Shown here one piece after another: positions 1-64,000 of a DNA stretch of 64,000 nt; position 1 is the stretch's first letter, and each line of letters opens with the position of its first letter. Location of the stretch: the NCBI RefSeq assembly GCF_000375585.1, contig NZ_AQWP01000002.1, forward strand, positions 372,001-436,000. Reading direction: 5' to 3'. This DNA is from Sinorhizobium meliloti 4H41 (GTDB lineage: Bacteria; Pseudomonadota; Alphaproteobacteria; Rhizobiales; Rhizobiaceae). Made by a program: the position numbers and the translations under genes. A model generated the notes under the pieces. The model saw nothing but the letters and a program-made list of their open reading frames with translations. It ran no database searches and was not told where the DNA came from.

Positions 1-722
1 AGTTTCGCCGAAATGGCAAGTGCCGGACCCGAGACCGACCAGGGGCCGAGCCAGTCACGAAACGACTGCTCGATCGACCGGTGCGCGACCACAAAGCCGA
101 GCCGAAGGCCCGCAAGACCGAAGAATTTCCCGAAAGAACGGAAAACGACGAGGTTGTCATTGGCCGCAACGTGTCCGGCGACGCTTGCGTCCGGCTCAAG
201 ATCGCCGAAGGCCTCGTCCACCACGAGCAGGCCGTCATGCACCCGCATCGCCTCCGCCATTGCAAGGATTTCCTCCGGCGGAAAGAGCCGTCCGGTCGGA
301 TTGTTCGGATTGACGACGACGGCCAGGCCGTGCGCCGTCCGGAGATCACCGGCGCATGTGACGGTGTCGACGGCAAGGCCGGCGCCTTTCAGTACGCGCG
401 CATATTCGCCATAGGTCGGCGCAAATACGGCGGCGCGCTTTCCCTGGACCGCGATCCGCGGGAGCAATTGAATGACGGCTTGTGTTCCGGGCACCGGCAA
501 TGGCATGAGTTCGCCCGTCCGGTAGTAGCCCCTGGCCGCCGCACGGGCCGCCTCTTCCACATGCTGATCCGGCAATCGGTGCCAGACGCGCGCGTCGATT
601 TCCGGCAGGGGGACGGGACACGGGTTGATACCCGTCGAGAGATCGAGCCAGTCGTCGGGCGTGCCGCCGAAGCGCGCTGCGGCTTCCGTGATCGCGCCGC
701 CATGTATGATGGGAGCGGCCAT
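1..722 (-). CDS. cobC: CobC, aminotransferase-like enzyme of cobalamin synthesis (3' end outside window)
   Basis: PLP-dependent protein of the threonine-phosphate decarboxylase/histidinol-phosphate aminotransferase fold, acting in attachment of the aminopropanol arm of cobalamin. The first 240 codons are visible and the gene runs off the left edge. The N-terminus reads MAAPIIHGGAITEAAARFGG, as in Pseudomonas denitrificans CobC. An NPNNPTG motif and SFGKFFGLAGLR, which holds the PLP lysine, follow. The ATG is 2 bp after the cobB stop, so it is the last visible gene of a cobE-cobA-cobB-cobC run. Family assignment is firm from sequence similarity that I recall; completeness cannot be judged. Confidence 0.93.
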   Translation of the reverse strand, partial: MAAPIIHGGAITEAAARFGGTPDDWLDLSTGINPCPVPLPEIDARVWHRLPDQHVEEAARAAARGYYRTGELMPLPVPGTQAVIQLLPRIAVQGKRAAVFAPTYGEYARVLKGAGLAVDTVTCAGDLRTAHGLAVVVNPNNPTGRLFPPEEILAMAEAMRVHDGLLVVDEAFGDLEPDASVAGHVAANDNLVVFRSFGKFFGLAGLRLGFVVAHRSIEQSFRDWLGPWSVSGPALAISAK

Positions 723-724
723 GA

Positions 725-2014
725 TCATTCCGAGAAATCGATGAGATGCATGAAGGAGCCGGCAACATTCCGGCGACGGAGGCCGGCGCGGCCGAGATCG
801 AGCCCTGCCGCGTCCCGTGCCGTGAAGAGCGGCTCAGCCGCTCCCTCCGAAACGATCGTGGCATAGTGAAATTCGTGCGCGGTCATCGGTCCGCGGAAAA
901 ACACGTCGTCGACCGGTGTCACGCGCCGGTAGCCGAGATGCCGCTTGCGTTCGGCAAAGCTCGTGACGAGCGGCAAAAGCCCGAGCATCTCGTAACGCCC
1001 GCCATCCGCCGCGACAAGCCCGTCGCCCAGCACCATGTAGCCGCCGCACTCCCCGAAGATGCGCGCCCCGTCTCCAGCGGCCTTGTGCATGGCAGCGCGG
1101 AAATTCGAAGCATTGGAGAGCTGTTCCGCATGAAGCTCGGGATAACCGCCGGGGAGATAGACCGCATCGGCAAGCGGATCGGGCCCCTCGTCCGCAAGAG
1201 GCGAGAAGAACGTGATTTCGGTCCCCTGCCCGCGCCAGCCGGAAAGAAGATGCTCGTAGCAGAAGGCGAAGGCCAAGTCGCGTGCGACGGCTGTCCGCTG
1301 GCCGAGCGGCTTTAGCGTCCCGGCCGTCTCTCCCACCGTCAGCGGCGTCGCCGCAGCAAGCACCGCCTCGAGATCGCAACCCGATGCGACCCGCATTGCC
1401 GCGTGATCGATGAAGGCTTCCAGCGATCCATGCTCGCCTGCCTGTACGAGGCCCAGGTGACGTTCGGGCAGCTTCAATGCTGCGTCCTGCCGCAGCACGC
1501 CGAAGACCGGCATCGCAATACCGGCAAGCGCATCGCGCAGCATTCCCTCATGCCGGTCGCTGCCGACCTTGTTCAGAATGACGCCCGCGACACGGACATC
1601 GTCGCGGTGACGGGCATAGCCGCCAACCAGGGCGGCCACGGAATGGGAGAGGCGCGCGCAATCGACGACCAGGATCACTGCAAGTCCGAGTGCTGCGGCG
1701 AGGTCCGCCGGCGCGCCCGTGCCATCCGCCGCGCCGTCAAAGAGGCCCATCATCGCCTCCATGATCAGCACCGAGCCGTCTTCCGTCGCAGCCGCCGCAT
1801 TGGCAAGGAGCAGTTCGGGGCGCATTGCCCACGGGTCATAATTGAAGCAGGGTTTGCCGCTGGCAGCCGCGTGGAAGGCCGGGTCGATATAGTCCGGCCC
1901 CGCCTTGCCAGGCGCGATCGAGAGCCCGCGACGTTTCAATGCCCGCATCAGGCCGAGCGTGACCGTGGTCTTGCCCGAGCCGGAGCTCGGGGCTGCAATC
2001 ATCACTCCATTCAT
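725..2014 (-). CDS. cobB: Cobyrinic/hydrogenobyrinic acid a,c-diamide synthase CobB
   Basis: 429 residues. Glutamine-dependent amidation of the a and c acetate side chains of (hydrogeno)byrinic acid. The N-terminal ATPase begins MNGVMIAAPSSGSGKTTVT, giving a P-loop about residues 9-17. The C-terminal class I glutamine amidotransferase domain carries the nucleophile in FGECGGYMVLG (Cys near residue 323). I chose the ATG at 2014 because it starts directly at the P-loop domain and overlaps the cobA stop by 4 bp (ATGA). The longer upstream reading frame is an antisense-like Arg-rich stretch inside cobA. Length agrees with the P. denitrificans enzyme (434 residues). Confidence 0.95.
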   Translation of the reverse strand: MNGVMIAAPSSGSGKTTVTLGLMRALKRRGLSIAPGKAGPDYIDPAFHAAASGKPCFNYDPWAMRPELLLANAAAATEDGSVLIMEAMMGLFDGAADGTGAPADLAAALGLAVILVVDCARLSHSVAALVGGYARHRDDVRVAGVILNKVGSDRHEGMLRDALAGIAMPVFGVLRQDAALKLPERHLGLVQAGEHGSLEAFIDHAAMRVASGCDLEAVLAAATPLTVGETAGTLKPLGQRTAVARDLAFAFCYEHLLSGWRGQGTEITFFSPLADEGPDPLADAVYLPGGYPELHAEQLSNASNFRAAMHKAAGDGARIFGECGGYMVLGDGLVAADGGRYEMLGLLPLVTSFAERKRHLGYRRVTPVDDVFFRGPMTAHEFHYATIVSEGAAEPLFTARDAAGLDLGRAGLRRRNVAGSFMHLIDFSE

Positions 2015-2850
2015 GCCGGATTCCGGAGAATGCGGCTCGAAAACGGATCGGGAGCGAGCGCCCGGCCATCGAGAGCGCCAAGCCAGTCGAGCGAGGCGCG
2101 CAGCCGGACGACCTCGCCGACGACGACGATTGCCGGCGGCTCGAGCCCCGAAGCGGTTACATCGGCTTCGGCGGACGAAAGCGTGGTTTCCAGCACCACC
2201 TGCTCCGGTGTCGCGGCATTGCAGACGAAAGCCACAGGCTCGTCTGGCGAGCGGCCGGCGGCGATCAGGTTGGCCGAGATCTGGCCGATATGCTTCATCG
2301 CCATGTACATGACGATCACCGGAGAGCCCTTGGCAATGCCTTCCCAATTGATCCTGTCCGGCACGACGCCGGAAGAATCATGGCCGGTGAGGAAAGTCAC
2401 CGCGTGGTTCACCTCCCGATGCGTGACCGGAATACCGGCATAGGCAAGCCCGCCTATGCCCGCGGTGATCCCGGGAACGATGCGGAACGGGATGCGGTGC
2501 TCGACCAGGGTCAGCGCCTCCTCTCCGCCTCGGCCGAAGACAAAGGGATCGCCACCCTTGAGGCGCAGCACCCTCTTCCCTTCACGTGCCAGTTCGACCA
2601 GCCGCAGCGAGATATCGCGCTGTTTCGGCGAAGGCTTGCCGCCGCGCTTGCCCGCAAATTCGAGTGCTGCACTCGCTTTGGCGAGCTTGAGGCAATCACC
2701 GTTGACCAGCGCATCGTGAACGATCACATCCGCCTGGCGAAGCGCGTTGGCTGCGTGCAGGGTCAGAAGGCCGGGATCGCCCGGGCCCGCGCCGACGAGC
2801 CAGACCGAACCCGGCTCGAGATCAGGCAGGCCGGCAAACATGTCGGTCAT
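2011..2850 (-). CDS. cobA: Uroporphyrinogen-III C-methyltransferase CobA (SUMT)
   Basis: 279 residues. S-adenosylmethionine-dependent methylation of uroporphyrinogen III at C2 and C7 to precorrin-2, the branch point into the corrin pathway. The glycine-rich loop VGAGPGDPGLLT, the GGDPFVFGRGGEE motif and VPGITAGIGG/GIPVTHR are all present. The sequence is almost superimposable on P. denitrificans CobA, which supports the start MTDMFAGLPDLEPG. A longer start at 2874 is possible but adds residues not seen in that homolog. It is a stand-alone SUMT, not fused to a siroheme synthase. It overlaps cobB by 4 bp. Confidence 0.96.
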   Translation of the reverse strand: MTDMFAGLPDLEPGSVWLVGAGPGDPGLLTLHAANALRQADVIVHDALVNGDCLKLAKASAALEFAGKRGGKPSPKQRDISLRLVELAREGKRVLRLKGGDPFVFGRGGEEALTLVEHRIPFRIVPGITAGIGGLAYAGIPVTHREVNHAVTFLTGHDSSGVVPDRINWEGIAKGSPVIVMYMAMKHIGQISANLIAAGRSPDEPVAFVCNAATPEQVVLETTLSSAEADVTASGLEPPAIVVVGEVVRLRASLDWLGALDGRALAPDPFSSRILRNPA

Positions 2851-2983
2851 CGGTCGATACTCCGGGCAAAGCAAGGCATTCCATCCGATCCGACGAAGGA
2901 AAAACTTGAAGTCGTTATGCAGGAAACAATGGCAGATAATTGAATCCGCTCATCAAAGAAACTGCAAAATTCGGCCGAGGCCA

Positions 2984-3412
2984 TCACACGGCTCCCTTTG
3001 CATAATCAGCCGGCCCGGCGATTGCCGCCGTCGCCCGCACCGATCGGATCTTAGGTACAAGCAACACCGCGTCGCACCCGGCGGCCGCCAGAGCCGCGCC
3101 TTCAGCGACGCCGTGGCAACCCGTATGGGCAAAGACGACCTTCGATGGATTTTTTAGACGCGACGATTGCGCCTCCAGCGTGGCAGCGTCGAAGAAATGC
3201 GTGGGCACCGAAAAGTGCCGCGCCACCGCATGGATCGCGGGCTCATCGGTTCGCGCATCCAGAGAGGCGACGAGTGCGACATCCCTGCCGGAAGCGCCGG
3301 CATCCGCAAGCGCCTGTTCGGCAAGCGCGATCACCTCTTCGGGCGCTGTGTTGCGCTCGCAGCCAAGGCCGAGCACGAGTTCGGCGGTGATGTGTCCTTC
3401 GGCGGAAGGCAT
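2984..3412 (-). CDS. cobE: CobE, cobalamin biosynthesis protein (CbiG C-terminal-like)
   Basis: 142 residues. Resembles CobE, the small protein related to the C-terminal domain of CbiG that acts early in the aerobic corrin pathway; its exact biochemical role is less settled than that of its neighbours. Recognisable features are the opening LGLGCERNTAPEEVIAL, the central SLDARTDEPAI and the late VFAHTGCHGVAEGAAL segments. The start MPSAEGH at 3412 has GGGAG upstream; a start at 3430 (MGAAPH) is nearly as good. It is first in the cobE-cobA-cobB-cobC direction, 133 bp before cobA. Confidence 0.82.
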   Translation of the reverse strand: MPSAEGHITAELVLGLGCERNTAPEEVIALAEQALADAGASGRDVALVASLDARTDEPAIHAVARHFSVPTHFFDAATLEAQSSRLKNPSKVVFAHTGCHGVAEGAALAAAGCDAVLLVPKIRSVRATAAIAGPADYAKGAV

Positions 3413-3722
3413 ATGCGGTGCGGCTCCCATGCGGCGTCGGCGTTCCATACGAAGCGCCGGCCTGGCAAATGCCACGTACCGGTCCGGACAGCACCGGATC
3501 AAGCCCCCTGCATGGGTCGGCCGCACCGGACGCTCTTTCAGTCCGCCTGAACGGACGCCGTCGCATGATCGTCATTTTTATCGGAGCGTTTCAGGTCGGT
3601 CAAACCGGATTGCGCCATCCACGTGTCGCAAACCGTGCGGTCACGGAACGCCCTCAAGACAATTCTTTGCATTTCGGCGTCAGCTCTGACACAAGGCGGC
3701 TGAAGCAGTTCCGCCGCCCTAT
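3413..3722. other. Intergenic region between divergent cobE and TSUP gene
   Basis: About 310 bp separating two outward-facing genes. I saw no cobalamin-riboswitch B12 box here, no tRNA and no convincing small gene. The presumed promoters of both genes lie in it, but no clear -35/-10 pair stands out. Confidence 0.5.
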
Positions 3723-4523
3723 TTGCTCGAGACTCCAGTGCACGACCTAGCCCTCCACATACTGCTCTTTCTTTTCGCGGCCGCATTCCTTGCAGGGTTC
3801 ATCGATTCGATCGCCGGCGGCGGCGGGATGATCACCATCCCGGCCATGCTGATTGCGGGGATTCCACCGCTCGAGACGCTGGGCACCAACAAGCTGCAGT
3901 CCCTTTTCGGCTCGGGGTCGGCGAGCATCGCCTATGCCCGGCACGGTCACGTGAACCTCAGGGAGCAGCTCCCGATGGCCCTGATGTCGGCGGCGGGCGC
4001 AGTTTTGGGCGCCTTGCTGGCGACGGTCGTTCCCGCGGACGTCCTGGAGGCCGTGCTGCCGTTCCTGTTGATCGGCATCGCCCTCTACTTCGGCTTCAAG
4101 CCGAATATCGGCGACATCGACAAGCATCGGCGGCTGTCGGTTTTCCTGTTCACCATCACCTTCGTGCCCCTGATCGGCCTCTATGACGGCGTTTTCGGTC
4201 CGGGCACAGGTTCCTTCTTCATGCTCGGTTTCGTCTCCCTCGCAGGCTACGGCATCCTCAAGGCGACGGCGCACACGAAATTCCTGAACTTCGGCTCCAA
4301 TATCGGCGCATTTTTCGTCTTCCTGCTCAGCGGCGTCGTGCTGTGGAAGATCGGCCTGACGATGGGCGTCGGCCAGTTCCTCGGCGCGCAGGTCGGCTCG
4401 CGCTATGCGATGGCAAAGGGCGCGAAGATCATCAAGCCTTTGCTGGTCGTCGTTTCGATCGCGCTCGCCATCCGGCTGCTCGCCGATCCGGGATATCCGC
4501 TGCGTATCTGGCTGGGGCTGTAG
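3723..4523 (+). CDS. TSUP (TauE/SafE, DUF81) family membrane transporter
   Basis: 266 residues, mostly hydrophobic with about 7-8 predicted membrane segments. The N-terminal signature AGFIDSIAGGGGMITIPAML with TLGTNKLQSLFGS, and the second-half counterpart GVFGPGTGSFFMLGF with THTKFLNFGSNIGA, are the two inverted repeats of this family. Members export or import small sulfur-containing anions such as sulfite or sulfoacetate, but substrate cannot be read from sequence. The start is TTG at 3723 (GTG at 3738 is an alternative); no ATG is available near the conserved start. It converges on the ABC ATPase gene, with only 23 bp between stops. Confidence 0.88.
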   Translation: MLETPVHDLALHILLFLFAAAFLAGFIDSIAGGGGMITIPAMLIAGIPPLETLGTNKLQSLFGSGSASIAYARHGHVNLREQLPMALMSAAGAVLGALLATVVPADVLEAVLPFLLIGIALYFGFKPNIGDIDKHRRLSVFLFTITFVPLIGLYDGVFGPGTGSFFMLGFVSLAGYGILKATAHTKFLNFGSNIGAFFVFLLSGVVLWKIGLTMGVGQFLGAQVGSRYAMAKGAKIIKPLLVVVSIALAIRLLADPGYPLRIWLGL

Positions 4524-4546
4524 GCCAGTCGAAAACCGACGAGCGT

Positions 4547-6328
4547 TCAGCCGCTCCAGACGAGATGTCCGCCGCCCAGATCCGATGGCGGCGGGAAGGA
4601 CGGCACATAGTCCAGGGCGCGCACGGGACTGGGCAGGTCTTCCGCTTTAGGCACGAAATCCCGGCGTGCTCGACCCGGATCTGCCACGGGAACGGCAGCC
4701 ATCAGTTTCTTCGTATAGGGATGCTGCGGATTCTCGAAGATCTGCCGCCGCGTGCCCGTTTCGACGAAACGGCCCATATACATGACCGCTACCCGATGGC
4801 TGATTTGCTCGACGACTGCCATGTCGTGAGAAATAAACAGGTAGGAGACGCCGGTCTCGTCCTGGATGTCCTGCAGGAGATCGAGCACCTGAGCCTGGAT
4901 TGATACATCGAGTGCCGCGACGGACTCATCTGCGACGATGAGCTTCGGTGAGAGAGACAGGGCGCGCGCTATGCAGATGCGCTGCCGCTGACCGCCCGAA
5001 AACTCATGCGGGTAGCGCTTCATCTGCTCGGGCGACAATCCGACCCGCTTGAAAAGATACTCCACCCGGTCACGCAGCTCGCTTCCGCTTGCAAGGCCGT
5101 GGATCACCAGTGGCTCGGCCACCAGATCGCAGACGCGCATTCGCGGATCCAGCGATGCGTATGGGTCCTGGAAGATCATCTGGACGTCGCGCAGGATGGG
5201 TCGCATGGAGCTCCCCCGCAAGCCATGCGTGGAGCGTCCGTCGACGCGGATGTCTCCCGTCCACGGGACAAGGTTCAAGAGCGCCTTGCCGGTCGTCGAC
5301 TTGCCGCAACCGGATTCTCCGACGAGAGACAGCGTCTCACCCCTACGCACGGAGAAAGAAATGCCCTCCACCGCGTGAAGTCGCCTGACCGGGCGCTGAA
5401 GGAAGCCGCCCTTGATGTCGAAACGCACCGTGAGGTTTTCGACGTCGAGCATCGGCTGTTCGTCGCCTGGCTGAGATCCTGCCGCGACCGATTTCGCCGC
5501 TGCGCGTTTCGGTGCCTCCGTCCCCGCCATTTCGCCGAGGCGCGGCACAGCGGAAAGGAGTTCCTTCGTGTACGCATCCTGCGGATGCGCGAAAAGATCC
5601 CTGCTGGTTGCGTGCTCGACGGTGCGGCCATGCTTCATCACCAGCACCTCGTCGGCCATCTCCGCGACCACGCCCATGTCATGGGTGATCATGATCACCG
5701 AAATCCCATGATCGGCCTGCAGCTTGCGAATAAGGGCCAGTATCTGCGCCTGAACCGTTACGTCGAGCGCCGTCGTGGGCTCGTCGGCGATCAGGATTCG
5801 CGGGTTCTGCGCGAGCGCCATCGCGATGACGATGCGCTGACGCAAGCCGCCGGAAAGCTCGTGCGGATATTGGCCGAGCCGCCGCTCCGGCTCCGGGATC
5901 TGAACCTGGTCCAGGAGTTCTACGGCCCGCACCCGCGCGGCGCGCCGCCCACTGGCGTTTCCATGCGCGGTGATCGCACCGATCAGCTGATTGCCGACCG
6001 TCATCACCGGGTTGAGCGAGGTCATCGGCTCCTGGAAGATCATCCCGATCTTGCGCCCGCGAATCTGCCGCATGCGCGCTTCGGGAAGCGCCAATATGTC
6101 CTCGCCATCGAGAGTGGCCGAGCCGCCCGCAATACGTGCCATCGGCTTCGGCAGCAGCTGCATCAGCGAAAGCGCGGTCATCGACTTTCCCGATCCGCTC
6201 TCGCCTGCAAGACAAAGCGTCCTGCCGGGAAGAAGATCGAAGGACAGACGCTCCACCACGACCTTCGGCCCGGTCGGCGTGGCCACCTGGACGGTCAGTT
6301 CCTTCACGGAAAGCAGAGAGGAAGTCAT
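4547..6328 (-). CDS. Dipeptide/oligopeptide-type ABC transporter, fused double ATPase (DppD-DppF)
   Basis: 593 residues containing two complete ABC ATPase domains. The first has Walker A GESGSGKS, signature ELSGGLRQR and Walker [12 protein letters not shown]. The second has Walker [10 protein letters not shown], signature EFSGGQRQR and Walker [13 protein letters not shown]. Separate genes in most Dpp/Opp systems encode these two halves; here they form one protein, as in GsiA-like transporters. The Pro-rich oligopeptide-family C-termini follow each domain. It is the last gene of the amide operon, 68 bp after the amidase. It should power import of the ligand bound by the nearby periplasmic protein. 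Confidence 0.94.
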
Positions 6329-6396
6329 CGGGCAGAGGCCTCGGCAATGTCATCAGAAGGACGCCCTGCCCCGCCGAGGCGGAACAGGGCCGTTCG

Positions 6397-7350
6397 TCAC
6401 GCAAAGACGATGCGCGGGAAATAGAAGGACACGACCCAGTTCGGCTGGTCGACGATTTCGCTGATGCGAAGGTCGCCGCAGACCGAGCACAGCATGTAGG
6501 CGTCTTCCGGCTTCATGCCGCGCGTCGCACAGAGAAGGTCGATCATGCCGGACACGGCCGCACGCGCACCTTCCATCAGATCGCTTCCAATGCCGGTCGT
6601 GACCTCATAACCCTCGGCGTCGAGATGCCGTGTGACGGGGCCCGGCGTGGTAAAGCGCGGCATCTTGAGATTGGCGTCCTTCACCAGCTCCAGCTTCACG
6701 ACCACATCCATCGCGCTTTCGATGGCCGTGCCGCAGACTTCGCCATCCCCCTGCGCCGCATGCGTGTCGCCGATGGAGAACAAGGCGCCCTCCACCTCGA
6801 CGGGCAGGTAAAGGGTCGTTCCCGCCGCCAGATCGCGAATGTCGAGATTGCCTCCTACCCGCCGCGGCGGAACTACGGAATGCAGCCCCGGCTCTGCCGG
6901 CGCGAGCCCGATCGTGCCGGCGAAGGGCTTCAGGGGAACCCGGCCGAGCTCGCCGAAGGCTGCGGGAGCGAGCGTAGCCGGATCATATTTCCAGAGTGTC
7001 AGCGCCGGCTCGGCGAACTGATCGGCGAGGAGCCCGAAGCCCGGGATATTGGCCGTCCAGCCAAAGCCGCTCGGCTTGAAGTGCTCGATGGTCACCTTCA
7101 GGGCGTCCCCCGGCCTGGCCCCATCGACATAGATGGGACCGGTGACCGGATTGACCTTCGTAAAATCGACCGTCGAGACATCGGCAACCGTGCTGTCGGC
7201 GGTGAAATGACCGGAGCCGGAGTCCAGGCAATTGAACTCGAGCCGCGATCCGGGCGCCACGGTTTCCGCCGGCGGGATCGAATGATCCCAGCCGTAATGG
7301 TGATGGCGTCCGTGGATGGTGTAGTCGCAGTTACTGCACATCTTTTGCAT
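6397..7350 (-). CDS. fmdA: Acetamidase/formamidase family protein
   Basis: 317 residues of the FmdA/AmdA family (Pfam Acetamidase/Formamidase), cytoplasmic hydrolases releasing ammonia from short amides. Typical features are the [15 protein letters not shown] start, the SGSGHFTAD segment, the [12 protein letters not shown] strand, and the metal-site-like [18 protein letters not shown] motif. The start at 7350 overlaps the end of the binding-protein gene by 20 bp and has AGG just upstream; ATG at 7341 is an alternative. Placement inside an operon with amide-sensor genes and an importer implies that the imported solute is an amide or is deamidated after uptake. Exact substrate is unknown. Confidence 0.9.
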
Positions 7351-8947
7351 ATACCTGATCGTAATGGACGGGGATGTGGACCGGATCGACGAACAGCTTG
7401 TCGTCGCCGCCGATACGCTCGGAGCGGATGGTGAAGCGCTCCTCGTTGAAGATCGGCGCCCAGGGCGCGTCCTCCATGATCTTCAGATAGATGTCGCGCC
7501 ACAGGGCCTCGCGTTCCGCGGCCTTTGCCGGGTCGACGATGGCGTCGGCTTCGGCCGCCTTCTTGTCGAGCTCTTCATTGCAGTACCACGACCAGTTCCA
7601 GCCTCCCGGCACGGCACCGCCGCAACCCAGAATAGGACCGTAGAAGTTCGAGGGATCGGGGAAATCGGCAATCCACGCCATGCCGCCCGACCAGATCATC
7701 GGCGCCTGGTTTTCCTCGCCGCCGGCCGCAATGACATTGGCCTGCGCGAGCGACTTGATGGATGCCGTGATGCCGATCGCCTTCAGGTCCTGCTGAATCG
7801 CCTGGGCGATGCGCGGCTGCGGGTCGGTATTCATGACATAGAGTTCGGTCGAGAACCCGTCCGCGAGGCCAGCTTGCTCGAGCAGCTTCTTGGCACCGTC
7901 GGGGTCGTAGGCATAACCTGCATAGTCCTTTGCATAGCCGGGCATCGAGGGCGGCAGCGGCTGGTTGGCGGCAACCGCGCGACCGTTGATGATACGCAGG
8001 ATACGATCCTTGTTAATGGCCATGTTCACAGCCTTGCGCACCTCGACCTTGTCGAAGGGAGCCATCTTGACGTTCATCGTCACATAGCCGGTGTGCAGCT
8101 GGCCACCCTGGATGATCAGGTCCTTGAAGTTCGGATCATTCGTCACTTCGACGAACTTCGCCGGCGGAATGCCGTCCCCGGGTACGTCGATTTCCCCATT
8201 CTGCAGCCGAAGCAGCGCGACGACCGGCTCCTGGCCAACCTCGAAGGTGATGCGGTCCAGCTTCGGAAGCCCTTCGTTCCAGTAGTCGGCGAAGCGCTCG
8301 AAAACGAGGCGCTGCCCAAGCGTCCACTCGGCAAGCTTGAACGCGCCGGAGCCGACGGGATTCTTCCCGAAGTCGAAGCCGTGTTTCTCGACCTCTTCCT
8401 TCGGCACGACATGGGCAAAGTTGAGGGCCATGACATGGAGGAATGTGGCGTCTGGCCGGGTCAGTTCGAACCTGATCGTGTGCGGATCCTGCACCGTGAT
8501 GCCGGACAGCCCCTCCGCCTTGCCGGCAGAGGCATCTTCAAAGCCTTTGATCGTCGAAAAGAATCCGGCACCCGGGCTCTGGGTCGTCGGGTTCACCACG
8601 CGCTCGATCGAATATTTCACGTCTTCGGCCGTCAGCTCGCGGCTATTGTGAAACTTGACGCCCTGGCGCAGCTTGAACGTGAAGACTTTGCCGTCTTCAG
8701 AGATTTCGTAGGATTCGGCAAGGTCGGGACGCAGCTCGGTCGTGCCCGGGACATAATCCATCAGGCCATCGAACAGCGACTTGATCATCGACCAATTCTG
8801 CCAGTCGTAGCCGATCGCCGGATCGAGTGTCGAAACATCGTCCTTGTAGGTGACGGTCATTTCGCCACCCTGCTTGATGTCGTCGGCAAGCGCAGGAGTT
8901 CCCAAGAGGGCAGCGGCGCAGACGCCGGCCAGTAGCAAGTTCCTCAT
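7331..8947 (-). CDS. ABC transporter periplasmic substrate-binding protein, peptide/SBP family 5
   Basis: 538 residues. A Sec signal peptide (MRNLLLAGVCAAALLGTPALA, probable cleavage after residue 21) precedes a family 5 extracellular solute-binding domain. Landmarks are DVSTLDPAIGYDWQNWS, AEDVKYSIERVVNP, and GYVTMNVKMAPFDKVEVRKAVNMAINK. I chose the ATG at 8947 because the signal peptide begins there and AAAGGAAC lies 6-7 bp upstream. Family 5 proteins bind peptides, nickel chelates, opines and other solutes, so the ligand is inferred only from the amidase and amide-sensor neighbours. It lies between the permease and amidase genes. Confidence 0.93.
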   Translation of the reverse strand: MRNLLLAGVCAAALLGTPALADDIKQGGEMTVTYKDDVSTLDPAIGYDWQNWSMIKSLFDGLMDYVPGTTELRPDLAESYEISEDGKVFTFKLRQGVKFHNSRELTAEDVKYSIERVVNPTTQSPGAGFFSTIKGFEDASAGKAEGLSGITVQDPHTIRFELTRPDATFLHVMALNFAHVVPKEEVEKHGFDFGKNPVGSGAFKLAEWTLGQRLVFERFADYWNEGLPKLDRITFEVGQEPVVALLRLQNGEIDVPGDGIPPAKFVEVTNDPNFKDLIIQGGQLHTGYVTMNVKMAPFDKVEVRKAVNMAINKDRILRIINGRAVAANQPLPPSMPGYAKDYAGYAYDPDGAKKLLEQAGLADGFSTELYVMNTDPQPRIAQAIQQDLKAIGITASIKSLAQANVIAAGGEENQAPMIWSGGMAWIADFPDPSNFYGPILGCGGAVPGGWNWSWYCNEELDKKAAEADAIVDPAKAAEREALWRDIYLKIMEDAPWAPIFNEERFTIRSERIGGDDKLFVDPVHIPVHYDQVYAKDVQ

Positions 8948-8988
8948 CTGAAGTTCCTTTCTTCGTGCTGCTGTTGGTTCTTCCCGCG

Positions 8989-9909
8989 TCAACGCAGCTT
9001 GATGCGCGGGTCGATAAGCGGTGTGATGAGATCGGCGAGCAGGTTGCCGAGCACGATGGCAAACGCAGAGACGAGCGTGACGCCCATGATGATCGGGATG
9101 TCCACCCGCTGGATCGCCTGCCAGGCAAGCTGGCCGATGCCGGGCCAGCCAAAGACGCTTTCCACCACGACTATTCCGGACATGAACAGACCGATGTCGA
9201 TGCCGATCATCGCGATAACGGGCAGTATCGCGTTGGGCATTGCGTGCCGGAACAGGACCTTGGCGCGGCCCGCACCGGTTGCGCGCGCCGTGCGGATGAA
9301 ATCCTGGCGCATCACTTCGATCAGCGAGGAACGCATCATGCGCGAATACCAGCCGGCGCCCAGGAAGCCGAGCGTAACGGAGGGCAGGACCAGATGGGCG
9401 AAAGTGCCATAGCCGCCAATCGGGAACCAGCCGAGCTTCACGGCGAAGACATAAAGCAGCAGGATGCCGATCACGAATTGCGGCGCCGACACCCCGACGA
9501 AAGACGCGATCATCAGCGTGTCGTCGGTGCGTGAGCCGCGCCGAAGCGCCGCGACGATCCCCATGGTGAGCCCGAAGATCAGTTCACAAGTGATGGCTCC
9601 GGCCATCAGCACGAGACTTGCGGGAAGCCGCGACGCGATCAGCGTCGCGACTTCGGTCTTCTGCAGGTAGGAGCGGCCGAAGTCGCCCTGCACCAGGCCG
9701 GAAACATAGCGCAGATACTGCTCGTAGAAAGGCAGGTTGAGCCCGAGCTGTTCGCGGATGTTCTCCACGGTCTGAGCCGTTGCGCTGCGGCCGGCGATCT
9801 GTCTGGCCGGATCGGCCGGTATCAGATAGAGGAGAACGAAGGTGACGAAGCTGATACCAAGCAGGATGACGACCGTCTGAAGCAGTCGCCGCGCGATATA
9901 GGCTGCCAT
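8989..9909 (-). CDS. ABC transporter permease, DppB type
   Basis: 306 residues, six predicted membrane helices. The first helix (AYIARRLLQTVVILLGISFVTFV) and the YLIPADPAR segment are characteristic of DppB/OppB. The conserved cytoplasmic coupling loop RTARATGAGRAKVLFRHAMPNAILP is near residue 200. The ATG at 9909 overlaps the stop codon of the preceding permease gene by one base (TGATG), indicating translational coupling. It forms the heterodimeric membrane channel with the DppC-type partner. Confidence 0.94.
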   Translation of the reverse strand: MAAYIARRLLQTVVILLGISFVTFVLLYLIPADPARQIAGRSATAQTVENIREQLGLNLPFYEQYLRYVSGLVQGDFGRSYLQKTEVATLIASRLPASLVLMAGAITCELIFGLTMGIVAALRRGSRTDDTLMIASFVGVSAPQFVIGILLLYVFAVKLGWFPIGGYGTFAHLVLPSVTLGFLGAGWYSRMMRSSLIEVMRQDFIRTARATGAGRAKVLFRHAMPNAILPVIAMIGIDIGLFMSGIVVVESVFGWPGIGQLAWQAIQRVDIPIIMGVTLVSAFAIVLGNLLADLITPLIDPRIKLR

Positions 9910-10805
9910 CAATGCCTCCCCTGCTGCGTCGGATCGAGAACATCCCGCAGCGCATCGCCGACCAGGTTGAAGGCGAGCGCGAGCGCCAGGATCGCCGCAC
10001 CCGGTATGAACACCAGCCACGGTGCCGAAGTGAAATAGGTCTGGTTTTCGAAGATGATATTGCCCCAGGAGGGGATGGGCGGCTGCACGCCGATACCGAG
10101 GAATGAAAGCGTCGCCTCCAGAAGCACCGTCGTCGCAATCCCGAGCGTCGCCCAGACGATGATCGTGGACAGGAGATGCGGAAGAATGTGACGGAAGAGA
10201 ATGCGGCCGGCGCCGGCCCCCATGGCCCGCTCGGCAGTCACGAAATCGCGCTCGGCTATCGAGCGGGTTTCGGTATAGACGACGCGGGCGATCTGCACCC
10301 AATTCACCATCGCGATGACCATCGCCACGATCCAGAGGCTGGGTGTGAAGATCGCGGCCAGAACGATGGCAAGGAGGAGCGCCGGAAAGGCCATCATCAG
10401 GTCGGTGAAGCGCATCAGCACGGTGTCCACCCAGCCGCGGAAATAGCCGGCTGCAATGCCGACGAGCGAGCCGATGACGACGGCAATGCCATTGGCGACC
10501 ACGCCGATGACGAGCGAGGTGCGCGCGCCATAGATCAGCCGGCTCAGGAGGTCGCGTCCGACAAGGTCGGTACCGAGCCAGAATTGACTGTTGGGCGGCA
10601 GCGGCGCGCCTTCGATGGTCAGACCCTCGAAGAACTGCTCGTGCGGGTCATAGGGCACGATCCAAGGCGCAAGCGCTGCTGCGCCAACCACCACGATGAT
10701 GACCGCAAGACCGATGAGCGCAAGCGGCCTGCGAAGGAGGCGCGTCCACACGCCCGGTGTCCTATTCTCTTTGCTGCGCGCCGTTTCAGCGGCCATGGTC
10801 GGCAT
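9909..10805 (-). CDS. ABC transporter permease, DppC type
   Basis: 298 residues. A cytoplasmic N-terminus is followed by a first helix (LALIGLAVIIVVVGAAALAPWI), a DppC-type periplasmic loop with FWLGTDLVGRDLLSRLIYGARTSL, and five more helices. The coupling motif TAERAMGAGAGRILFRHILPHLLS is present. The start MPTMAAE at 10805 overlaps the regulator gene by 20 bp; the second Met (10796) is equally plausible. Partner of the DppB-type permease immediately downstream. Confidence 0.94.
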   Translation of the reverse strand: MPTMAAETARSKENRTPGVWTRLLRRPLALIGLAVIIVVVGAAALAPWIVPYDPHEQFFEGLTIEGAPLPPNSQFWLGTDLVGRDLLSRLIYGARTSLVIGVVANGIAVVIGSLVGIAAGYFRGWVDTVLMRFTDLMMAFPALLLAIVLAAIFTPSLWIVAMVIAMVNWVQIARVVYTETRSIAERDFVTAERAMGAGAGRILFRHILPHLLSTIIVWATLGIATTVLLEATLSFLGIGVQPPIPSWGNIIFENQTYFTSAPWLVFIPGAAILALALAFNLVGDALRDVLDPTQQGRH

Positions 10806-11400
10806 TCTTCAATCCGTGGTTCTCGAATTCCTGGACGATCGCCGCGGCAACGTCCTCGATGCTGCAGCTGCGCGACATCGCGGTCAGGCGCAGGTGCTGG
10901 TAGGCTTCGCTGGCCCCGCAGTTCTTCCGGAGCATCAGCAGCGCCGTTGCCTCCGCAAGTTCCTGGCGTCGCGTGAGGCGATGCTTCAATGCGGCGACGT
11001 CACGATCGAGCGCATGGCGGCGGACAAAACTGTGGCTTGCGACCATCAGAGCACTGTACAGCCCGGCGCTGCCGATGGGCTTCAGAAGCTGCGCGTCGGC
11101 CCCTTGCGCGATAGTCCAGGCGATGCGGCCGGGTGCCTCGGAGCCGATCAGTGCGATCATCGGCATGGGTGCTTCCCCCTGACGCCAGGGAAATTGCTCG
11201 TCGTGGCCCATATCTGCGTCGATAAGGAGGACGTTGAACTCCTCTGCAGATCGGTCACCGGGAAAATCCGGCCAGGCCTGTTCCGCCGCAATGCCTATGC
11301 GGGCGCATTGGGCAAAGAGAGCGTCGACGTTCTGATGCGGCCGGTGCAGGATGAGCGCCTGCCAGCCATCGAAATTCGGGGTGTTATGAACAGATCTCAT
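10786..11400 (-). CDS. amiR: AmiR-like ANTAR-domain antitermination regulator
   Basis: 204 residues. The N-terminal half is a degenerate receiver-like domain, and the C-terminal stretch about residues 135-195 (RHALDRDVAALKHRLTRRQ... CGASEAYQHLRLTAMSRSCSIEDVA) matches the RNA-binding ANTAR three-helix domain. In Pseudomonas aeruginosa AmiR binds the leader RNA of the amidase operon and prevents termination, and AmiC sequesters it until an amide binds. The gene overlaps the amiC-like gene by 4 bp, the same coupling as the classical pair. A terminator hairpin upstream of amiC is the predicted target. Confidence 0.88.
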   Translation of the reverse strand: MRSVHNTPNFDGWQALILHRPHQNVDALFAQCARIGIAAEQAWPDFPGDRSAEEFNVLLIDADMGHDEQFPWRQGEAPMPMIALIGSEAPGRIAWTIAQGADAQLLKPIGSAGLYSALMVASHSFVRRHALDRDVAALKHRLTRRQELAEATALLMLRKNCGASEAYQHLRLTAMSRSCSIEDVAAAIVQEFENHGLKNADHGR

Positions 11401-12563
11401 TTCACCACCTTCAGCTCAGGCCGGGCCTCGTTCCCTCCCATCGCGCGGACAAGCGGCGTGGATGTCAGGAACGGATCCGGCGTGATGGCTTCATACGAGC
11501 GCTTGACGATCTCGAAACTGCCATCTGCGCCCGCGCGGCCGATATGGGCCGGCAATTCCACATGGTTCGTCCATCGATCGACGCTGATGGCCCCGAGCGG
11601 TGTGTCGACCGCCTGCCCGCACAGGGCGGCGCGTACAACATCCGCATCGTCGCTGCCGCTGCGCGCGATCGCCTCGGCGATCATCACCACGGCACTGAAT
11701 GCCTGCACATAGAAGGCATCGACTACGGCGCCCGGATCCAGCGCCGCAAGTGTCTTCAGGAAGGCGTCGTTTTCCAGCGACTGGATCGTGCGGAAATAGC
11801 AGCTGACCGTGAAATGCCCCGCCGCGGCGTGTCCGAGCCCGGCGATCTCGCCCTCGTAGAGGTTGCAGCTGATGACCGGGCATTTATCCGGATGGAAGCG
11901 CTCATCCGCTTCAGCGAGAGCGTGAAGCGCGCGCAGGAAAGCGTATGATGACGGGCCGATCAGGTTGTTCAGGATGAAATCCGGTTTCTTCTCGCGCACC
12001 TCGTCGATCAGGTGGACGATATCCGTGTCGCCCATCGACACGAAACGCTCGCCCAGGACCTCGCCGCCCGAGCGATGGAGAATGTCGCGTGCGATTCGGT
12101 TGGTCTCCCAGCCCCAGATATAGTTGGAGCCGACAAGCATCGCTCTGCTGCCGAACCGCGGCGCGATATAGTCGAGAAGCGGCACCAGGTGCTGGTTGGC
12201 ACAGGCGGCAACGTAGATAAGGTTTTCGGAAACCTCGAAACCTTCATAGACGCAAGGATACCAGAGCAGCGCGTCGAGCTTCTCGACCACGGGAATCACT
12301 TCCTTGCGGCTCCAGGAGGTGGTGCAGCCCACCACATGGCGGACACCGTGCTCGCGGATCAGTTGCCTGCAAAGCGGTGCATAGCGATCCGCCTCGCCTG
12401 CCGGATCGAGATGATGGGCCTCGAGCCTGAACGGAAAACGCCCGGACGCATTGACATGCTCGATCGCTGCCATTGCGCCGCCAAAGCCTTGGCCCGCCGG
12501 CTGCGCGTAGCTCCCGCTCCGAGAGAACAATACTCCTACCGGGTAGGTAACGTTGCCTGTCAT
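11397..12563 (-). CDS. amiC: AmiC-like amide sensor (periplasmic-binding-protein fold, cytoplasmic)
   Basis: 388 residues of the type I branched-chain amino acid/urea-binding (AmiC/UrtA) family. Features are VGVLFSRSGSYAQPAGQGFGGAMAAIEHVN, GCTTSWSRKEVIPVVEKLDALLWYP and GSNYIWGWETNRIARDIL. No signal peptide is present, consistent with a cytoplasmic ligand sensor instead of a transport protein. The ATG at 12563 has GAGGGG about 6 bp upstream. It heads the operon and overlaps amiR by 4 bp. By analogy to P. aeruginosa it releases AmiR when a short-chain amide or related ligand binds; the ligand here is unknown. Confidence 0.87.
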   Translation of the reverse strand: MTGNVTYPVGVLFSRSGSYAQPAGQGFGGAMAAIEHVNASGRFPFRLEAHHLDPAGEADRYAPLCRQLIREHGVRHVVGCTTSWSRKEVIPVVEKLDALLWYPCVYEGFEVSENLIYVAACANQHLVPLLDYIAPRFGSRAMLVGSNYIWGWETNRIARDILHRSGGEVLGERFVSMGDTDIVHLIDEVREKKPDFILNNLIGPSSYAFLRALHALAEADERFHPDKCPVISCNLYEGEIAGLGHAAAGHFTVSCYFRTIQSLENDAFLKTLAALDPGAVVDAFYVQAFSAVVMIAEAIARSGSDDADVVRAALCGQAVDTPLGAISVDRWTNHVELPAHIGRAGADGSFEIVKRSYEAITPDPFLTSTPLVRAMGGNEARPELKVVK

Positions 12564-12578
12564 TCGCCCCTCAAATGC

Positions 12579-12619
12579 AAAAAGGCCCCGCAGAGAAACA
12601 AAGTTTCCCTTCGAGGCCC
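12579..12619 (-). terminator. Leader terminator hairpin, predicted ANTAR antitermination target
   Basis: On the minus strand GGGCCTC (12619-12613) pairs with GGGGCC (12589-12584). An inner GGAAAC/GTTTCT stem extends it, and TTTTT (12583-12579) follows at once. It sits between the promoter and the amiC start, so transcripts would stop unless antiterminated. The co-encoded AmiR-like protein is the obvious candidate to act here. Confidence 0.78.
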
Positions 12620-12644
12620 AGATGCCGACAGATAATTTCAGCCA

Positions 12645-12672
12645 AGCCTAACGTTAGGATACGACTTGTCAA
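12645..12672 (-). promoter_or_regulatory. Predicted promoter of the amide operon with palindrome over the -10
   Basis: Minus-strand -35 TTGACA (12672-12667, a perfect match), 16 bp spacer, and a weak -10 TAGGCT (12650-12645). A perfect 12 bp palindrome CCTAACGTTAGG (12647-12658) overlaps the -10 and could be a repressor site. The distance to the terminator hairpin fits a short transcribed leader. Confidence 0.55.
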
Positions 12673-12723
12673 TACGAAAGGACATGGCGGCGACGATTTC
12701 CTGTCCGGATCTTGCCGTGCCCG

Positions 12724-13149
12724 CTAGAATACCGCCAGCAGAAGCGCACCGGCCGCAATCAGACCGACGCCGAGCCAGTTGATCAGATTGAGCTTCTCGC
12801 CGAGAAAAAGCACGCCGAACAGCGCGACGAATATGATCGACAGCTTGTCGACCGGTGCCACGCGAGCGGCATCGCCCAGCTTGAGCGCGCGGAAATAGGC
12901 GAGCCACGACGCCCCTGTCGCAAGACCGGACAGGCCGAGGAAGAGCCAGGTTCGGCCGGAGATCTCCGTTGGGCGCTGCCATTGTCCGGTCACTGCAACG
13001 ATGCTCACGACAACGACAAGAATGATGGCTGTTCGGATCAGCGTCGCGAAGTCGGAGGTGATGTCTGCGACGCCGATCTTGGCGAAAATGGCAGTTAGCG
13101 CTGCGAAGACCGCGGAGAGCAGCGCCCAGAACTGCCAGGCCTGCGTCAT
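12724..13149 (-). CDS. Half-size EamA/DMT-family membrane protein
   Basis: 141 residues with one EamA domain (about 4-5 helices), half the size of the usual 10-helix drug/metabolite transporters. Such proteins need to dimerise. Landmarks are AIFAKIGVADITSDFATLIRT, ASWLAYFRALKLGDAARVAPVDKLS and VLFLGEKLNLINWLGVGLI. The ATG at 13149 shares one base with the cobO stop (TGATG), so it is translationally coupled to the last cob gene of the riboswitch operon. Substrate is unknown; a role in handling a precursor, cobalt or corrinoid is only a guess from position. Confidence 0.85.
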   Translation of the reverse strand: MTQAWQFWALLSAVFAALTAIFAKIGVADITSDFATLIRTAIILVVVVSIVAVTGQWQRPTEISGRTWLFLGLSGLATGASWLAYFRALKLGDAARVAPVDKLSIIFVALFGVLFLGEKLNLINWLGVGLIAAGALLLAVF

Positions 13150-13793
13150 CAGAATTCCACGCCCTTCTGACCCTTGATGCCCGAGCGGAAGGGGTGTTTC
13201 ACCAGTTCCATCTCCGTTACCAGATCGGCGATCTCGATCAGGTCTTCCTTGGCGTTGCGGCCGGTCAGGACCACATGCGTCATGTGCGGCTTCTCCTCCT
13301 TGAGAAAGCGCACGACCTCGGCGACCTCGATGTAGTCGTAGCGCAGCGCGATGTTGATCTCGTCGAGGAGCACCATGGAGTTGCGTTCGTCGCGGATGAG
13401 CTCCTTTGCCTTCTCCCACGCCTTTGCCGCCATTGCGACGTCGCGCGCGCGATCCTGCGTCTCCCAGGTGAAGCCTTCGCCGAGCGTGTAGAACTGGCAG
13501 ATATCGCCGAAATGTTTCTCGATCAGATCACGCTCGCCCGTGTGCATGGCGCCCTTGATGAACTGAACGACGGCGCAGGGCATTCCGTGGGCGATGTGGC
13601 GAAAGATCATACCGAAGCCGGCCGTCGATTTGCCCTTGCCCTTGCCGGTGTGGACGATGATCAAGCCTTTTTCGTCCGTTTTGGTGGCCATGATCTTGTC
13701 GCGGGCGGTCTTCTTCTTCGCCATCTTCATGGCGTGGCGCGCTTCGTCCTTCTCGGCGATCGGTTCGCCGGTATTCGCGGTCTCGTCGTTCAT
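13149..13793 (-). CDS. cobO: Cob(I)yrinic acid a,c-diamide adenosyltransferase CobO
   Basis: 214 residues. CobO/BtuR/CobA-type ATP:corrinoid adenosyltransferase. The P-loop HTGKGKGKSTAGFGM (about residues 48-62) is the family signature, followed by VVQFIKGAMHTGERDL, LDEINIALRYDYI and VLTGRNAKEDLIEIADLVTEM. A Lys-rich N-terminal extension (about 40 residues) precedes the P-loop, as in rhizobial members. It makes the adenosyl-Co bond on the diamide. It starts 10 bp after the cobN stop and is coupled to the EamA gene. Confidence 0.95.
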   Translation of the reverse strand: MNDETANTGEPIAEKDEARHAMKMAKKKTARDKIMATKTDEKGLIIVHTGKGKGKSTAGFGMIFRHIAHGMPCAVVQFIKGAMHTGERDLIEKHFGDICQFYTLGEGFTWETQDRARDVAMAAKAWEKAKELIRDERNSMVLLDEINIALRYDYIEVAEVVRFLKEEKPHMTHVVLTGRNAKEDLIEIADLVTEMELVKHPFRSGIKGQKGVEF

Positions 13794-13803
13794 GATGTCC
13801 TCC

Positions 13804-16800
13804 CTATTGGTTTCCGGCCATCAGGCGATCGGTAGCCGCGCGGCCGGAAAGGCTGTTCAGTTCGAATCGCGCCGAGTTGGAGCGCGGGTTCCATAGGCCG
13901 CGGTCGATCGCCTCCAGCAGCCTCTCCGATATTTCCGAAAGCGCGGCCGGGTTCTTTTCGCGCAGGAACCGGAGGACTTTTTCGTCGGCAATATAGGCCT
14001 GATAGGCTGCCTCGAAATGATGATCGCGCACCGCCCCGGTGGTCGCAGCGAAGGCGAACATGTAATCGATCGTCGCGGCGATTTCGAAGGCTCCCTTGTA
14101 GCCGTGGCGCATCACGCCGTCGATCCACTTCGGATTGACGACGCGGGCACGCACCACGCGGCCGATCTCCTCCTCGAGCGAGCGGATGACCGGCTTTTCG
14201 GGGCGCGAATGGTCGTTGTGGTAGATGGCCGGACGCTGACCGCCGAGATGCTCAGCCGCAGCGCTCATGCCGCCCTCGAACTGGTAGTAGTCGTCGCTGT
14301 CGAGCAGATCATGCTCGCGGTTGTCCTGGTTCTGGACCACGGCTTCGATCGAGCGCAGGCGCTCCTCGAAAAGGCCCCGCTCCGCCTTTCCATCCTCGCC
14401 GGCACCGTAAGCGTAACCGCCCCAGATGAGGTAAGCCTCGGCAAGATCGCCGCGCGTTTCCCAGTTCTTCTCATCGACAAGCGCCTGCAGGCCCGCTCCG
14501 TAAGCGCCGGGTTTCGAACCGAAGACGCGATAGGAGGCACGGCGTTGAGCCTCCTTCACGTCGGCGCCCCGCTCTTCCCACCGCCGCGTTTCGGCACGCA
14601 TGCGGGCGGCGATCATATTGTCGGCATCGTCCTCGTCGAGCGCGCCGACCGCGCGGACCGCCTTGTCGAAGAGTGCTATCTGCTCGGGAAAGGCGTCGCG
14701 GAAGAAGCCGGATATACGCAGGGTGACGTCGACACGGGGACGGCCGAGAACGGCAAGCGGAACGATTTCGTAGCCGGTCACGCGGCGCGAGGCCATGTCC
14801 CAGACGGGCTTTGCGCCGATCAGTGCCAAAGCCTGGGCGATGTCGTCGCCGCCGGTACGCATGTTGGAGGTGCCCCAGGCCGTCAATCCGAAAGAGGACG
14901 GCCATTCGCCGTGGTCCTGCAGGTAGCGGCGGATAAGCAGCTCCGCCGATTTCCTGCCGAGCTCATAGGCCGCCGGAGTCGGCACGGAGCGGCTGTCCAC
15001 CGAATAGAAGTTGCGCCCCGTCGGCAGCACGTCCGGACGGCCGCGCGTCGGCGCACCCGAGGGACCGGGGGCGACAAACCGGCCGTCGAGGCCGGTCAGC
15101 AGACCCTTGATTTCCGCCTCGCCGGAGCTCTGGATCGAAGGCTTCAGCCGCGTCTCGACCACGTCAAGTACGGCGCGGCTGTTGGTCCATCCCACCGGGC
15201 AGACGATTTCGCCTGAAACGAGCTTCGCTGCAAGCAGTTCGATGCGCTCGACGGTGTCGCCGGCGGTGCGCCATGGCGCATCCGAGAGGGCGGCGAGAAG
15301 ATCGGGCTTCGGGCCGGCCCAAGGATCGGACATGACGCAATCGAGCGGGTCGAAGGGTTGCGGCAAAGCCACGTGCAATCTCAAGTCCGCCGCAATTGCC
15401 CGCTGCAGGCTCTGATCTCCGCCCTCACCCAGACCCCGCGGCACACGGGCGAGCGCGACCGTAAGATCGGTCAAAAGCCTTCCCTTCGGCGCCAGGCCGA
15501 AGATATGCAACCCGTCGCGGATCTGCATTTCCTTCAGGTCACAGAGATAGGCATCGAGTTTTTCGAGCGCCTGGTTCTCGCTGTCGCCCTTCTCGATGCC
15601 GGCGTCGTGGTCGAGGCCGATGTCGCGGACGAGATCGAGGATCTGCCGGCTGAGCAGCCTGAGCCGCCGGGGATCGCCGCCCGCAGCCTCGTAGTACTCG
15701 TCGACCAGCGCCTCCAGGTCCTTCAGCGGTCCGTAGGACTCCGCCCGCGTCAAAGGTGGCGTCAGATGGTCGATGATGACGGCGCTGGTTCGCCGCTTGG
15801 CCTGCGTGCCCTCGCCGGGATCGTTGACGATGAAGGGATAAAGATGCGGCATCGGGCCGAATATCGCCTCGGGGTAGCACTCTTCGGAAAGCGCCAGCGC
15901 CTTTCCGGGGAGCCATTCGAGGTTGCCGTGCTTGCCCATATGGACGATCGCATGGGCGCCGAATACCTCGCGCAAATAGGCATAGAAAGCGAGATAGCCG
16001 TGCGGCGGCACGAGGTCCGGATCGTGATAGGTTTCCTTCGCATCGATATTGTAGCCGCGCGCCGGCTGGATGCCCACGAGCACATCGCCGAAGCGCGCGA
16101 GCGGCAGGGCGAATACCCCGTCGATGTAGAAGGGGTCGGCCTGCGGCGCGCCCCAGCGCGCGGTCACTTCCTGCTGAATCTTTTTCGGAAGCGCTTCGAA
16201 GAAACCCTTGTAGCGATTCAAGGAAATCGTTTCGCGGATTTCACGGTCGCCGCTCGCCGCATTGGTCGGCCCGGCCATCAGAAAGCGGATCAGCGCGTCG
16301 CCGTCATCAGGAACATTGCCGACAGCATAGCCTTCCGCGGTCATCGCTTTCAGCACTTCGATCGTGCCGGCAGGCGTATCGAGACCCACGCCGTTTCCGA
16401 GGCGTCCGTCGCGGTTCGGATAGTTGGCCATGACGATGGCAACCCGGCGGCCACCGGGCGGGGTCCGGCGCAGCTTCGTCCAATTGGCGGCAAGGCGCGC
16501 CGCGAAACGTGCACGATCCGCAAGCGGCTCGTGTCCGACGATATTGGCCTCCACCAGCGGGTCGTAAACCGAGGCAGCCTTGAAGGAAACGGCACGGGAG
16601 AGAACCCTCCCGTCCACCTCCGGCAACGCGACATTCATGCCGAGATCGCGGGCCATCAGCCCTTGAGCCGAAGCTTCCCAGGCCTCCCGCGACGAGCCGG
16701 AAAAGATGACCTGCAGCACCGGCGCGCCGCCTGATTCGAGCACGGTCGGCTGGCGGTCCGCGCCGGGTGCGGAAACGGCAAAGCCCGTGGCGTTCATCAC

Positions 16801-17619
16801 GACATCCGGCACTGCTTCGGCGAAGATCGCTTCGACCGTGCCGATCGAGACCGGATCCTTGAGGCTGGAGACGAAAACGGGGAGCGCCCGCACAGCCTCG
16901 GCCGCCAGAGCCTCGATCAGCGCCTCCACCGGCTTCGTCTCTCCGCTCTGGACGAGCGCGCGGTAGAAGCAGATGGCGACGGTGGGTTCGTGTTCCGCTC
17001 TGTCCACCTGACCGGGGGTTACAGCCGGACGCGCTTCGGACAGGCGCACCCATTCCTCGACGCCGATCACGCCCCTGCCAGGCCACCATATCCCCGCCTT
17101 GAGCAACGGCCGCGCCGGCTGCGGCTTGTCGCCGCCATCGATCAATACCTGCGCGTAATCGAGGAACAGGCCGGCATTCTCCGCGCCGCCTTCGGTGCAA
17201 TACGCCCAAAGGCGCTGCCGATCTTCCACCGATACGGTGGAAAACGGGTCGAGGCCCGGGTCCGGCTTGTCGTCGCCCGGCAACACGGCGATCTGGAACT
17301 TATTCGCAACCGCCGCGGCGTAGAGCGCCTCGAGGACGTAACGGAAGTAGCTCGCACCACCGAGCGGCCGTACGACGATCAGTTTCGCATGCCTCGCCGT
17401 GCGTTCGACGTAAGTGTCGACCGACATGGGGTGCATGAGATTCATCAGGCTGGCGATCCGCAGGCTTCTTGCGCCCGCGCGCTGACGATGGGCAGCCGCG
17501 ATCGAGGCAAGCTCCGTATCGGCCGCCGACAGGAACAATATGTCGCCCGGGCTCTGTCCCAGGTCGATCGCCTCATTACCGTCGGCGATCGTTCCTTTCT
17601 GAGCTAGGAGGAGATGCAT
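13804..17619 (-). CDS. cobN: Cobaltochelatase large subunit CobN
   Basis: 1271 residues, matching the roughly 1275 of P. denitrificans CobN. This is the large, corrin-binding subunit of the ATP-dependent aerobic cobaltochelatase (with CobS and CobT, which are not in this window). It inserts Co(II) into hydrogenobyrinic acid a,c-diamide. Recognisable blocks are RRVAIVMANYPNRDGRLGNG, HAIVHMGKHGNLEWLPGKAL, TSAVIIDHLTPPLTRAESYG, AWGTSNMRTGGDDIAQALAL and, near the end, NPKWIDGVMRHGYKGAFEIA. The ATG at 17619 has AGGGAG upstream. It lies between cobW and cobO and should be controlled by the upstream cobalamin riboswitch. Confidence 0.97.
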   Translation of the reverse strand: MHLLLAQKGTIADGNEAIDLGQSPGDILFLSAADTELASIAAAHRQRAGARSLRIASLMNLMHPMSVDTYVERTARHAKLIVVRPLGGASYFRYVLEALYAAAVANKFQIAVLPGDDKPDPGLDPFSTVSVEDRQRLWAYCTEGGAENAGLFLDYAQVLIDGGDKPQPARPLLKAGIWWPGRGVIGVEEWVRLSEARPAVTPGQVDRAEHEPTVAICFYRALVQSGETKPVEALIEALAAEAVRALPVFVSSLKDPVSIGTVEAIFAEAVPDVVMNATGFAVSAPGADRQPTVLESGGAPVLQVIFSGSSREAWEASAQGLMARDLGMNVALPEVDGRVLSRAVSFKAASVYDPLVEANIVGHEPLADRARFAARLAANWTKLRRTPPGGRRVAIVMANYPNRDGRLGNGVGLDTPAGTIEVLKAMTAEGYAVGNVPDDGDALIRFLMAGPTNAASGDREIRETISLNRYKGFFEALPKKIQQEVTARWGAPQADPFYIDGVFALPLARFGDVLVGIQPARGYNIDAKETYHDPDLVPPHGYLAFYAYLREVFGAHAIVHMGKHGNLEWLPGKALALSEECYPEAIFGPMPHLYPFIVNDPGEGTQAKRRTSAVIIDHLTPPLTRAESYGPLKDLEALVDEYYEAAGGDPRRLRLLSRQILDLVRDIGLDHDAGIEKGDSENQALEKLDAYLCDLKEMQIRDGLHIFGLAPKGRLLTDLTVALARVPRGLGEGGDQSLQRAIAADLRLHVALPQPFDPLDCVMSDPWAGPKPDLLAALSDAPWRTAGDTVERIELLAAKLVSGEIVCPVGWTNSRAVLDVVETRLKPSIQSSGEAEIKGLLTGLDGRFVAPGPSGAPTRGRPDVLPTGRNFYSVDSRSVPTPAAYELGRKSAELLIRRYLQDHGEWPSSFGLTAWGTSNMRTGGDDIAQALALIGAKPVWDMASRRVTGYEIVPLAVLGRPRVDVTLRISGFFRDAFPEQIALFDKAVRAVGALDEDDADNMIAARMRAETRRWEERGADVKEAQRRASYRVFGSKPGAYGAGLQALVDEKNWETRGDLAEAYLIWGGYAYGAGEDGKAERGLFEERLRSIEAVVQNQDNREHDLLDSDDYYQFEGGMSAAAEHLGGQRPAIYHNDHSRPEKPVIRSLEEEIGRVVRARVVNPKWIDGVMRHGYKGAFEIAATIDYMFAFAATTGAVRDHHFEAAYQAYIADEKVLRFLREKNPAALSEISERLLEAIDRGLWNPRSNSARFELNSLSGRAATDRLMAGNQ

Positions 17620-17658
17620 GGATGCTCCCTGGACTCCTCGTTCAAATTCGAAGCCATT

Positions 17659-18723
17659 TCACGCGAGCGCCGAAATCGCTGCGCGCACGGCGGGCTCGTC
17701 CATGTCATGCAGCCCGATGACGACGAGACGCGTGCCGCGTGTTTCGCCGGAAGCCCATGCGCGGTCGAAATACTGGTCGATGCGGCTGCCGACCGCCTGG
17801 ACCAAGAGGCGCATCGGCTTGCCCGGAACGTCGACGAAGCCCTTGAGGCGCAGCACGTCGTGCTTTGAGATGACGCCCTTGAGCTTTTCAATGAAAGCGG
17901 CAGGGTCGGCTATGGCGCCAAGCTCTACGACGAAGCTGTCGAACTCGTCATGATCATGCTCCTCGCCTGCCTCATGCTCCATCTCGTGGTGAGACTTGCG
18001 GTTGACGATATCGCCCTCCGTACCCACTCCGAGCCCGAGCAGGATGGCGGCGGCTACCTCGCCGTTCCTCGCCTCGATCATCGTCGGCTTGCGGCTGATG
18101 CGGGAGGCCACCTCTTCGCGCACGGACTGCAGCCCCGCGGCGTCGATAAGGTCCGTCTTGTTGAGAACGATGAGGTCCGCGGCGGTGAGCTGATCCTCGA
18201 AAAGTTCTTCGAGCGGGCTCTCGTGGTCGAGATTATCGTCGCCGACACGCAGCGCGTCTACCTTGTCGTGATCATCGGCAAAGCGGCCCGCGGCGACCGC
18301 CGCACTATCGACGACGGTAACGACGCCGTCGACCGTTACCTCGCTGCGGATGTCCGGCCAGTTGAATGCGGCGACGAGCGGCTGCGGCAGCGCCAGGCCG
18401 GAGGTTTCGATGACGATATGATCCGGCCGGTTCTCCCTCTCGAGCAGCTTCGTCATGGTCGGGATGAAGTCGTCGGCTACGGTGCAGCAGATGCAGCCAT
18501 TGGTCAGTTCGATGATGTCCTCTTCCGAACAGGCTTCCGCTCCGCAGCCCTTCAGCACATCGCCGTCGACACCGAGATCACCGAATTCGTTGATGATCAG
18601 CGCGATGCGCTTGCCGTCGGCATTCTGCAGCAGGTTGCGGATCATCGTCGTCTTGCCGGCACCGAGAAAGCCGGTGATGACGGTAGCCGGTATTTTGCCC
18701 TGCGGCGCCCTTGCGAGTGTCAT
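17659..18723 (-). CDS. cobW: CobW, G3E GTPase / putative metal chaperone
   Basis: 354 residues. P-loop GTPase of the COG0523 family: Walker A GFLGAGKTT (about residues 18-26), metal-binding GCICC motif in ELTNGCICCTVADDF, and NKTD base-recognition motif. A His/Asp/Glu-rich stretch (HHEMEHEAGEEHDHDE) precedes the CobW C-terminal domain. CobW is thought to deliver cobalt to the cobaltochelatase, and its position directly before cobN fits that. It starts 3 bp after the cobP stop. Confidence 0.95.
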   Translation of the reverse strand: MTLARAPQGKIPATVITGFLGAGKTTMIRNLLQNADGKRIALIINEFGDLGVDGDVLKGCGAEACSEEDIIELTNGCICCTVADDFIPTMTKLLERENRPDHIVIETSGLALPQPLVAAFNWPDIRSEVTVDGVVTVVDSAAVAAGRFADDHDKVDALRVGDDNLDHESPLEELFEDQLTAADLIVLNKTDLIDAAGLQSVREEVASRISRKPTMIEARNGEVAAAILLGLGVGTEGDIVNRKSHHEMEHEAGEEHDHDEFDSFVVELGAIADPAAFIEKLKGVISKHDVLRLKGFVDVPGKPMRLLVQAVGSRIDQYFDRAWASGETRGTRLVVIGLHDMDEPAVRAAISALA

Positions 18724-18726
18724 GGA

Positions 18727-19254
18727 TCAACCCTTCATTTTCAGCGGCAGTCCGGCCGCGACAAAGTAAACTTCTGCGGATTTCTCCGCCACGATCTGGT
18801 GGAGCCGGCCGGCGTGATCGCGAAAGTCGCGCGCCATCCGGTTTTCCGGGACGATCCCGAGACCGACCTCGTTAGAGACGAAAACGAGTCGCGAGCGCGC
18901 CGCGGGCAGAAAGGCGGCGAGCGCGGCGAATTCGGCGGCCATGTCGCGCTCCTCCATCATCAGATTGGTCACCCACAGGGTCAGGCAGTCTATGAGGACA
19001 GCCCGGCTGGGCTCATCGATGCGGCGAAGCAGCCCCACGAGATCGAGCGGTTCCTCGTGGGTGGTCCAACCCTTCCCCTGCCGAGTAGCCTGGTGAAGGG
19101 CGATGCGTTCCCGCATCTCCTCGTCGAAGGCCCGGCCGGTCGCAAGATAGTGCATCGGAGACCCGGTGGCCTCGACGAGTTTTTCCGCGAAGGTGGATTT
19201 TCCCGAACGCGCGCCGCCAAGCACGAGGATCGGGCCGAGATTGGAAATGTCCAT
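18727..19254 (-). CDS. cobP: Adenosylcobinamide kinase / adenosylcobinamide-phosphate guanylyltransferase CobP (CobU)
   Basis: 175 residues. Bifunctional enzyme phosphorylating adenosylcobinamide and then forming adenosyl-GDP-cobinamide in nucleotide-loop assembly. P-loop GGARSGKST is at residues 13-21; [13 protein letters not shown] and [23 protein letters not shown] are CobU family blocks. I chose the ATG at 19254 because the P-loop starts 12 residues later; the upstream extension to 19350 lies in the riboswitch expression platform. First structural gene of the riboswitch operon. Confidence 0.94.
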
Positions 19255-19386
19255 ACCGCCTGCCCTAGAGAAGGCTATAGCGGCAACGGCGCGCGCCGAG
19301 AACGCGTTCGATCGAAGACCTGTGAGCCACGACAACCTCCGTGCTGGCATCGGGGAGCATCTCCCCTCGGGCGGAATGCCCTGACG

Positions 19387-19770
19387 AATGGCAGGTCTCC
19401 TGGCTCAGGGCGTCACGATCCTCATGGCCGCACGTTCGACGAACCGGCTCGGCCCGAAAAACGATGCGGCAAAAGACCGAACGGGCTCGCCTCGCCTTCC
19501 CGGCGTTTGCGGCATCGCGAAAGGCGGACGATTCGTAGAAGAAGAGGCGTCCTGCCTGGCTCATCGCAATGCCACGCCAGTGGCTTTTCCGACATGCCGC
19601 CAAACTTCACGAGACTGCCCCATGCAGCGCGTTGAAATCCGGCGAAATGCCCGATGGCGAACCCTGACCGTTCTACAGTCGCGGGGTCGGCTGCGATAAG
19701 GGCGCCCGGCGTGGGTCCGCCCCGTCGCATTCCCATTTACTCCCTCGCCCCACCTCGGCACGAGGGAACC
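19387..19770 (-). promoter_or_regulatory. Cobalamin riboswitch controlling cobP-cobW-cobN-cobO
   Basis: The minus strand carries the cobalamin aptamer landmarks in the right order. GCCGACCCCGCGACTGTAGA (19691-19672) comes first, then GCCACTG (19585-19579), GGGAAGG (19501-19495) and the terminal B12 box AGCCAGGAGACCTGCC (19402-19387). The 5' boundary near 19770 is approximate. At about 380 nt it is longer than the usual 200-230 nt core because of peripheral insertions. Between the B12 box and the cobP start lies a perfect GGGGAG-ATG-CTCCCC hairpin (19366-19352), likely part of the expression platform. Effect expected: repression when adenosylcobalamin is abundant. Confidence 0.93.
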
Positions 19771-20017
19771 ATCCATACTGCGTTAATTATGAAGCGGCAG
19801 CGGCAAAGTCAATCGACGGCCTGCGACACTGGGACCGCCGATTACGGCAGAAATGCGCTTTCGCGCCGGCTACCCCGAACGGGTAGGCAGACACTTCCGG
19901 CCCGGCCATGATAAGAATGAATGCTTGGGGTCCGGCGACATTGTGTCGATCCGGTTATCATTCACGCTCATGATCCCCGGACCACGTCGGCCGCAGGAGA
20001 TCATCGTGGAGGGTGCG

Positions 20018-20947
20018 ATGTTTCACTTGCGTCGTGCCGCAATCGCTGCTTTGGCCGCAGCGTTTTACGGTTCCATGCCGACGATTGCCGCCGAACCGGT
20101 TGGAGAAGCGGTCCGGATCAGGACGGTCGTCACCGGCAGCGGCGGGCCGCTCGTGGAGCGGGACGCTGTTCACCGGGACGAGCGAATAAGCACGTCCAGA
20201 TCTGGGCTCGGCCAGTTCGTGTTCCGCGACGGCAGTAAATTGGCGGTGGGGGCAGGCTCTTCCGTCGTCATCGACAAGTTCGTCTTCAACGATTCGAAAT
20301 CGGTGCAGCAACTCACCGTCGCCGCCGCCAAAGGCACGTTCCGTTGGATCAGCGGAAATTCGAAGCACTCGGCCTATCAGATCTTGACGCCTGCCGGAAC
20401 GATCGGCGTACGCGGAACCGTGTTCGACTTTTACATCGGCAACGACGGAACGACGGCGATCGTTCTCCTGGAGGGCGCGGCCCGGTTCTGCGGCCCGGCG
20501 GGATGCCAGCAGCTCACCCGACGCTGCGATTGCGTGATCGCAAAGCGCGACGGCACCATGACGGACACGCACAAGGCCGGTCGCCGCACACTGGCGACAC
20601 TCGGAAACCGGAAGGCCCTGCCCTTTCTTTCGGGCGACCAAAGACTTTCTGCCTCCTTCGGCGGCATGAGCGGCAGTTGCGGTATTTCGGCCGCTATCGA
20701 GATCAAGCCGACCACGCCGGAACGGGCGCGGCCGCCCGAAAAAGCAAGCCCGCAAAAGGCGCCCCGCCCGGGCAAGACGCCCAGCAACGAGCCGGGCAAG
20801 CGTGGCCTCGACAAGGGGAAGAAGGGGCAGGACACGGGCAAGAAGGGCCAGGACACCGGCAAGAAGGGGCAGGACACCGGCAAGAAGGGCCAGGATAGCG
20901 GCAAGAACGGGCAAGTGGACACAGGCACAAAGAACGGCCGCGGTTAG
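20018..20947 (+). CDS. FecR-domain periplasmic protein with C-terminal KKGQDTG repeats
   Basis: 309 residues. A signal peptide (MFHLRRAAIAALAAAFYGSM, cleaved near AIA/AEP) leads into a FecR domain: RDERISTSRSGLGQFVFRDGSKLAVGAGSSVVIDKFVF, then GTFRWISG and TPAGTIGVRGTVFDFYI. The tail is Pro/Lys-rich and ends in four tandem copies of a 7-residue unit KKGQDTG (last one KKGQDSG), encoded by near-identical 21 bp repeats. The ATG at 20018 has GGAGGG 5 bp upstream. It is tail-to-tail with the CHASE2 cyclase gene, a frequent partnership for such FecR proteins. Function unknown; possibly a cell-wall or envelope sensor ligand. Confidence 0.85.
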   Translation: MFHLRRAAIAALAAAFYGSMPTIAAEPVGEAVRIRTVVTGSGGPLVERDAVHRDERISTSRSGLGQFVFRDGSKLAVGAGSSVVIDKFVFNDSKSVQQLTVAAAKGTFRWISGNSKHSAYQILTPAGTIGVRGTVFDFYIGNDGTTAIVLLEGAARFCGPAGCQQLTRRCDCVIAKRDGTMTDTHKAGRRTLATLGNRKALPFLSGDQRLSASFGGMSGSCGISAAIEIKPTTPERARPPEKASPQKAPRPGKTPSNEPGKRGLDKGKKGQDTGKKGQDTGKKGQDTGKKGQDSGKNGQVDTGTKNGRG

Positions 20948-21003
20948 AGCACTTCCAGGAAAAGTGTGTAACGGTTTTCCGTCCGGAAGTGCGTTGGATC
21001 AAA
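20944..21003 (+). repeat. Dispersed palindromic intergenic repeat, copy 1
   Basis: A 60 bp element beginning TTAGAGCACTTCC and folding through GCACTTCC...GGAAGTGC with an inner GGAAAA/TTTTCC pair. A second, diverged copy is at 53291-53350. It begins within the last codons of the FecR gene and supplies its TAG stop. It also sits between two convergent genes, where it could work as a bidirectional terminator. Confidence 0.72.
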
Positions 21004-21011
21004 TGGTCTCT

Positions 21012-23189
21012 CTATTCGGCGGATCTGACTTCGTCTGCGAACGGCAAAGGATCACCGGCAAAGTGGTCTGTCCGGCGCCCGATGCGGCGATAAAAATCCG
21101 ATAATCCCCCGCAAAGAGCCGGAGCCTTGAGCTTTGCGGCATTGACAAGCTCTCTGCGGGGCCGTGACCTTAAACGCATCGCCCCGATCAACTGTTCATG
21201 AATGCGCTGCAGCTCGGAAAACTCGGCCGAAGCGGCCATATGCTCGTCACCGACCACGGCGAATACCCGCGTTCGCGTGCTCTTGCCCTTCAGCGCCAGC
21301 GCCCCCGCCTCCAGCACGGCGCACCGTTCGCCCAGATCCGCCGTCGTCTCGGATATCAGAATATCGAAGCCGACGTCCTTGCAGGCAGCCTCGATCCGGG
21401 CGGCGACGTTGACCGCGTCGCCGACGGCCGAATAGTTGAAGTGCATCTCCGCTCCCATATTGCCGACGCAGGCAAGCCCGGTATGGATCCCCACACCGAT
21501 CGCCACCTTTTGGTCGCTCCCGAAGCCGAAGGCGTCGCTCTCGTTGAGGCGGGCGAGCGTCTCGCGCATGGCCAAGGCGGCGCGGATGGCCTTGCCGGGG
21601 TGATCGGCGACGTCGACGGGCGCATTCCAGAACGCCATGATCGAATCGCCGATGAACTTGTCGAGCGTGCCTTCATTGGCGATGACATGGCGGCTCAGCG
21701 CGTCGAGCAGCGTGTTGAGAAACCGGACCACCTCTCCCGGCGTCAGGCGCTCGCTGATCTCCGTGAAGTTGCGCACGTCGACGAACATGATCGTCAACTC
21801 ACGGTCGTCGCCGCCGAGACGCAGGGCGTCATGCGTATGCTCGATGCGATAGAGGAGCGAGGGCGACAGGTACTGGCCAAAGGCGCGCCGAACCACGCGC
21901 CGCTCCCGGTCTATGACCAGGAAACGATAGGCGGTTGCCGCAAAATGGGTGATCGATCCGGCAAGGATCGGAGCCAGAGGGTCGAACAGCAGGCCTGCAT
22001 AGAGGAAGGCTGACCAGGAGGCCGCGAGGGCCAGCGCGGTTATCAGAAGGCCGCAGGCAAGCGCGACGGCCGGGCTGACGAAGGTGGTCAGCAGGACGAG
22101 CAGGCTCCCTGCAGCCGCGATCGCAAGGATTTCCAGTCCGTCCGCCCAATCCGGACGGGAGAGGAAGCGGCCCGAGAGAACCTGCTCGACAGTCTGCGCG
22201 TGCAGCGACACGCCGGGCACGTTGTGTCCAAGAGCCGTGGTGCGGATGTCCTGCAGGCCTGCTGCCGACGTGCCCACGAATACGATACTGCCTTGGATCG
22301 CTGCCCTCGTCTCTGCGGAAACTCCGCCGGGCGCCAGCACCCGGCCGGCAGAGACATATCTTTCACCGCGATCGGGACTGACATAGAGCCAGAGTTCGCC
22401 CGCCGCGGTCACCGGCACCACGAATTCGCCGACCTTGATCAGCGTGATGGTATCAGGCGCATCCGGAGCACCCGCTACGATGTAGGTGGAAGCGCCCTGA
22501 GCCACACGCAGCGCTTCGAGGGCCAGGTTCGGATAGAGTTGCTCGCCATCGCTCAACAGCAGCGGGACGGCGCGCACAACGGCCGACGGCCTGCCGGGAT
22601 TGAGGCTGATATGGCCCAGGCCCACGGCACTGGCTTCGAGTTGTGGCCTCAAAGGAGTCGCAGCCGTAAGCCGCGGCGGCGCATCGAGCGGACTTTCGCC
22701 GGTGAAGGCGAAACCCGCTTTCACCGGCGGCCGGTAGTTGCCTGCGTTGGAAAGGCCGAAACCGAGCACGACCGGCCGGTCGGCGATCGATCGGGAGAGT
22801 ATCTCGTCATTGTCCGGCAGCCGCTCAAGGAGCGCCGGATCGACCCCGGCGACATCGCGCATGACGCTGCGCGGCGAAAGACGGTCGGGTTCGGAGAACA
22901 GGATGTCGAAGGCTATCACCGCCGCCCCCATTTCCGAGAGCCGGTCGACCAGTGCGGCAACGCGGTCGCGCGGCCACGGCCACTGGCCGAACTCTTTCAG
23001 CGACGCCTCGTCGATGTCGACGACGCGAACCGGAACGTCCTCGAAGCTGCGCGGCGCCAGGCGCTGATACTCGTCGAAAGTGAGATCTCGGGCGAGACGC
23101 AAAAGCGGCGGATCGCTTGCACGCAGCACGGTGAGCGCCGCGACGATCACCAGGCCGATAATGACCCCTATTAGCTGCGTGCGTGCCAT
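21012..23189 (-). CDS. CHASE2-domain class III adenylate/guanylate cyclase
   Basis: 725 residues. N-terminal membrane segment (TQLIGVIIGLVIVAALTVL), an extracytoplasmic CHASE2 sensor domain (about 30-330, with VRVVDIDEASLKEFGQWPWPRD and GSIVFVGTSAAGLQD), three closely spaced membrane helices (about 345-410), then a class III nucleotidyl cyclase domain (about 460-640). The metal-binding Asp are in FVDVRNFTEI and GDSIMAF, the Lys in LDKFIGDS, and the transition-state block in VGDAVNVAARIE. ATG at 23189 is preferred over 23225 because AAGGGCG precedes it. Makes a cyclic nucleotide in response to a periplasmic cue, perhaps via the convergent FecR protein. Confidence 0.92.
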   Translation of the reverse strand: MARTQLIGVIIGLVIVAALTVLRASDPPLLRLARDLTFDEYQRLAPRSFEDVPVRVVDIDEASLKEFGQWPWPRDRVAALVDRLSEMGAAVIAFDILFSEPDRLSPRSVMRDVAGVDPALLERLPDNDEILSRSIADRPVVLGFGLSNAGNYRPPVKAGFAFTGESPLDAPPRLTAATPLRPQLEASAVGLGHISLNPGRPSAVVRAVPLLLSDGEQLYPNLALEALRVAQGASTYIVAGAPDAPDTITLIKVGEFVVPVTAAGELWLYVSPDRGERYVSAGRVLAPGGVSAETRAAIQGSIVFVGTSAAGLQDIRTTALGHNVPGVSLHAQTVEQVLSGRFLSRPDWADGLEILAIAAAGSLLVLLTTFVSPAVALACGLLITALALAASWSAFLYAGLLFDPLAPILAGSITHFAATAYRFLVIDRERRVVRRAFGQYLSPSLLYRIEHTHDALRLGGDDRELTIMFVDVRNFTEISERLTPGEVVRFLNTLLDALSRHVIANEGTLDKFIGDSIMAFWNAPVDVADHPGKAIRAALAMRETLARLNESDAFGFGSDQKVAIGVGIHTGLACVGNMGAEMHFNYSAVGDAVNVAARIEAACKDVGFDILISETTADLGERCAVLEAGALALKGKSTRTRVFAVVGDEHMAASAEFSELQRIHEQLIGAMRLRSRPRRELVNAAKLKAPALCGGLSDFYRRIGRRTDHFAGDPLPFADEVRSAE

Positions 23190-23313
23190 GGCAGCGCCCT
23201 TCGCCCGGACGCCGTCGCCATGCACAGCGGCGAAGAGGTCGTCCTACCCGAAAACCATGCTGCATTTTTCGCAAGGCGTATGCAACGGAGAACGTGACGA
23301 CGGGTGTAAAGCC

Positions 23314-24129
23314 TCAGGTCCTGGTTGGAAGCACCTTGTCGAGAAATGCAAGCATGGCGCCGTTGAACACGTCGGGCCTCTGCAGCGGCGCAAAGTGGCT
23401 GACGTGTTCAAGCGTGATCAATTCGGCTGCGGGAATGCTCCGCGCGAGATATTGGGCGTGCTCTCTCTTTATGAACTCGTCGTTCTCGGCCTGCACGATC
23501 GCGACCGGCACTCGGATGCCGGCGAGGTCGCCCGCCGAATAATTGGGTTGCGTACTCATCATCTCGCTGACGGCCGAGACGAAGTCATCGAACTCATCAG
23601 GCGTCGCCGACAATTCGGCATAGTCCTTCCGGTGCCGGGCGAAGCAACGGTCGATAACCGGAGTGGCCTCGAATTCTGTCGCGCCGCTCGGGTCCATGTT
23701 GCAGCCGAAGAAGAAGACGCCGGCAACGCGCGTTGGAGCCGCGCTCGCAAGCACGAGGCCGATGCACGCCCCGTCGCTCCAGCCCACCACGGCGAATTTC
23801 TGAAGCTTCAGCATGTCGGTGACGGCAAGGACGTCGGACGCCATCACTTCGTAGCTGTAGGGCCGCTCATCGCGCGTGCTGCGCCCATGTCCGCGGCTGT
23901 CGATGAGCACGACGCGACGGCCGGCCTCAAGAAGCGGCGCAAGCTGATAGCCCCAATTGCCGCTGTGGCCGAGGCCGCCGTGCAACAGGACCACCGGTGC
24001 TCCCGCGCCATATGTCGAATACCATATCCGGGCGCCATCGCGCTCCACATAGCCCTGCTCCGCGGCCGGAGGCAGAGCCGGTGCGCCCTGGGCTTCGAAC
24101 TGCCGAAGATCGTCGTCGTATTGCTGCAT
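23314..24129 (-). CDS. Alpha/beta hydrolase
   Basis: 271 residues. Alpha/beta-hydrolase fold with HGGLGHSGNWG oxyanion region, nucleophile elbow VVGWSDGACIG (Ser), acid in VQAENDEFI, and catalytic His in EHVSHFAP. No signal peptide, so cytoplasmic. Substrate unknown. It follows cobQ by 91 bp on the same strand, so it may be co-transcribed, but nothing ties it to cobalamin. Confidence 0.85.
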   Translation of the reverse strand: MQQYDDDLRQFEAQGAPALPPAAEQGYVERDGARIWYSTYGAGAPVVLLHGGLGHSGNWGYQLAPLLEAGRRVVLIDSRGHGRSTRDERPYSYEVMASDVLAVTDMLKLQKFAVVGWSDGACIGLVLASAAPTRVAGVFFFGCNMDPSGATEFEATPVIDRCFARHRKDYAELSATPDEFDDFVSAVSEMMSTQPNYSAGDLAGIRVPVAIVQAENDEFIKREHAQYLARSIPAAELITLEHVSHFAPLQRPDVFNGAMLAFLDKVLPTRT

Positions 24130-24220
24130 TTCGATCCTTTCAACGAGCCGTTTTCTGCGCTTCCGACACGATACGGTCCGGGCGAGAAATGCCAAAAAGG
24201 CACGCCTCGTCCGGCCGGCC

Positions 24221-25675
24221 CTACCCCAAAAGCGTGCCGAGCCATGCCCGATCGAGTACCGCTTCGAGTTCCCCGGCAATCTCGTCGAGAGCCGCATCCA
24301 CCGACTGGCGGTAATTGCCTCCCCCGCCTTCGATACCGAAGCTCCTGAGCAACGCGGAACGGTAGGCGTCGCTTGCGAAAAGACCGTGCAGATAGGTGCC
24401 CATCACGCGGCCGTCCGCCGACATCGCTCCATCCGGGCGGCCGTCGATCTCGACCGGCGCGCGGCTGCAATCGGCGCCGGTCGTCTTGCCGAGATGGATT
24501 TCGTAGCCTTCGAGCGCGACGTCGTATTCTCGCGACCAGGCGCGGCTGTTGCGAACCGTCTTTTCCGGAGCCATCTCCGTCTCGACGGAAAGCAGCCCCA
24601 GCCCCTCAATCGCGCGCTTGCCGCCCTCGATACCTAGCGGATCGGTAACCCGGCTTCCGAGCATCTGATAGCCGCCGCAGATACCGACGACCCGCCCACC
24701 GCGGCGCATATGCCGGTCGAGGTCCCGGTCCCAGCCCTGCCTGCGGAAATCCTCGAGATCGGCAATGGTGGACTTCGAGCCGGGTATGACGATGAGGCCC
24801 GCATCGTCTGGAAGCGGCGCCCCCGGCCGAACGAAGACGATGTCCACGTCCGGCTCCGCGGCCAGGGGATCGAGATCGTCGAAATTGGCGATCCGCGACA
24901 GGACGGGGACCGCGACCTTCAGCGCCTTGCCGCCGCCCCGCGTCAGCCTCTCGAGAACGACGGAGTCTTCGGCAGGCAGCCGCCCGGCACTTTTCAGCCA
25001 GGGCACGACGCCGAAGCAAGGCCAGCCGGTAAACTGGCGGACCGATGCGATGCCGTCGTCGAAGAGCGTAACATCGCCGCGGAATTTGTTGATGAGGTAG
25101 CCGGTGACCATGCGCCGGTCGTTCTCCGGCAGGATCGCATGCGTGCCGACCAGGGACGCGATAACACCACCGCGGTCGATATCGCCGACGAGAACGACGG
25201 GTACGTCAGCGCGGGTGGCAAAGCCCATATTGGCGATGTCGCCGGCGCGCAGGTTGATCTCGGCCGGCGAACCGGCGCCTTCGACGATCACGAGATCGGC
25301 GCCGGCTGACACCTGCTCGAAACTCTCCATGACAGAGCCGAGGAGCCTTGGCTTGAGAGCCTGGTAGTCCCTCCCCTTGGCCTGGCCGGCCACCTTGCCC
25401 TGGACGACGATCTGGCTGCCCACGTCCGATTGCGGCTTCAGGAGCACCGGGTTCATATGCACGGAGGACGGCACGCGTGCGGCAAGCGCCTGGAGCCATT
25501 GCGCACGGCCGATCTCGCCGCCGTCGTCAGCAACGGCGGCATTGTTCGACATGTTCTGGGGCTTGAACGGTTTTACGCTGAGGCCATGATTGGATGCGAG
25601 CCGGCAGAGGCCCGCCACCAGTACCGATTTTCCGACATCCGAGCCGGTTCCCTGCAGCATGATCTTGCGTGTCAT
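24221..25675 (-). CDS. cobQ: Cobyric acid synthase CobQ
   Basis: 484 residues. Glutamine-dependent amidation of the b, d, e and g side chains of adenosylcobyrinic a,c-diamide to cobyric acid. N-terminal dethiobiotin-synthetase-like ATPase starts MTRKIMLQGTGSDVGKSVLV; KPFKPQNMSNNA and VIVEGAGSPAEINLR are family blocks. The C-terminal class I amidotransferase has its Cys in VVGICGGYQMLG (about residue 331) and His in GTYLHGLF. ATG at 25675 has GGGAAAGG just upstream. It stands apart from the other cob blocks, with no riboswitch seen upstream. Confidence 0.96.
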   Translation of the reverse strand: MTRKIMLQGTGSDVGKSVLVAGLCRLASNHGLSVKPFKPQNMSNNAAVADDGGEIGRAQWLQALAARVPSSVHMNPVLLKPQSDVGSQIVVQGKVAGQAKGRDYQALKPRLLGSVMESFEQVSAGADLVIVEGAGSPAEINLRAGDIANMGFATRADVPVVLVGDIDRGGVIASLVGTHAILPENDRRMVTGYLINKFRGDVTLFDDGIASVRQFTGWPCFGVVPWLKSAGRLPAEDSVVLERLTRGGGKALKVAVPVLSRIANFDDLDPLAAEPDVDIVFVRPGAPLPDDAGLIVIPGSKSTIADLEDFRRQGWDRDLDRHMRRGGRVVGICGGYQMLGSRVTDPLGIEGGKRAIEGLGLLSVETEMAPEKTVRNSRAWSREYDVALEGYEIHLGKTTGADCSRAPVEIDGRPDGAMSADGRVMGTYLHGLFASDAYRSALLRSFGIEGGGGNYRQSVDAALDEIAGELEAVLDRAWLGTLLG

Positions 25676-25965
25676 GCCTTTCCCGTAGCATCGAAAGCGC
25701 CTGCCGCAAAGCTCCGTCCCGACGCGATTCCGCCGTGATTGCGTCACCGGCGGTCGCGGTGCGTTTCCGGCCTTCTTCAAGCGTTCTGGGGCGGGAGGAT
25801 GAAACCTGTGTGCGGTTTATTTTTCAGGATCTGAAAATTCTCGCGAGCTAGCTCAATTGCGACATGCGGTGCCGAGCCTGGCATTCAAGCCGTCGCGGCA
25901 AGAGCCTATATCCGCGCCATCGAAACCCCGCCGGAAAATTGCCCGGTCTCCCAAGGTAGAAAGTC

Positions 25966-26109
25966 ATGCTGTTCGTTTTCGGCAAACCCAACTTCGTTCA
26001 GATCGCCTGGAACTCCAAGGCGCCGAACGGCCAGTCCCGCGTCCGTAATGTAGTCGCGGAAGCGCCGGTCGGCCCACTCGGCCTCATCCGCACGTCCAAC
26101 GTCGGATAA
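25966..26109 (+). CDS. Small hypothetical protein, 47 residues
   Basis: Reading frame MLFVFGKPNFVQIAWNSKAP... ending ...LIRTSNVG. About 80% of codons end in G or C, as expected for a real gene in this genome, and AAGG lies about 10 bp before the ATG. A GC-rich hairpin (26127-26157) follows the stop. No family recognised. Could instead be a chance frame in the long cobQ/binding-protein intergenic region. Confidence 0.4.
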   Translation: MLFVFGKPNFVQIAWNSKAPNGQSRVRNVVAEAPVGPLGLIRTSNVG

Positions 26110-26572
26110 AGCGCCACGTCGCGTTCGAAGCCGCCCCCTTTTCGGGGCGGCTGCTTCACGATTCCCGCCCTGAAATGCAAAAGCCGCACCCAACCGTTGG
26201 AATGGAAGGGTGCGGCGATCAGATCGTTCCGCTGAATATCGGGTCCGGTACGCACTACCTGATCCGGACCTGCGGCAGTCGCCCGCCGCAGGCAGACAAT
26301 TATCCCCACAACCTTACCGGATCGTTATTGAGGCCTTAACCAAAGGTGAATTTCGGCGATTTCGCCGTTCGCGTCCTCGGTACCGCGAGCTCCTCGCGGC
26401 GCAATATGCCGCCGGCGACCGGCGCCGGATCGAAAAGGTTGATTTCTCGACGCGAACACTTAGGCTTGCCGCAATGACAACGAAGTGGGCTGGCAGCTTC
26501 AGCGCGCGGGAGCGATTGGGCGGCGCTCCATCCACCATGTGTGGCCGCAGTGACGTGAAGGTGTCGACGGAC
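26110..26572. other. Intergenic region with two GC-rich hairpins upstream of the betaine-type binding protein
   Basis: Hairpin 1 (26127-26157) has GCCGCCCC/GGGGCGGC arms; hairpin 2 has GCCGCACCC (26183-26191) and GGGTGCGGC (26208-26216) arms. Neither is followed by a long T-run. No convincing gene is seen in the rest, which should contain the promoter of the downstream binding protein. Confidence 0.5.
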
Positions 26573-27571
26573 ATGAAAAAACTCCTTGCTACCCTCATCC
26601 TCACGGCGGGCATATGGTCTCTGGCGGGCCCTTCCGGTGCTGCCGAATGTGGCGGCGTCAGCATCGCCGAGATGGACTGGGCATCGGCGGGCGTCGCGGC
26701 TCACGTGGACAAGTTCATTCTGGAAACCGGCTATGGATGCAGCGTGAAGCTCGTCGCTGGCGACACGATGCTGACCTTTACCTCGATGAACGAGAAGGCG
26801 GAGCCCGACCTGGTGCCGGAACTGTGGATCAACTCCGTACGCACGCCTTTCGATGCCGCAATCAAGGAAGGCCGCCTCGTCGAAGGCGCCAGAATCTTGA
26901 GCGAAGGTGGGGTAGAGGGCTGGTGGATTCCGAAGTTCATCGCCGACGCGCACCCGGACATTCGAACGGTGCAGGACGCGTTGAAGCGCCCGGAACTCTT
27001 CCCTTCTCATGAGAACCCCGCAAAGGGAGCGGTCCACAATTGTCCTTCAACATGGAATTGCCGGTTCTCCACCGCCAACCTCTACAAGGCTCTCGAAGCG
27101 GACAAGGCCGGCTTCCAGCTGATCGATCCCGGTTCCGCTGCCGGGCTTGACGCGTCGATCGCCGATGCATTCGAGAAGAAGACCGGCTGGCTCGGCTATT
27201 ATTGGGCTCCGACCGCCTTGCTCGGCAAGTACGAGATGACCTTGCTGTCTTTCGGCGTGGATCACGACAAGGCGGAATGGGACTCCTGCACTGCCGCCCC
27301 GAATTGCCCGACCCCAAAGGTAAACTCCTATCCGGTCTCGGACGTCTATACCGTGGTGACCAAGTCCTTTGCCGATCGAGCAGGCAGCGCCATGGACTAC
27401 GTCCAGGCGCGGCAATGGGAAAACGCGACGGTAAACAAAGTTCTGGCTTGGATGGATCAGAACCGGGGGACGAACGAAAGCGCCGCCCGCTACTTCCTCG
27501 AAAACTTCCAGGAGATATGGACGCAGTGGGTAGGCCCGGAGGTCGCCGAAAAGGTGAAGGCCGCGCTCTAG
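26573..27571 (+). CDS. Glycine betaine/quaternary amine ABC transporter substrate-binding protein (OpuAC/ProX type)
   Basis: 332 residues. Signal peptide MKKLLATLILTAGIWSLAGPSGAA is followed by an OpuAC-like domain: CGGVSIAEMDWASAGVAAHVDKFILETGYGC, EPDLVPELWINSVRTPFD and GYYWAPTALLGKYEM. The Trp residues (EMDW, EGWW, YYWAP) fit the aromatic cages that bind quaternary ammonium in this family, but no single one can be assigned. The ATG at 26573 starts the signal peptide. The next gene on the strand is the matching ATPase, yet no permease gene lies between or near. Confidence 0.9.
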   Translation: MKKLLATLILTAGIWSLAGPSGAAECGGVSIAEMDWASAGVAAHVDKFILETGYGCSVKLVAGDTMLTFTSMNEKAEPDLVPELWINSVRTPFDAAIKEGRLVEGARILSEGGVEGWWIPKFIADAHPDIRTVQDALKRPELFPSHENPAKGAVHNCPSTWNCRFSTANLYKALEADKAGFQLIDPGSAAGLDASIADAFEKKTGWLGYYWAPTALLGKYEMTLLSFGVDHDKAEWDSCTAAPNCPTPKVNSYPVSDVYTVVTKSFADRAGSAMDYVQARQWENATVNKVLAWMDQNRGTNESAARYFLENFQEIWTQWVGPEVAEKVKAAL

Positions 27572-27800
27572 ATCACTGTGATCTTCGGTCGGATCGGCGC
27601 GAAATCGTGAAGGTGATGGATTCCAGCGCCCATTCGAGGATGCGGCTGCCTGATGCGCGACGCACGAGCCGCGCCTGCGTCGCAAACAGTAAAGCGGTCG
27701 GCGTGTTCCGCTGTCACAGTTCTGATGCAAGGAGCGGGAAGCGCCACGAAAACGCAGTCGGCGTAAAAGCTCCAAGCCAAGAGAAGGGGAAAGGTTGTCC

Positions 27801-28847
27801 ATGGCTAGTCACGCAATCGAGGTGAAGAACCTCTACAAGATTTTCGGCCCGCGCGGAGAGGATTACGTCAAACTCGTCGAGAACGGGATGGGTAAGGCCG
27901 AACTCAACGAAAAGCACGGCCACGTGCTCGGACTGCAGGACATCAACATTTCCATGCCGGGCGGCTGCATAACGGTCGTGATGGGGCTCTCGGGGTCCGG
28001 CAAATCGACGCTGATCCGGCACATCAACCGGCTGATCGATCCGACCTCGGGCGAAGTCCTCTACGACGGCGTCGACGTCTGCAAGATGAACGAGAACGAC
28101 CTTCGCGCATTCCGCCGCCACAAGACGGCGATGGTCTTCCAGAAGTTCGCACTGCTGCCGCATCGCACGGTTCTCGAAAACACCATCTACGGTCTTGAGA
28201 TACAGGGTGTCGATCGGCGCGAGAGCGAAAAGCGTGCGCTTGGCTGGATCGAGCGCGTCGGCCTTCAAGGCTTCGAGCAGCACTATCCGAACCAGCTTTC
28301 CGGCGGCATGCAGCAGCGCGTCGGCCTTGCCCGCGCGCTTACGAACGACGCCGACATCCTGCTGATGGACGAGGCCTATTCGGCACTCGATCCGCTGATA
28401 CGCGTCGACATGCAGTCGGTCCTGCTCGAACTGCAGAAGGAGTTGAAGAAGACGGTGGTCTTCATCACCCATGATCTCGACGAGGCCCTGAGGCTCGGCG
28501 ACAAGATCGCCATCCTGCGCGACGGCCGCGTCGTGCAGCAGGGAACCGGCCAGGAAATCGTGCTCTCGCCAGCCGACGACTACATCACGGCCTTTGTGAA
28601 GGAAGTGAACCGCGGGCGGGTGGTCAACGTGGAGACGATCATGCGGCCGCTCTCCGGAAACCCGGAAGGCCTGCCGCTCGCCGTAGGCACCGTGCTCGAA
28701 GCGGCTGCCCGCACCATGACCGGCGCGCAAATAAGCAACGCGCATGTCGTCGACGGCAACGGTCGCCCGATCGGTGCGATCGACCTGCAGATGATCATCT
28801 CCGCCATGGTGACGCCCGTGCAGCATACCGACCGGCAGGCGGCTTGA
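27801..28847 (+). CDS. Glycine betaine/proline-type ABC transporter ATPase (OpuAA/ProV type)
   Basis: 348 residues. The long N-terminal lead before Walker A (LSGSGKST), the EKHGHVLGLQDINIS insert, signature QLSGGMQQRVGLARAL and Walker B ILLMDEAYSALDPLIR are typical of ProV/OpuAA. The C-terminal part resembles a short CBS-like regulatory tail (about residues 280-340). ATG at 27801 has GAAAGG 6 bp upstream. It starts 229 bp after the binding-protein stop. The missing permease means it must pair with one encoded elsewhere, or be a remnant. Confidence 0.92.
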   Translation: MASHAIEVKNLYKIFGPRGEDYVKLVENGMGKAELNEKHGHVLGLQDINISMPGGCITVVMGLSGSGKSTLIRHINRLIDPTSGEVLYDGVDVCKMNENDLRAFRRHKTAMVFQKFALLPHRTVLENTIYGLEIQGVDRRESEKRALGWIERVGLQGFEQHYPNQLSGGMQQRVGLARALTNDADILLMDEAYSALDPLIRVDMQSVLLELQKELKKTVVFITHDLDEALRLGDKIAILRDGRVVQQGTGQEIVLSPADDYITAFVKEVNRGRVVNVETIMRPLSGNPEGLPLAVGTVLEAAARTMTGAQISNAHVVDGNGRPIGAIDLQMIISAMVTPVQHTDRQAA

Positions 28848-28852
28848 TGGCT

Positions 28853-28878
28853 TTGAGGGCGCCCATGGGCGCCCTCAA
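28853..28878. terminator. Perfect 26 bp palindrome between convergent genes
   Basis: Arms TTGAGGGCGCCCA and TGGGCGCCCTCAA abut with no spacer. It lies between the stops of the ATPase and the tautomerase genes, so it probably terminates both transcripts; there is no T-run on either side. Confidence 0.6.
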
Positions 28879-28888
28879 CAGCAGATAG

Positions 28889-29296
28889 TCAAGTGACCCC
28901 CAGCCTTCCGCTGATGTACCGGAACTCCTGCGTCTTGCCGCCATAGCCATAGGCTGCCGCCGGTACCTCATGCACGAGCACGTAGCTTTCGGGATGGACC
29001 ATCCCGAGAATATCCTCGAACGCCGCAAAGATCGCTTCGACATAGGCACCAAGTTCCTGCTTCGTATTGGTGCCGTCGACAACCTTGATGTCGAGCCAGA
29101 AACTGCTGGTCTGCTGCGATGCAAGCGACTTTCCGCCCGCGAACCAATGCCGCGGATCGACGTAGCTAACGACGACCGCCGTCACCGAGGGGTCCTTGCG
29201 AAGATGCGACTGCGTGAGGTCGCTCACCTTTGTTGCTATTTTCGCCGAAAGCTCCGGCTCCGGCTGTCCGGTAACGCTGATGTTGATGATGGGCAT
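28889..29296 (-). CDS. Tautomerase-superfamily protein
   Basis: 135 residues. Begins MPIINISVTGQPEPELSAKI, leaving an N-terminal Pro after Met removal, the catalytic base in the 4-oxalocrotonate tautomerase/MIF superfamily. At twice the 4-OT length it probably contains two beta-alpha-beta halves (second from about residue 65). ATG at 29296 is used in place of the GTG one codon earlier, since Pro must be residue 2; AAAGGAA is upstream. Divergent from the LysR gene, which probably regulates it. Confidence 0.8.
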   Translation of the reverse strand: MPIINISVTGQPEPELSAKIATKVSDLTQSHLRKDPSVTAVVVSYVDPRHWFAGGKSLASQQTSSFWLDIKVVDGTNTKQELGAYVEAIFAAFEDILGMVHPESYVLVHEVPAAAYGYGGKTQEFRYISGRLGVT

Positions 29297-29393
29297 CACA
29301 GTTCCTTTCTTCGAAACACCTCGTCAATTTGCCATCGTCGCCACATCAACAAAATCGAATTGTTTTGCAGATACACTTCTGTAAAATTGAAGT

Positions 29394-30242
29394 ATGAATC
29401 CGATCGATCCCGAGCTGCTGCGCACTTTTCTCGCCTTCGCCGAGGGCGGTTCGCTTGCAAGAGCGGCAACCGCCGTCAACCGTTCGCCCTCCGCCGTGAC
29501 GGCGCAAATGCAGCGGCTGGAAGCGCTGGTCGGCGAGCGCCTTCTTGCGCCCGCCGGACGCGGACGCGTGCTCACGCCCGTGGGAGAGGAGCTCGCCGCC
29601 CATGCCCGGCGTATTTTGGATGCGCATCGCGACGCCTGGCTCAGCCTGAGGGGCGCGCGCGCCGACGGACGGATCTCCCTCGGCAGCACTCAGGACTTTG
29701 CCGATACGATGCTGCCCGGACTGCTGCGCCGCTTCGCGCGTTCCCATCCACGCATTCGCCTGGATTTGAGGATCGGGCGGTCGAAAGAATTGACGGCCGC
29801 CTTCGATCAGAACCAGATCGACATTTTGCTGGCCATGCGACAGGCGGCTGCAGATGACGAATTGCTCGTGCTGCGCGAACAGATGCTTTGGCTCTGCTCC
29901 GACAGGGGCTTGGCAGCGGAAGAAGAGGAACTGCCCCTCGCCGTACTCGACCCACCTTGCGGCTTCCGCGCCGCCGCCATATCGGCCCTCGAGAGAACCG
30001 GCCGCCGCTTTCGGATCGCGGCAACGAGCCCCAGCCTGTCGGGCCTGCGCGCCGCCGTTTTGAGCGGCATCGCCGTTACGACCCGGACGGAAAGATTCCT
30101 CGGCACCGGCATCGAGCGCGCTCCTGTCCATCTCGGCTTGCCATCCCTGCCCCCGGCCGAATTCAGCCTGCGTCTGCACGCCCGGGCAGAGAAGCCCGCA
30201 ACCGATCTGGCTGCGCTGCTTGCGAACGAATTGCCGCGTTGA
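29394..30242 (+). CDS. LysR-family transcriptional regulator
   Basis: 282 residues. N-terminal winged HTH (LLRTFLAFAEGGSLARAATAVNRSPSAVTAQMQRLEALVGERLL) and a C-terminal effector domain starting near RISLGSTQDFADTMLPGLLRRF. The intergenic space to the divergent tautomerase gene (97 bp) is the likely operator. Effector unknown. The betaine-homocysteine methyltransferase-like gene follows 75 bp downstream on the same strand. Confidence 0.92.
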   Translation: MNPIDPELLRTFLAFAEGGSLARAATAVNRSPSAVTAQMQRLEALVGERLLAPAGRGRVLTPVGEELAAHARRILDAHRDAWLSLRGARADGRISLGSTQDFADTMLPGLLRRFARSHPRIRLDLRIGRSKELTAAFDQNQIDILLAMRQAAADDELLVLREQMLWLCSDRGLAAEEEELPLAVLDPPCGFRAAAISALERTGRRFRIAATSPSLSGLRAAVLSGIAVTTRTERFLGTGIERAPVHLGLPSLPPAEFSLRLHARAEKPATDLAALLANELPR

Positions 30243-30317
30243 TCGGCGCAATTCTGTTGCCAACACATAAAGATATCTTTATATCTTATTGCAGTTCCAT
30301 TCAGCCGGGAAAATCCG

Positions 30318-31331
30318 ATGTCCGTTGCAGCCCATGCTCTTTCCGATCTCCTCGCCCAGAAGGGCGTTCTGCTTGCCGATGGCGCCACAGGCACGTCGCT
30401 CTTCGCCATGGGGCTCGAAGCGGGCGAAGCACCGGAGATGTGGAACGAGACGAAACCGGACAACGTCACCAAGCTGCATCAGGACTTCGTGGATGCCGGC
30501 GCCGACATCATTCTCACCAATTCCTTTGGCGGCACACGCCACCGACTGAAGCTTCATCAGGCCGAAGACCGGGTCCACCAGCTCAACAAGCGGGCCGCAG
30601 AAATCGCGCGCGCCGTCGCCGACCAGGCGCCGCGAAAGGTCATCACGGCCGGATCCGTAGGCCCAACGGGCGAGCTGCTGATACCGCTCGGCACCCTCTC
30701 CTATGAAGACGCGGTCGCGGCCTTTGTCGAACAGATCGAGGGCCTGAAAGCCGGCGGCGCGGAGGTCGCCTGGATCGAGACCATGTCCTCTCCGGACGAA
30801 ATTCGTGCGGCCGCCGAAGCCGCGGCGAAGGTCGGCCTTCCCTATGTCTACACCGGTTCCTTCGACACCGCCGGCAAGACGATGATGGGCCTGCACCCGA
30901 AAGACATTCACGGCGTCGCCGCCGATATCGGCGACGGTCCGGTTGCCGTCGGCGCGAATTGCGGCGTCGGGGCGTCCGACATTCTTTCCTCGCTGCTCGA
31001 TATGACGGCTGCCAGCCCGGAGGCGACAATCGTCGTCAAGGGCAATTGCGGCATTCCCGAATTCCGCGGCTCGGAGATCCACTATTCCGGCACTCCGCCG
31101 CTGATGGCCGAATATGCCCGGTTGGCCGTCGACGCCGGCGCCAGGATCATCGGCGGCTGTTGCGGCACCTCCTGCAACCATCTGGCCGCGATGCGGCTCG
31201 CGATCGACAATCACACCAGGGGTGAACGCCCCACGCTCGATACGATCGTCGAGAAAATCGGTCCGTTGCGGAACAAATCGGCAAATGAAGGTCCCGCCGC
31301 CCCGGCCCGAGAGCGCCGTCGGCGCGCCTAA
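30318..31331 (+). CDS. bmt: Betaine-homocysteine methyltransferase-like S-methyltransferase
   Basis: 337 residues, homocysteine S-methyltransferase (pfam02574) fold. DGATGTSLFAMGL near the N-terminus, GSVGPTGEL, and the three Zn-binding cysteines Cys215 (VGANCGVG) and Cys281/Cys282 (IIGGCCGTSC) are all present. Transfers a methyl group from betaine or another donor to homocysteine, forming methionine. Rhizobia have a characterised Bmt in betaine catabolism, and the nearby betaine-type transporter and MttB cluster fit; an S-methylmethionine or other donor cannot be excluded. The C-terminus ends in a run of arginines (PARERRRRA). Confidence 0.88.
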   Translation: MSVAAHALSDLLAQKGVLLADGATGTSLFAMGLEAGEAPEMWNETKPDNVTKLHQDFVDAGADIILTNSFGGTRHRLKLHQAEDRVHQLNKRAAEIARAVADQAPRKVITAGSVGPTGELLIPLGTLSYEDAVAAFVEQIEGLKAGGAEVAWIETMSSPDEIRAAAEAAAKVGLPYVYTGSFDTAGKTMMGLHPKDIHGVAADIGDGPVAVGANCGVGASDILSSLLDMTAASPEATIVVKGNCGIPEFRGSEIHYSGTPPLMAEYARLAVDAGARIIGGCCGTSCNHLAAMRLAIDNHTRGERPTLDTIVEKIGPLRNKSANEGPAAPARERRRRA

Positions 31332-31342
31332 GGTCATGCCGG

Positions 31343-31366
31343 AGCTCCGGCGGCAAAGCCGGAGCT
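31343..31366. terminator. Hairpin between convergent genes
   Basis: AGCTCCGGC (31343-31351) and GCCGGAGCT (31358-31366) form a 9 bp stem around a 6 nt loop, placed between the stops of bmt and the aminotransferase. No T-run, so termination is inferred from position. Confidence 0.5.
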
Positions 31367-31383
31367 ACGGTCCCCACCGCCGA

Positions 31384-32526
31384 TCACCTCACGCGCGCCC
31401 GCAGCAGGTGATGGCGCCAGGCTTCGAGCCCCTCTTCGATGTTCCTGCGGCCGAATCCGACGCGGAAGCGATCCTGCGGGACCGGCAGTAGATCGGAGAC
31501 GAAAAGGCTCGACGGAAGCAACAGCACGCCTGATTCCTCGACAAGCCGCCGGCAATGTTCCTCCACGCCGTCTGCCCCGCGATAGCGGGCGAAGCCGACG
31601 CAGCCGCCATCCGGCGCCTGCCACTCGTAGAGATCTGCGAACTCGGCGAAGAAGGCTCCGAGTTTCTCGAGATTTCGCGTGCAGAGCGCGCGATTGCGTT
31701 CAAGTATCCGATGGCGCGATTTGAGCGCGATTGTCGCCAGTACCTCCGATGGCCGGGAGTTGCAGATGGAGAGGTAGTGCTTCATGCCTTCCATGCGCTG
31801 GAGAAGCGCGCGATCGCGGCAGGCGATCCAGCCGATCCGAACACCTGGAAGGCCATAGGCCTTGGACATGACGTTGAGCGAGATACCGCGATCGAAGAGT
31901 TCGGCCGCCTGCGGCAGGCGCTTCTCCTCATCGCGCTCCAGTCCTCGATAGACCTCATCGCTGAAAAGATGAATGCCGCGCTCGGCGCAGAGCGCCGCGA
32001 GCGCGCGAAAGATCGACGGCTCGGCGACAGCACCCGTCGGGTTATTGGGGAAATTGACCGCGATCAGCTTCGTGTTCGGCTGCAGCGCCGCCCGGACATC
32101 GGCGATATCGATCTGCCACTTGTTCTCGGGAGGGAGTGCAACGCCGCTCACCGACGCGGCGAGCGTGACCGGAAGCGTTTCCATCGACTGGTAATTGGGC
32201 ACGGTGACGATGGCATGGTCCTCGGGACCGAGCGCAGCCAGCATGGCACAGTAGAGCCCTTCCTCGGCACCGGCGAAGCAGAGGATATCTTCCGGCTCAA
32301 GCCCCTCATAGGTCGCGGCGATCGCCTTGCGGAGCGCCGGAGCGCCATGGGTCTCGGTATAGCCGAGCGTCAGCCGCTCCCACGCGTCGCGATCGGCGTC
32401 GTCGGCGCAGGAAAGCAACTCCGCCATCGACATGGTTTCGCTGTCGCTCGCGGTCATGTGGTGGCGCGCCGTGAACTCCCAGCGCGAGAAATGCGTCTCG
32501 AGGCGAAAGGCCGGCAAAGTCGTCAT
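31384..32526 (-). CDS. PLP-dependent class I/II aminotransferase
   Basis: 380 residues, fold type I. NFPNNPTG (about 158-165), SDEVYRGLE and the Schiff-base Lys222 in NVMSKAYGLPGVRIGW are intact, as is the C-terminal RFRVGFGR for carboxylate binding. Substrate unknown; similar enzymes act on amino acids or catalyse beta-elimination. It lies 27 bp downstream of a YheO/DauR-like regulator, so the two are probably one unit, suggesting inducible amino acid catabolism. Confidence 0.88.
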   Translation of the reverse strand: MTTLPAFRLETHFSRWEFTARHHMTASDSETMSMAELLSCADDADRDAWERLTLGYTETHGAPALRKAIAATYEGLEPEDILCFAGAEEGLYCAMLAALGPEDHAIVTVPNYQSMETLPVTLAASVSGVALPPENKWQIDIADVRAALQPNTKLIAVNFPNNPTGAVAEPSIFRALAALCAERGIHLFSDEVYRGLERDEEKRLPQAAELFDRGISLNVMSKAYGLPGVRIGWIACRDRALLQRMEGMKHYLSICNSRPSEVLATIALKSRHRILERNRALCTRNLEKLGAFFAEFADLYEWQAPDGGCVGFARYRGADGVEEHCRRLVEESGVLLLPSSLFVSDLLPVPQDRFRVGFGRRNIEEGLEAWRHHLLRARVR

Positions 32527-32553
32527 GGTCGTTCTTTCCTTTGAACGCGAGAT

Positions 32554-33189
32554 TCAGGCGGCGCCTTCGCGCGCGGCCGAAAGGTAGTTGTAGATGGATG
32601 CGCGCGAGGTGCCGATCAGGCTCGCCAGATGGTCGACCGCATTGCGGGTCTTGAAGAGCCCCTGCTCTTCGAGTGCCGCAACCAGTGCCACGCGATCCGG
32701 GCGCTTCAAGGCGGAAAGCGCAAGGCCTCTCACCTTTAGCCAAGCGTGCAGCGCTGCATTGATCTCCTCGCGCCAATCGCGCGAAAACAATGCCGGCGGC
32801 CGTGGTTCCGGCGTGCCGGCAAAGGCCGCGAGCAGCCTCACGGCGTCGTCGATTCGTGAGACATCGAGATTGATGCAGAGCAGCCCGACGGCATGTCCCT
32901 CATTGTTGCGAAGCACCGCCGAGACCGATTTCAGCCGCCGTCCGTCCGCGCCCGTCTTCTCATAAGGGCCGAGCACGCAGGCGCCCTCAGCCATGCCGTC
33001 GAGGCCATCCTCGATGAGGGAGTCGGTCGCCGCGGTGCGACCGGAAAAGGCGTTCCAGAGAGCCGCAATCTTGCCGGTGGACAGATCGTGCAGAACGACC
33101 TCCGCATGCGGGTAAAGCAACGCGCTTATCGCCGCGGCCGAGGGCGCGTGCACAGCAAGACAGGTGGGAATGCCCGGTTCTATATTCAT
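32554..33189 (-). CDS. YheO/DauR-like PAS-HTH transcriptional regulator
   Basis: 211 residues. N-terminal PAS-like YheO domain (HAEVVLHDLSTGKIAALWNAFSGR... GPYEKTGADGRRLKSVSAVLRN) and a C-terminal HTH (EEQGLFKTRNAVDHLASLIGTSRASIYNYLSA). The only characterised relative I know, DauR, represses D-arginine catabolism genes. Here it probably controls the downstream aminotransferase. Confidence 0.85.
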   Translation of the reverse strand: MNIEPGIPTCLAVHAPSAAAISALLYPHAEVVLHDLSTGKIAALWNAFSGRTAATDSLIEDGLDGMAEGACVLGPYEKTGADGRRLKSVSAVLRNNEGHAVGLLCINLDVSRIDDAVRLLAAFAGTPEPRPPALFSRDWREEINAALHAWLKVRGLALSALKRPDRVALVAALEEQGLFKTRNAVDHLASLIGTSRASIYNYLSAAREGAA

Positions 33190-33267
33190 GCGTGCATCTG
33201 AAACGATTTATACGTTTTGTCAAGATTGTACTTTTTATTCATAATCGCGGATCGACGGATCGAGAAG

Positions 33268-34020
33268 TCAGCGCGGAAACGCCGCGACGACAGCGATGAT
33301 GGGGCCGAGCGGAAACAGCCGGTCGTGCCGATTGATCTCCGGCGCATAAAGGCTCGAGATCGTTCCGTCGAGAAAGAGCGCATTGGGGCAATCGAGCGCG
33401 TCGCGAAACAAGGTCGCGAAATCGTGAAAGCGCACCGGCCGTTTCGACACGGCGAAGACCACCTTCCCGCTGTTCGTCACCCCGACGCCATTGCGGGTCT
33501 TGAGGCTGTCACTATCCGGCAGGAAACGGGGATGCAGCGCACCATTGATGACGAGCATCGGACCGGATTGCGTCGCGAAACGCGGCTCGATGCCGGCAAG
33601 GCGATAGGCTTCCGCCGCCATGACCCCGGCCATGCCATCGCCGACATAAAAGACGCCGTTCGGCAGCATGTGAAAGTTGCCTCAACCCGGATTTCTATTG
33701 AGCGGCGCCAGCTCCGCACCCTCCTCCACATGCAGCCCGACCGGAGCGAGGTCCTCGTGGTACATGCCGCCGTTCATCGCGAAGACGAGATACTGTTCGC
33801 GACGACGAAGTTCGAGCGACAGCGCCCTGAAAGACCTGAACGGCATGCCCGTCTGATCCTTGTTGTAGAGCCTTATGTCGCTCGTCGACGGGTCGAAGCT
33901 GCAGGCGAGGTAGGTTTCGCCGAGATGGAGAACATCGCGACAGGCACCGAATGCGGGTGCAGCGAGACCGGCGCATAGAAGGGCGGCGCCGGCGATGAAG
34001 GCTCTTGTAAACAGCGGCAT
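33268..34020 (-). pseudogene. DUF2233 (phosphodiester glycosidase-like) gene with an in-frame TGA
   Basis: One reading frame gives a 250-codon DUF2233 protein with signal peptide (MPLFTRAFIAGAALLCAGLAAPAFG) interrupted once. After ...APLNRNPG comes TGA (33684-33682), then the frame continues GNFHMLPNGVFYVGDGMAG to a normal stop. NGGMYHEDL and FLDGTISSLYAPE are family motifs on either side. The two parts are in the same frame with no indel, so a single base change explains it. Either a nonsense pseudogene, a sequencing error, or stop readthrough; the flanking codons look normal. Confidence 0.75.
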
Positions 34021-34093
34021 CGAACAGACCCGGAGGGAATCATACGACGTAGCATCGCATGGATTGCAGCGGATTTATGCGGGCGCGCGCTGA

Positions 34094-34798
34094 TTAAAGC
34101 TCGATCGCCGCCATATGGAAACGCAATTGCCCCGCCGGATAGCGATAGTCGCACCCCACCGGGCAGGCATCGCGGGACAGACAGCCGTGAGCAAGGCAGC
34201 CGGTCACCCCTTCTCCGGTTCTCAGATGCGCGCGACAGCGCCCCATATCGAACGTAGCGCCTGCCAAGGCGTCCGCCGGGCAGCCAGAAAGGCAGGGCCG
34301 TCCAATACAGCGTTCGCAGGGGTGGCCACCCGCCGGCTCGCCCGTCACCGGCATGGCTCGATCGAAGCCCAGCGCGCCGCGATAGCCGTGCCATAGGCCG
34401 TAGCGCGGATGAATGAGGATGCCGAGCGGCGACGGCTTCAGCCCCTCGGCACGCATTGCCCATTGCTGGAAGGGCTGCCAAGGGGGATCGGATGGAAAAT
34501 ACGCCGAGGCGCCTGCTGCCGCAGCCGCCGGGCGGATGACCTGCTTCGACCACTTGTCGAGCGGCTCCGCACCGCCGCCGTCCGGTTCGCCTTCGCGCCA
34601 CCGGCTGAAGGACTCCCAGACCGAGCCGCCGACATTGCCGATCAGCACGACGCTCGCCGCGGACTTGCCTCCTTCGAGCGTCGGCGCCCCCTCGCCCGGT
34701 GCGAAGTTCACGGTTCCGCGCAAAAAAAGACCGTGCGGCGCAAGCGCCGCACGGATGGTTTCAAGCACATCGCTTTCCGATGCGTAAGGAGCCGTCAT
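34094..34798 (-). CDS. Cys-rich ferredoxin-like protein beside mttB (QueG/4Fe-4S-like)
   Basis: 234 residues, cytoplasmic. The C-terminal third carries CERCIGRPCLSGCP (Cys161, 164, 169, 173), close to a 4Fe-4S motif, and five further Cys (188, 201, 206, 212, 216). The N-terminal part (VLIGNVGGSVWESF...PFQQWAMRAEGL) recalls the corrinoid-binding fold shared by epoxyqueuosine reductase QueG and CblC-type proteins, but I cannot confirm this by eye. It lies 107 bp after mttB on the same strand. A role in reducing or processing corrinoid for the methyltransferase system is an inference from position. Confidence 0.7.
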   Translation of the reverse strand: MTAPYASESDVLETIRAALAPHGLFLRGTVNFAPGEGAPTLEGGKSAASVVLIGNVGGSVWESFSRWREGEPDGGGAEPLDKWSKQVIRPAAAAAGASAYFPSDPPWQPFQQWAMRAEGLKPSPLGILIHPRYGLWHGYRGALGFDRAMPVTGEPAGGHPCERCIGRPCLSGCPADALAGATFDMGRCRAHLRTGEGVTGCLAHGCLSRDACPVGCDYRYPAGQLRFHMAAIEL

Positions 34799-34905
34799 TT
34801 CGGTTTCGGCCCTTGAGTTTCGTAATGCGGGCGCCAGACCTCTTTCTGTATCATATCGGCCACCTGCGCCGCGCCGCCTTGCTCCCTGGCTCGCTCGGGA
34901 GCCTT

Positions 34906-36480
34906 TCAGGTGAAGGCGTCGGGCATCGAGTCCTTCCGCTTGGCGATGAATTCCTTCAGCGCCTCGTCGATTGCCGGGTCGAGATAGGGCGCCTCATAGT
35001 TTTCGAGCCACGAGCGGGCGAGCGCGTTGGCGCGCTGTTCGATCCGCTTCTCGCCCTCGATCTCCCACTGCTCGAAGGAGTTGTTATCGGCGAGCGGCGA
35101 GCGATAGAAGGCGCTCTGGAAGTTCGCCTGCGTATGTGCACAGCCGAGATAGTGGCTGCCGGGGCCGACTTCGCGGATGGCGTCGAGCGCCTGCGCGTCT
35201 TCGGAAAGGTCCACGCCCTCGGCCATCTTCTGCATCATGCCGAGCTGATCCTGGTCGATCATGAACTTCTCGTAGGACGAGACGAGACCGCCCTCGAGCC
35301 AGCCGGCTGCATGCAGCACGAAGTTGGTGCCGGCAAGCAGCGTCATGTTCAGCGTATTTGCCGATTCATGTGCGGCCTGCGCATCCGGAACCTTCGAGCC
35401 GCAGAGCGAACCGCCGGTACGGAACGGCAGGCCGAGGCGGCGAGCCAGCTGAGCAGCGCCGTAGGAGACGAGCGACGGCTCCGGCGTGCCGAAGGTCGGC
35501 GCGCCCGACTGCATCGAAATCGATGCGGCGAAGGTGCCGAACAGCACCGGTGCGCCCTTGCGGATGAGCTGGGTGAAGGCCGCACCTGCGAGCACTTCGG
35601 CGAGGATCTGCGTCAGTGTGCCGGCGACCGTGACCGGGCTCATCGCGCCCGACAGGATGAAGGGCGAAACGACGCAAGCCTGGTTATGGCGGGCATAGAC
35701 CTTCGCGGCACCGAGCATCGTCTCGTCGAAGACCATCGGCGAGTTCGCGTTGATGAGGTTCAACGTCACCGCATTGTTCTCGACGAAATCGTCGCCGAAA
35801 AGGATCTTCGCCATTGCGACCGTGTCTTCGGCGCGCTCGGGCGCGGTGACCGATCCCATGAAGGGTTTGTCGGAATAGCGGATATGGCTATAGACCATAT
35901 CGAGGTGGCGCTTGTTCACGGCGATATCGACCGGTTCGCATACCGTGCCGCCCGAAGAGTGCATCGACGGCGCCATATAGGCGAGCTTCACGAAGTTGCG
36001 GAAATCCTCGATCGTCGCATAGCGGCGGTTGCCGTCGAGATCGCGCACGAAGGGCGGGCCGTAAACCGGCGCGAAGACGGTCGCCTTGCCGCCGATCTGA
36101 GCGCTGCGCTCCGGGTTGCGCGCGTGCCAGGTAAAATCCTTCGGCGCCGTCTTCAAGAGCTCGCGGCAAAGTCCCTTGGGGAAATGCACGCGTTGACCGC
36201 GCACGTCGGCACCAGCGGCCTTCCACAGATCGAGCGCTTCGGCATCGTCGCGAAACTCGATGCCGATCTCTTCGAGAACGACCTCGGCGTTGCGTTCGAT
36301 GAGCTGCAGCCCTTCCTCGTCAAGAACTTCGTATTCGCGAATCCTGCGCTGGATATAGGGCAGAGACGGTCCCGGGCCACCGCCGGTGCGGGAAGCGCGA
36401 CGCGCTGCCGCTCCCCGCCCCTCGCCACGCGCGCGGCGTCCGCCGCCTTCGGCCGCACCTTGTTCTGTAACGTCGCTCAT
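34906..36480 (-). CDS. MttB-family (non-pyrrolysine) methyltransferase
   Basis: 524 residues of the trimethylamine methyltransferase superfamily (COG5598). Family blocks include GKATVFAPVYGPPFVRDLDGNRRYATIEDFRN, SGGTVCEPVDIA, ENNAVTLNLINANSPMVFDETML, SPFILSGAMSPVTVAGTLTQ and GTPEPSLVSYGAAQLARRL. No internal TAG codon, so it belongs to the non-Pyl branch, whose characterised members demethylate glycine betaine, proline betaine or carnitine onto a corrinoid protein. Residues 10-40 form a Gly/Arg-rich low-complexity tail. It is divergent from the corrinoid protein gene across 509 bp. Substrate not deducible; betaine-like is favoured by context. Confidence 0.93.
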   Translation of the reverse strand: MSDVTEQGAAEGGGRRARGEGRGAAARRASRTGGGPGPSLPYIQRRIREYEVLDEEGLQLIERNAEVVLEEIGIEFRDDAEALDLWKAAGADVRGQRVHFPKGLCRELLKTAPKDFTWHARNPERSAQIGGKATVFAPVYGPPFVRDLDGNRRYATIEDFRNFVKLAYMAPSMHSSGGTVCEPVDIAVNKRHLDMVYSHIRYSDKPFMGSVTAPERAEDTVAMAKILFGDDFVENNAVTLNLINANSPMVFDETMLGAAKVYARHNQACVVSPFILSGAMSPVTVAGTLTQILAEVLAGAAFTQLIRKGAPVLFGTFAASISMQSGAPTFGTPEPSLVSYGAAQLARRLGLPFRTGGSLCGSKVPDAQAAHESANTLNMTLLAGTNFVLHAAGWLEGGLVSSYEKFMIDQDQLGMMQKMAEGVDLSEDAQALDAIREVGPGSHYLGCAHTQANFQSAFYRSPLADNNSFEQWEIEGEKRIEQRANALARSWLENYEAPYLDPAIDEALKEFIAKRKDSMPDAFT

Positions 36481-36989
36481 TCGCTCATTCCTCTTCCCGC
36501 GGTGCCCCGCGCATCATACGCGATGAACGCCGCAACACTTTGATGGGTGGGTGCATACCCCTTTCGCGAGGCTGATCCAGCGGCGGGCATATGCATCCGG
36601 TAGTCGATTTGACCTAATGCTACCAAGGCGCCGGACCGGTACGGGTCTTAATGCGCCAACGGCTGGCGCATCTTAGACACTCGGTCTGCGGTCGCTGCCA
36701 TTGCAGTCGTCTTTCGGCTGCTTCAGATCGGCACCGCGCAAGCGCCACTCTAACGCCTTGAAGTGCTGTATAATTTTGCAGGCGGCAGATTCCGAACCGC
36801 GGAATAATGCCGCCGCCGTCGCGTGGGAGCATTTACGCCGGGCGCCGTCGTTTTTCATCACATGCGACGTCGCTTTCAACAAGAGATTTTTAGGTATAGC
36901 CCGCTAAGGATTGGGCGACGCGTCCGGATTGCGCCCTCTCTCGTGCCACCCGTGCGAAATGACTGTGCCAGGAACCGAGGAACCCAACT
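36481..36989. promoter_or_regulatory. Divergent control region between mttB and the corrinoid protein gene
   Basis: 509 bp without a convincing gene. A perfect plus-strand TATAAT lies at 36769-36774, but with no good -35 at standard spacing. The length suggests room for a long leader or regulator sites for both transcripts. No B12 box was seen. Confidence 0.5.
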
Positions 36990-37688
<699 letters not shown>

Positions 37689-37702
37689 GACGATCCGAAA
37701 TG

Positions 37703-37745
37703 AAAAAGCCGGCTGCCCGTGTGAACGAGCAGCCGGCTTTTTTTT
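37703..37745 (+). terminator. Rho-independent terminator after the corrinoid protein gene
   Basis: AAAGCCGGCTGC ... GCAGCCGGCTTT stem (GC-rich, 12 bp arms) followed by a T-run to 37745. It isolates the corrinoid protein gene from the downstream DUF1638 gene, and the reverse orientation has an A/T-run too, so it may also serve the entericidin transcript. Confidence 0.9.
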
Positions 37746-37776
37746 CGGAGAAAGCGTCGATCTTGCGCTCAGGCCG

Positions 37777-37935
37777 TCAGTTGGCGGCCCTGGCGACCCG
37801 ATGGCCGGCTCCCTGTGTCGCGTTTACTGCGTTTGCAGTATCCTGTCCTACGCCGCGGATCGTGTTTGCGCAGGAACTCAGGGTTGCCAGCGCTATCAAA
37901 ACGGCTCCGATGGTCGCGATGGATTTTGTCGTCAT
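37777..37935 (-). CDS. Entericidin-like small lipoprotein
   Basis: 52 residues: MTTKSIATIGAVLIALATL, lipobox ending at Cys22 (LSSC), then ANTIRGVGQDTANAVN, the entericidin A/B core. AAAGGAA lies upstream of the ATG at 37935. A membrane-anchored lipoprotein of the EcnAB family, linked elsewhere to stationary-phase or stress programmes. It lies antisense between the corrinoid protein and DUF1638 genes, and its start is only 37 bp from the DUF1638 start, so the two genes share a control region. Confidence 0.85.
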   Translation of the reverse strand: MTTKSIATIGAVLIALATLSSCANTIRGVGQDTANAVNATQGAGHRVARAAN

Positions 37936-37972
37936 GACCGTGATTCCTTTGTTGATGCAAGGCGGAATAAAG

Positions 37973-38593
37973 ATGGAAAACGCAACGTCGGCAAGAGAAC
38001 GTGCACAACCGAAGAAAGTTCATGTCATTGGTTGCGGCGCGATCGCGCGCGAAATTCTTGCCGTCTGCGCGGCCAACGGGCTCGACCACATCGAGCTCAA
38101 CTGTCTGCCGGCCATCTGGCACAACACGCCGGAAAAGATCACTCCGGGCCTGCGTGAGGCTATCACCCGGGCGCGCGCCGACGGTTTCGAGCGCATCTTC
38201 ATCGCCTATGCCGATTGCGGCACCGGCGGGCTTATCGACCGCCTCTGCGAAGAGGAACGGGTGACGCGCATCCCGGGGCCGCATTGCTACTCGTTCTTTG
38301 CCGGAAACACGGATTTCGCAGCCCGCTGGGACGATGACATCACAGCCTTCTTCCTGACGGATTTCCTTGCCCGGCAGTTCGAAGCCTTCGTCATCGAGCC
38401 GCTCGGCCTCGACCGGCACCCGGAACTGCGCGACATGTATTTCGGCCACTACCGCAAGCTCGTCTATCTCTCCCAGCAGGAGGACGCGGTGTTGCAGGAA
38501 AAGGCGCGTCGCGCCGCCGATATTCTCGGGCTCGAATATGAGTACCGCTATACCGGCTATGGCGATCTCACGACATCGCTGATCGAGATTTGA
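37973..38593 (+). CDS. DUF1638 protein of corrinoid methyltransferase clusters
   Basis: 206 residues. VHVIGCGAIAREILAV, HIELNCLPAIWHNTPEKI, IFIAYADCGTGGLID and GPHCYSFFAGN are DUF1638 blocks; conserved Cys in GCG, NCLP, DCGTGG and HCYSF suggest metal or corrinoid handling. DUF1638 genes recur beside methylamine-type and MttB methyltransferase genes. No biochemical function is established to my knowledge. ATG at 37973 is preferred for the GGCGG upstream. Its promoter must lie in the short gap to, or within, the antisense entericidin gene. Confidence 0.85.
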   Translation: MENATSARERAQPKKVHVIGCGAIAREILAVCAANGLDHIELNCLPAIWHNTPEKITPGLREAITRARADGFERIFIAYADCGTGGLIDRLCEEERVTRIPGPHCYSFFAGNTDFAARWDDDITAFFLTDFLARQFEAFVIEPLGLDRHPELRDMYFGHYRKLVYLSQQEDAVLQEKARRAADILGLEYEYRYTGYGDLTTSLIEI

Positions 38594-38678
38594 TCCCTCT
38601 GAGCCGGCGTTTGTGCCGCCCGAGGGAATAGTTGGGCGCCGTCACATGTCCTATCCAATTCACGATGGGAGAGAGACA

Positions 38679-38846
38679 ATGGCCCGCAGATCGACGATAC
38701 TCGCAGCCGCGATTGCCCTTTTGACACTCGCCGGGTGCATGACAAATCAATCCAGCCGAAACACGATGAACCCTGCCGGAAGCAGTTCCACCAACTCCGG
38801 CGGCAGCAGCATGGGCAGTTCGGGAGGCGGCAGTTCGGGTTACTGA
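38679..38846 (+). CDS. Small Ser/Gly-rich lipoprotein
   Basis: 55 residues. Signal MARRSTILAAAIALLTLAGC with lipobox LAGC (Cys20), then a low-complexity Ser/Gly/Asn tail (SSSTNSGGSSMGSSGGG). GGGAGAGAG precedes the ATG. No recognised family. Probably an outer- or inner-membrane lipoprotein. Confidence 0.7.
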   Translation: MARRSTILAAAIALLTLAGCMTNQSSRNTMNPAGSSSTNSGGSSMGSSGGGSSGY

Positions 38847-38909
38847 GCCACACTTCGGCGCGACGCGCTTTTAAGGCCGCCCGTTACCGACGGACGGCCT
38901 CGCGACACA

Positions 38910-39377
38910 TCAGTAATACGGCGAATAGCACTGCTGTCTTGGGCCACCATAGGGCTGATAGGAATTGTCCGCAGCGCGGTACGAGCGGTAGCGGTCATAG
39001 CACCAGTTGACGTGGCTGGAAGGCAGTCCCGGCGCCGCATAGCGTGGCTCTGCGTAACGCGGCTGGGCGATGGCGCCGCCGATGATCATGCCGGCACCGA
39101 AGGCTCCCAGAGGATACCACCAGCCGTCGCTGTGGCGGCGGTAGCCGTGGCGGCGATAGCTGTAGCCGCGATGCCCGTTATACCAGCCGTGACGATGGCC
39201 GTGCCGGCGCCAGCCGTGCCGCGGGCGATGTCGGTGACCGTGCCAGCCGCGGTGGCCGACCGTCTGCACGTCGCTCGCCTGCGACACCGGAACGGTCGGG
39301 AAGGGCATAGCTTGCGCAGGCGCATAGGCGGTGAAAGCCGTCACAGCCGCGAGGAACAGTATCCCAATCTTCTTCAT
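38910..39377 (-). CDS. BA14K-like secreted protein, His/Arg/Tyr-rich
   Basis: 155 residues. Signal peptide ([23 protein letters not shown]), a His/Arg/Gly/Tyr-rich central region, one hydrophobic Gly-rich segment ([14 protein letters not shown]), and a C-terminal [25 protein letters not shown] motif. The last is the BA14K signature known from Brucella and widespread in Rhizobiales. Function in rhizobia is unknown. It lies opposite to the surrounding methyl-transfer genes. Confidence 0.88.
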
Positions 39378-39682
39378 CTCCACACCTATCTGTTCGAATA
39401 GGTCAGAGCTTTTGCCGCCGGCCAGGTGAACACGCAGTGAATGCAAGATTCATGATATTCTTAAGGACCATCCGAAGGCCGGTGCACGCCTATTCCCGGT
39501 CCTTTGTCGCCGCCGATAAGGCAGGCATTTCGCCGTGCCGGCACAAGCGGTGCGCTCCGCGAACGCAAGGTTCGGATGCGCGATCGTGCAGCGTCGTTTT
39601 TGGACATATCGGACGTCGTGGCAAGGTGAGCCACGGCGCGTGGACATGCGCATTGTCGCCCCTATAGGAGAACAGGAATCCG
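39378..39682. other. Intergenic region before the metVF-like operon
   Basis: About 305 bp between divergent genes. Contains AGGAG (39667-39671) as part of the ribosome site for the downstream gene. No recognisable promoter boxes, RNA gene or small gene were found. Confidence 0.45.
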
Positions 39683-39985
39683 ATGGCAGACCGCATTATC
39701 GTCTACTGGCGCGATATCCCCGCGCAAGTCATCATCAAGCAGGGCCGCAAGACCGCCAAACGCGAGCTCTCTCTGCGTTTCACCGAGGCGATCGACATGT
39801 GCGCCATGCGCACCGGAGCCGCCGAGACCGACGACTACCTTGCCGAATGGCGCAAGGCCGATCCCGTTCCGGTCTCCGACGACCTCGAGGCGGAAGCCGA
39901 CAGGGCGGCCGCGGAGTTGGAAGCCGCCTATGACCGGGAGCGCCTCGTCGCACTCGTCAAGGCCGGAGGCCGGGACAATGCCTGA
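39683..39985 (+). CDS. Small 'virulence factor' domain protein (PF13769-like)
   Basis: 100 residues, acidic, cytoplasmic. MADRIIVYWRDIPAQVIIKQGRKTAKRELSLRFTEAIDMCAM resembles the Pfam domain named Virulence_fact, whose name is historical. First gene of a tight operon; its stop overlaps the next start by 8 bp. Its invariable place before MetV-like genes suggests a partner of that enzyme, but no activity is known. Confidence 0.72.
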   Translation: MADRIIVYWRDIPAQVIIKQGRKTAKRELSLRFTEAIDMCAMRTGAAETDDYLAEWRKADPVPVSDDLEAEADRAAAELEAAYDRERLVALVKAGGRDNA

Positions 39986-40565
39986 CCCGAAGGTCGTCAC
40001 CGGCAACGCCCAGCCGGCCAGAAAGGCGGCGACGGGAGCCTATACGCCCCAGGGTGTGTCGCCCAGCCGCCGCTCGCGCCACAAATACACGGTACGTCTC
40101 TGGGCCGTGCGCAATTCGCGTTTCCTCGAGTGGTTCTACAACCGTTTCGCCGACATGTTCCTGCTTCTCCATCCGCTTTGGAACGCAATTGGCTACAACC
40201 GGGTTGAAAGGCCTGTCACCTTCGTCGAGCGTCACGTCAAGGGCTTCCTCTTCGACTGTCGCATGTGCGGCCAGTGCGCGTTGTCCTCAACCGGTATGTC
40301 GTGCCCTATGAACTGTCCGAAACAGCTGAGGAACGGCCCCTGCGGCGGCGTACGCGCAAACGGCAATTGCGAAGTCGAACCGGATATGCCCTGCGTCTGG
40401 GTGCAGGCGTGGAAGGGCTCGCAGAACATGGTGAAGGGTGATGCAATCATGAACGTGCAGAAGCCGGTCAACCAGTCGCTGCGCGAAACCTCGTCCTGGT
40501 TGCGGGTAACGGCCGAGGCCGCGGCCGCCCGCGAAGCGGCGAACAAGGAAGGTCCGCAGCAATGA
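39978..40565 (+). CDS. MetV-like Cys-rich subunit of methylene-THF reductase (MTHFR_C domain)
   Basis: 195 residues. Eight Cys: 94, 97, 100 (CRMCGQC), 109, 113 (CPMNC), 122, 131 and 139, in the domain annotated as methylene-THF reductase C-terminal (PF12225). In acetogens this protein, MetV, binds an Fe-S cluster or Zn and joins MetF in a MetVF reductase. ATG at 39978 overlaps the upstream stop by 8 bp and its own stop overlaps metF by 4 bp (ATGA). This arrangement implies a MetVF-type complex in a probable aerobe. Confidence 0.85.
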   Translation: MPDPKVVTGNAQPARKAATGAYTPQGVSPSRRSRHKYTVRLWAVRNSRFLEWFYNRFADMFLLLHPLWNAIGYNRVERPVTFVERHVKGFLFDCRMCGQCALSSTGMSCPMNCPKQLRNGPCGGVRANGNCEVEPDMPCVWVQAWKGSQNMVKGDAIMNVQKPVNQSLRETSSWLRVTAEAAAAREAANKEGPQQ

Positions 40566-41653
40566 GTCCGGACATCAATCCCCACGATCCCGGCGCACCG
40601 CTCGATCCCCTGCCCGGCCATTCCTCGCGCGGGCGGTTGGAGCGCGTGCTGCGCCGCGGCGAGTTCGCAGTGACCGCCGAACTCAATCCGCCGGACAGCG
40701 CCGATCCCCAGGACGTCTACGAGCGAGCGGCAGTCTTCGACGGATGGGTGGACGGCATCAATGCGGTCGACGCTTCAGGCGCCAACTGCCACATGTCATC
40801 CGTCGGCATCTGCGCGCTCCTGACGCGCATGGGCTATGCGCCGATCATGCAGATCGCCTGCCGCGACAAGAACCGTATCGCGATTCAGGGCGACGTGCTC
40901 GGCGCCTCGGCCATGGGTGTCCAGAACATCATGTGCCTCACCGGCGACGGCGTGCAGGCGGGCGACCAGCCCGGGGCCAAGCCGGTTTTCGATCTCGACT
41001 GCATGTCCCTGCTCGAGACGGTGCGCATCATGCGCGACAATTCCAAGTTTCTTTCGGGCCGCAAGCTGACGACGCCGCCTCAGGTATTCCTCGGAGCGGC
41101 GATCAACCCCTTCGCTCCGCCCTATGATTTCCGCCCCTATCGCCTCGCCAAGAAGATCGAGGCCGGCGCACAGTTCGTGCAGAGCCAGTATTGCTTCGAC
41201 GTTCCGATGTTTCGCGAATACATGAAGAAGGTGCGCGATCTCGGTCTTCACGAGAAGTGCTACATCCTGGTGGGCGTCGGGCCGATGGCATCCGCCAAGA
41301 CTGCCCGCTGGATCCGCTCCAATGTTCCGGGCATCCACATTCCGGACAGCATCATCAAGCGGCTCGAGGGCGCCCAAGACCAGAAAAAGGAAGGCAAGCA
41401 GCTCTGTATCGACATCATGAACGAGGTGAAGGAGATCGAGGGCGTTTCCGGCGTCCACGTCATGGCCTACCGCCAGGAAGAGTATGTTGCCGAAATCGTC
41501 CATGAATCGGGTGTCCTGAGGGGCCGCAAACCCTGGACTCGCGAAGCCGCGCCGACCGATGCGCTGGTTGCGGAGCGGCTGGAGCATATCCGCGAAGGCA
41601 AAGAAGAAAATCAGCAGCAGATGGCCGAGGCCGCTGCGCACCACCCGCATTGA
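40562..41653 (+). CDS. metF: Methylenetetrahydrofolate reductase MetF-like
   Basis: 363 residues, TIM-barrel FAD enzyme family. Blocks: EFAVTAELNPPDSADP, IMQIACRDKNRIAIQGDVLGASAMGVQNIMCLTGDG, and QSQYCFDVPMF. In a methyl-degrading pathway it would run as methyl-THF oxidation to methylene-THF, the reverse of its usual biosynthetic direction. Overlaps the MetV-like gene by 4 bp. Unlike the Escherichia coli enzyme (about 296 residues) it has an extended C-terminus (after about 330). Confidence 0.92.
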   Translation: MSPDINPHDPGAPLDPLPGHSSRGRLERVLRRGEFAVTAELNPPDSADPQDVYERAAVFDGWVDGINAVDASGANCHMSSVGICALLTRMGYAPIMQIACRDKNRIAIQGDVLGASAMGVQNIMCLTGDGVQAGDQPGAKPVFDLDCMSLLETVRIMRDNSKFLSGRKLTTPPQVFLGAAINPFAPPYDFRPYRLAKKIEAGAQFVQSQYCFDVPMFREYMKKVRDLGLHEKCYILVGVGPMASAKTARWIRSNVPGIHIPDSIIKRLEGAQDQKKEGKQLCIDIMNEVKEIEGVSGVHVMAYRQEEYVAEIVHESGVLRGRKPWTREAAPTDALVAERLEHIREGKEENQQQMAEAAAHHPH

Positions 41654-41656
41654 GAC

Positions 41657-41678
41657 AAAGCCGTGAGTCGGCGGCTTT
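41657..41678 (+). terminator. Possible weak terminator/attenuator after metF
   Basis: AAAGCCG (41657-41663) and CGGCTTT (41672-41678) form a 7 bp stem with an 8 nt loop in the 121 bp gap before the next gene. No T-run beyond the stem, so it may only reduce readthrough. Confidence 0.35.
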
Positions 41679-41774
41679 AGCAGAGGATAACCGGCGCTCC
41701 TGCTCGTCCAGCGCCTTACAAACACAGAACGGCCCTATTACATAGGCCAACGCTCAAGGTTCAGAGGATCTCAT

Positions 41775-42734
41775 ATGACCCGCACCATCGTCGCCTCCGC
41801 CACCCGCGAGATCATCATCGGCTTCGACCAGCCCTTCTGCGTCATCGGCGAACGCATCAATCCGACCGGCCGTAAGAAGCTCGCGGCCGAGATGATCGAG
41901 GGCAACTTCGACACCGTGATTAAGGATGCGCTGGAGCAGGTTGCCGCCGGCGCGACGATGCTCGACGTCAATGCAGGCGTGACGGCCGTCGACCCGAACG
42001 AGACCGAGCCGCCGCTCCTCGTCAAGACTCTGGAGATCGTTCAGGGCCTCGTCGACGTGCCGCTGTCGATCGACAGTTCGGTTACTGCCGCCATCGAAGC
42101 CGGCCTGCGCGTCGCAAAGGGCCGCCCGCTCGTCAACTCGGTGACCGGCGAGGAAGAGAAGCTCGAAGCGATCCTGCCGCTCTGCAAGAAATACGACGTT
42201 CCGGTGGTGGCGATCTCCAATGACGAGACCGGCATTTCGATGGACCCGGACGTCCGCTTCGCGGTCGCCAAGAAGATCGTCGAGCGCGCCGCCGATTACG
42301 GCATCAAGCCGCACGATATCGTCGTCGATCCGCTGGTCATGCCGATCGGCGCACTGGGATCTGCGGGCCAGCAGGTTTTCGCGCTGCTTCGCCGCCTTCG
42401 CGAAGAGCTCAAGGTCAACACCACCTGCGGCCTCTCCAACATTTCCTTCGGCCTGCCGCATCGCCACGGCATCAACGCCGGCTTCATCCCCATGGTGATC
42501 GGCGCCGGCATGACCTCGGCCATCATGAACCCCTGCCGTCCGCAGGAAATGGAGGCGGTTCGAGCCGCGAACGTGCTTAACGGCACCGATCCGAACTGCA
42601 CAAACTGGATCATGACCTATCGCGACCACAAGCCGGCCGAAGGCGGCCAGGCCGTCGCTGCGGCCGCACCGGCGGGTGCCGGCGGGCGGCGCGGCGGACG
42701 CGCGGCGCGTGCCGGCGTCGCACGGGCGGAGTAA
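41775..42734 (+). CDS. Methyl-THF:corrinoid methyltransferase (pterin-binding domain)
   Basis: 319 residues, dihydropteroate-synthase-like TIM barrel as in AcsE and MetH domain 2. GERINPTGRKKL (25-36), DVNAGVTAVDP, SIDSSVTAAIEAGL, NSVTGEEEKLEAILPL and CGLSNISFGLPHR are diagnostic of methyl-THF-corrinoid enzymes. Predicted to move the methyl group from the corrinoid protein to THF. The last 30 residues form an Ala/Gly/Arg tail (AGAGGRRGGRAARAG) absent from typical members. Two bp separate it from the next gene. Confidence 0.92.
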   Translation: MTRTIVASATREIIIGFDQPFCVIGERINPTGRKKLAAEMIEGNFDTVIKDALEQVAAGATMLDVNAGVTAVDPNETEPPLLVKTLEIVQGLVDVPLSIDSSVTAAIEAGLRVAKGRPLVNSVTGEEEKLEAILPLCKKYDVPVVAISNDETGISMDPDVRFAVAKKIVERAADYGIKPHDIVVDPLVMPIGALGSAGQQVFALLRRLREELKVNTTCGLSNISFGLPHRHGINAGFIPMVIGAGMTSAIMNPCRPQEMEAVRAANVLNGTDPNCTNWIMTYRDHKPAEGGQAVAAAAPAGAGGRRGGRAARAGVARAE

Positions 42735-42736
42735 AA

Positions 42737-43075
42737 ATGGCCAGGCACCACTCCTTCGCAAGCGACCTGGCGGCACTCTGGTTTCAGGCCCCCATGGTCA
42801 TAGCCGCGCGTACGCAGGCGATGGCCGTAGCCGCTATCACCGGCTCGGCAACCGACTATGTCGAGGCAAGCCGGATGGTGACCGAAAAGATGGCGGCAGT
42901 CGCCGAAAGCGTCGTCGCCGCCAATGTCGCCCTGGTGAAGGAAGGAATGGGTGCGGCCGCGGCGCTTGCCGCCGGAAAGCCGGGCTCTGCCGCCGCGCAC
43001 AACCGGATAGCGGCGGCCGCAGTTCGGCCCTATGCCAAGCGCGTGCGGGCAAACGCCCGCCGGCTCGCGAAATAA
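42737..43075 (+). CDS. Small Ala-rich protein of unknown function between methyltransferase and RACo genes
   Basis: 112 residues, about one quarter Ala, predicted helical: FQAPMVIAARTQAMAVAAITGSATDYVEASRMVTEKMAAVAESVVAANVALVKEG, ending in a basic segment (KRVRANARRLAK). No Cys, signal peptide or recognised domain. The amphipathic helical pattern is phasin-like, but that is only a resemblance. Two bp after the methyltransferase stop, 19 bp before RACo: clearly one transcript, so probably a dedicated helper of the corrinoid system. Confidence 0.75.
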   Translation: MARHHSFASDLAALWFQAPMVIAARTQAMAVAAITGSATDYVEASRMVTEKMAAVAESVVAANVALVKEGMGAAAALAAGKPGSAAAHNRIAAAAVRPYAKRVRANARRLAK

Positions 43076-43094
43076 ACTGCTGGCGAGACAGAAA

Positions 43095-45146
43095 ATGTTG
43101 AACGTGCCCTCGAAGGACGAAAAGAACGATCCGCTGGTGCTCTTCATGCCCTCCGGCAAACGCGGCCGTTTCCCCGTCGGGACGCCGATCCTCGATGCCG
43201 CACGTTCGCTTGGAGTTTATGTCGAAAGCGTCTGTGGCGGCCGCGCCACCTGCGGGCGTTGCCAGGTTTCCGTTCAGGAAGGCAATTTCGCCAAGCACAA
43301 GATCGTTTCGTCCAACGACCATATCTCGCCGATTGGTCCCAAGGAGCAGCGTTACGCGAGCGTGCGCGAATTGCCTGACGGGCGGCGGCTGTCCTGTTCG
43401 GCGCAGATTCTCGGCGATCTCGTCATCGACGTGCCGCAGGACACCGTCATCAACGCACAGGTGGTGCGCAAGGCCGCAACCGACCGCGTGATCGAGCGCA
43501 ATGCGGCGGTGCAACTGTGCTATGTCGAGATCGACGAACCGGACATGCATAAGCCGCTCGGCGATCTCGATCGGTTGAAGGTCGTCCTGGAAAAAGACTG
43601 GGGTTGGAAGGACCTTCTGATCGCCCCCCACCTGATCCCCCAGGTACAAGGCATATTGCGCAAGGGCAATTGGGCAGTGACTGCGGCGATCCATCGCGAC
43701 ATGGACTCCTCGCGTCCCTTCATTGTCGCTCTCTGGCCTGGACTGAAGAACGAGGCTTATGGCGTCGCCTGCGACATTGGCTCGACGACGATTGCGATGC
43801 ATCTCGTATCGCTGCTCTCCGGACGCATCGTGGCCTCCTCCGGCACATCGAATCCGCAGATCCGCTTCGGTGAGGATCTGATGAGCCGCGTCTCCTATGT
43901 GATGATGAATCCGGATGGCCGCGAGGCGATGACCAAGGCGGTACGCGAAGCGTTGAACGGCCTGATCGGCAAGGTCTGCGCCGAAGGCGAGGTCGACCGC
44001 CGCGACATTCTCGACATGGTCGTCGTCGCCAATCCGATCATGCATCACCTGTTCCTCGGGATCGACCCGACGGAACTCGGCCAGGCGCCCTTCGCACTGG
44101 CCGTCTCCGGCGCCCTGCAATATTGGGCGCACGAAATCGACATAGAGGTCAATCGCGGCGCGCGCCTCTATATGCTCCCGTGCATCGCCGGCCATGTCGG
44201 AGCGGACGCCGCGGGTGCGACGCTTTCCGAAGGGCCGCATCGTCAGGACAAGATGATGCTGCTCGTCGATGTCGGCACCAATGCCGAGATCGTGCTCGGC
44301 AACAGGGAGCGCGTCGTGGCCGCCTCATCGCCGACCGGACCTGCTTTCGAGGGGGCCGAGATCTCCTCCGGCCAACGAGCCGCACCCGGAGCGATCGAGC
44401 GCGTTCGCATCGATCCCGAGACGCTGGAGCCGCGGTTCCGGGTGATCGGCGTCGACAAATGGTCGAATGAAGAAGGTTTCGCCGAGGCCGCTGCGGCAGT
44501 CGGTGTCACAGGCATCTGTGGCTCGGCGATCATCGAAGTCGTCGCGGAGATGTACCTCACCGGCATCATTTCGCAGGACGGCGTCGTCGACGGCGCAATG
44601 GTCGCGAAGAGCCCGCGCATCATCCCGAACGGCCGCACCTTCTCCTATCTGCTCCACGAAGGCGAACAGCGCATCACCGTGACGCAGAACGATATCAGAG
44701 CGATCCAGCTCGCCAAGTCCGCGCTCTATGCCGGCATCAAGCTGCTCATGGAGAAACAAGGTGTCGATCACGTCGACACGATCCGGTTTGCCGGTGCCTT
44801 CGGCTCCTTCATCGATCCGAAATATGCCATGGTGCTCGGACTGATCCCCGATTGCGACCTCACCGAAGTGAAGGCGGTCGGCAATGCCGCCGGCACAGGC
44901 GCGCTGATGGCGCTCCTCAATCGCGGTCACCGCCGCGAGATCGAGCAAACAGTGAGGAAAATCGAGAAGATAGAGACGGCGCTTGAATCGAAGTTTCAGG
45001 AGCATTTCGTCAACGCCATGGCGATGCCGAACAAGGTGGATGCCTTCCCGAAACTCGCCGAAGTGGTTACCCTGCCGGCGCGCAAGGCACTGATCGACGA
45101 CGGCGGCGAAGGAGGCGGCCGCAGACGGCGACGCAATAGGGAGTAG
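43095..45146 (+). CDS. RACo-type reductive activator of corrinoid proteins (2Fe-2S + ASKHA ATPase)
   Basis: 683 residues. N-terminal plant-type 2Fe-2S ferredoxin domain with Cys47, Cys53, Cys56 and Cys101 (VCGGRATCGRC ... LSCSAQ), a linker, then an ASKHA-type actin-like domain: GVACDIGSTTIAMHLV, VANPIMHHLFLGI, LLVDVGTNAEIVLG and FAGAFGSFIDPKYAMVLGLIPDC. Reactivates Co(II) corrinoid proteins to Co(I) using electrons and ATP. ATG at 43095 is chosen because the ferredoxin domain begins there. It ends in a Gly/Arg run (GGGRRRRRNRE). Last core gene of the operon. Confidence 0.94.
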   Translation: MLNVPSKDEKNDPLVLFMPSGKRGRFPVGTPILDAARSLGVYVESVCGGRATCGRCQVSVQEGNFAKHKIVSSNDHISPIGPKEQRYASVRELPDGRRLSCSAQILGDLVIDVPQDTVINAQVVRKAATDRVIERNAAVQLCYVEIDEPDMHKPLGDLDRLKVVLEKDWGWKDLLIAPHLIPQVQGILRKGNWAVTAAIHRDMDSSRPFIVALWPGLKNEAYGVACDIGSTTIAMHLVSLLSGRIVASSGTSNPQIRFGEDLMSRVSYVMMNPDGREAMTKAVREALNGLIGKVCAEGEVDRRDILDMVVVANPIMHHLFLGIDPTELGQAPFALAVSGALQYWAHEIDIEVNRGARLYMLPCIAGHVGADAAGATLSEGPHRQDKMMLLVDVGTNAEIVLGNRERVVAASSPTGPAFEGAEISSGQRAAPGAIERVRIDPETLEPRFRVIGVDKWSNEEGFAEAAAAVGVTGICGSAIIEVVAEMYLTGIISQDGVVDGAMVAKSPRIIPNGRTFSYLLHEGEQRITVTQNDIRAIQLAKSALYAGIKLLMEKQGVDHVDTIRFAGAFGSFIDPKYAMVLGLIPDCDLTEVKAVGNAAGTGALMALLNRGHRREIEQTVRKIEKIETALESKFQEHFVNAMAMPNKVDAFPKLAEVVTLPARKALIDDGGEGGGRRRRRNRE

Positions 45147-45207
45147 TCCCAGCCTCGTCTCACCGCTTCGAATAGCCGGACCATGTGTCGACGGCCGAGG
45201 AGATCCG

Positions 45208-45870
45208 ATGAAAAGCGGCTGCAATCCTGGACGGATCGTCATCCTCAACGGGGCGCCGCGATCCGGCAAATCGAGCATAGCCGCGGTGATCCAGGAGACA
45301 TTCGACGGGCCGTGGATGAACCTTGGCGTCGACACCTACATGGAGCGAGTAATGCCTCGCCGCTACCTGCCGGGGATCGGGTTGCGGCCCGGCGGTGAAT
45401 TGCCTGAAATCGAAGCGCTCGTACCCCTCTTCTATGCTGCCCTCTACGAGTCCGTTGCCGCGCATAGCCGGCTGGGTCTGAACGTTGTCGCCGATGTCGG
45501 GCATCACGAGGCCTATGGTGAACCACGCCATATCCTTCCCGACTGTGCCCGGCGGCTTCTCGGCCTTCCCGTCCTCTTCGTCGGGGTGCGGTGTCCAGTC
45601 GAGACGATAATGGAGCGGCGCAATCGCGGCCAGCTCGGTCGCGAAGGCGGTTACCTCACCGGCAGCGAGGCGGAGCCTGTTCCGCGCCAGGTGCTCGCCT
45701 GGCAGCGAGAGGTGCATCGCCCCGGCATCTACGATCTCGCAGTCGACACGTCCATGATGACGCCTGACGAATGCGCCGCGCTCATCCGCAAACGGCTCGA
45801 AGCAGAGCCCATGGCTCCGACGGCATTCCAACGGCTGGCCAGAATGGCCAGCATTTCGCAGCCGGATTAA
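45208..45870 (+). CDS. Chloramphenicol-phosphotransferase-like kinase
   Basis: 220 residues. P-loop RIVILNGAPRSGKSSIAAVIQE (Walker A about residues 15-23), then MNLGVDTYMERVMP and VGVRCPVETIMERRNRG, as in the CPT family (PF07931) of small-molecule kinases. True chloramphenicol resistance cannot be inferred; most such proteins have unknown substrates. It begins 61 bp after the RACo stop, on the same strand, so may be co-transcribed. Its link to the methyl-transfer genes is unproven. Confidence 0.82.
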   Translation: MKSGCNPGRIVILNGAPRSGKSSIAAVIQETFDGPWMNLGVDTYMERVMPRRYLPGIGLRPGGELPEIEALVPLFYAALYESVAAHSRLGLNVVADVGHHEAYGEPRHILPDCARRLLGLPVLFVGVRCPVETIMERRNRGQLGREGGYLTGSEAEPVPRQVLAWQREVHRPGIYDLAVDTSMMTPDECAALIRKRLEAEPMAPTAFQRLARMASISQPD

Positions 45871-46070
45871 GGCCTGTTGAGATTGCGGATATCCGCGGCG
45901 GCTTGTTTCATTTCAATGTGCTTGTCACAAGGATCCAGCCGACGAAGTCCTTGGGCAGGAAGAACGCTTCCCGCGCCGATTGCAGTCCCCATATACGCTT
46001 TATGGGCCGATCGGTCGGCAGAGCCAGCCATAGGTTCTAATGGCGCATGATGACCGGCAACGGCGTGAAC

Positions 46071-46541
46071 TCAAGCTGCTGCCATCTCCACATAGGACGC
46101 CAACAGACCGCCCCAGCCATTTTCCGAATCGAAAATACCGCGCATTTCCTCGGCCTTCACGCCGTAATTTTCAAGATGGCGGTGCTCGAGAATGACGGTT
46201 GTGCCACCTTCCCCATTTGCCTCGAACAGGACCTCCACTTCGGTATGCAGGCCGGGATCGAAGTCGAAATCGGCGTTGAGCTGCCAGTCGAATAGAATTC
46301 GGTTCGGTCTGTCGCACGCAACGACACGCCCCCACTCGCATTCTTCGCCCGCGTTGCCGATCTCGTACCAGCGGCCACCCGCGACCGCCTCTACCACAAC
46401 CGTCTTTTGACCGGACTGCGTGAGGCTGTGGCCCTTGATCCACCACGTCCCCATTCCGCTGACGAAAATGTCGAACGCCTGCTGCGGCGATGTACGCACC
46501 GTAACCGACTTCCGGACCGGTGCCGGCTCGATCATGTTCAT
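46071..46541 (-). CDS. SRPBCC/AHSA1-family protein
   Basis: 156 residues, START/Bet v1-like fold of the AHSA1 type: VRTSPQQAFDIFVSGMGTWW, VAGGRWYEIGNAGEECEWGRVV, RILFDWQLNADFD and a C-terminal ENGWGGLLASYVE. Ligand unknown. It lies 30 bp downstream of an ArsR-type repressor on the same strand, a pairing common for this family. Confidence 0.9.
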   Translation of the reverse strand: MNMIEPAPVRKSVTVRTSPQQAFDIFVSGMGTWWIKGHSLTQSGQKTVVVEAVAGGRWYEIGNAGEECEWGRVVACDRPNRILFDWQLNADFDFDPGLHTEVEVLFEANGEGGTTVILEHRHLENYGVKAEEMRGIFDSENGWGGLLASYVEMAAA

Positions 46542-46571
46542 GAGGTCTCCTCCCGTGAGATCGCGACAGAG

Positions 46572-46901
46572 TTACTCTTCGGCTTCTTCAGACCACTCGG
46601 CCGCCTCGACCGCCTGCTTGAATGCGGCGAGTTGATCATCCCAGAATCGGTCGAGCCATTTCCTGAGCGGCCCCAGCCCGTTGGGATCGATCGAATAGAT
46701 TCGCCGCGCACCCGACGGCACGTCGCGCACGAGATGTGCCGCCTTCAGTATCTTCAAATGCTGTGAGATCGCCGGCTGTGAAACCGGCATGGCCCGGGCG
46801 ATCTCGGCGACCGACTGCCGCCGCTCAGCCACCTTCTCGAAGATGGCACGGCGCGTTGGATCGGCGAGCGCAGCAAAGGCTTTATCCTGATCATAAGTCA
46901 T
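46572..46901 (-). CDS. ArsR-family transcriptional repressor
   Basis: 109 residues. Winged HTH: FAALADPTRRAIFEKVAERRQSVAEIARAMPVSQPAISQHLKILKAAHLV, with no ArsR-type Cys pair, so probably not metal-responsive. Its ATG is immediately adjacent to a palindromic AT-rich site, fitting autoregulation. Controls the downstream SRPBCC gene. Confidence 0.93.
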   Translation of the reverse strand: MTYDQDKAFAALADPTRRAIFEKVAERRQSVAEIARAMPVSQPAISQHLKILKAAHLVRDVPSGARRIYSIDPNGLGPLRKWLDRFWDDQLAAFKQAVEAAEWSEEAEE

Positions 46902-46928
46902 AGCTTATTATAAGCCAAAACTTATGAT
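46890..46928. promoter_or_regulatory. Probable ArsR operator
   Basis: Nested inverted repeats: outer ATCATAAG (46890-46897) / CTTATGAT (46921-46928), inner GCTTA-TTA-TAAGC (46903-46915). Overlaps the ArsR start codon region, so binding would block its own transcription or translation start. Confidence 0.65.
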
Positions 46929-46998
46929 CGTCCACCCCGGTATCGCGCGACGTTTGCTTCCCGAGTCGTTTGGCGGTCCCGGGACGCCTCCTGCGGAA

Positions 46999-47895
46999 TT
47001 ATGCCGCCTGCATCTGCAACTCGGCGAAGGCAGCGCGAACATGCTCCGCGACCGCCAAAACCGGCGCCGGCGCATCTTCGATGACCTTGAGGCCGATGTT
47101 GTAGTGACCTAGATCCGGCAGGCCGTCACGCTCGCCGAGCTGGACCATCTCGCCTTGGACGAGATACCGCGGCAGCGGCGCGATCGCGAGCCCGGCGAGA
47201 ACAGCCGCACGCTGTCCGGTCGTATAGGCGCTCAAAAAGGCCACGCGGAACTTGCGGCCCGCACGCGACAGCTTCTCGACCGCATCGGCACGCCAGACGC
47301 AGCCGTCCTCCCACATGGAAACCGGCAGAGGATCGCGCAGATGCGCGTTCCCGCATTTCGCACCTGCCCAGACCAGTTTCTCCTGCATCAGGATTTCTGC
47401 GCCTTTGGCAGAGTCCTCGGAAAGGCTGTTGAACACGGCGATGTCCAGCCGATGCTCGTCGACCCGCTTGCGCATCGCGTTGCTCATGCCGATCGAAACG
47501 TCGATGGTGACGTTCGGATACGTCTCGGCAAAGCGCTTCAATACATCAGGCAGAATTCGCTCGCCGACGTCCTCCGGCGCACCGACCCGCACCACACCGT
47601 TCATGTCTGGCAACAGGAAGCGGGACACCGTCTCGTTGTTGAGCGATAGAAGCCGCCGGGCATAGCCGAGCAGGAGTTCGCCCTTGGGCGTCAGCGACAC
47701 CGAGCGGGCGTCGCGCAAAAACAACGTGCAGCCGAGCATTTCCTCGAGCTTCTTGATCTGCATCGAAACGGCTGAAGGCGTGCGGTAGACCGTCTCCGCG
47801 GCGGTGGTGAAGTTTCCGGTCTCGGCAATGGCGACGAAAGTCTTGAGCACGTCCATTTCGAGCAGCGGAAGCGCGTGGCGCATCATCATGTTCAT
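46999..47895 (-). CDS. LysR-family transcriptional regulator next to DUF1127-like genes
   Basis: 298 residues. HTH MDVLKTFVAIAETGNFTTAAETVYRTPSAVSMQIKKLEEMLGCTLFLR and an LrhA-like effector domain (VRVGAPEDVGERILPDVLKRF). Divergent from a small gene, with a conserved motif between them. In Brucella and Agrobacterium a LysR regulator (VtlR) controls small DUF1127 genes; orthology here is not established. Start at 47895 (MNMMMRH); the true start could be a later Met, with little effect. Confidence 0.92.
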   Translation of the reverse strand: MNMMMRHALPLLEMDVLKTFVAIAETGNFTTAAETVYRTPSAVSMQIKKLEEMLGCTLFLRDARSVSLTPKGELLLGYARRLLSLNNETVSRFLLPDMNGVVRVGAPEDVGERILPDVLKRFAETYPNVTIDVSIGMSNAMRKRVDEHRLDIAVFNSLSEDSAKGAEILMQEKLVWAGAKCGNAHLRDPLPVSMWEDGCVWRADAVEKLSRAGRKFRVAFLSAYTTGQRAAVLAGLAIAPLPRYLVQGEMVQLGERDGLPDLGHYNIGLKVIEDAPAPVLAVAEHVRAAFAELQMQAA

Positions 47896-47940
47896 GGCGG
47901 CACCCTAGATCAGAAAAACTGAAAGATAACTTAACTTCAT

Positions 47941-47956
47941 TTCGTTTGATTGAACA
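47941..47956 (+). promoter_or_regulatory. Shared 16 bp motif, copy 1, upstream of DUF1127-like gene
   Basis: TTCGTTTGATTGAACA, matching 14 of 16 bases with TTCGTTTGAATGATCA at 48369-48384 before the second small gene. It lies in the 125 bp between the divergent LysR gene and the first small gene, a typical LysR-regulator target site. Confidence 0.55.
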
Positions 47957-48020
47957 TCACGCATGCGCGATAGTCAAGCCTCCAAGGGACGGAAACGCCC
48001 TGAACCAGAAGGAGAAGGCT

Positions 48021-48350
48021 ATGTCCGCTCTGATGTTGGCGATCGATAATGGCGCCCCTCACGAAAGACCGGGCCCGAGTGCCGCGCCCACCGGCCGGGC
48101 GCCCAGGCAGGCTCGAACCATCGATGACGGGGACATCGTGCTGGCGATGCTGTGGCATGCCCGATCTCTTATCGAACGGATTGCCGAACGGCGCCGTGCC
48201 GGCAATCTAGTCAGGAATCGGGTGGAAACACGCCGCCAACTGGCGAGACTGCCGGCAAGGGTCCGAAACGACCTGTTACCCGCGGAACAGCAACCGATCA
48301 GAGCATCCGATAGAACGGCTATAGCGAGCGAAATCAATCACGGGGTTTGA
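48021..48350 (+). CDS. Small Arg-rich DUF1127-like protein
   Basis: 109 residues. The core RRRAGNLVRNRVETRRQLARLPARVRNDLL resembles the DUF1127 motif (Arg-rich helix followed by L-x-x-L-x-x-R-x-x-x-D), with a Pro/Ala-rich N-terminus. AGAAGGAGAAGG precedes the ATG at 48021. DUF1127 proteins of rhizobia are short, basic and implicated in metabolism and envelope stress; function of this one is unknown. Confidence 0.7.
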   Translation: MSALMLAIDNGAPHERPGPSAAPTGRAPRQARTIDDGDIVLAMLWHARSLIERIAERRRAGNLVRNRVETRRQLARLPARVRNDLLPAEQQPIRASDRTAIASEINHGV

Positions 48351-48384
48351 TGAATTACATCAAACATATTCGTTTGAATGATCA
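48346..48384 (+). promoter_or_regulatory. LysR-type inverted repeat plus shared motif copy 2 upstream of DUF1127 gene
   Basis: TTTGATG-AATTA-CATCAAA (48346-48364) is a perfect 7 bp inverted repeat and overlaps the stop of the preceding gene. TTCGTTTGAATGATCA (48369-48384) follows. Both precede the DUF1127 gene at 48446 and are consistent with control by the adjacent LysR regulator. Confidence 0.6.
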
Positions 48385-48445
48385 ATCGCGTTGCACCATA
48401 ACGTCCATGGTCGCGACCTTTTGAGGAACTCAGAAGGAACCAGCA

Positions 48446-48646
48446 ATGTCTATGAACGAGCATTTTTCGTCCGCGTCGAGCCCGGGTCTCGCAGCCCTGC
48501 CCGGACTCTTCAACCTGCGGGCCCGTGCCTGGGCCGCATGGAAGCGACACCGCAACGAACGTGTCCTGGAGAACCTCTCCTACGACACGTTGAAGGATAT
48601 CGGCTTCCCCTCCGTCGATGATGCAGTGCATAAGACGGACCAATGA
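48446..48646 (+). CDS. DUF1127-domain protein
   Basis: 66 residues. RARAWAAWKRHRNERVLENLSYDTLKDIGFPS is a canonical DUF1127 (YjiS-like) motif with conserved Arg/Lys and the L-x-D-I-G end. SD-like GAAGGA precedes the ATG; a Met two codons later is possible. A terminator follows. Members of this family influence carbon, phosphate and small-RNA metabolism in other alphaproteobacteria. Confidence 0.9.
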   Translation: MSMNEHFSSASSPGLAALPGLFNLRARAWAAWKRHRNERVLENLSYDTLKDIGFPSVDDAVHKTDQ

Positions 48647-48697
48647 AGAAAGACTGCAGATGCCATCCTCCCGGCATTGACCGCAAGACCAGACTAT

Positions 48698-48728
48698 AAG
48701 GGCATTCCCGCAACGGAATGCCCTTTTT
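48698..48728 (+). terminator. Rho-independent terminator after DUF1127 gene
   Basis: AAGGGCATTCC (48698-48708) and GGAATGCCCTT around a 6 nt loop, followed by TTT. It lies 50 bp after the DUF1127 stop and before the convergent hydrolase gene. Confidence 0.85.
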
Positions 48729-48769
48729 GTTTCGAAAAGCGCCAAGCACTTGGCGCCAGCAAGTGCTCC

Positions 48770-49633
48770 CTACTCGAAGAATCCCTTCGGCGTCTTGCCC
48801 TTCAGAAAAGGCTCGACGAACGCATGAAGCAGCTCGGGCTGGCTGATGACGGCGGTGTGCGACGTCGCCGGGAGGACGGCAAGGCGAGAGGCGGGCAGCG
48901 GTTTGCCCATGTCGCCCATGACGCCCCCACCGAGCAGCCGGAACAGAGCGACCGAATGTTCGAGCGTCGCCACGTCCGCATCGCCGGTGATGATCAAAAC
49001 CGGGGTTTTCAATGCCCTGACGTCCGCTTCCCATGCCATCGGCTCCTTCTCCAGCGCGATCAGTTTCCTGACGAGCTCGGGGAAACCGTCGGGATTGGCT
49101 GCGAGCTTGCGATAATCCTCGGCAAACGGCATGTTGACGAACATCTCGACCGACATCTGGGGAATGAAGGCCTTGAACGCCGGCTGCCAGCCCTCGGCAT
49201 CATAGGCCACGGAGGCGGCGGCGAGCTTGTTGACTTTTTCCGGATGGCGAATGGCAAGCTGCAGACCGGCAGCCGCACCCATCGAGTAGCCGAAGACATC
49301 GGCCTTTTCGATCTTCACGGCATCCATGAAGGCTGCGACGTCATCGGCAAGATTGGGATAGGTGATCGGCCGGTCGATATCCGTGGTGCGGCCGTGGCCC
49401 TGAAACTCGATCGCATAGACCTTGTGGGTCTCTGCGAGCTTCGGGATAATGGCACCCATCGAAGGGATGTTCATGTAGGCGCCATGCAGCACGATGAGCG
49501 GGTCGCCCTCGCCCGAGACTTCGTAATACATTTCCATGCCGTTGACCTTGACCCGATCGCCCGCCGGTTCGGATCGGGCAAGCGTGGCGCCCGCAACGAG
49601 CAGCGTCGCGGTAATCAGGGCGGTGCGGAACAT
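48770..49633 (-). CDS. Secreted alpha/beta hydrolase
   Basis: 287 residues. Signal peptide MFRTALITATLLVAGATLARS, then alpha/beta hydrolase fold with HGAYMNIPSMG, nucleophile elbow VFGYSMGAAAGLQLA (Ser), acid in ITGDADVATLE, and His in PATSHTAVI. ATG at 49633 begins the signal peptide. Periplasmic or secreted esterase/lipase-like enzyme of unknown substrate. Confidence 0.85.
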   Translation of the reverse strand: MFRTALITATLLVAGATLARSEPAGDRVKVNGMEMYYEVSGEGDPLIVLHGAYMNIPSMGAIIPKLAETHKVYAIEFQGHGRTTDIDRPITYPNLADDVAAFMDAVKIEKADVFGYSMGAAAGLQLAIRHPEKVNKLAAASVAYDAEGWQPAFKAFIPQMSVEMFVNMPFAEDYRKLAANPDGFPELVRKLIALEKEPMAWEADVRALKTPVLIITGDADVATLEHSVALFRLLGGGVMGDMGKPLPASRLAVLPATSHTAVISQPELLHAFVEPFLKGKTPKGFFE

Positions 49634-49867
49634 CGTTCTTCTCCTCGGTTTGGGACCGGCCTGTGCCGGTTTCGATGATAAGACGAGCGAGGCTCCCGCT
49701 CCCCGACATGAGCAACACAATTTTTGCAGCGCTGCGCAACCTGTGACTGCCTTTGCCCGGACGACCCCCTCGCCTCCCGGTAATATTTGCGGCTGGCATC
49801 AGCGGCATGTTTTTGCTTTTGTAAAAGCGGTCCGTGTCGAGAGTTCCCCAGTAGATCGGTAATCCTG

Positions 49868-50467
49868 ATGAGTGAGAGTGAAGCCCAATTGCCGGTGATC
49901 CATTTTGCGGACGCAAAGACCTTCGAAACGTGGATCGCGGAGCAAGGACCTGATTGCAAGGGGCTTTGGGTGAAATTCGCCAAGAAGGCGTCCGGGATAG
50001 CGACCATCACGCCGAGGGAGGCGCTCGATGTGGCGCTCTGTTACGGCTGGATCGACGGTCAGCGTATTGGATCCGACAGCGACTTTTACCTGAACAAATA
50101 CACGCCGCGCCGTGCGCGCAGCCGATGGTCGCAGGTAAATTGCGCTCGGGCGACCGAATTGATCGCCGAGGGGCGCATGACACCGCGCGGCCTTGCCGAA
50201 GTTGAACGCGCCAAGAACGACGGCCGGTGGGATGCCGCCGCGCCACCGCCGAGCAAGGCGACCGTGCCCGACGATCTTCACGATGCGCTTGCGCAGAACG
50301 CAGCGGCTAAGATGCTGTTCGACGAACTCGACAGCCGGAATCGCTACGCAATCCTATTCCGCATTCACGATGCGAAAAAGACCGAGACGCGGGCTGCGCG
50401 CATCGAAAAATATGTCGGCATGCTGGCCCGCGGCGAGACGCCTCACCCACGACGCAAGGCGCGATAG
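49868..50467 (+). CDS. YdeI/OmpD-associated family protein
   Basis: 199 residues: HFADAKTFETWIAEQGPDCKGLWVKFAKKASGIATITPREALDVALCYGWIDGQRIGSDSDFYLNKYTPRRARSRWSQVN matches the bacteriocin-protection YdeI/OmdA family. Cytoplasmic, no signal peptide. ATG at 49868. Function in rhizobia is not known. Confidence 0.9.
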   Translation: MSESEAQLPVIHFADAKTFETWIAEQGPDCKGLWVKFAKKASGIATITPREALDVALCYGWIDGQRIGSDSDFYLNKYTPRRARSRWSQVNCARATELIAEGRMTPRGLAEVERAKNDGRWDAAAPPPSKATVPDDLHDALAQNAAAKMLFDELDSRNRYAILFRIHDAKKTETRAARIEKYVGMLARGETPHPRRKAR

Positions 50468-50480
50468 ATCGATCTGCCTC

Positions 50481-51437
50481 TCAGGCCGCCAGCGGTTCGA
50501 CCTCGACCGTCACGTGCGAAAGCTCGTGGATATGCTCGAGCTTGCGGCGGTAGCTCGACGGACTTTGGGGATTCTTCGTCACCAGCGAAACGATGGCACC
50601 GTGGTGGCCGGGCCCAAGCTGCCACACGTGCAGATCGGTGATCCGATCCCCGTCCCGCTCGATTGCCGCGCGTATTTCGTCGGGCAGGTCCTCGCCCGGC
50701 GGAATGTAATCGAGCAACACGCTGCCGCTGTCTCGGATCAGGCCCCATGACCAGCGGGCAATCACCAGCGCGCCGACAATGCCCATCATCGGATCGAGCC
50801 ATATCCAGCCAAAGACGCTGCCGGCCGCAAGAGCGACGATCGCAAGGACCGAGGTGAGCGCGTCCGCCAGCACATGCAGGTAGGCGGCACGCAGATTGTT
50901 GTCCCGCCCGTGCGCCGAGACGCTATGGTGGTGCTCGTGATGGTGATGATGGCCGTGGTGGTGGTGATGATGTGAATGATCCTCACGAAGCAGCCAGGCA
51001 CAGGCGAGATTGACCGCAAGTCCGAGCACGGCCACCGAAATGGCCTGCGGAAAACTGATTGCCACCGGATTGGCAAGCCGCAGGAGGCTTTCCCAGCCGA
51101 TCAGCAGGGCGATCAAGGCAAGTACGATCGCGCTTGAGAAACCGGCGAGATCGCCAAGCTTGCCCGTACCGAAGGTAAAGCGTGGGTTGCGCGCGTTCCG
51201 GCGGGCATAGAGATAGGCGAGCGCCGCGATGAGCAGGGCCGCGGCGTGTGTCGACATGTGCCAGCCGTCGGCGACCAATGCCATGGAGCCGTAGAAGGTA
51301 CCCGCGGCGATCTCCGCGACCATCATTCCCGCAGTCAGCGCAATGACGAACCAGGTGCGCCTTTCGTTGCGCTGGTGATTGTCGCCGAGGAATACATGAT
51401 CATGACCTGTGGGCGCCGGTGAATGGGTTTCGCTCAT
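50481..51437 (-). CDS. dmeF: Cation diffusion facilitator DmeF-like (Co/Ni efflux)
   Basis: 318 residues, six membrane helices. Metal-site motifs DGWHMSTHAAALL (helix 2) and HVLADALTSVLAIV (helix 5), and a very His-rich cytoplasmic loop (about residues 153-175). Start at 51437 overlaps dmeR by 4 bp. Homologs in Rhizobium leguminosarum export Co2+ and Ni2+. Cobalt handling beside a cobalamin-making region is sensible, but dmeRF is common in the group. Confidence 0.92.
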   Translation of the reverse strand: MSETHSPAPTGHDHVFLGDNHQRNERRTWFVIALTAGMMVAEIAAGTFYGSMALVADGWHMSTHAAALLIAALAYLYARRNARNPRFTFGTGKLGDLAGFSSAIVLALIALLIGWESLLRLANPVAISFPQAISVAVLGLAVNLACAWLLREDHSHHHHHHGHHHHHEHHHSVSAHGRDNNLRAAYLHVLADALTSVLAIVALAAGSVFGWIWLDPMMGIVGALVIARWSWGLIRDSGSVLLDYIPPGEDLPDEIRAAIERDGDRITDLHVWQLGPGHHGAIVSLVTKNPQSPSSYRRKLEHIHELSHVTVEVEPLAA

Positions 51438-51706
51438 TTCAGGTATCTCCTGACGATTTCGATCAGTTCGGCAGCGCCCTCTTCGCGCTCTCCTTGAGAT
51501 TCGTGGCCGGCGACGTGGCCGCGAATATGATCTTCGATCAGTTCGATGGTCAGCCCGTTGACTGCACCGCGCACGGAGGCGACGAGGTTGAGAATATCGC
51601 CGCAGGCCTGGCGAGCTTCGAGCGCACGCTCGACCGCTTCCATCTGCCCCTTTAGACGGCGGACACGGGCGAGCAACTTTTCCTGATCTCTGATCGTATG
51701 GGACAT
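51434..51706 (-). CDS. dmeR: RcnR/CsoR-family metal-responsive repressor DmeR-like
   Basis: 90 residues. Helical DUF156/CsoR protein: SHTIRDQEKLLARVRRLKGQMEAVERALEARQACGDILNLVASVRGAVNGLTIELIEDHIRGHV. N-terminal His and Cys (residues 3 and 35) and the H of RGHVAGH are likely Co/Ni ligands. ATG at 51706; the dmeF gene overlaps its stop. Represses the operon until metal binds. Confidence 0.9.
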   Translation of the reverse strand: MSHTIRDQEKLLARVRRLKGQMEAVERALEARQACGDILNLVASVRGAVNGLTIELIEDHIRGHVAGHESQGEREEGAAELIEIVRRYLK

Positions 51707-51709
51707 AGC

Positions 51710-51726
51710 ATAGGGGGGTACCCTAT
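51710..51726. promoter_or_regulatory. Predicted DmeR operator
   Basis: ATAGGG-GGGTA-CCCTAT: perfect 6 bp inverted repeat containing a G-tract, the type recognised by RcnR/DmeR. It ends 4 bp before the dmeR start codon. Confidence 0.7.
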
Positions 51727-51902
51727 TTCCGACGCCCATGCAAGCCGCGCCGTCGCTGTGTTGCATTGACGCCAAGCCACGAAGCTGCGCGCGCTCCATT
51801 GCGTCTTGTCAGATACCGACATCCCGACTCCGCGAAGGTGAAAAGTCGCTGGCGGCAAAGTCGCAACTTAGGCGCTCTTGCGCAGCTTTCGCTCAATTTG
51901 CC

Positions 51903-52067
51903 TTATTTTTGCTCGATTACGTCATCGCGGTCCGTGATCTTGTCGCATTCCATACACTCGTCGATCCGGCCCGCAAGAGGCCCGGGCCGAAGGATGTCGC
52001 AATGCGAAATTTCTTCCCAGTCGCGGCTTTCCATGCCAATGTCGCAATCCGGCAAGCTGAAGCGCAT
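51903..52067 (-). CDS. Small acidic hypothetical protein, 54 residues
   Basis: MRFSLPDCDIGMESRDWEEISHCDILRPG...DECMECDKITDRDDVIEQK. Codon use in this part is plausible for the genome and four Cys (CDIG, HCD, CMEC) hint at a small metal-binding protein. The ribosome site is weak. It is the only candidate gene in the roughly 500 bp between dmeR and the GlxA-type regulator. I do not recognise a family. Confidence 0.4.
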   Translation of the reverse strand: MRFSLPDCDIGMESRDWEEISHCDILRPGPLAGRIDECMECDKITDRDDVIEQK

Positions 52068-52212
52068 ATTCCAAGCGACGAATATACGAGCCTTAATGCA
52101 TGTCGCCCAGAAGTGCGCAGCGGTTTGGGGCTGACGACATGCACGGAAGCGACGACCTGAAGTGCGTCGCATGAATTCTATCTCTGCAACGTGCTTTAGC
52201 CTGGGAGGTTCT

Positions 52213-53217
52213 ATGCACAAACCGCTGACGAAGAAGCGCTCGCTCGTCTTCTTTCTGGTGCCAAACTTTTCGATGCTGCCCTTTTCGGCGGCGATCGAGA
52301 CGCTTCGCATCGCGAACCGGATGCTCGGTTATGAAGCCTATACGTGGCGTCTCGCCTCGACCGACGGGCAAAAGGTCTATTCGTCGGCCGGCATTGCGCT
52401 CGAAGTCAACACTTCGCTGGCCGACGAACGCAAGTATCTCGGCGGAGAAAGCCGCCCATCGATGGTGCTGGTCTGTTCGGGCGTCTATGTCGAGGACTTC
52501 CAGAACAAGTCGGTGAACGCATGGCTGCGCGAAACCTATAATCGCGGCATCGCCGTCGGCAGTCTCTGTACCGGCGCCCATGTGCTCGCCTCGGCGGGCC
52601 TGCTCACGGGCAAGCGCTGCGCGATCCATTGGGAAAACCTGCCGGGCTTCTCCGAGAGCTTCCCCCAGGCCGATGTATATGCGGACCTCTACGAGATCGA
52701 CGGCAACATCTATACGTGCGCCGGCGGCACCGCCTCGCTCGACATGATGCTGAACCTGATCGATCAGGATTTCGGCGAGAACCTCGTCAACCGCGTATGC
52801 GAACAGGCGCTGACGGATCGGGTGCGCGGGCCGCACGACCGCCAGCGGCTGCCGCTGAGAGCGCGTCTCGGCGTCCAGAACGCAAAAGTCCTGTCAATCA
52901 TCGAACTGATGGAGAGCAACCTCTCCGAGCCGCTGTCGCTACTGGAGATCGCAGAAAGCGCGGACCTGTCTCGCCGTCAGATAGAGCGGCTTTTCCGCCA
53001 GGAAATGGGCAGGTCGCCTGCCCGCTATTATCTGGAAATCCGCCTCGACCGCGCCCGGCACCTGCTTATTCAGTCGTCCATGCCGGTTGTGGAAGTCGCC
53101 GTCGCCTGCGGCTTCGTTTCCGCTTCGCATTTCTCGAAGTGTTACCGCGAGCTTTACAACCGCTCGCCGCAGCAGGAACGCGCCGAGCGCAAGCTGACGC
53201 TGCAGATGGCACGGTAG
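52213..53217 (+). CDS. GlxA/GbdR-type AraC transcriptional regulator
   Basis: 334 residues. N-terminal DJ-1/PfpI-like amidotransferase domain (about 10-180, SMVLVCSGVYVEDF, GSLCTGAHVLASAGLLTGKRCAIHW) and a C-terminal AraC double HTH (LSLLEIAESADLSRRQIERLFRQEMGRSPARYYLEIRLDRARHLL). GbdR-type members activate betaine/dimethylglycine catabolism in Pseudomonas, which would fit the region, but the clade cannot be fixed by eye. ATG at 52213 has GGGAGG upstream. Confidence 0.88.
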   Translation: MHKPLTKKRSLVFFLVPNFSMLPFSAAIETLRIANRMLGYEAYTWRLASTDGQKVYSSAGIALEVNTSLADERKYLGGESRPSMVLVCSGVYVEDFQNKSVNAWLRETYNRGIAVGSLCTGAHVLASAGLLTGKRCAIHWENLPGFSESFPQADVYADLYEIDGNIYTCAGGTASLDMMLNLIDQDFGENLVNRVCEQALTDRVRGPHDRQRLPLRARLGVQNAKVLSIIELMESNLSEPLSLLEIAESADLSRRQIERLFRQEMGRSPARYYLEIRLDRARHLLIQSSMPVVEVAVACGFVSASHFSKCYRELYNRSPQQERAERKLTLQMAR

Positions 53218-53290
53218 ATCGCGTCTATTCGATCCTCTGGGACCTTGCAGGGTTGGTCGAAACCCTGATTCGCTCGTACGGACCGATTGG

Positions 53291-53350
53291 TTTAGAGCAC
53301 TTCCGGAAAGGGTGTAACGCTCTTCCGCGTGGAAGTGTGTGATTCCAAAC
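53291..53350 (+). repeat. Dispersed palindromic intergenic repeat, copy 2
   Basis: Begins TTTAGAGCACTTCC and contains CACTTCC / GGAAGTG arms with an inner GGAAAG/CTCTTCC pair. Same element as at 20944-21003, diverged. Located 73 bp after the AraC-type gene stop. Confidence 0.65.
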
Positions 53351-53359
53351 TGTTAGAAC

Positions 53360-53388
53360 GTTTCCCTGTTTCATTGAAACAGGGAAAC
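53360..53388. repeat. Near-perfect 29 bp inverted repeat
   Basis: GTTTCCCTGTTTCA (53360-53373) and TGAAACAGGGAAAC (53375-53388) are perfect complements with a single base between. Ten bp downstream of the dispersed repeat; no T-run, so terminator or protein site. Confidence 0.7.
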
Positions 53389-53625
53389 GGCGGGCTTCGC
53401 TCTCCGGCCGCGCCGCCGCGCAGCAGTGAAGGATTTCGCTTTTCGCCGCTTTCAATTGGGCCGGAGCACCATTTTCTCCGGATAAACGGCCCCCTCTCAC
53501 AAAAAATTAATGATTGTGCAAAGCGCCCACTTTCTTTGGGCCGCCGTCTTACTTATGGTCGCATAACGAGAATTCCATCAGCATAATCATCTATAAGTTG
53601 TTTATCATATATCAAGAGAGATAAT

Positions 53626-54387
53626 ATGTCCGGTCTCGCCTCGCCCGTGGCCTTCGCCATCGCGCTGACGGTAACAAGCGCTCACGCGACCTTCGCCGAC
53701 GAACTGACTTCCTCCCGAAACTGGTCGGGCTGTTATCTGGGAGCAAATGCGGGCTATGGCCGCGCCGATGCCGAAGCAACCGATAAGCCGTTCACCCAGG
53801 GGCCATTCGCGACGGACGGAACCTCCTGGAACAGCGTCGGTCCGCCCTACGAGGTGATCAAGAGCGATGATCACGGAGTAGTCGGCGGGATCGAAGCCGG
53901 TTGCGACCGGCAACTCGATGTCGAAGGGCTGACACTCGTAATCGGTGGCGCAGTCGATTTCAGCCTTATGAATCTTGCCGGCACCGGCACGTCCGCAATC
54001 GTCAACGACACACATGCAAGCTTCGACACCGACTGGGTCGGCACCGCACGTCTTCGTGCCGGACTTGCCGCCGACGACCTGCTCTTTTATGTGACCGGCG
54101 GTGTCGCCGTGGCCGATATCGGCGTGCGCGCCTACGACCTTAGCGACTGGCCGACGATCGGTCAGATGAACGTTTCCGGCGGAGGAACAAAGAGCGGTTG
54201 GGTGGCAGGTGCTGGGGCTGAGTGGCGCTTTGCGGAGAACTGGTCGGCAACGCTCGAATATCTTCATTACGATTTCGGCAAGGTGACCGCCTCGGGCGCA
54301 GCGATCGAACCGGTCGGCGCGTTCCCGCGCTACGAAAACGATCTCGATTTCGATGTGGTGCGGGTCGGAATCCGTTGGCGAATGTGA
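53626..54387 (+). CDS. Outer-membrane beta-barrel protein (Omp25/RopB-like)
   Basis: 253 residues. Signal peptide (SPVAFAIALTVTSAHATFA), then NWSGCYLGANAGYGRADA, GGIEAGCDRQL, GTARLRAGLAADDLLFYVTGGVAVADI and a terminal FDVVRVGIRWRM, a typical barrel with C-terminal aromatic strand. ATG at 53626 with AAGAGAG upstream. Rhizobiales Omp25/31 family members anchor the outer membrane and can contribute to host interaction. Confidence 0.87.
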   Translation: MSGLASPVAFAIALTVTSAHATFADELTSSRNWSGCYLGANAGYGRADAEATDKPFTQGPFATDGTSWNSVGPPYEVIKSDDHGVVGGIEAGCDRQLDVEGLTLVIGGAVDFSLMNLAGTGTSAIVNDTHASFDTDWVGTARLRAGLAADDLLFYVTGGVAVADIGVRAYDLSDWPTIGQMNVSGGGTKSGWVAGAGAEWRFAENWSATLEYLHYDFGKVTASGAAIEPVGAFPRYENDLDFDVVRVGIRWRM

Positions 54388-54599
54388 CCTTGCGGGACGC
54401 CGAGTGGTAGGGGCAAAGACACAAGGCGGCCGCTTCGTAAGCGAACACAAAAACCTTTTTAATCAATGTATTACGAGCTTTCTTAAGACGCTTGTGACAC
54501 AAACGGCGTCGTAGACAAAGACAGGGCGGACACGCCCGTGGCTTGGAGTCAGTGCCGTCCCTCCAGGCGATCGCGGCAGATATTGCAGGAGTGCAGACA

Positions 54600-57500
54600 A
54601 TGGCGCAAACATTAATCGACTTTTCCGCCGGGCAGATCACCGACGGAACGGCCGGCGGGGCCGATAATGTCCTTAGCGCCGGCGGGCTCGTTTTCACGAT
54701 ATCCGCGCAAGGAAATTGGAGTGCCAATTTCGACAACGGTCGTTTCAACTTCGCCGAGGACCCGGCCTATGGCGGCGAACAATTTTCGATCGCCATCACC
54801 AGCGCAACCGGAGCTTTGATCGACTTCTACGACTACCAGATAAGCGTGAACGCCGATCCTTTGATCGTGAATGGTTGGTCGCCGGGACTCGGTCTGGACG
54901 GAACCACCTGGTACGACGACAATATTCACGGCGATGGCGTCGGGCCCTATTATTATCGGGCGATCTTTGCCGGCAATGTTCCCGCTATGAGCAGAGGAAC
55001 ATCGCTCAGCCTGCAAGATCTCATCATTCCGGAGACGACGACCACCGGCACGATGAGCTTTTGGCTCGATAATATAACCATCGACGCGAACCACCGGCCG
55101 GTTGTTACCAATTTCGATGCCTCTGACGCAAAGGACTATGTCAGCGGCAGTCAAGCTGCGATACTTGTGGATACCACAAGTCTGGCTGCCGTCACCGATG
55201 CTGACAATACCGGCTGGAGCGGTGGACAGATACGCTTCACGCTTTCCGGAGTGGTTGCAGGCGAAGATGCCCTAGGTCTGCAAAACCAGGGAACCGGTGC
55301 CGGGCAAATCGGAATTTCAGGTACGATCGTTACCTTTGGTGGCACCGCTATCGGAACAATGAGCGGAGGCGGCGCGGGGTCCAGCTTCCTGCAAGTCGCT
55401 TTGAACGGCAACGCTTCGGGCGCCGCAGTGGAAGCCATTATTCACAATCTGACCTACGCCAACATGGGCGCCTCGCCCACCGGCACAAGGACCGTCTCTG
55501 TCACGGTCCGCGACGCCGAAGGCGGCAATTCGACAACGACATCGACGACGGTGAATCTCGTCGCAGCCAATGACGCTCCGGTGACGACGACGTCCGGTGG
55601 TACCGGATCCTTTACTGAGGGAGATGCACCGGTGGCGATCGACACCGGACTAACCGTGTCCGACCTCGACAACGGTACGCTCGCCTCGGCGACCGTCCAG
55701 ATCACCGGAAATTTTCATTCCGGTCAGGACGTTCTGGCCTTCGCGAATACCAGTTCGGCCGCGTTCGGGAACATCGATGCCACCTACAGCTCCCTCACAG
55801 GCGTTTTGACCCTTACGTCGCCGGGCGGAACGGCAACCGTCGCGCAGTGGCAGGCGGCGTTACGGACCGTCACCTATTTGAACACCTCCGAGGCACCCAC
55901 GGCTGCGGCCCGTACGATCAGCTTCAGCACCAATGACGGCACGAGCGACAGCGCTCCCGCCACGAAGACCATCGACGTCGGCTCCGTCAACGATGCGCCG
56001 CAAATTTCCGCGCCCGGCGCAATCGCTTTCACGGAGGACACCGCGGCCGCTATCACGGGCATTTCCTTCTCCGACGCCGACGCTGGCGGCAGTTCCGTGA
56101 CCGTTACCTTCTCCGTGCCATCGGGATCGCTCTCGGCCGTCAGCGGCAGCGGCGTAACCGCAGGCGGAACGGGGACTGGCCTCACGCTCACCGGCACGGA
56201 GGCCGATATCAACGCGTTCATTGCAGCCGCCAACGTGACTTTCACGCCGGCCGCGAATGCGACCGGCAACGTGATCCTCACGACGAGCATCACCGATGGC
56301 GGAAACACAGGCAGCGGCGGCGCGCAGACCGCGGCGGAAACGACGGCGCTGCAAATAACGGCGGTCAACGACGCCCCGACGGTTTCGGCTCCCGCTGTGG
56401 TCAGTATTTCTGAGGACACCGCGACGGCAATTACGGGCATCTCCTTCGCTGATGCGGATGCAGGGTCCGGCACCGTTACAGTTACTTTCAGCGTCGCCTC
56501 GGGATCGCTCTCGGCGCAATCAGCGGGCGGCGTTACCGTTTCCGGCACGGGCACATCGCTGGAAATGTCTGGCTCCTTGGCCGACATCAATGCCTTCATC
56601 GCGGGTTCGAATGTCACATTTACGCCCGTGTCCAACTCGACCAGCAACGTCGTTCTGACGACGGAGATCAACGACCTCGGCAACGCGGGGTCCGGCGGCG
56701 CGAAAAGCGATGCTTCCACCACGACGCTCGTACTGACTGCCGTGAACGATGCACCCGTAAACGACGTTCCGGTCGGGCAATCGGTCCTAGCCGACGGCGC
56801 CCTCGTCTTCAGCATTGCAAATGGAAATCTAATTTCGATTGCCGACGTCGATGCCGGCAGCGGTATGGTCGTGGTGACGCTTACCGCCGAACACGGTCAG
56901 CTTACGCTGGGCGGCACTGCGGGTCTGACCTTTATTGCCGGCACCGGCACGTCCGATTCGGGCATGACCTTTGCGGGTTCCCTGAGCGACATCAACGTCG
57001 CACTGAACGGGCTGGTTTTCTCTCCTAGCCCCGGCTATTCGGGCGACGCCTCACTAAAGATCACAACCAATGATCAGGGGCATTCCGGTTCGGGCGGTGC
57101 GCAAAGCGATAGCGATACGATCACCATCGCCGTCGTGTCGCCGGCTCCGAAGGTCTTAAGCGTCGACGCTGCCGCACCGGACGGAGTCTACAAGGCAGGA
57201 GATACGATCACACTGACCGTAACCTTCGACGGGGTGGTCAACGTCGACACCACCGGCGGAACGCCGACATTGCTGTTGGAAACCGGCGCCACCGATCGGC
57301 TTGCCGCGTATGTCTCGGGTTCCGGATCGAATACGCTGTCCTTCAGCTACACGGTTCAGGCGGGCGATCTGGCTCCGGATCTGGATTATGCGGGCATCTC
57401 CGCGCTAGCGGCGAACGGCGGAGCGATCAGAAGCGCCACCAATGTCGGCGCCGATCTGACACTGCCGACGCCGGGCGGCGCCAACTCGATCGCCGCGCAG

Positions 57501-59732
57501 AACAACATCGTCGTGGACGGCGTTGGGCCGACGGTCACCAGCGTAGGAGTGCCTGCAGCCGGCACTTACAAATTCGGCGACAGTCTGGACTTCGCGATCA
57601 ACTTCCATGAGGCGGTGACCGTGGACACCACCAACGGCGTTCCGCGACTTGCGGTTATGCTCGATATGGGCGGGACAGCCTATGCCGAATATATTGCAGG
57701 AAGCGGCAGCACCGCTCTGGCATTCCGACTGACGGTTACCGATAACCAGGCAGATTGGACCGGCATCACGCTCGGCCCCCTCACGCTCAATGGGGCGACT
57801 ATAAGCGACAGCGCCGGCAACAGCGCTCTGCTTACCTTGAACAATATAGCGCCGACCAGTTCCATCCTCGTCGACGGCATCGTCAATGACGCTCCCGCGC
57901 TCACCGGCGATCTGAGAGCGACGGTCGCAGAGGGCGGAACCTATAAGCTCACGACGGCCGATCTCGGCTATTCCGATCCGGACGACACCGCGGCGGGTGT
58001 TAGCTTCAACGTCTCGAACGCCGTCAATGGCTCTGTCCTCGTCAACGGGTCAGTGGCCGCCAGCTTTACGGCGGCGCAACTCGCAGCCGGCCTCGTTTCC
58101 TTCCGCCACAATGGCTCGGAGACCACTGCCGCCTCCTTCCGGGTCGTCGTAGAAGACGGCAATGAGGACAACTCCGCGCCAACCCCTGCGACATTCAATT
58201 TCACCGTCAACCCCGTCAACGACGCTCCCATACGCACCGGCGATCTGAGAGCGGCGGTCGCAGAGGGCGGAACCTATAAGCTCACGACGGCCGATCTCGG
58301 CTATTCCGATCCGGACGACACCGCGGCGGGTGTTAGCTTCAACGTCTCGAACGCCATCAATGGCTCTGTCCTCGTCAACGGGTCAGTGGCCGCCAGCTTT
58401 ACGGCGGCGCAACTCGCAGCCGGCCTCGTCTCCTTCCGCCACAATGGCTCGGAGACCACCGCCGCCTCCTTCCGGGTCGTCGTAGAAGATGGCAACGAGG
58501 ACAACTCCGCGCCAACCCCTGCGACATTCAATTTCACCGTCAACCCCGTCAACGACGCTCCCATACGCACCGGCGATCTGAGAGCGGCGGTCGCAGAGGG
58601 CGGAACCTATAAGCTCACGACGACCGATCTCGGCTATTCCGATCCGGACGACACCGCGGCGGGTGTTAGCTTCAACGTCTCGAACGCCGTCAATGGCTCT
58701 GTCCTCGTCAACGGGTCGGTGGCCGCCGGCTTTACGGCGGCGCAACTCGCAGCCGGCCTCGTCTCCTTCCGCCACAATGGCTCGGAGACCACCGCCGCCT
58801 CCTTCCGGGTCGTCGTCGAAGACGGCAACGAGGACAACTCCGCGCCGACCCCTGCGACATTCAATTTCACCGTCAACCCCGTCAACGACGCTCCTAGCCT
58901 TACGCTCACGCAGCACCTCACCCGCATTACCGAAGATGCCTCGACGGGAACGGCCCAGAAGGTTGCTACTCTTGTGATCGCCGACGACGCTCAGGGGACC
59001 AATCTGCTGTCTTTGAGCGGCGCGGATGCGGCGCTGTTCGAAATCCGCGGCAACGTCCTCTGGTTGAAGGCAGGTGCACGGCTCGATTTCGAGACAAACC
59101 CATACCTCGACGTGACCATCGGGCTTGACGACCCGTCTGTCGGAACAGGACTAGAAGCAACCAAGACGGTCAGGGTGTCCGTCACCGACGCCATTGAGCG
59201 GTATATCGGTTCGGCCGGCTCCGACCGCCTCACCGGCACCGCCGCGAACGAGACCTTTGACGGTGGAGCGGGGAACGATGTCATCAATGGCGCAGCCGGC
59301 AACGATACGATCATTGGCGGCGCAGGAGCCGATCTGCTGACGGGAGGAGCGGGGAACGATATCTTCGTTTTCAAATCTACCAACGACTCGGCGCCCGGTT
59401 TCTCCGGCTATGTGAACAATGTTGCATATGGGCCGGCCTCTGGTGCCGGACATCGCGACACCGTGACAGATTTCGCGAACGGCTTCGATCGGCTCGATCT
59501 ATCGGCCATCGATGCGAACACCGGTGCGGCCGGCAACCAGGCCTTCACGTGGCGAGGCACCGGCGAATTCTCCCGTCACGCGGGCGAGCTCATCTACAAG
59601 ACGTTCAATCCGGCGGGCACCCTCGACGACAAGACGATCATCTATGGTGATGTCAACGGCGACGGCCGCGCTGATTTTCAGATCGAGCTTTCCGGGTTGA
59701 AGAGCCTCGCGACGGGAGATTTTCTGTTGTAA
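54600..59732 (+). CDS. Large secreted repeat/RTX protein (adhesin-like), 1710 residues
   Basis: No Sec signal; probable type I secretion. About 1500 residues of cadherin/VCBS-like beta-sandwich repeats (recurring PVNDAP, FTEDTAAAITGISFSDADAG, VVTLTAEHGQLTLGG) precede a C-terminal RTX block (GGAGNDVINGAAGNDTIIGGAGADLLTGGAGNDIF) and a C-terminal export region. Three near-identical 111-residue units lie at residues about 1097-1429. The ATG at 54600 has GGAG 9 bp upstream; an upstream TTG is unlikely. Likely a surface or matrix protein for attachment or biofilm; no enzyme domain seen. Confidence 0.85.
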   Translation: MAQTLIDFSAGQITDGTAGGADNVLSAGGLVFTISAQGNWSANFDNGRFNFAEDPAYGGEQFSIAITSATGALIDFYDYQISVNADPLIVNGWSPGLGLDGTTWYDDNIHGDGVGPYYYRAIFAGNVPAMSRGTSLSLQDLIIPETTTTGTMSFWLDNITIDANHRPVVTNFDASDAKDYVSGSQAAILVDTTSLAAVTDADNTGWSGGQIRFTLSGVVAGEDALGLQNQGTGAGQIGISGTIVTFGGTAIGTMSGGGAGSSFLQVALNGNASGAAVEAIIHNLTYANMGASPTGTRTVSVTVRDAEGGNSTTTSTTVNLVAANDAPVTTTSGGTGSFTEGDAPVAIDTGLTVSDLDNGTLASATVQITGNFHSGQDVLAFANTSSAAFGNIDATYSSLTGVLTLTSPGGTATVAQWQAALRTVTYLNTSEAPTAAARTISFSTNDGTSDSAPATKTIDVGSVNDAPQISAPGAIAFTEDTAAAITGISFSDADAGGSSVTVTFSVPSGSLSAVSGSGVTAGGTGTGLTLTGTEADINAFIAAANVTFTPAANATGNVILTTSITDGGNTGSGGAQTAAETTALQITAVNDAPTVSAPAVVSISEDTATAITGISFADADAGSGTVTVTFSVASGSLSAQSAGGVTVSGTGTSLEMSGSLADINAFIAGSNVTFTPVSNSTSNVVLTTEINDLGNAGSGGAKSDASTTTLVLTAVNDAPVNDVPVGQSVLADGALVFSIANGNLISIADVDAGSGMVVVTLTAEHGQLTLGGTAGLTFIAGTGTSDSGMTFAGSLSDINVALNGLVFSPSPGYSGDASLKITTNDQGHSGSGGAQSDSDTITIAVVSPAPKVLSVDAAAPDGVYKAGDTITLTVTFDGVVNVDTTGGTPTLLLETGATDRLAAYVSGSGSNTLSFSYTVQAGDLAPDLDYAGISALAANGGAIRSATNVGADLTLPTPGGANSIAAQNNIVVDGVGPTVTSVGVPAAGTYKFGDSLDFAINFHEAVTVDTTNGVPRLAVMLDMGGTAYAEYIAGSGSTALAFRLTVTDNQADWTGITLGPLTLNGATISDSAGNSALLTLNNIAPTSSILVDGIVNDAPALTGDLRATVAEGGTYKLTTADLGYSDPDDTAAGVSFNVSNAVNGSVLVNGSVAASFTAAQLAAGLVSFRHNGSETTAASFRVVVEDGNEDNSAPTPATFNFTVNPVNDAPIRTGDLRAAVAEGGTYKLTTADLGYSDPDDTAAGVSFNVSNAINGSVLVNGSVAASFTAAQLAAGLVSFRHNGSETTAASFRVVVEDGNEDNSAPTPATFNFTVNPVNDAPIRTGDLRAAVAEGGTYKLTTTDLGYSDPDDTAAGVSFNVSNAVNGSVLVNGSVAAGFTAAQLAAGLVSFRHNGSETTAASFRVVVEDGNEDNSAPTPATFNFTVNPVNDAPSLTLTQHLTRITEDASTGTAQKVATLVIADDAQGTNLLSLSGADAALFEIRGNVLWLKAGARLDFETNPYLDVTIGLDDPSVGTGLEATKTVRVSVTDAIERYIGSAGSDRLTGTAANETFDGGAGNDVINGAAGNDTIIGGAGADLLTGGAGNDIFVFKSTNDSAPGFSGYVNNVAYGPASGAGHRDTVTDFANGFDRLDLSAIDANTGAAGNQAFTWRGTGEFSRHAGELIYKTFNPAGTLDDKTIIYGDVNGDGRADFQIELSGLKSLATGDFLL
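57888..58886 (+). repeat. Three tandem 333 bp repeats inside the RTX protein gene
   Basis: Copies start at 57888, 58221 and 58554 with a perfect 333 bp period (111 codons). They differ by only a few substitutions each, all in frame. Each encodes one Ig-like unit from DAP..TGDLRA to NFTVNPVN. Confidence 0.95.
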
Positions 59733-59794
59733 GCCAGTCCAGCACGGCAAATTCCGACCTCAATCGGCGCCGGTCGCCGAATGGCGATCGTCGT

Positions 59795-60628
59795 TCAGGC
59801 CGGAATCTTGGTCCTCGCGTTCAACGTTCTCACCTTGGTGAGGGTATCGAGGTTCTGATTGACGCGGCAGTAGAACTCCTCGTTGACGAAGGGACGGACG
59901 ATAAAATCGTTGCCGCCGGCTTTGAGGAAACGGGCGGAAAGCAGCCGGTCCGTCGACGACGACACACCGATGATCCTTAGCTGATGCGGGCCGTGGGCGG
60001 CGCGGATTCGCCGCGTAAGTTCGAAACCGTCGATATCGGGCATATTGTAGTCGGTTATGACGAGGGCGATGTCCGGATTGCTCTTCAGGATTTCCAGCGC
60101 CGCGGAGCCGCTTTCCGCCGAGCTCGTTCTGAAATTGTAGCGCTTCAACTGCGTCGTCAACACGGCCCGGGCCGTCGCACTATCGTCGACGATCAACACG
60201 TGATGCTGCTGGTTCGTCAGGAAACGGCAGACGGATTCTGCCAGCATATCGACAGCAAAGACGCTGTCCTTGATGACATAATCGACAATGTCCTTGGCGA
60301 GGATCGCCTCGCGCGTGCTCTCCTGAAACGAGCCGGTGAAGACGATCGTCGGTACGCTCATCTCGATCAGGTAGGTGAGCGCTTCGCCGTTCTCGGCGCC
60401 TGGAAGGTTGATATTGGAAATTGCCAGAGATGGCGCGAAGGAAGCGTTTTCGACCGCGAACTGCAAGTCCTCGTAGTCGCGACAGACGATCACGTCGATA
60501 TCGAAAAGCTCCTTCAGCCGCTTCGAGACCATCGAGGCAAAGAGGTTGGAGTCCTCGGCAAGCACGATACGGTGTTCGCCGAGGGATTCGCCGGAAAAGT
60601 ACATTCCGGAAATGCCGAAGAATGACAT
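59795..60628 (-). CDS. Two-receiver response regulator without output domain
   Basis: 277 residues. Two CheY-like domains: REC1 about residues 18-135 and REC2 about 143-265. REC2 has intact LIVDDSA, phospho-acceptor Asp in LVITDYNMPDIDGF and Lys-containing C-end. REC1 has the acidic pair (LAEDSN) and Lys (VIKDS) but Asn replaces the acceptor Asp (LAISNINLPG). No DNA-binding or enzymatic domain follows. Starts MSFFGISGMYFSG at 60628. Likely transmits or scaffolds signals, perhaps with the neighbouring RTX genes. Confidence 0.85.
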   Translation of the reverse strand: MSFFGISGMYFSGESLGEHRIVLAEDSNLFASMVSKRLKELFDIDVIVCRDYEDLQFAVENASFAPSLAISNINLPGAENGEALTYLIEMSVPTIVFTGSFQESTREAILAKDIVDYVIKDSVFAVDMLAESVCRFLTNQQHHVLIVDDSATARAVLTTQLKRYNFRTSSAESGSAALEILKSNPDIALVITDYNMPDIDGFELTRRIRAAHGPHQLRIIGVSSSTDRLLSARFLKAGGNDFIVRPFVNEEFYCRVNQNLDTLTKVRTLNARTKIPA

Positions 60629-60731
60629 TGATCGCCTATGAAAAAGAGTGTCCCCGGAAGGCACCCTAGGAGCAAAACGCTTTATCCGGTGTTAATGGGC
60701 GCACTCATCCGAATGTCGGCGAAGGCATCCC

Positions 60732-62345
60732 TCAAACGAAGACGACATCATCCGCTGAAAGGTCGGCAAGTGCGACCTTGTCCAGCAACAGACCGAATGT
60801 ATCGGACCCGTTGAAGGCGATGTAGAGCCCGTCTTCGGTCTCGGTCGCGGCGGCAATCAGGTCTGCGAAGCTGTCGATGCCCGTCGTGTCGGGTGCATAT
60901 TCGGTAAAGCGCAGCAGGTCGCCTCCGTCCGCATCGAAATCCGTGATACGATCCACACCTGAGAACGAAAACGTATCGGACGACCAAAGGAAGGTATCTG
61001 CGCCTGCTCCGCCGGTCATGACATCGTCACCCGCGCCCCCCCAAAGCACGTCGCTTCCGGCGCCGCCGTCCAGACGGTCGCTGCCGGCGTTGCCGGCGAG
61101 CTGATCGTTGCCTCCAAGCGTGCGGATAGTATCGTTCCCCGAGCCGCCGGAGAGCTCGAACCTCTCGATACCGGTGAAGATCAGCGACGTACCCAGCATG
61201 CCGGTCGAAGCGTCGAAATTCGTGCCCGGCAGGGGATCGACGACGCGCAACGTATCGCTGCCGGTCCCGCCATCGATAAAGCCTGATGGCGCAACCACCT
61301 GGATAAGGTCGTCGCCGGCGCCGCCGTCGATATATGTCTCTCCGTCGCCGAAACTCGTTCCGCCGTCGTAGATGTCATCGTTCCCATCGCCGCCGACGAG
61401 CACGTCGTTTCCGCCGGCACTGATCAGGATGTCGTCGCCAGCGCCCCCATAAAGGGCATCGTCGCCGCTTCCGGAGGCGACATAGTCCCTGCCGCTGCTG
61501 CCGGCGACATAATTGTCGCCCTCGCCCATATGGGCGCTGAGCGAAGACAGATTTCCGGCAATCAGCGTATCACTGCCGCCGCCGAGATCCACGCTGGCAA
61601 CCTCGATCCCGCCGATCCGCGTGCCCGTCGAGGCAAACCCCTGTCCGAAATCGACGGTGACGTCGTCGGTTCGCCCTTCATCGAAGATAGATAGTTTATC
61701 CCAGCCGCTCCCGCCGTCGATCACCGCGGAGGAAAGCGTGGTGATGATGATGTCGTTGTGGTCGCCGGCAAAGATCCGGTTCGCGCCAACAGTGTCGTTG
61801 ATGATGTCGCCGCCGCCGCCTGTGTCGATCGTGTCGTCGCCGAGCATGCTGGTGCCGTCGTCGCCGTCGACGCCATATGGGCCCACGACGTCGTTCCCGG
61901 CGCCGGTCGAAATGATGTCGTCGGTGGCGGCGCCGAAGATCCGGTCGTTGCCGCTGCCGGTCGTCAGCACCAGCCGCTCGATGCGATTGAAGAAGATGTG
62001 TTCCCAATTCGCCGTGTTGTAGCCGATGATGCCGTGCCCGTGCTCGCCGCTGAACCGGACGTCCGAGCTGACGCTCGACAGGTCGACCACCAACGTATCG
62101 ACGCCGGCACCGCCTGTAACCGCGCCGCCGGTCCCGATCAGGCTGATGAGATCATCTCCCTCGCCGCCGTCGAGTCGGTCATAGCCGCTCCTGCTTGTCA
62201 GACGGTCGTTTCCCGCCCCGCCGTCGACGAGGTCATCGCCGCCGCCAGCTTCGATCTCATCGGCGCCGGCTAGACCCCAGATGCGATCCTTCTCCCCGGT
62301 TCCAGATAGCGTATCGTCTCGGGCCGTCCCCACGACTGTGGTCAT
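60732..62345 (-). CDS. RTX calcium-binding protein, 537 residues
   Basis: Begins MTTVVGTARDDTLSGTGEKDRIWG and consists almost wholly of GGxGxDxx nonapeptide repeats (GGGDDLVDGGAGNDRL, GGAGDDILISAGGNDVLVGG, GGAGSDVLWGGAGDDVMTGGAGADTFLW). It ends in a hydrophobic/acidic segment (FGLLLDKVALADLSADDVVFV) typical of T1SS signals. GGGGGAAGAG precedes the ATG. No catalytic domain recognised. Shares the RTX organisation with the large upstream protein, but not its Ig-like repeats. Confidence 0.88.
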   Translation of the reverse strand: MTTVVGTARDDTLSGTGEKDRIWGLAGADEIEAGGGDDLVDGGAGNDRLTSRSGYDRLDGGEGDDLISLIGTGGAVTGGAGVDTLVVDLSSVSSDVRFSGEHGHGIIGYNTANWEHIFFNRIERLVLTTGSGNDRIFGAATDDIISTGAGNDVVGPYGVDGDDGTSMLGDDTIDTGGGGDIINDTVGANRIFAGDHNDIIITTLSSAVIDGGSGWDKLSIFDEGRTDDVTVDFGQGFASTGTRIGGIEVASVDLGGGSDTLIAGNLSSLSAHMGEGDNYVAGSSGRDYVASGSGDDALYGGAGDDILISAGGNDVLVGGDGNDDIYDGGTSFGDGETYIDGGAGDDLIQVVAPSGFIDGGTGSDTLRVVDPLPGTNFDASTGMLGTSLIFTGIERFELSGGSGNDTIRTLGGNDQLAGNAGSDRLDGGAGSDVLWGGAGDDVMTGGAGADTFLWSSDTFSFSGVDRITDFDADGGDLLRFTEYAPDTTGIDSFADLIAAATETEDGLYIAFNGSDTFGLLLDKVALADLSADDVVFV

Positions 62346-62531
62346 GTCGCTCTTCCCCCATGAATTGCGAAGCATGCCACTAATATTAAATTTCAAAGTA
62401 TAAATCGAGACGTGGCCGCAAATATTTTTCAATCTGTAAATATAGATTACATTACTTCAAATATATAATTACTTTGTACCCAAACCGAAATGCAGCCTGA
62501 CCGCCCGCCGATTTCCGTATAAGATGTGTTC
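62346..62531. promoter_or_regulatory. AT-rich divergent promoter region between RTX and cyclase genes
   Basis: The stretch 62375-62475 is conspicuously A/T-rich against a GC-rich background (TAATATTAAATTTCAAAG, CAAATATATAATTACTTTG). Such islands are typical of promoters silenced by MucR/Ros-type regulators in this order. No specific box identified. Confidence 0.5.
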
Positions 62532-63941
62532 ATGAGCGAGGCCCAAACCCTTTTCGATGTGCTGCGCCATTCGGCAAGGACGGAGGTCGCCGATGCATTC
62601 GAGCGGCTCGTTCTGGATGCGCCCGATCACAAGCTTTGCCGCGTCAATGCCCTCGCATTCGCCGCGCGCGAGGGACTTGACGAGGAAGAGACGATCGCAG
62701 GCTTCCTGCATGCCTCGCGCCTGGGAATTTTCGAGCTTTCCTGGAACGTGCTCTGTCCCGGTTGCGGCGGTGTACTCGATGCCAACACGTCCCTGAAGAC
62801 GGTGCAGAGTACGGAATATACCTGCGCGCTGTGTGCCGCCGGTTACGAACCGACGCTGGACGAGATGGTCGAAGTCACCTTCACGATCAGTCCGCGCGTG
62901 CGCCACATAGGGGCACATACGCCGCATGAATTGCCGCCGGCCGAATATTTCCGCCAGATCTACTGGGGTTCCGGCATCGACCTGCCGGAAGAGGATTACG
63001 AAGCAAAGGTCGATGAATTCCTGCTGGAGGCGCTGGAACTGCCGCCTGGCGAGAAAGCCGTGATCTCGCTGCAGCTTCCCGCGGAGTTCGTCATCGTCTT
63101 CGAGCCGGTGACGCATGCTGCGCAATTCCTGGATGTGAGCGGCGAACCGACAAGGGAAAGGAGGAATCTCGGGCTCGTCTTCGATCGCTCGCACCGCCAT
63201 CACGAGACGCTGAGCTTGCCGCCCGGCCCCTTGCGCGTTTCGGTGGAGAACCACGCCGAAGTTCGTACCCTGCCCTCGATCTGCGTGGCAGGCGAAGCGC
63301 TGCATGCCCTGCTCGGCCGCCGTCGGCCGTTTCTCACCGCCAAGCGGCTGCTCTCCAACCAGACATTCCGCGACATCTACCGCACCGACACGCTCGATGT
63401 GGACCAACGGCTGAAAATCACCAGCCTTACTTTCCTCTTCACCGACCTGCGCGGCTCGACGGAACTCTACGAGCGCGTTGGCGACCTCGCGGCCTTCGAC
63501 CTGGTGAAAACGCATTTCAACGTCTTGAACGAAATCGTCGCGGCCGAGACCGGCGCCGTCGTCAAGACGATCGGTGATGCGGTTATGGCAACTTTTCCAG
63601 CGCCCGACCGGGCCATCACCGCGGCAATGCGGATGCGCGAGGCAATGCGCAAACTCAACGAAGAGCGTGGCAGCGAGGACCTGCTCCTCAAGATCGGCAT
63701 CCATGAGGGGCCATGCATCGCGGTCAATCTCAACGACCGGCAGGACTATTTCGGCCAGACCGTCAACATCGCCTCGCGCGTCCAGCATCTCGCCACCTCG
63801 CGTGAGATCTTCGCGACCGGCTCCGTCCTCGAGGATCCTCGAGCATCCAGCGTGCTCTCTGATCGGGGCTTAAGCCCGGTGGCGCACAACGTGGCGCTAA
63901 GGGGGATCGCCAACGAGATCAGCATTTTCGCGATCACGTGA
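62532..63941 (+). CDS. Class III adenylate cyclase with DUF5939-like N-terminus
   Basis: 469 residues. N-terminal regulatory region has a zinc-ribbon-like CPGCGG ... CALC pair (about residues 76-104), then a beta-rich segment. The C-terminal cyclase domain (about 300-440) has TFLFTDLRGSTELYE, VVKTIGDAVMATF (Asp and Lys) and DYFGQTVNIASRV. Cytoplasmic. ATG at 62532 rather than the GTG at 62526. The second cyclase of the window; rhizobia have many of them. Signal sensed is unknown. Confidence 0.9.
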   Translation: MSEAQTLFDVLRHSARTEVADAFERLVLDAPDHKLCRVNALAFAAREGLDEEETIAGFLHASRLGIFELSWNVLCPGCGGVLDANTSLKTVQSTEYTCALCAAGYEPTLDEMVEVTFTISPRVRHIGAHTPHELPPAEYFRQIYWGSGIDLPEEDYEAKVDEFLLEALELPPGEKAVISLQLPAEFVIVFEPVTHAAQFLDVSGEPTRERRNLGLVFDRSHRHHETLSLPPGPLRVSVENHAEVRTLPSICVAGEALHALLGRRRPFLTAKRLLSNQTFRDIYRTDTLDVDQRLKITSLTFLFTDLRGSTELYERVGDLAAFDLVKTHFNVLNEIVAAETGAVVKTIGDAVMATFPAPDRAITAAMRMREAMRKLNEERGSEDLLLKIGIHEGPCIAVNLNDRQDYFGQTVNIASRVQHLATSREIFATGSVLEDPRASSVLSDRGLSPVAHNVALRGIANEISIFAIT

Positions 63942-64000
63942 GCCGCTCATACGCCAAAGTTCTCAAAGAAATTCTTGCAGCTTGTGGCGTTTCTGTCGGC
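63942..64000. other. Right edge, no gene complete
   Basis: Short tail after the cyclase stop codon. Nothing can be called. Confidence 0.4.

Follow-up and report, generated by a model that had tools for sequence, protein, structure and literature searches.

Within the window, by which we mean the whole 64,000-nucleotide stretch of Sinorhizobium meliloti 4H41 DNA analysed here, we observe a cluster of genes for corrinoid-dependent methyl transfer, flanked by genes for betaine binding and for cobalamin (Table 1). The MttB-type methyltransferase, corrinoid protein with a DxHxxG motif, DUF1638, MetV, MetF, methyl-THF:corrinoid methyltransferase and RACo listed in the original prediction are real and correctly placed according to Pfam and NCBIfam, and the three small proteins it had left without a family are probably FeS234, the PF13769 protein and the phasin-like ORF. 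MtgE/Bmt, the OpuAC-type protein and ABC ATPase (26.6-28.8 kb) and the cob genes (13-26 kb) lie outside the cluster as it was then delimited, yet are members of the system.

Table 1. Features of the methyl-transfer locus and its surroundings, in window coordinates
Feature	Position	Strand	Basis or remark
cobO	13149..13793	-	
cobN	13804..17619	-	
cobW	17659..18723	-	
cobU/P	18727..19350	-	
cobQ	24221..25780	-	
OpuAC-type betaine-binding protein	26570..27571	+	PF04069, 182 bits
ABC ATPase, ProV-like by resemblance	27795..28847	+	Profile match
MtgE/Bmt homocysteine methyltransferase	30318..31331	+	PRK07534
FeS234, 234 aa	34094..34798	-	Profile comparisons; MMACHC-like and ferredoxin-like parts
MtgB, non-pyrrolysine MttB-superfamily methyltransferase	34906..36480	-	PF06253, PDB matches
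MtgC, stand-alone corrinoid protein, DIHDIG	36990..37688	+	Pfam, NCBIfam
DUF1638 protein, ~206 aa	37973..38593	+	PF07796; start uncertain (frame open from 37610)
PF13769 protein (named 'Virulence factor'), often found with the system	39683..39985	+	Pfam, neighbourhoods
MetV-like protein	39978..40565	+	PF12225 (Pfam); overlaps PF13769 gene
MetF2, non-canonical methylene-THF reductase	40562..41653	+	MTHFR; overlaps MetV gene
MtgD, methyl-THF:corrinoid methyltransferase	41775..42734	+	PRK07535
Phasin-like small protein, restricted distribution	42737..43075	+	NF045536, below cut-off
RACo/RamA-like corrinoid activase	43095..45146	+	PF14574, PF17651, PF17650, Fer2; start uncertain (frame open from 43032)
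LysR-type regulator	46999..47895	-	

Gene content and order

MtgB matches the MTTB family (PF06253, Pfam) at 775 bits and PDB 4yyc at 1182 bits. MtgC contains B12-binding and B12-binding_2 domains (Pfam), its DxHxxG motif reads DIHDIG, and it scores below both NCBI MtgC models (212 against a cut-off of 370, and 172 against 310); it is the one strong stand-alone MtgC of the genome, a further match at C4 being weak (24 bits). MtgD lies above the PRK07535 cut-off (401.5 bits, cut-off 259; NCBIfam) and matches Pterin_bind at 100 bits (Pfam). MetF2 reaches 119 bits against MTHFR (Pfam) and falls far under the canonical MetF cut-off (NCBIfam), a sub-canonical score that, combined with a paired MetV carrying DUF5981 (PF12225, 96 bits; Pfam), identifies a MetFV-type methylene-THF reductase. 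Since a canonical MetF and a complete MetH (activation domain, 411 bits) are encoded elsewhere in the genome, MetF2 is a second copy. The DUF1638 protein (PF07796, 91 bits; Pfam) has at about 206 aa the length of many Sinorhizobium/Ensifer homologues among the matches listed, and was aligned using 51 of the available sequences, with L073 left out for its in-frame stop. RACo shows RACo_C_ter at 301 bits together with the RACo middle, linker and Fer2 domains (Pfam). We thus found each sequence element of the aerobic MtgBCDE system: MtgB, a stand-alone MtgC, MtgD, a MetH-type MtgE, and a RamA/RACo-like protein with DUF1638.

In a profile scan of genome contigs, relatives are encoded on at least 581 of the 593 stretches, and the best 80 were kept for locus comparison, a set skewed to Rhizobiaceae and Rhodobacteraceae. 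The order MtgC-DUF1638-PF13769-[MetV-MetF]-MtgD-RACo was found again in other families and is therefore not due to chance. A LysR gene follows RACo in 24 of the best 80 of at least 581 related loci. The phasin-like ORF, which scores 45.5 bits against NF045536 (cut-off 100), occurs in 15 of the same best 80 and in only one of 142 surveyed genomes, its own; this narrow distribution rules it out as a core component.

The PF13769 protein and FeS234

The core system has already been described, and what is new here are its companions PF13769 and FeS234. Their distribution was surveyed in 142 alphaproteobacterial genomes of 140 genera, incomplete genomes included, with co-occurrence given as raw counts regardless of kinship. 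PF13769 (Virulence_fact, 94 bits; Pfam) is present in 26 of the 142, and by these raw counts RACo and MttB accompany it in 26/26. Its gene overlaps that of MetV, and in 34 of the 38 named loci (those among the best 80 of at least 581 that have both PF13769 and MtgD) it stands ahead of the MetV-MetF pair or of a MetF-like gene. In the other four (L049, L052, L054 and L077) the interval from PF13769 to MtgD contains neither MetF nor a MetF-like gene; locus comparison likewise found no MetF-like gene in the gap of L021, and in L009, L015 and L033 such a gene stands near RACo instead. We infer that PF13769 serves the MetF2/MtgD branch, a partnership with the corrinoid system that is apparently new, being unreported in the main texts of the open-licence literature.

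FeS234 alone gave no Pfam match at 1e-3. Across the 142 genomes the MMACHC model (PF16690) produced nine weak matches (E up to 0.05), all within FeS234 homologues and each spanning about 23-41 of the 216 profile positions; the best (G082, E 1.9e-4) is the sole one to reach 1e-3, the other eight lying at 0.008-0.05. The MMACHC cut-off (27 bits) was passed in 0/142 genomes, the S. meliloti genome itself yielded no MMACHC match at E 0.05, and the window's FeS234 scores 12.3 bits (E 0.13). Its C-terminal part contains eight invariant cysteines and is probably a dicluster ferredoxin-like module with two Fe-S clusters. When compared with QueG by hhalign, the whole protein is aligned over 137 columns with a probability of 94%. 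Taken separately, the Fe-S part gives 85-88% and the N-terminal part 4-8% (E 0.01 and 0.004), so that much of the signal is ferredoxin, although none of 60 column shuffles, which reach at most 22.6, attains the N-terminal score of 24.6. The same N-terminal part gave less than 1% against DUF1638 and PF13769. FeS234 thus shares the MMACHC motif region, and its alignment with QueG extends into the Fe-S part, but it differs from both in falling below the MMACHC cut-off and in being missed by the QueG model (TIGR00276), whose one match in the S. meliloti genome is at C1. To our knowledge, MMACHC itself is without an Fe-S domain. From these profile comparisons FeS234 seems to be an at most remote relative of human MMACHC (cblC) joined to an eight-cysteine ferredoxin-like part, and it may act in reducing or dealkylating B12.

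A role for FeS234 limited to that of a ferredoxin carrying electrons for RACo, with no part in B12 processing, would be in keeping with its eight cysteines and the two Fe-S clusters they probably hold, with the ferredoxin-type subunits that rank first among its PDB profile matches, and with Fer4_11 being matched in 12 of the 21 family members searched as against 11 for MMACHC. We nevertheless find this somewhat unlikely, as all nine MMACHC matches in the survey, though weak, are FeS234 homologues, and three conserved residues (H130, W136 and R140) are not within the cysteine part; moreover, FeS234 is found in 29/142 genomes, 20 with RACo and nine without a RACo match (raw counts). Outside Hyphomicrobiales it often stands apart from the cluster, and its link to the corrinoid system is incomplete.

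Methyl donor and methionine synthesis

MtgE/Bmt matches PRK07534 at 586 bits (cut-off 338) and resembles MetH domains (138 bits) more than it does the BHMT of 1lt7 (45 bits). In Phaeobacter inhibens the homologous genes form a split methionine synthase (Price 2018, as excerpted), and purified P. inhibens Bmt makes methionine from betaine without cobalamin, with activity in vitro on DMSP as well (excerpted text of PMC12366255), which speaks against a purely corrinoid-dependent MtgE. The same text relates that in S. meliloti a metH mutant is rescued by betaine via Bmt (Barra 2006). The activity in vitro and this rescue could mean that Bmt is a true betaine-homocysteine methyltransferase, corrinoid-free and independent of MtgB and MtgC. 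We consider this unlikely in view of the much greater similarity of MtgE to MetH homocysteine domains than to the solved BHMT, and of the statement by Mausz 2025 (PMC12478193) that S. meliloti-type Bmt homologues are without the betaine-binding residues.

As to the donor, MtgB misses the TIGR02369 equivalog (285 bits, cut-off 525) and is therefore not the pyrrolysine-containing trimethylamine MttB, an identity also at odds with its frame, unbroken over 524 aa with no in-frame amber stop. It matches the glycine betaine methyltransferase 9yce at 417 bits and is probably, judging by its sequence, a glycine betaine:corrinoid methyltransferase. The genome holds four MttB homologues including MtgB, and one of the three others, standing alone, is 55% identical; with four such proteins, another than MtgB may be the one that takes glycine betaine, which counts against the assignment. 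Such a set would suit a division of labour in which the paralogue handled glycine betaine and MtgB took another quaternary amine (proline betaine, carnitine or butyrobetaine); we rate this as quite unlikely, given that mtgB lies near the Bmt, betaine-binding and cob genes and that MtgB strongly matches the solved glycine betaine enzyme. Least probable is that the cluster is chiefly a second methionine synthase, passing methyl-THF from MetV-MetF2 through MtgD, MtgC and MtgE to homocysteine with demethylation minor, as the split synthase of P. inhibens and the MetH-like MtgE might suggest, since complete MetH and canonical MetF are already present, mtgB belongs to the cluster, and in R. pomeroyi on N-osmolytes the MtgB candidates, MtgC, MtgD and MetF2 go up and MtgE slightly down (PMC12478193).

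A probable Sinorhizobium form of the MtgBCDE system

Taken together, we consider it very probable that this locus represents, in its Sinorhizobium version, the MtgBCDE system for aerobic glycine betaine demethylation, a reading supported by the gene families and their order, by the genetics of homologues and by the nearby betaine-binding, ABC-ATPase and cob genes. Further support comes from the one strong stand-alone MtgC beside a separate MetH and canonical MetF, and from PF13769, through its constant company with RACo in the surveyed genomes, its overlap with the MetV gene and its usual position ahead of MetV-MetF or MetF-like genes. Against it we count that the window has no permease gene between the betaine-binding and ATPase genes; we dropped the idea of a permease-less transporter peculiar to S. 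meliloti 4H41, as the relative L052 is arranged alike, and in three others (L054, L066 and L072) the betaine-binding gene stands alone.

Additional support comes through the study of Mausz 2025 (PMC12478193), who show that in the aerobe Ruegeria pomeroyi MtgC and MtgD are required for glycine betaine demethylation and methionine synthesis, the mtgC and mtgD mutants being methionine auxotrophs that do not grow on glycine betaine, and who name S. meliloti as a species in which mtgBCDE is colocalised with the cobalamin operon and the two reactivation modules. With the R. pomeroyi/P. inhibens systems the locus shares the MttB-family enzyme, MtgC, MtgD, MtgE, MetF2, the RamA/RACo-like protein, DUF1638 and an aerobic host, but it is compact and adds MetV, PF13769 and FeS234; S. 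meliloti also keeps MetH, which is missing from about 70% (108/156) of the genomes with MtgBCD considered by Mausz 2025. MtgABC of Desulfitobacterium hafniense likewise has a non-pyrrolysine MttB homologue, a corrinoid protein and a methyl-THF methyltransferase, but its host is an anaerobe and the S. meliloti MtgC scores under the NCBI MtgC models. The Cmu chloromethane pathway of aerobic methylotrophs is a further case of aerobic corrinoid-dependent methyl transfer, with the difference that CmuA, of the UroD superfamily, unites methyltransferase I and corrinoid protein and acts on chloromethane (PMC13222342, as excerpted). The original view of these parts as known from anaerobes is, with MtgBCDE and Cmu, outdated.

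In our model for S. meliloti 4H41, whose substrate and direction of flow go beyond what sequence shows, one methyl of glycine betaine would be transferred by MtgB to the cob(I)alamin that MtgC carries. MtgD would then pass it to THF, and MetF2 with MetV would convert methyl-THF to methylene-THF for C1 oxidation, PF13769 presumably assisting at this branch. Alternatively MtgE/Bmt would deliver the methyl to homocysteine, giving methionine. RACo with DUF1638 would re-reduce MtgC once cob(II)alamin arises in air, and FeS234 would handle its cofactor by reductive dealkylation or reduction of B12. The route as originally proposed, from a quaternary amine to THF and oxidation with repair by RACo in an aerobe, agrees with the genetics and proteomics of homologues (PMC12478193) and is not new; it lacked the likely substrate glycine betaine, the second role of MtgC in methionine synthesis and the upstream MtgE/Bmt. 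Only tentatively do we go further and propose that an alphaproteobacterial counterpart of human cblC, fused to an Fe-S electron supply of its own, strips or reduces B12 and so loads and rescues the corrinoid proteins of demethylation and methionine synthesis in air, and that PF13769 is a hitherto unrecognised subunit or chaperone of the methyl-THF-oxidising MetF2.

The core fits recent findings that aerobes, including rhizobia, also use a route of B12-dependent demethylation formerly deemed anaerobic, and Mausz 2025 (PMC12478193) already explains by MtgBCDE the second S. meliloti betaine pathway noted in 2006. FeS234 could help explain how usable B12 is delivered to corrinoid proteins in aerobes, and the partnership of PF13769 could show what this domain does behind its misleading 'virulence factor' name.

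Gene content of the corrinoid methyl-transfer locus

Searches with Pfam and NCBIfam profiles found each gene named in the original prediction, a complete corrinoid methyl-transfer pathway at 34094..45146 of a probable aerobe, where it had been placed, and we take the host as an aerobe. On the plus strand the corrinoid protein MtgC is followed by DUF1638, PF13769 (a 'Virulence factor' domain protein), MetV, MetF2 (a non-canonical methylene-THF reductase), the methyl-THF:corrinoid methyltransferase MtgD, a phasin-like ORF and RACo, which ends at 45146. DUF1638 and PF13769 are spaced by 1.1 kb, neighbours among the PF13769, MetV and MetF2 genes share a few bases (the MetV start, 39978, is taken from the reading frame) and two bases separate the end of MtgD from the phasin-like ORF, as would be seen in an operon with coupled translation. 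Upstream of the locus lie Bmt/MtgE (homocysteine methyltransferase), genes for an OpuAC-type betaine-binding protein and an ABC ATPase, cobO, cobN, cobW, cobU/P and cobQ. The MttB-family protein MtgB is near-identical to PDB 4yyc over its 524 residues in a sequence search of the PDB, and we take that entry to be an S. meliloti protein.

Features of the locus and of related DNA stretches
Feature	Positions	Strand	Remark
Betaine-binding to ATPase gap	27572-27794		223 bases
Weak permease match	9106-9618		elsewhere in window
FeS234	34094-34798	minus	234 aa, adjoins MtgB
MtgB (MttB family)	34906-36480	minus
MtgC (corrinoid protein)	36990-37688	plus	DIHDIG motif
Phasin-like small ORF	42737-43075	plus	between MtgD and RACo, overlaps RACo frame
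LysR-type regulator	46999-47895		downstream of RACo
Two further MttB homologues	L122 1448-14669; L123 9124-15701		own genome
DUF1638 stretch, Rhizobiales isolate AFS017416	L073 10001-10642		one in-frame stop

Among the best 80 of at least 581 relatives of the DUF1638 locus, a sample biased to Rhizobiaceae and Rhodobacteraceae, the closest to the window's gene are from Sinorhizobium/Ensifer, 15 of the 80 loci carry the phasin-like ORF, and 24 have an opposite-strand LysR gene after RACo, the LysR-type regulator being a candidate regulator of the system. A PHB-regulator study names S. meliloti DUF1638 (SMc04333) among changed proteins (PMC12542648). Six related loci in which both flanks are visible (L049, L055, L056, L063, L070 and L075) have a permease gene separating the betaine-binding gene from the ATPase gene, and L053, which is cut at its start, has one too. 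No permease was found in the window's gap; L052 shares this arrangement and L054, L066 and L072 have the binding gene alone. The local set of transporter genes is thus incomplete, in the window and also in some relatives.

A known pathway, probably with several methyltransferases

The pathway is real, and of a kind already known from the genetics of R. pomeroyi. According to Mausz et al. (2025, PMC12478193), mtgC and mtgD mutants of that organism are methionine auxotrophs and fail to grow on glycine betaine also when methionine is supplied, and two MtgB candidates, MtgC, MtgD and MetF2 rise on N-osmolytes in its proteome. The same paper describes MtgBCDE, two reductive modules and the cobalamin operon as colocalised in S. 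meliloti, so that the S. meliloti locus itself is already pointed out in print, and it reinterprets what Barra 2006 found for bhmt in this species. A contrary result (PMC12366255) is the cobalamin-independent synthesis of methionine from betaine by purified P. inhibens Bmt. The window's Bmt scores up to 138 bits against MetH homocysteine domains, versus 45 bits against BHMT (1lt7). Price et al. 2018 (PMC5764234) noted that P. inhibens-type genes, there a split methionine synthase, also occur without explanation in S. meliloti, an organism with MetH. The 4H41 genome encodes a complete MetH that includes the activation domain (at C40) and also a canonical MetF, and the window's set is therefore additional.

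Four MttB genes are present in this genome, the window's included. The second is solitary and 55% identical to the window's; the third (37% identical) has genes for an OpuAC-type binding protein, an enolase-superfamily enzyme and a DAO-GCV_T oxidoreductase in its neighbourhood, and the fourth stands next to a pair of DAO-GCV_T oxidoreductase genes, with one for an aldehyde dehydrogenase at a greater distance. The OpuAC-type or DAO-GCV_T (dimethylglycine-dehydrogenase-like) neighbours of the MttB genes in L122 and L123 suggest other modules for quaternary amine demethylation. Since the genome has a single strong stand-alone MtgC, one RACo and one DUF1638, a single corrinoid core probably takes methyl groups from several methyltransferases, as Mausz et al. 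propose for bacteria with many MttB homologues (PMC12478193).

PF13769 and the MetF2/MtgD branch

A profile search of 142 alphaproteobacterial genomes detected PF13769 in 26, every one of which also has a RACo match and an MttB match (Fisher p 1.4e-24 each, kinship ignored); DUF1638 occurs in 25 of the 142, 23 of them in common with PF13769. MtgD is seen in 38 of the best 80 DUF1638 loci and PF13769 in the same 38. The remaining 42, for the most part Rhodobacterales or short contigs, showed neither within the stretch examined. Of the 38 loci, 28 have MetV-MetF2 after PF13769 and six (L051, L066, L072, L079, L080 and L087) a different MetF-like gene of ~300 aa, 34 together, while in four (L049, L052, L054 and L077) MtgD comes next. 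The second-type MetF-like gene adjoins PF13769 in further genomes (L017, L029, L031, L032, L034 and L036); five of these six were compared with Pfam, where three pass the MTHFR cut-off and those of L017 and L032 have no match. We infer that PF13769 serves the MetF2/MtgD branch. In G001 (L024, L035) it is separated from the cluster and has an alcohol-dehydrogenase-family gene nearby. G109 (L031) has MtgC, PF13769, MtgD and RACo with no DUF1638 match, and G125 (L027) has DUF1638 and a shorter RACo with no PF13769 match; thus each of these two small partners goes unmatched in some variant. The term 'PF13769' does not appear in the open-licence literature searched. The domain owes its name to CvfC of S. 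aureus. The title of one reference connects the cvfC operon with the folate enzyme gene thyA, no more than a hint.

FeS234, a cblC-like candidate

FeS234 alone matches no Pfam family at 1e-3. Across its alignment eight cysteines of the C-terminal part are invariant, as are histidine, glycine and arginine residues around 'LIHP.YGLWH.YRG', and its profile aligns with QueG over 137 columns, mostly via the Fe-S part. MMACHC matches, all weak (best E 0.0071), occur in 11 of 21 members at E up to 1. Searched against the 142 genomes at E up to 0.05, the MMACHC model gave nine matches, none over the family cut-off and each covering a short stretch, and all nine fall inside FeS234 homologues as defined by an earlier independent protein search (29 genomes); our own genome is not among the nine. 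FeS234 occurs in 34 of the best 80 loci, always with MtgB, which it directly adjoins in 31 and lies within ~3.5 kb of in three. In other genomes it adjoins MtgD-RACo (L037) or MtgC (L030, L027), or has an MttB gene ~1.6 kb away (G037), and nine genomes of the 142 carry it with no RACo match. We infer that FeS234 likely reduces or dealkylates B12 for MtgC and, where MtgC is absent, would do so for other B12 enzymes. It is FeS234 and PF13769 that merit specialist attention.
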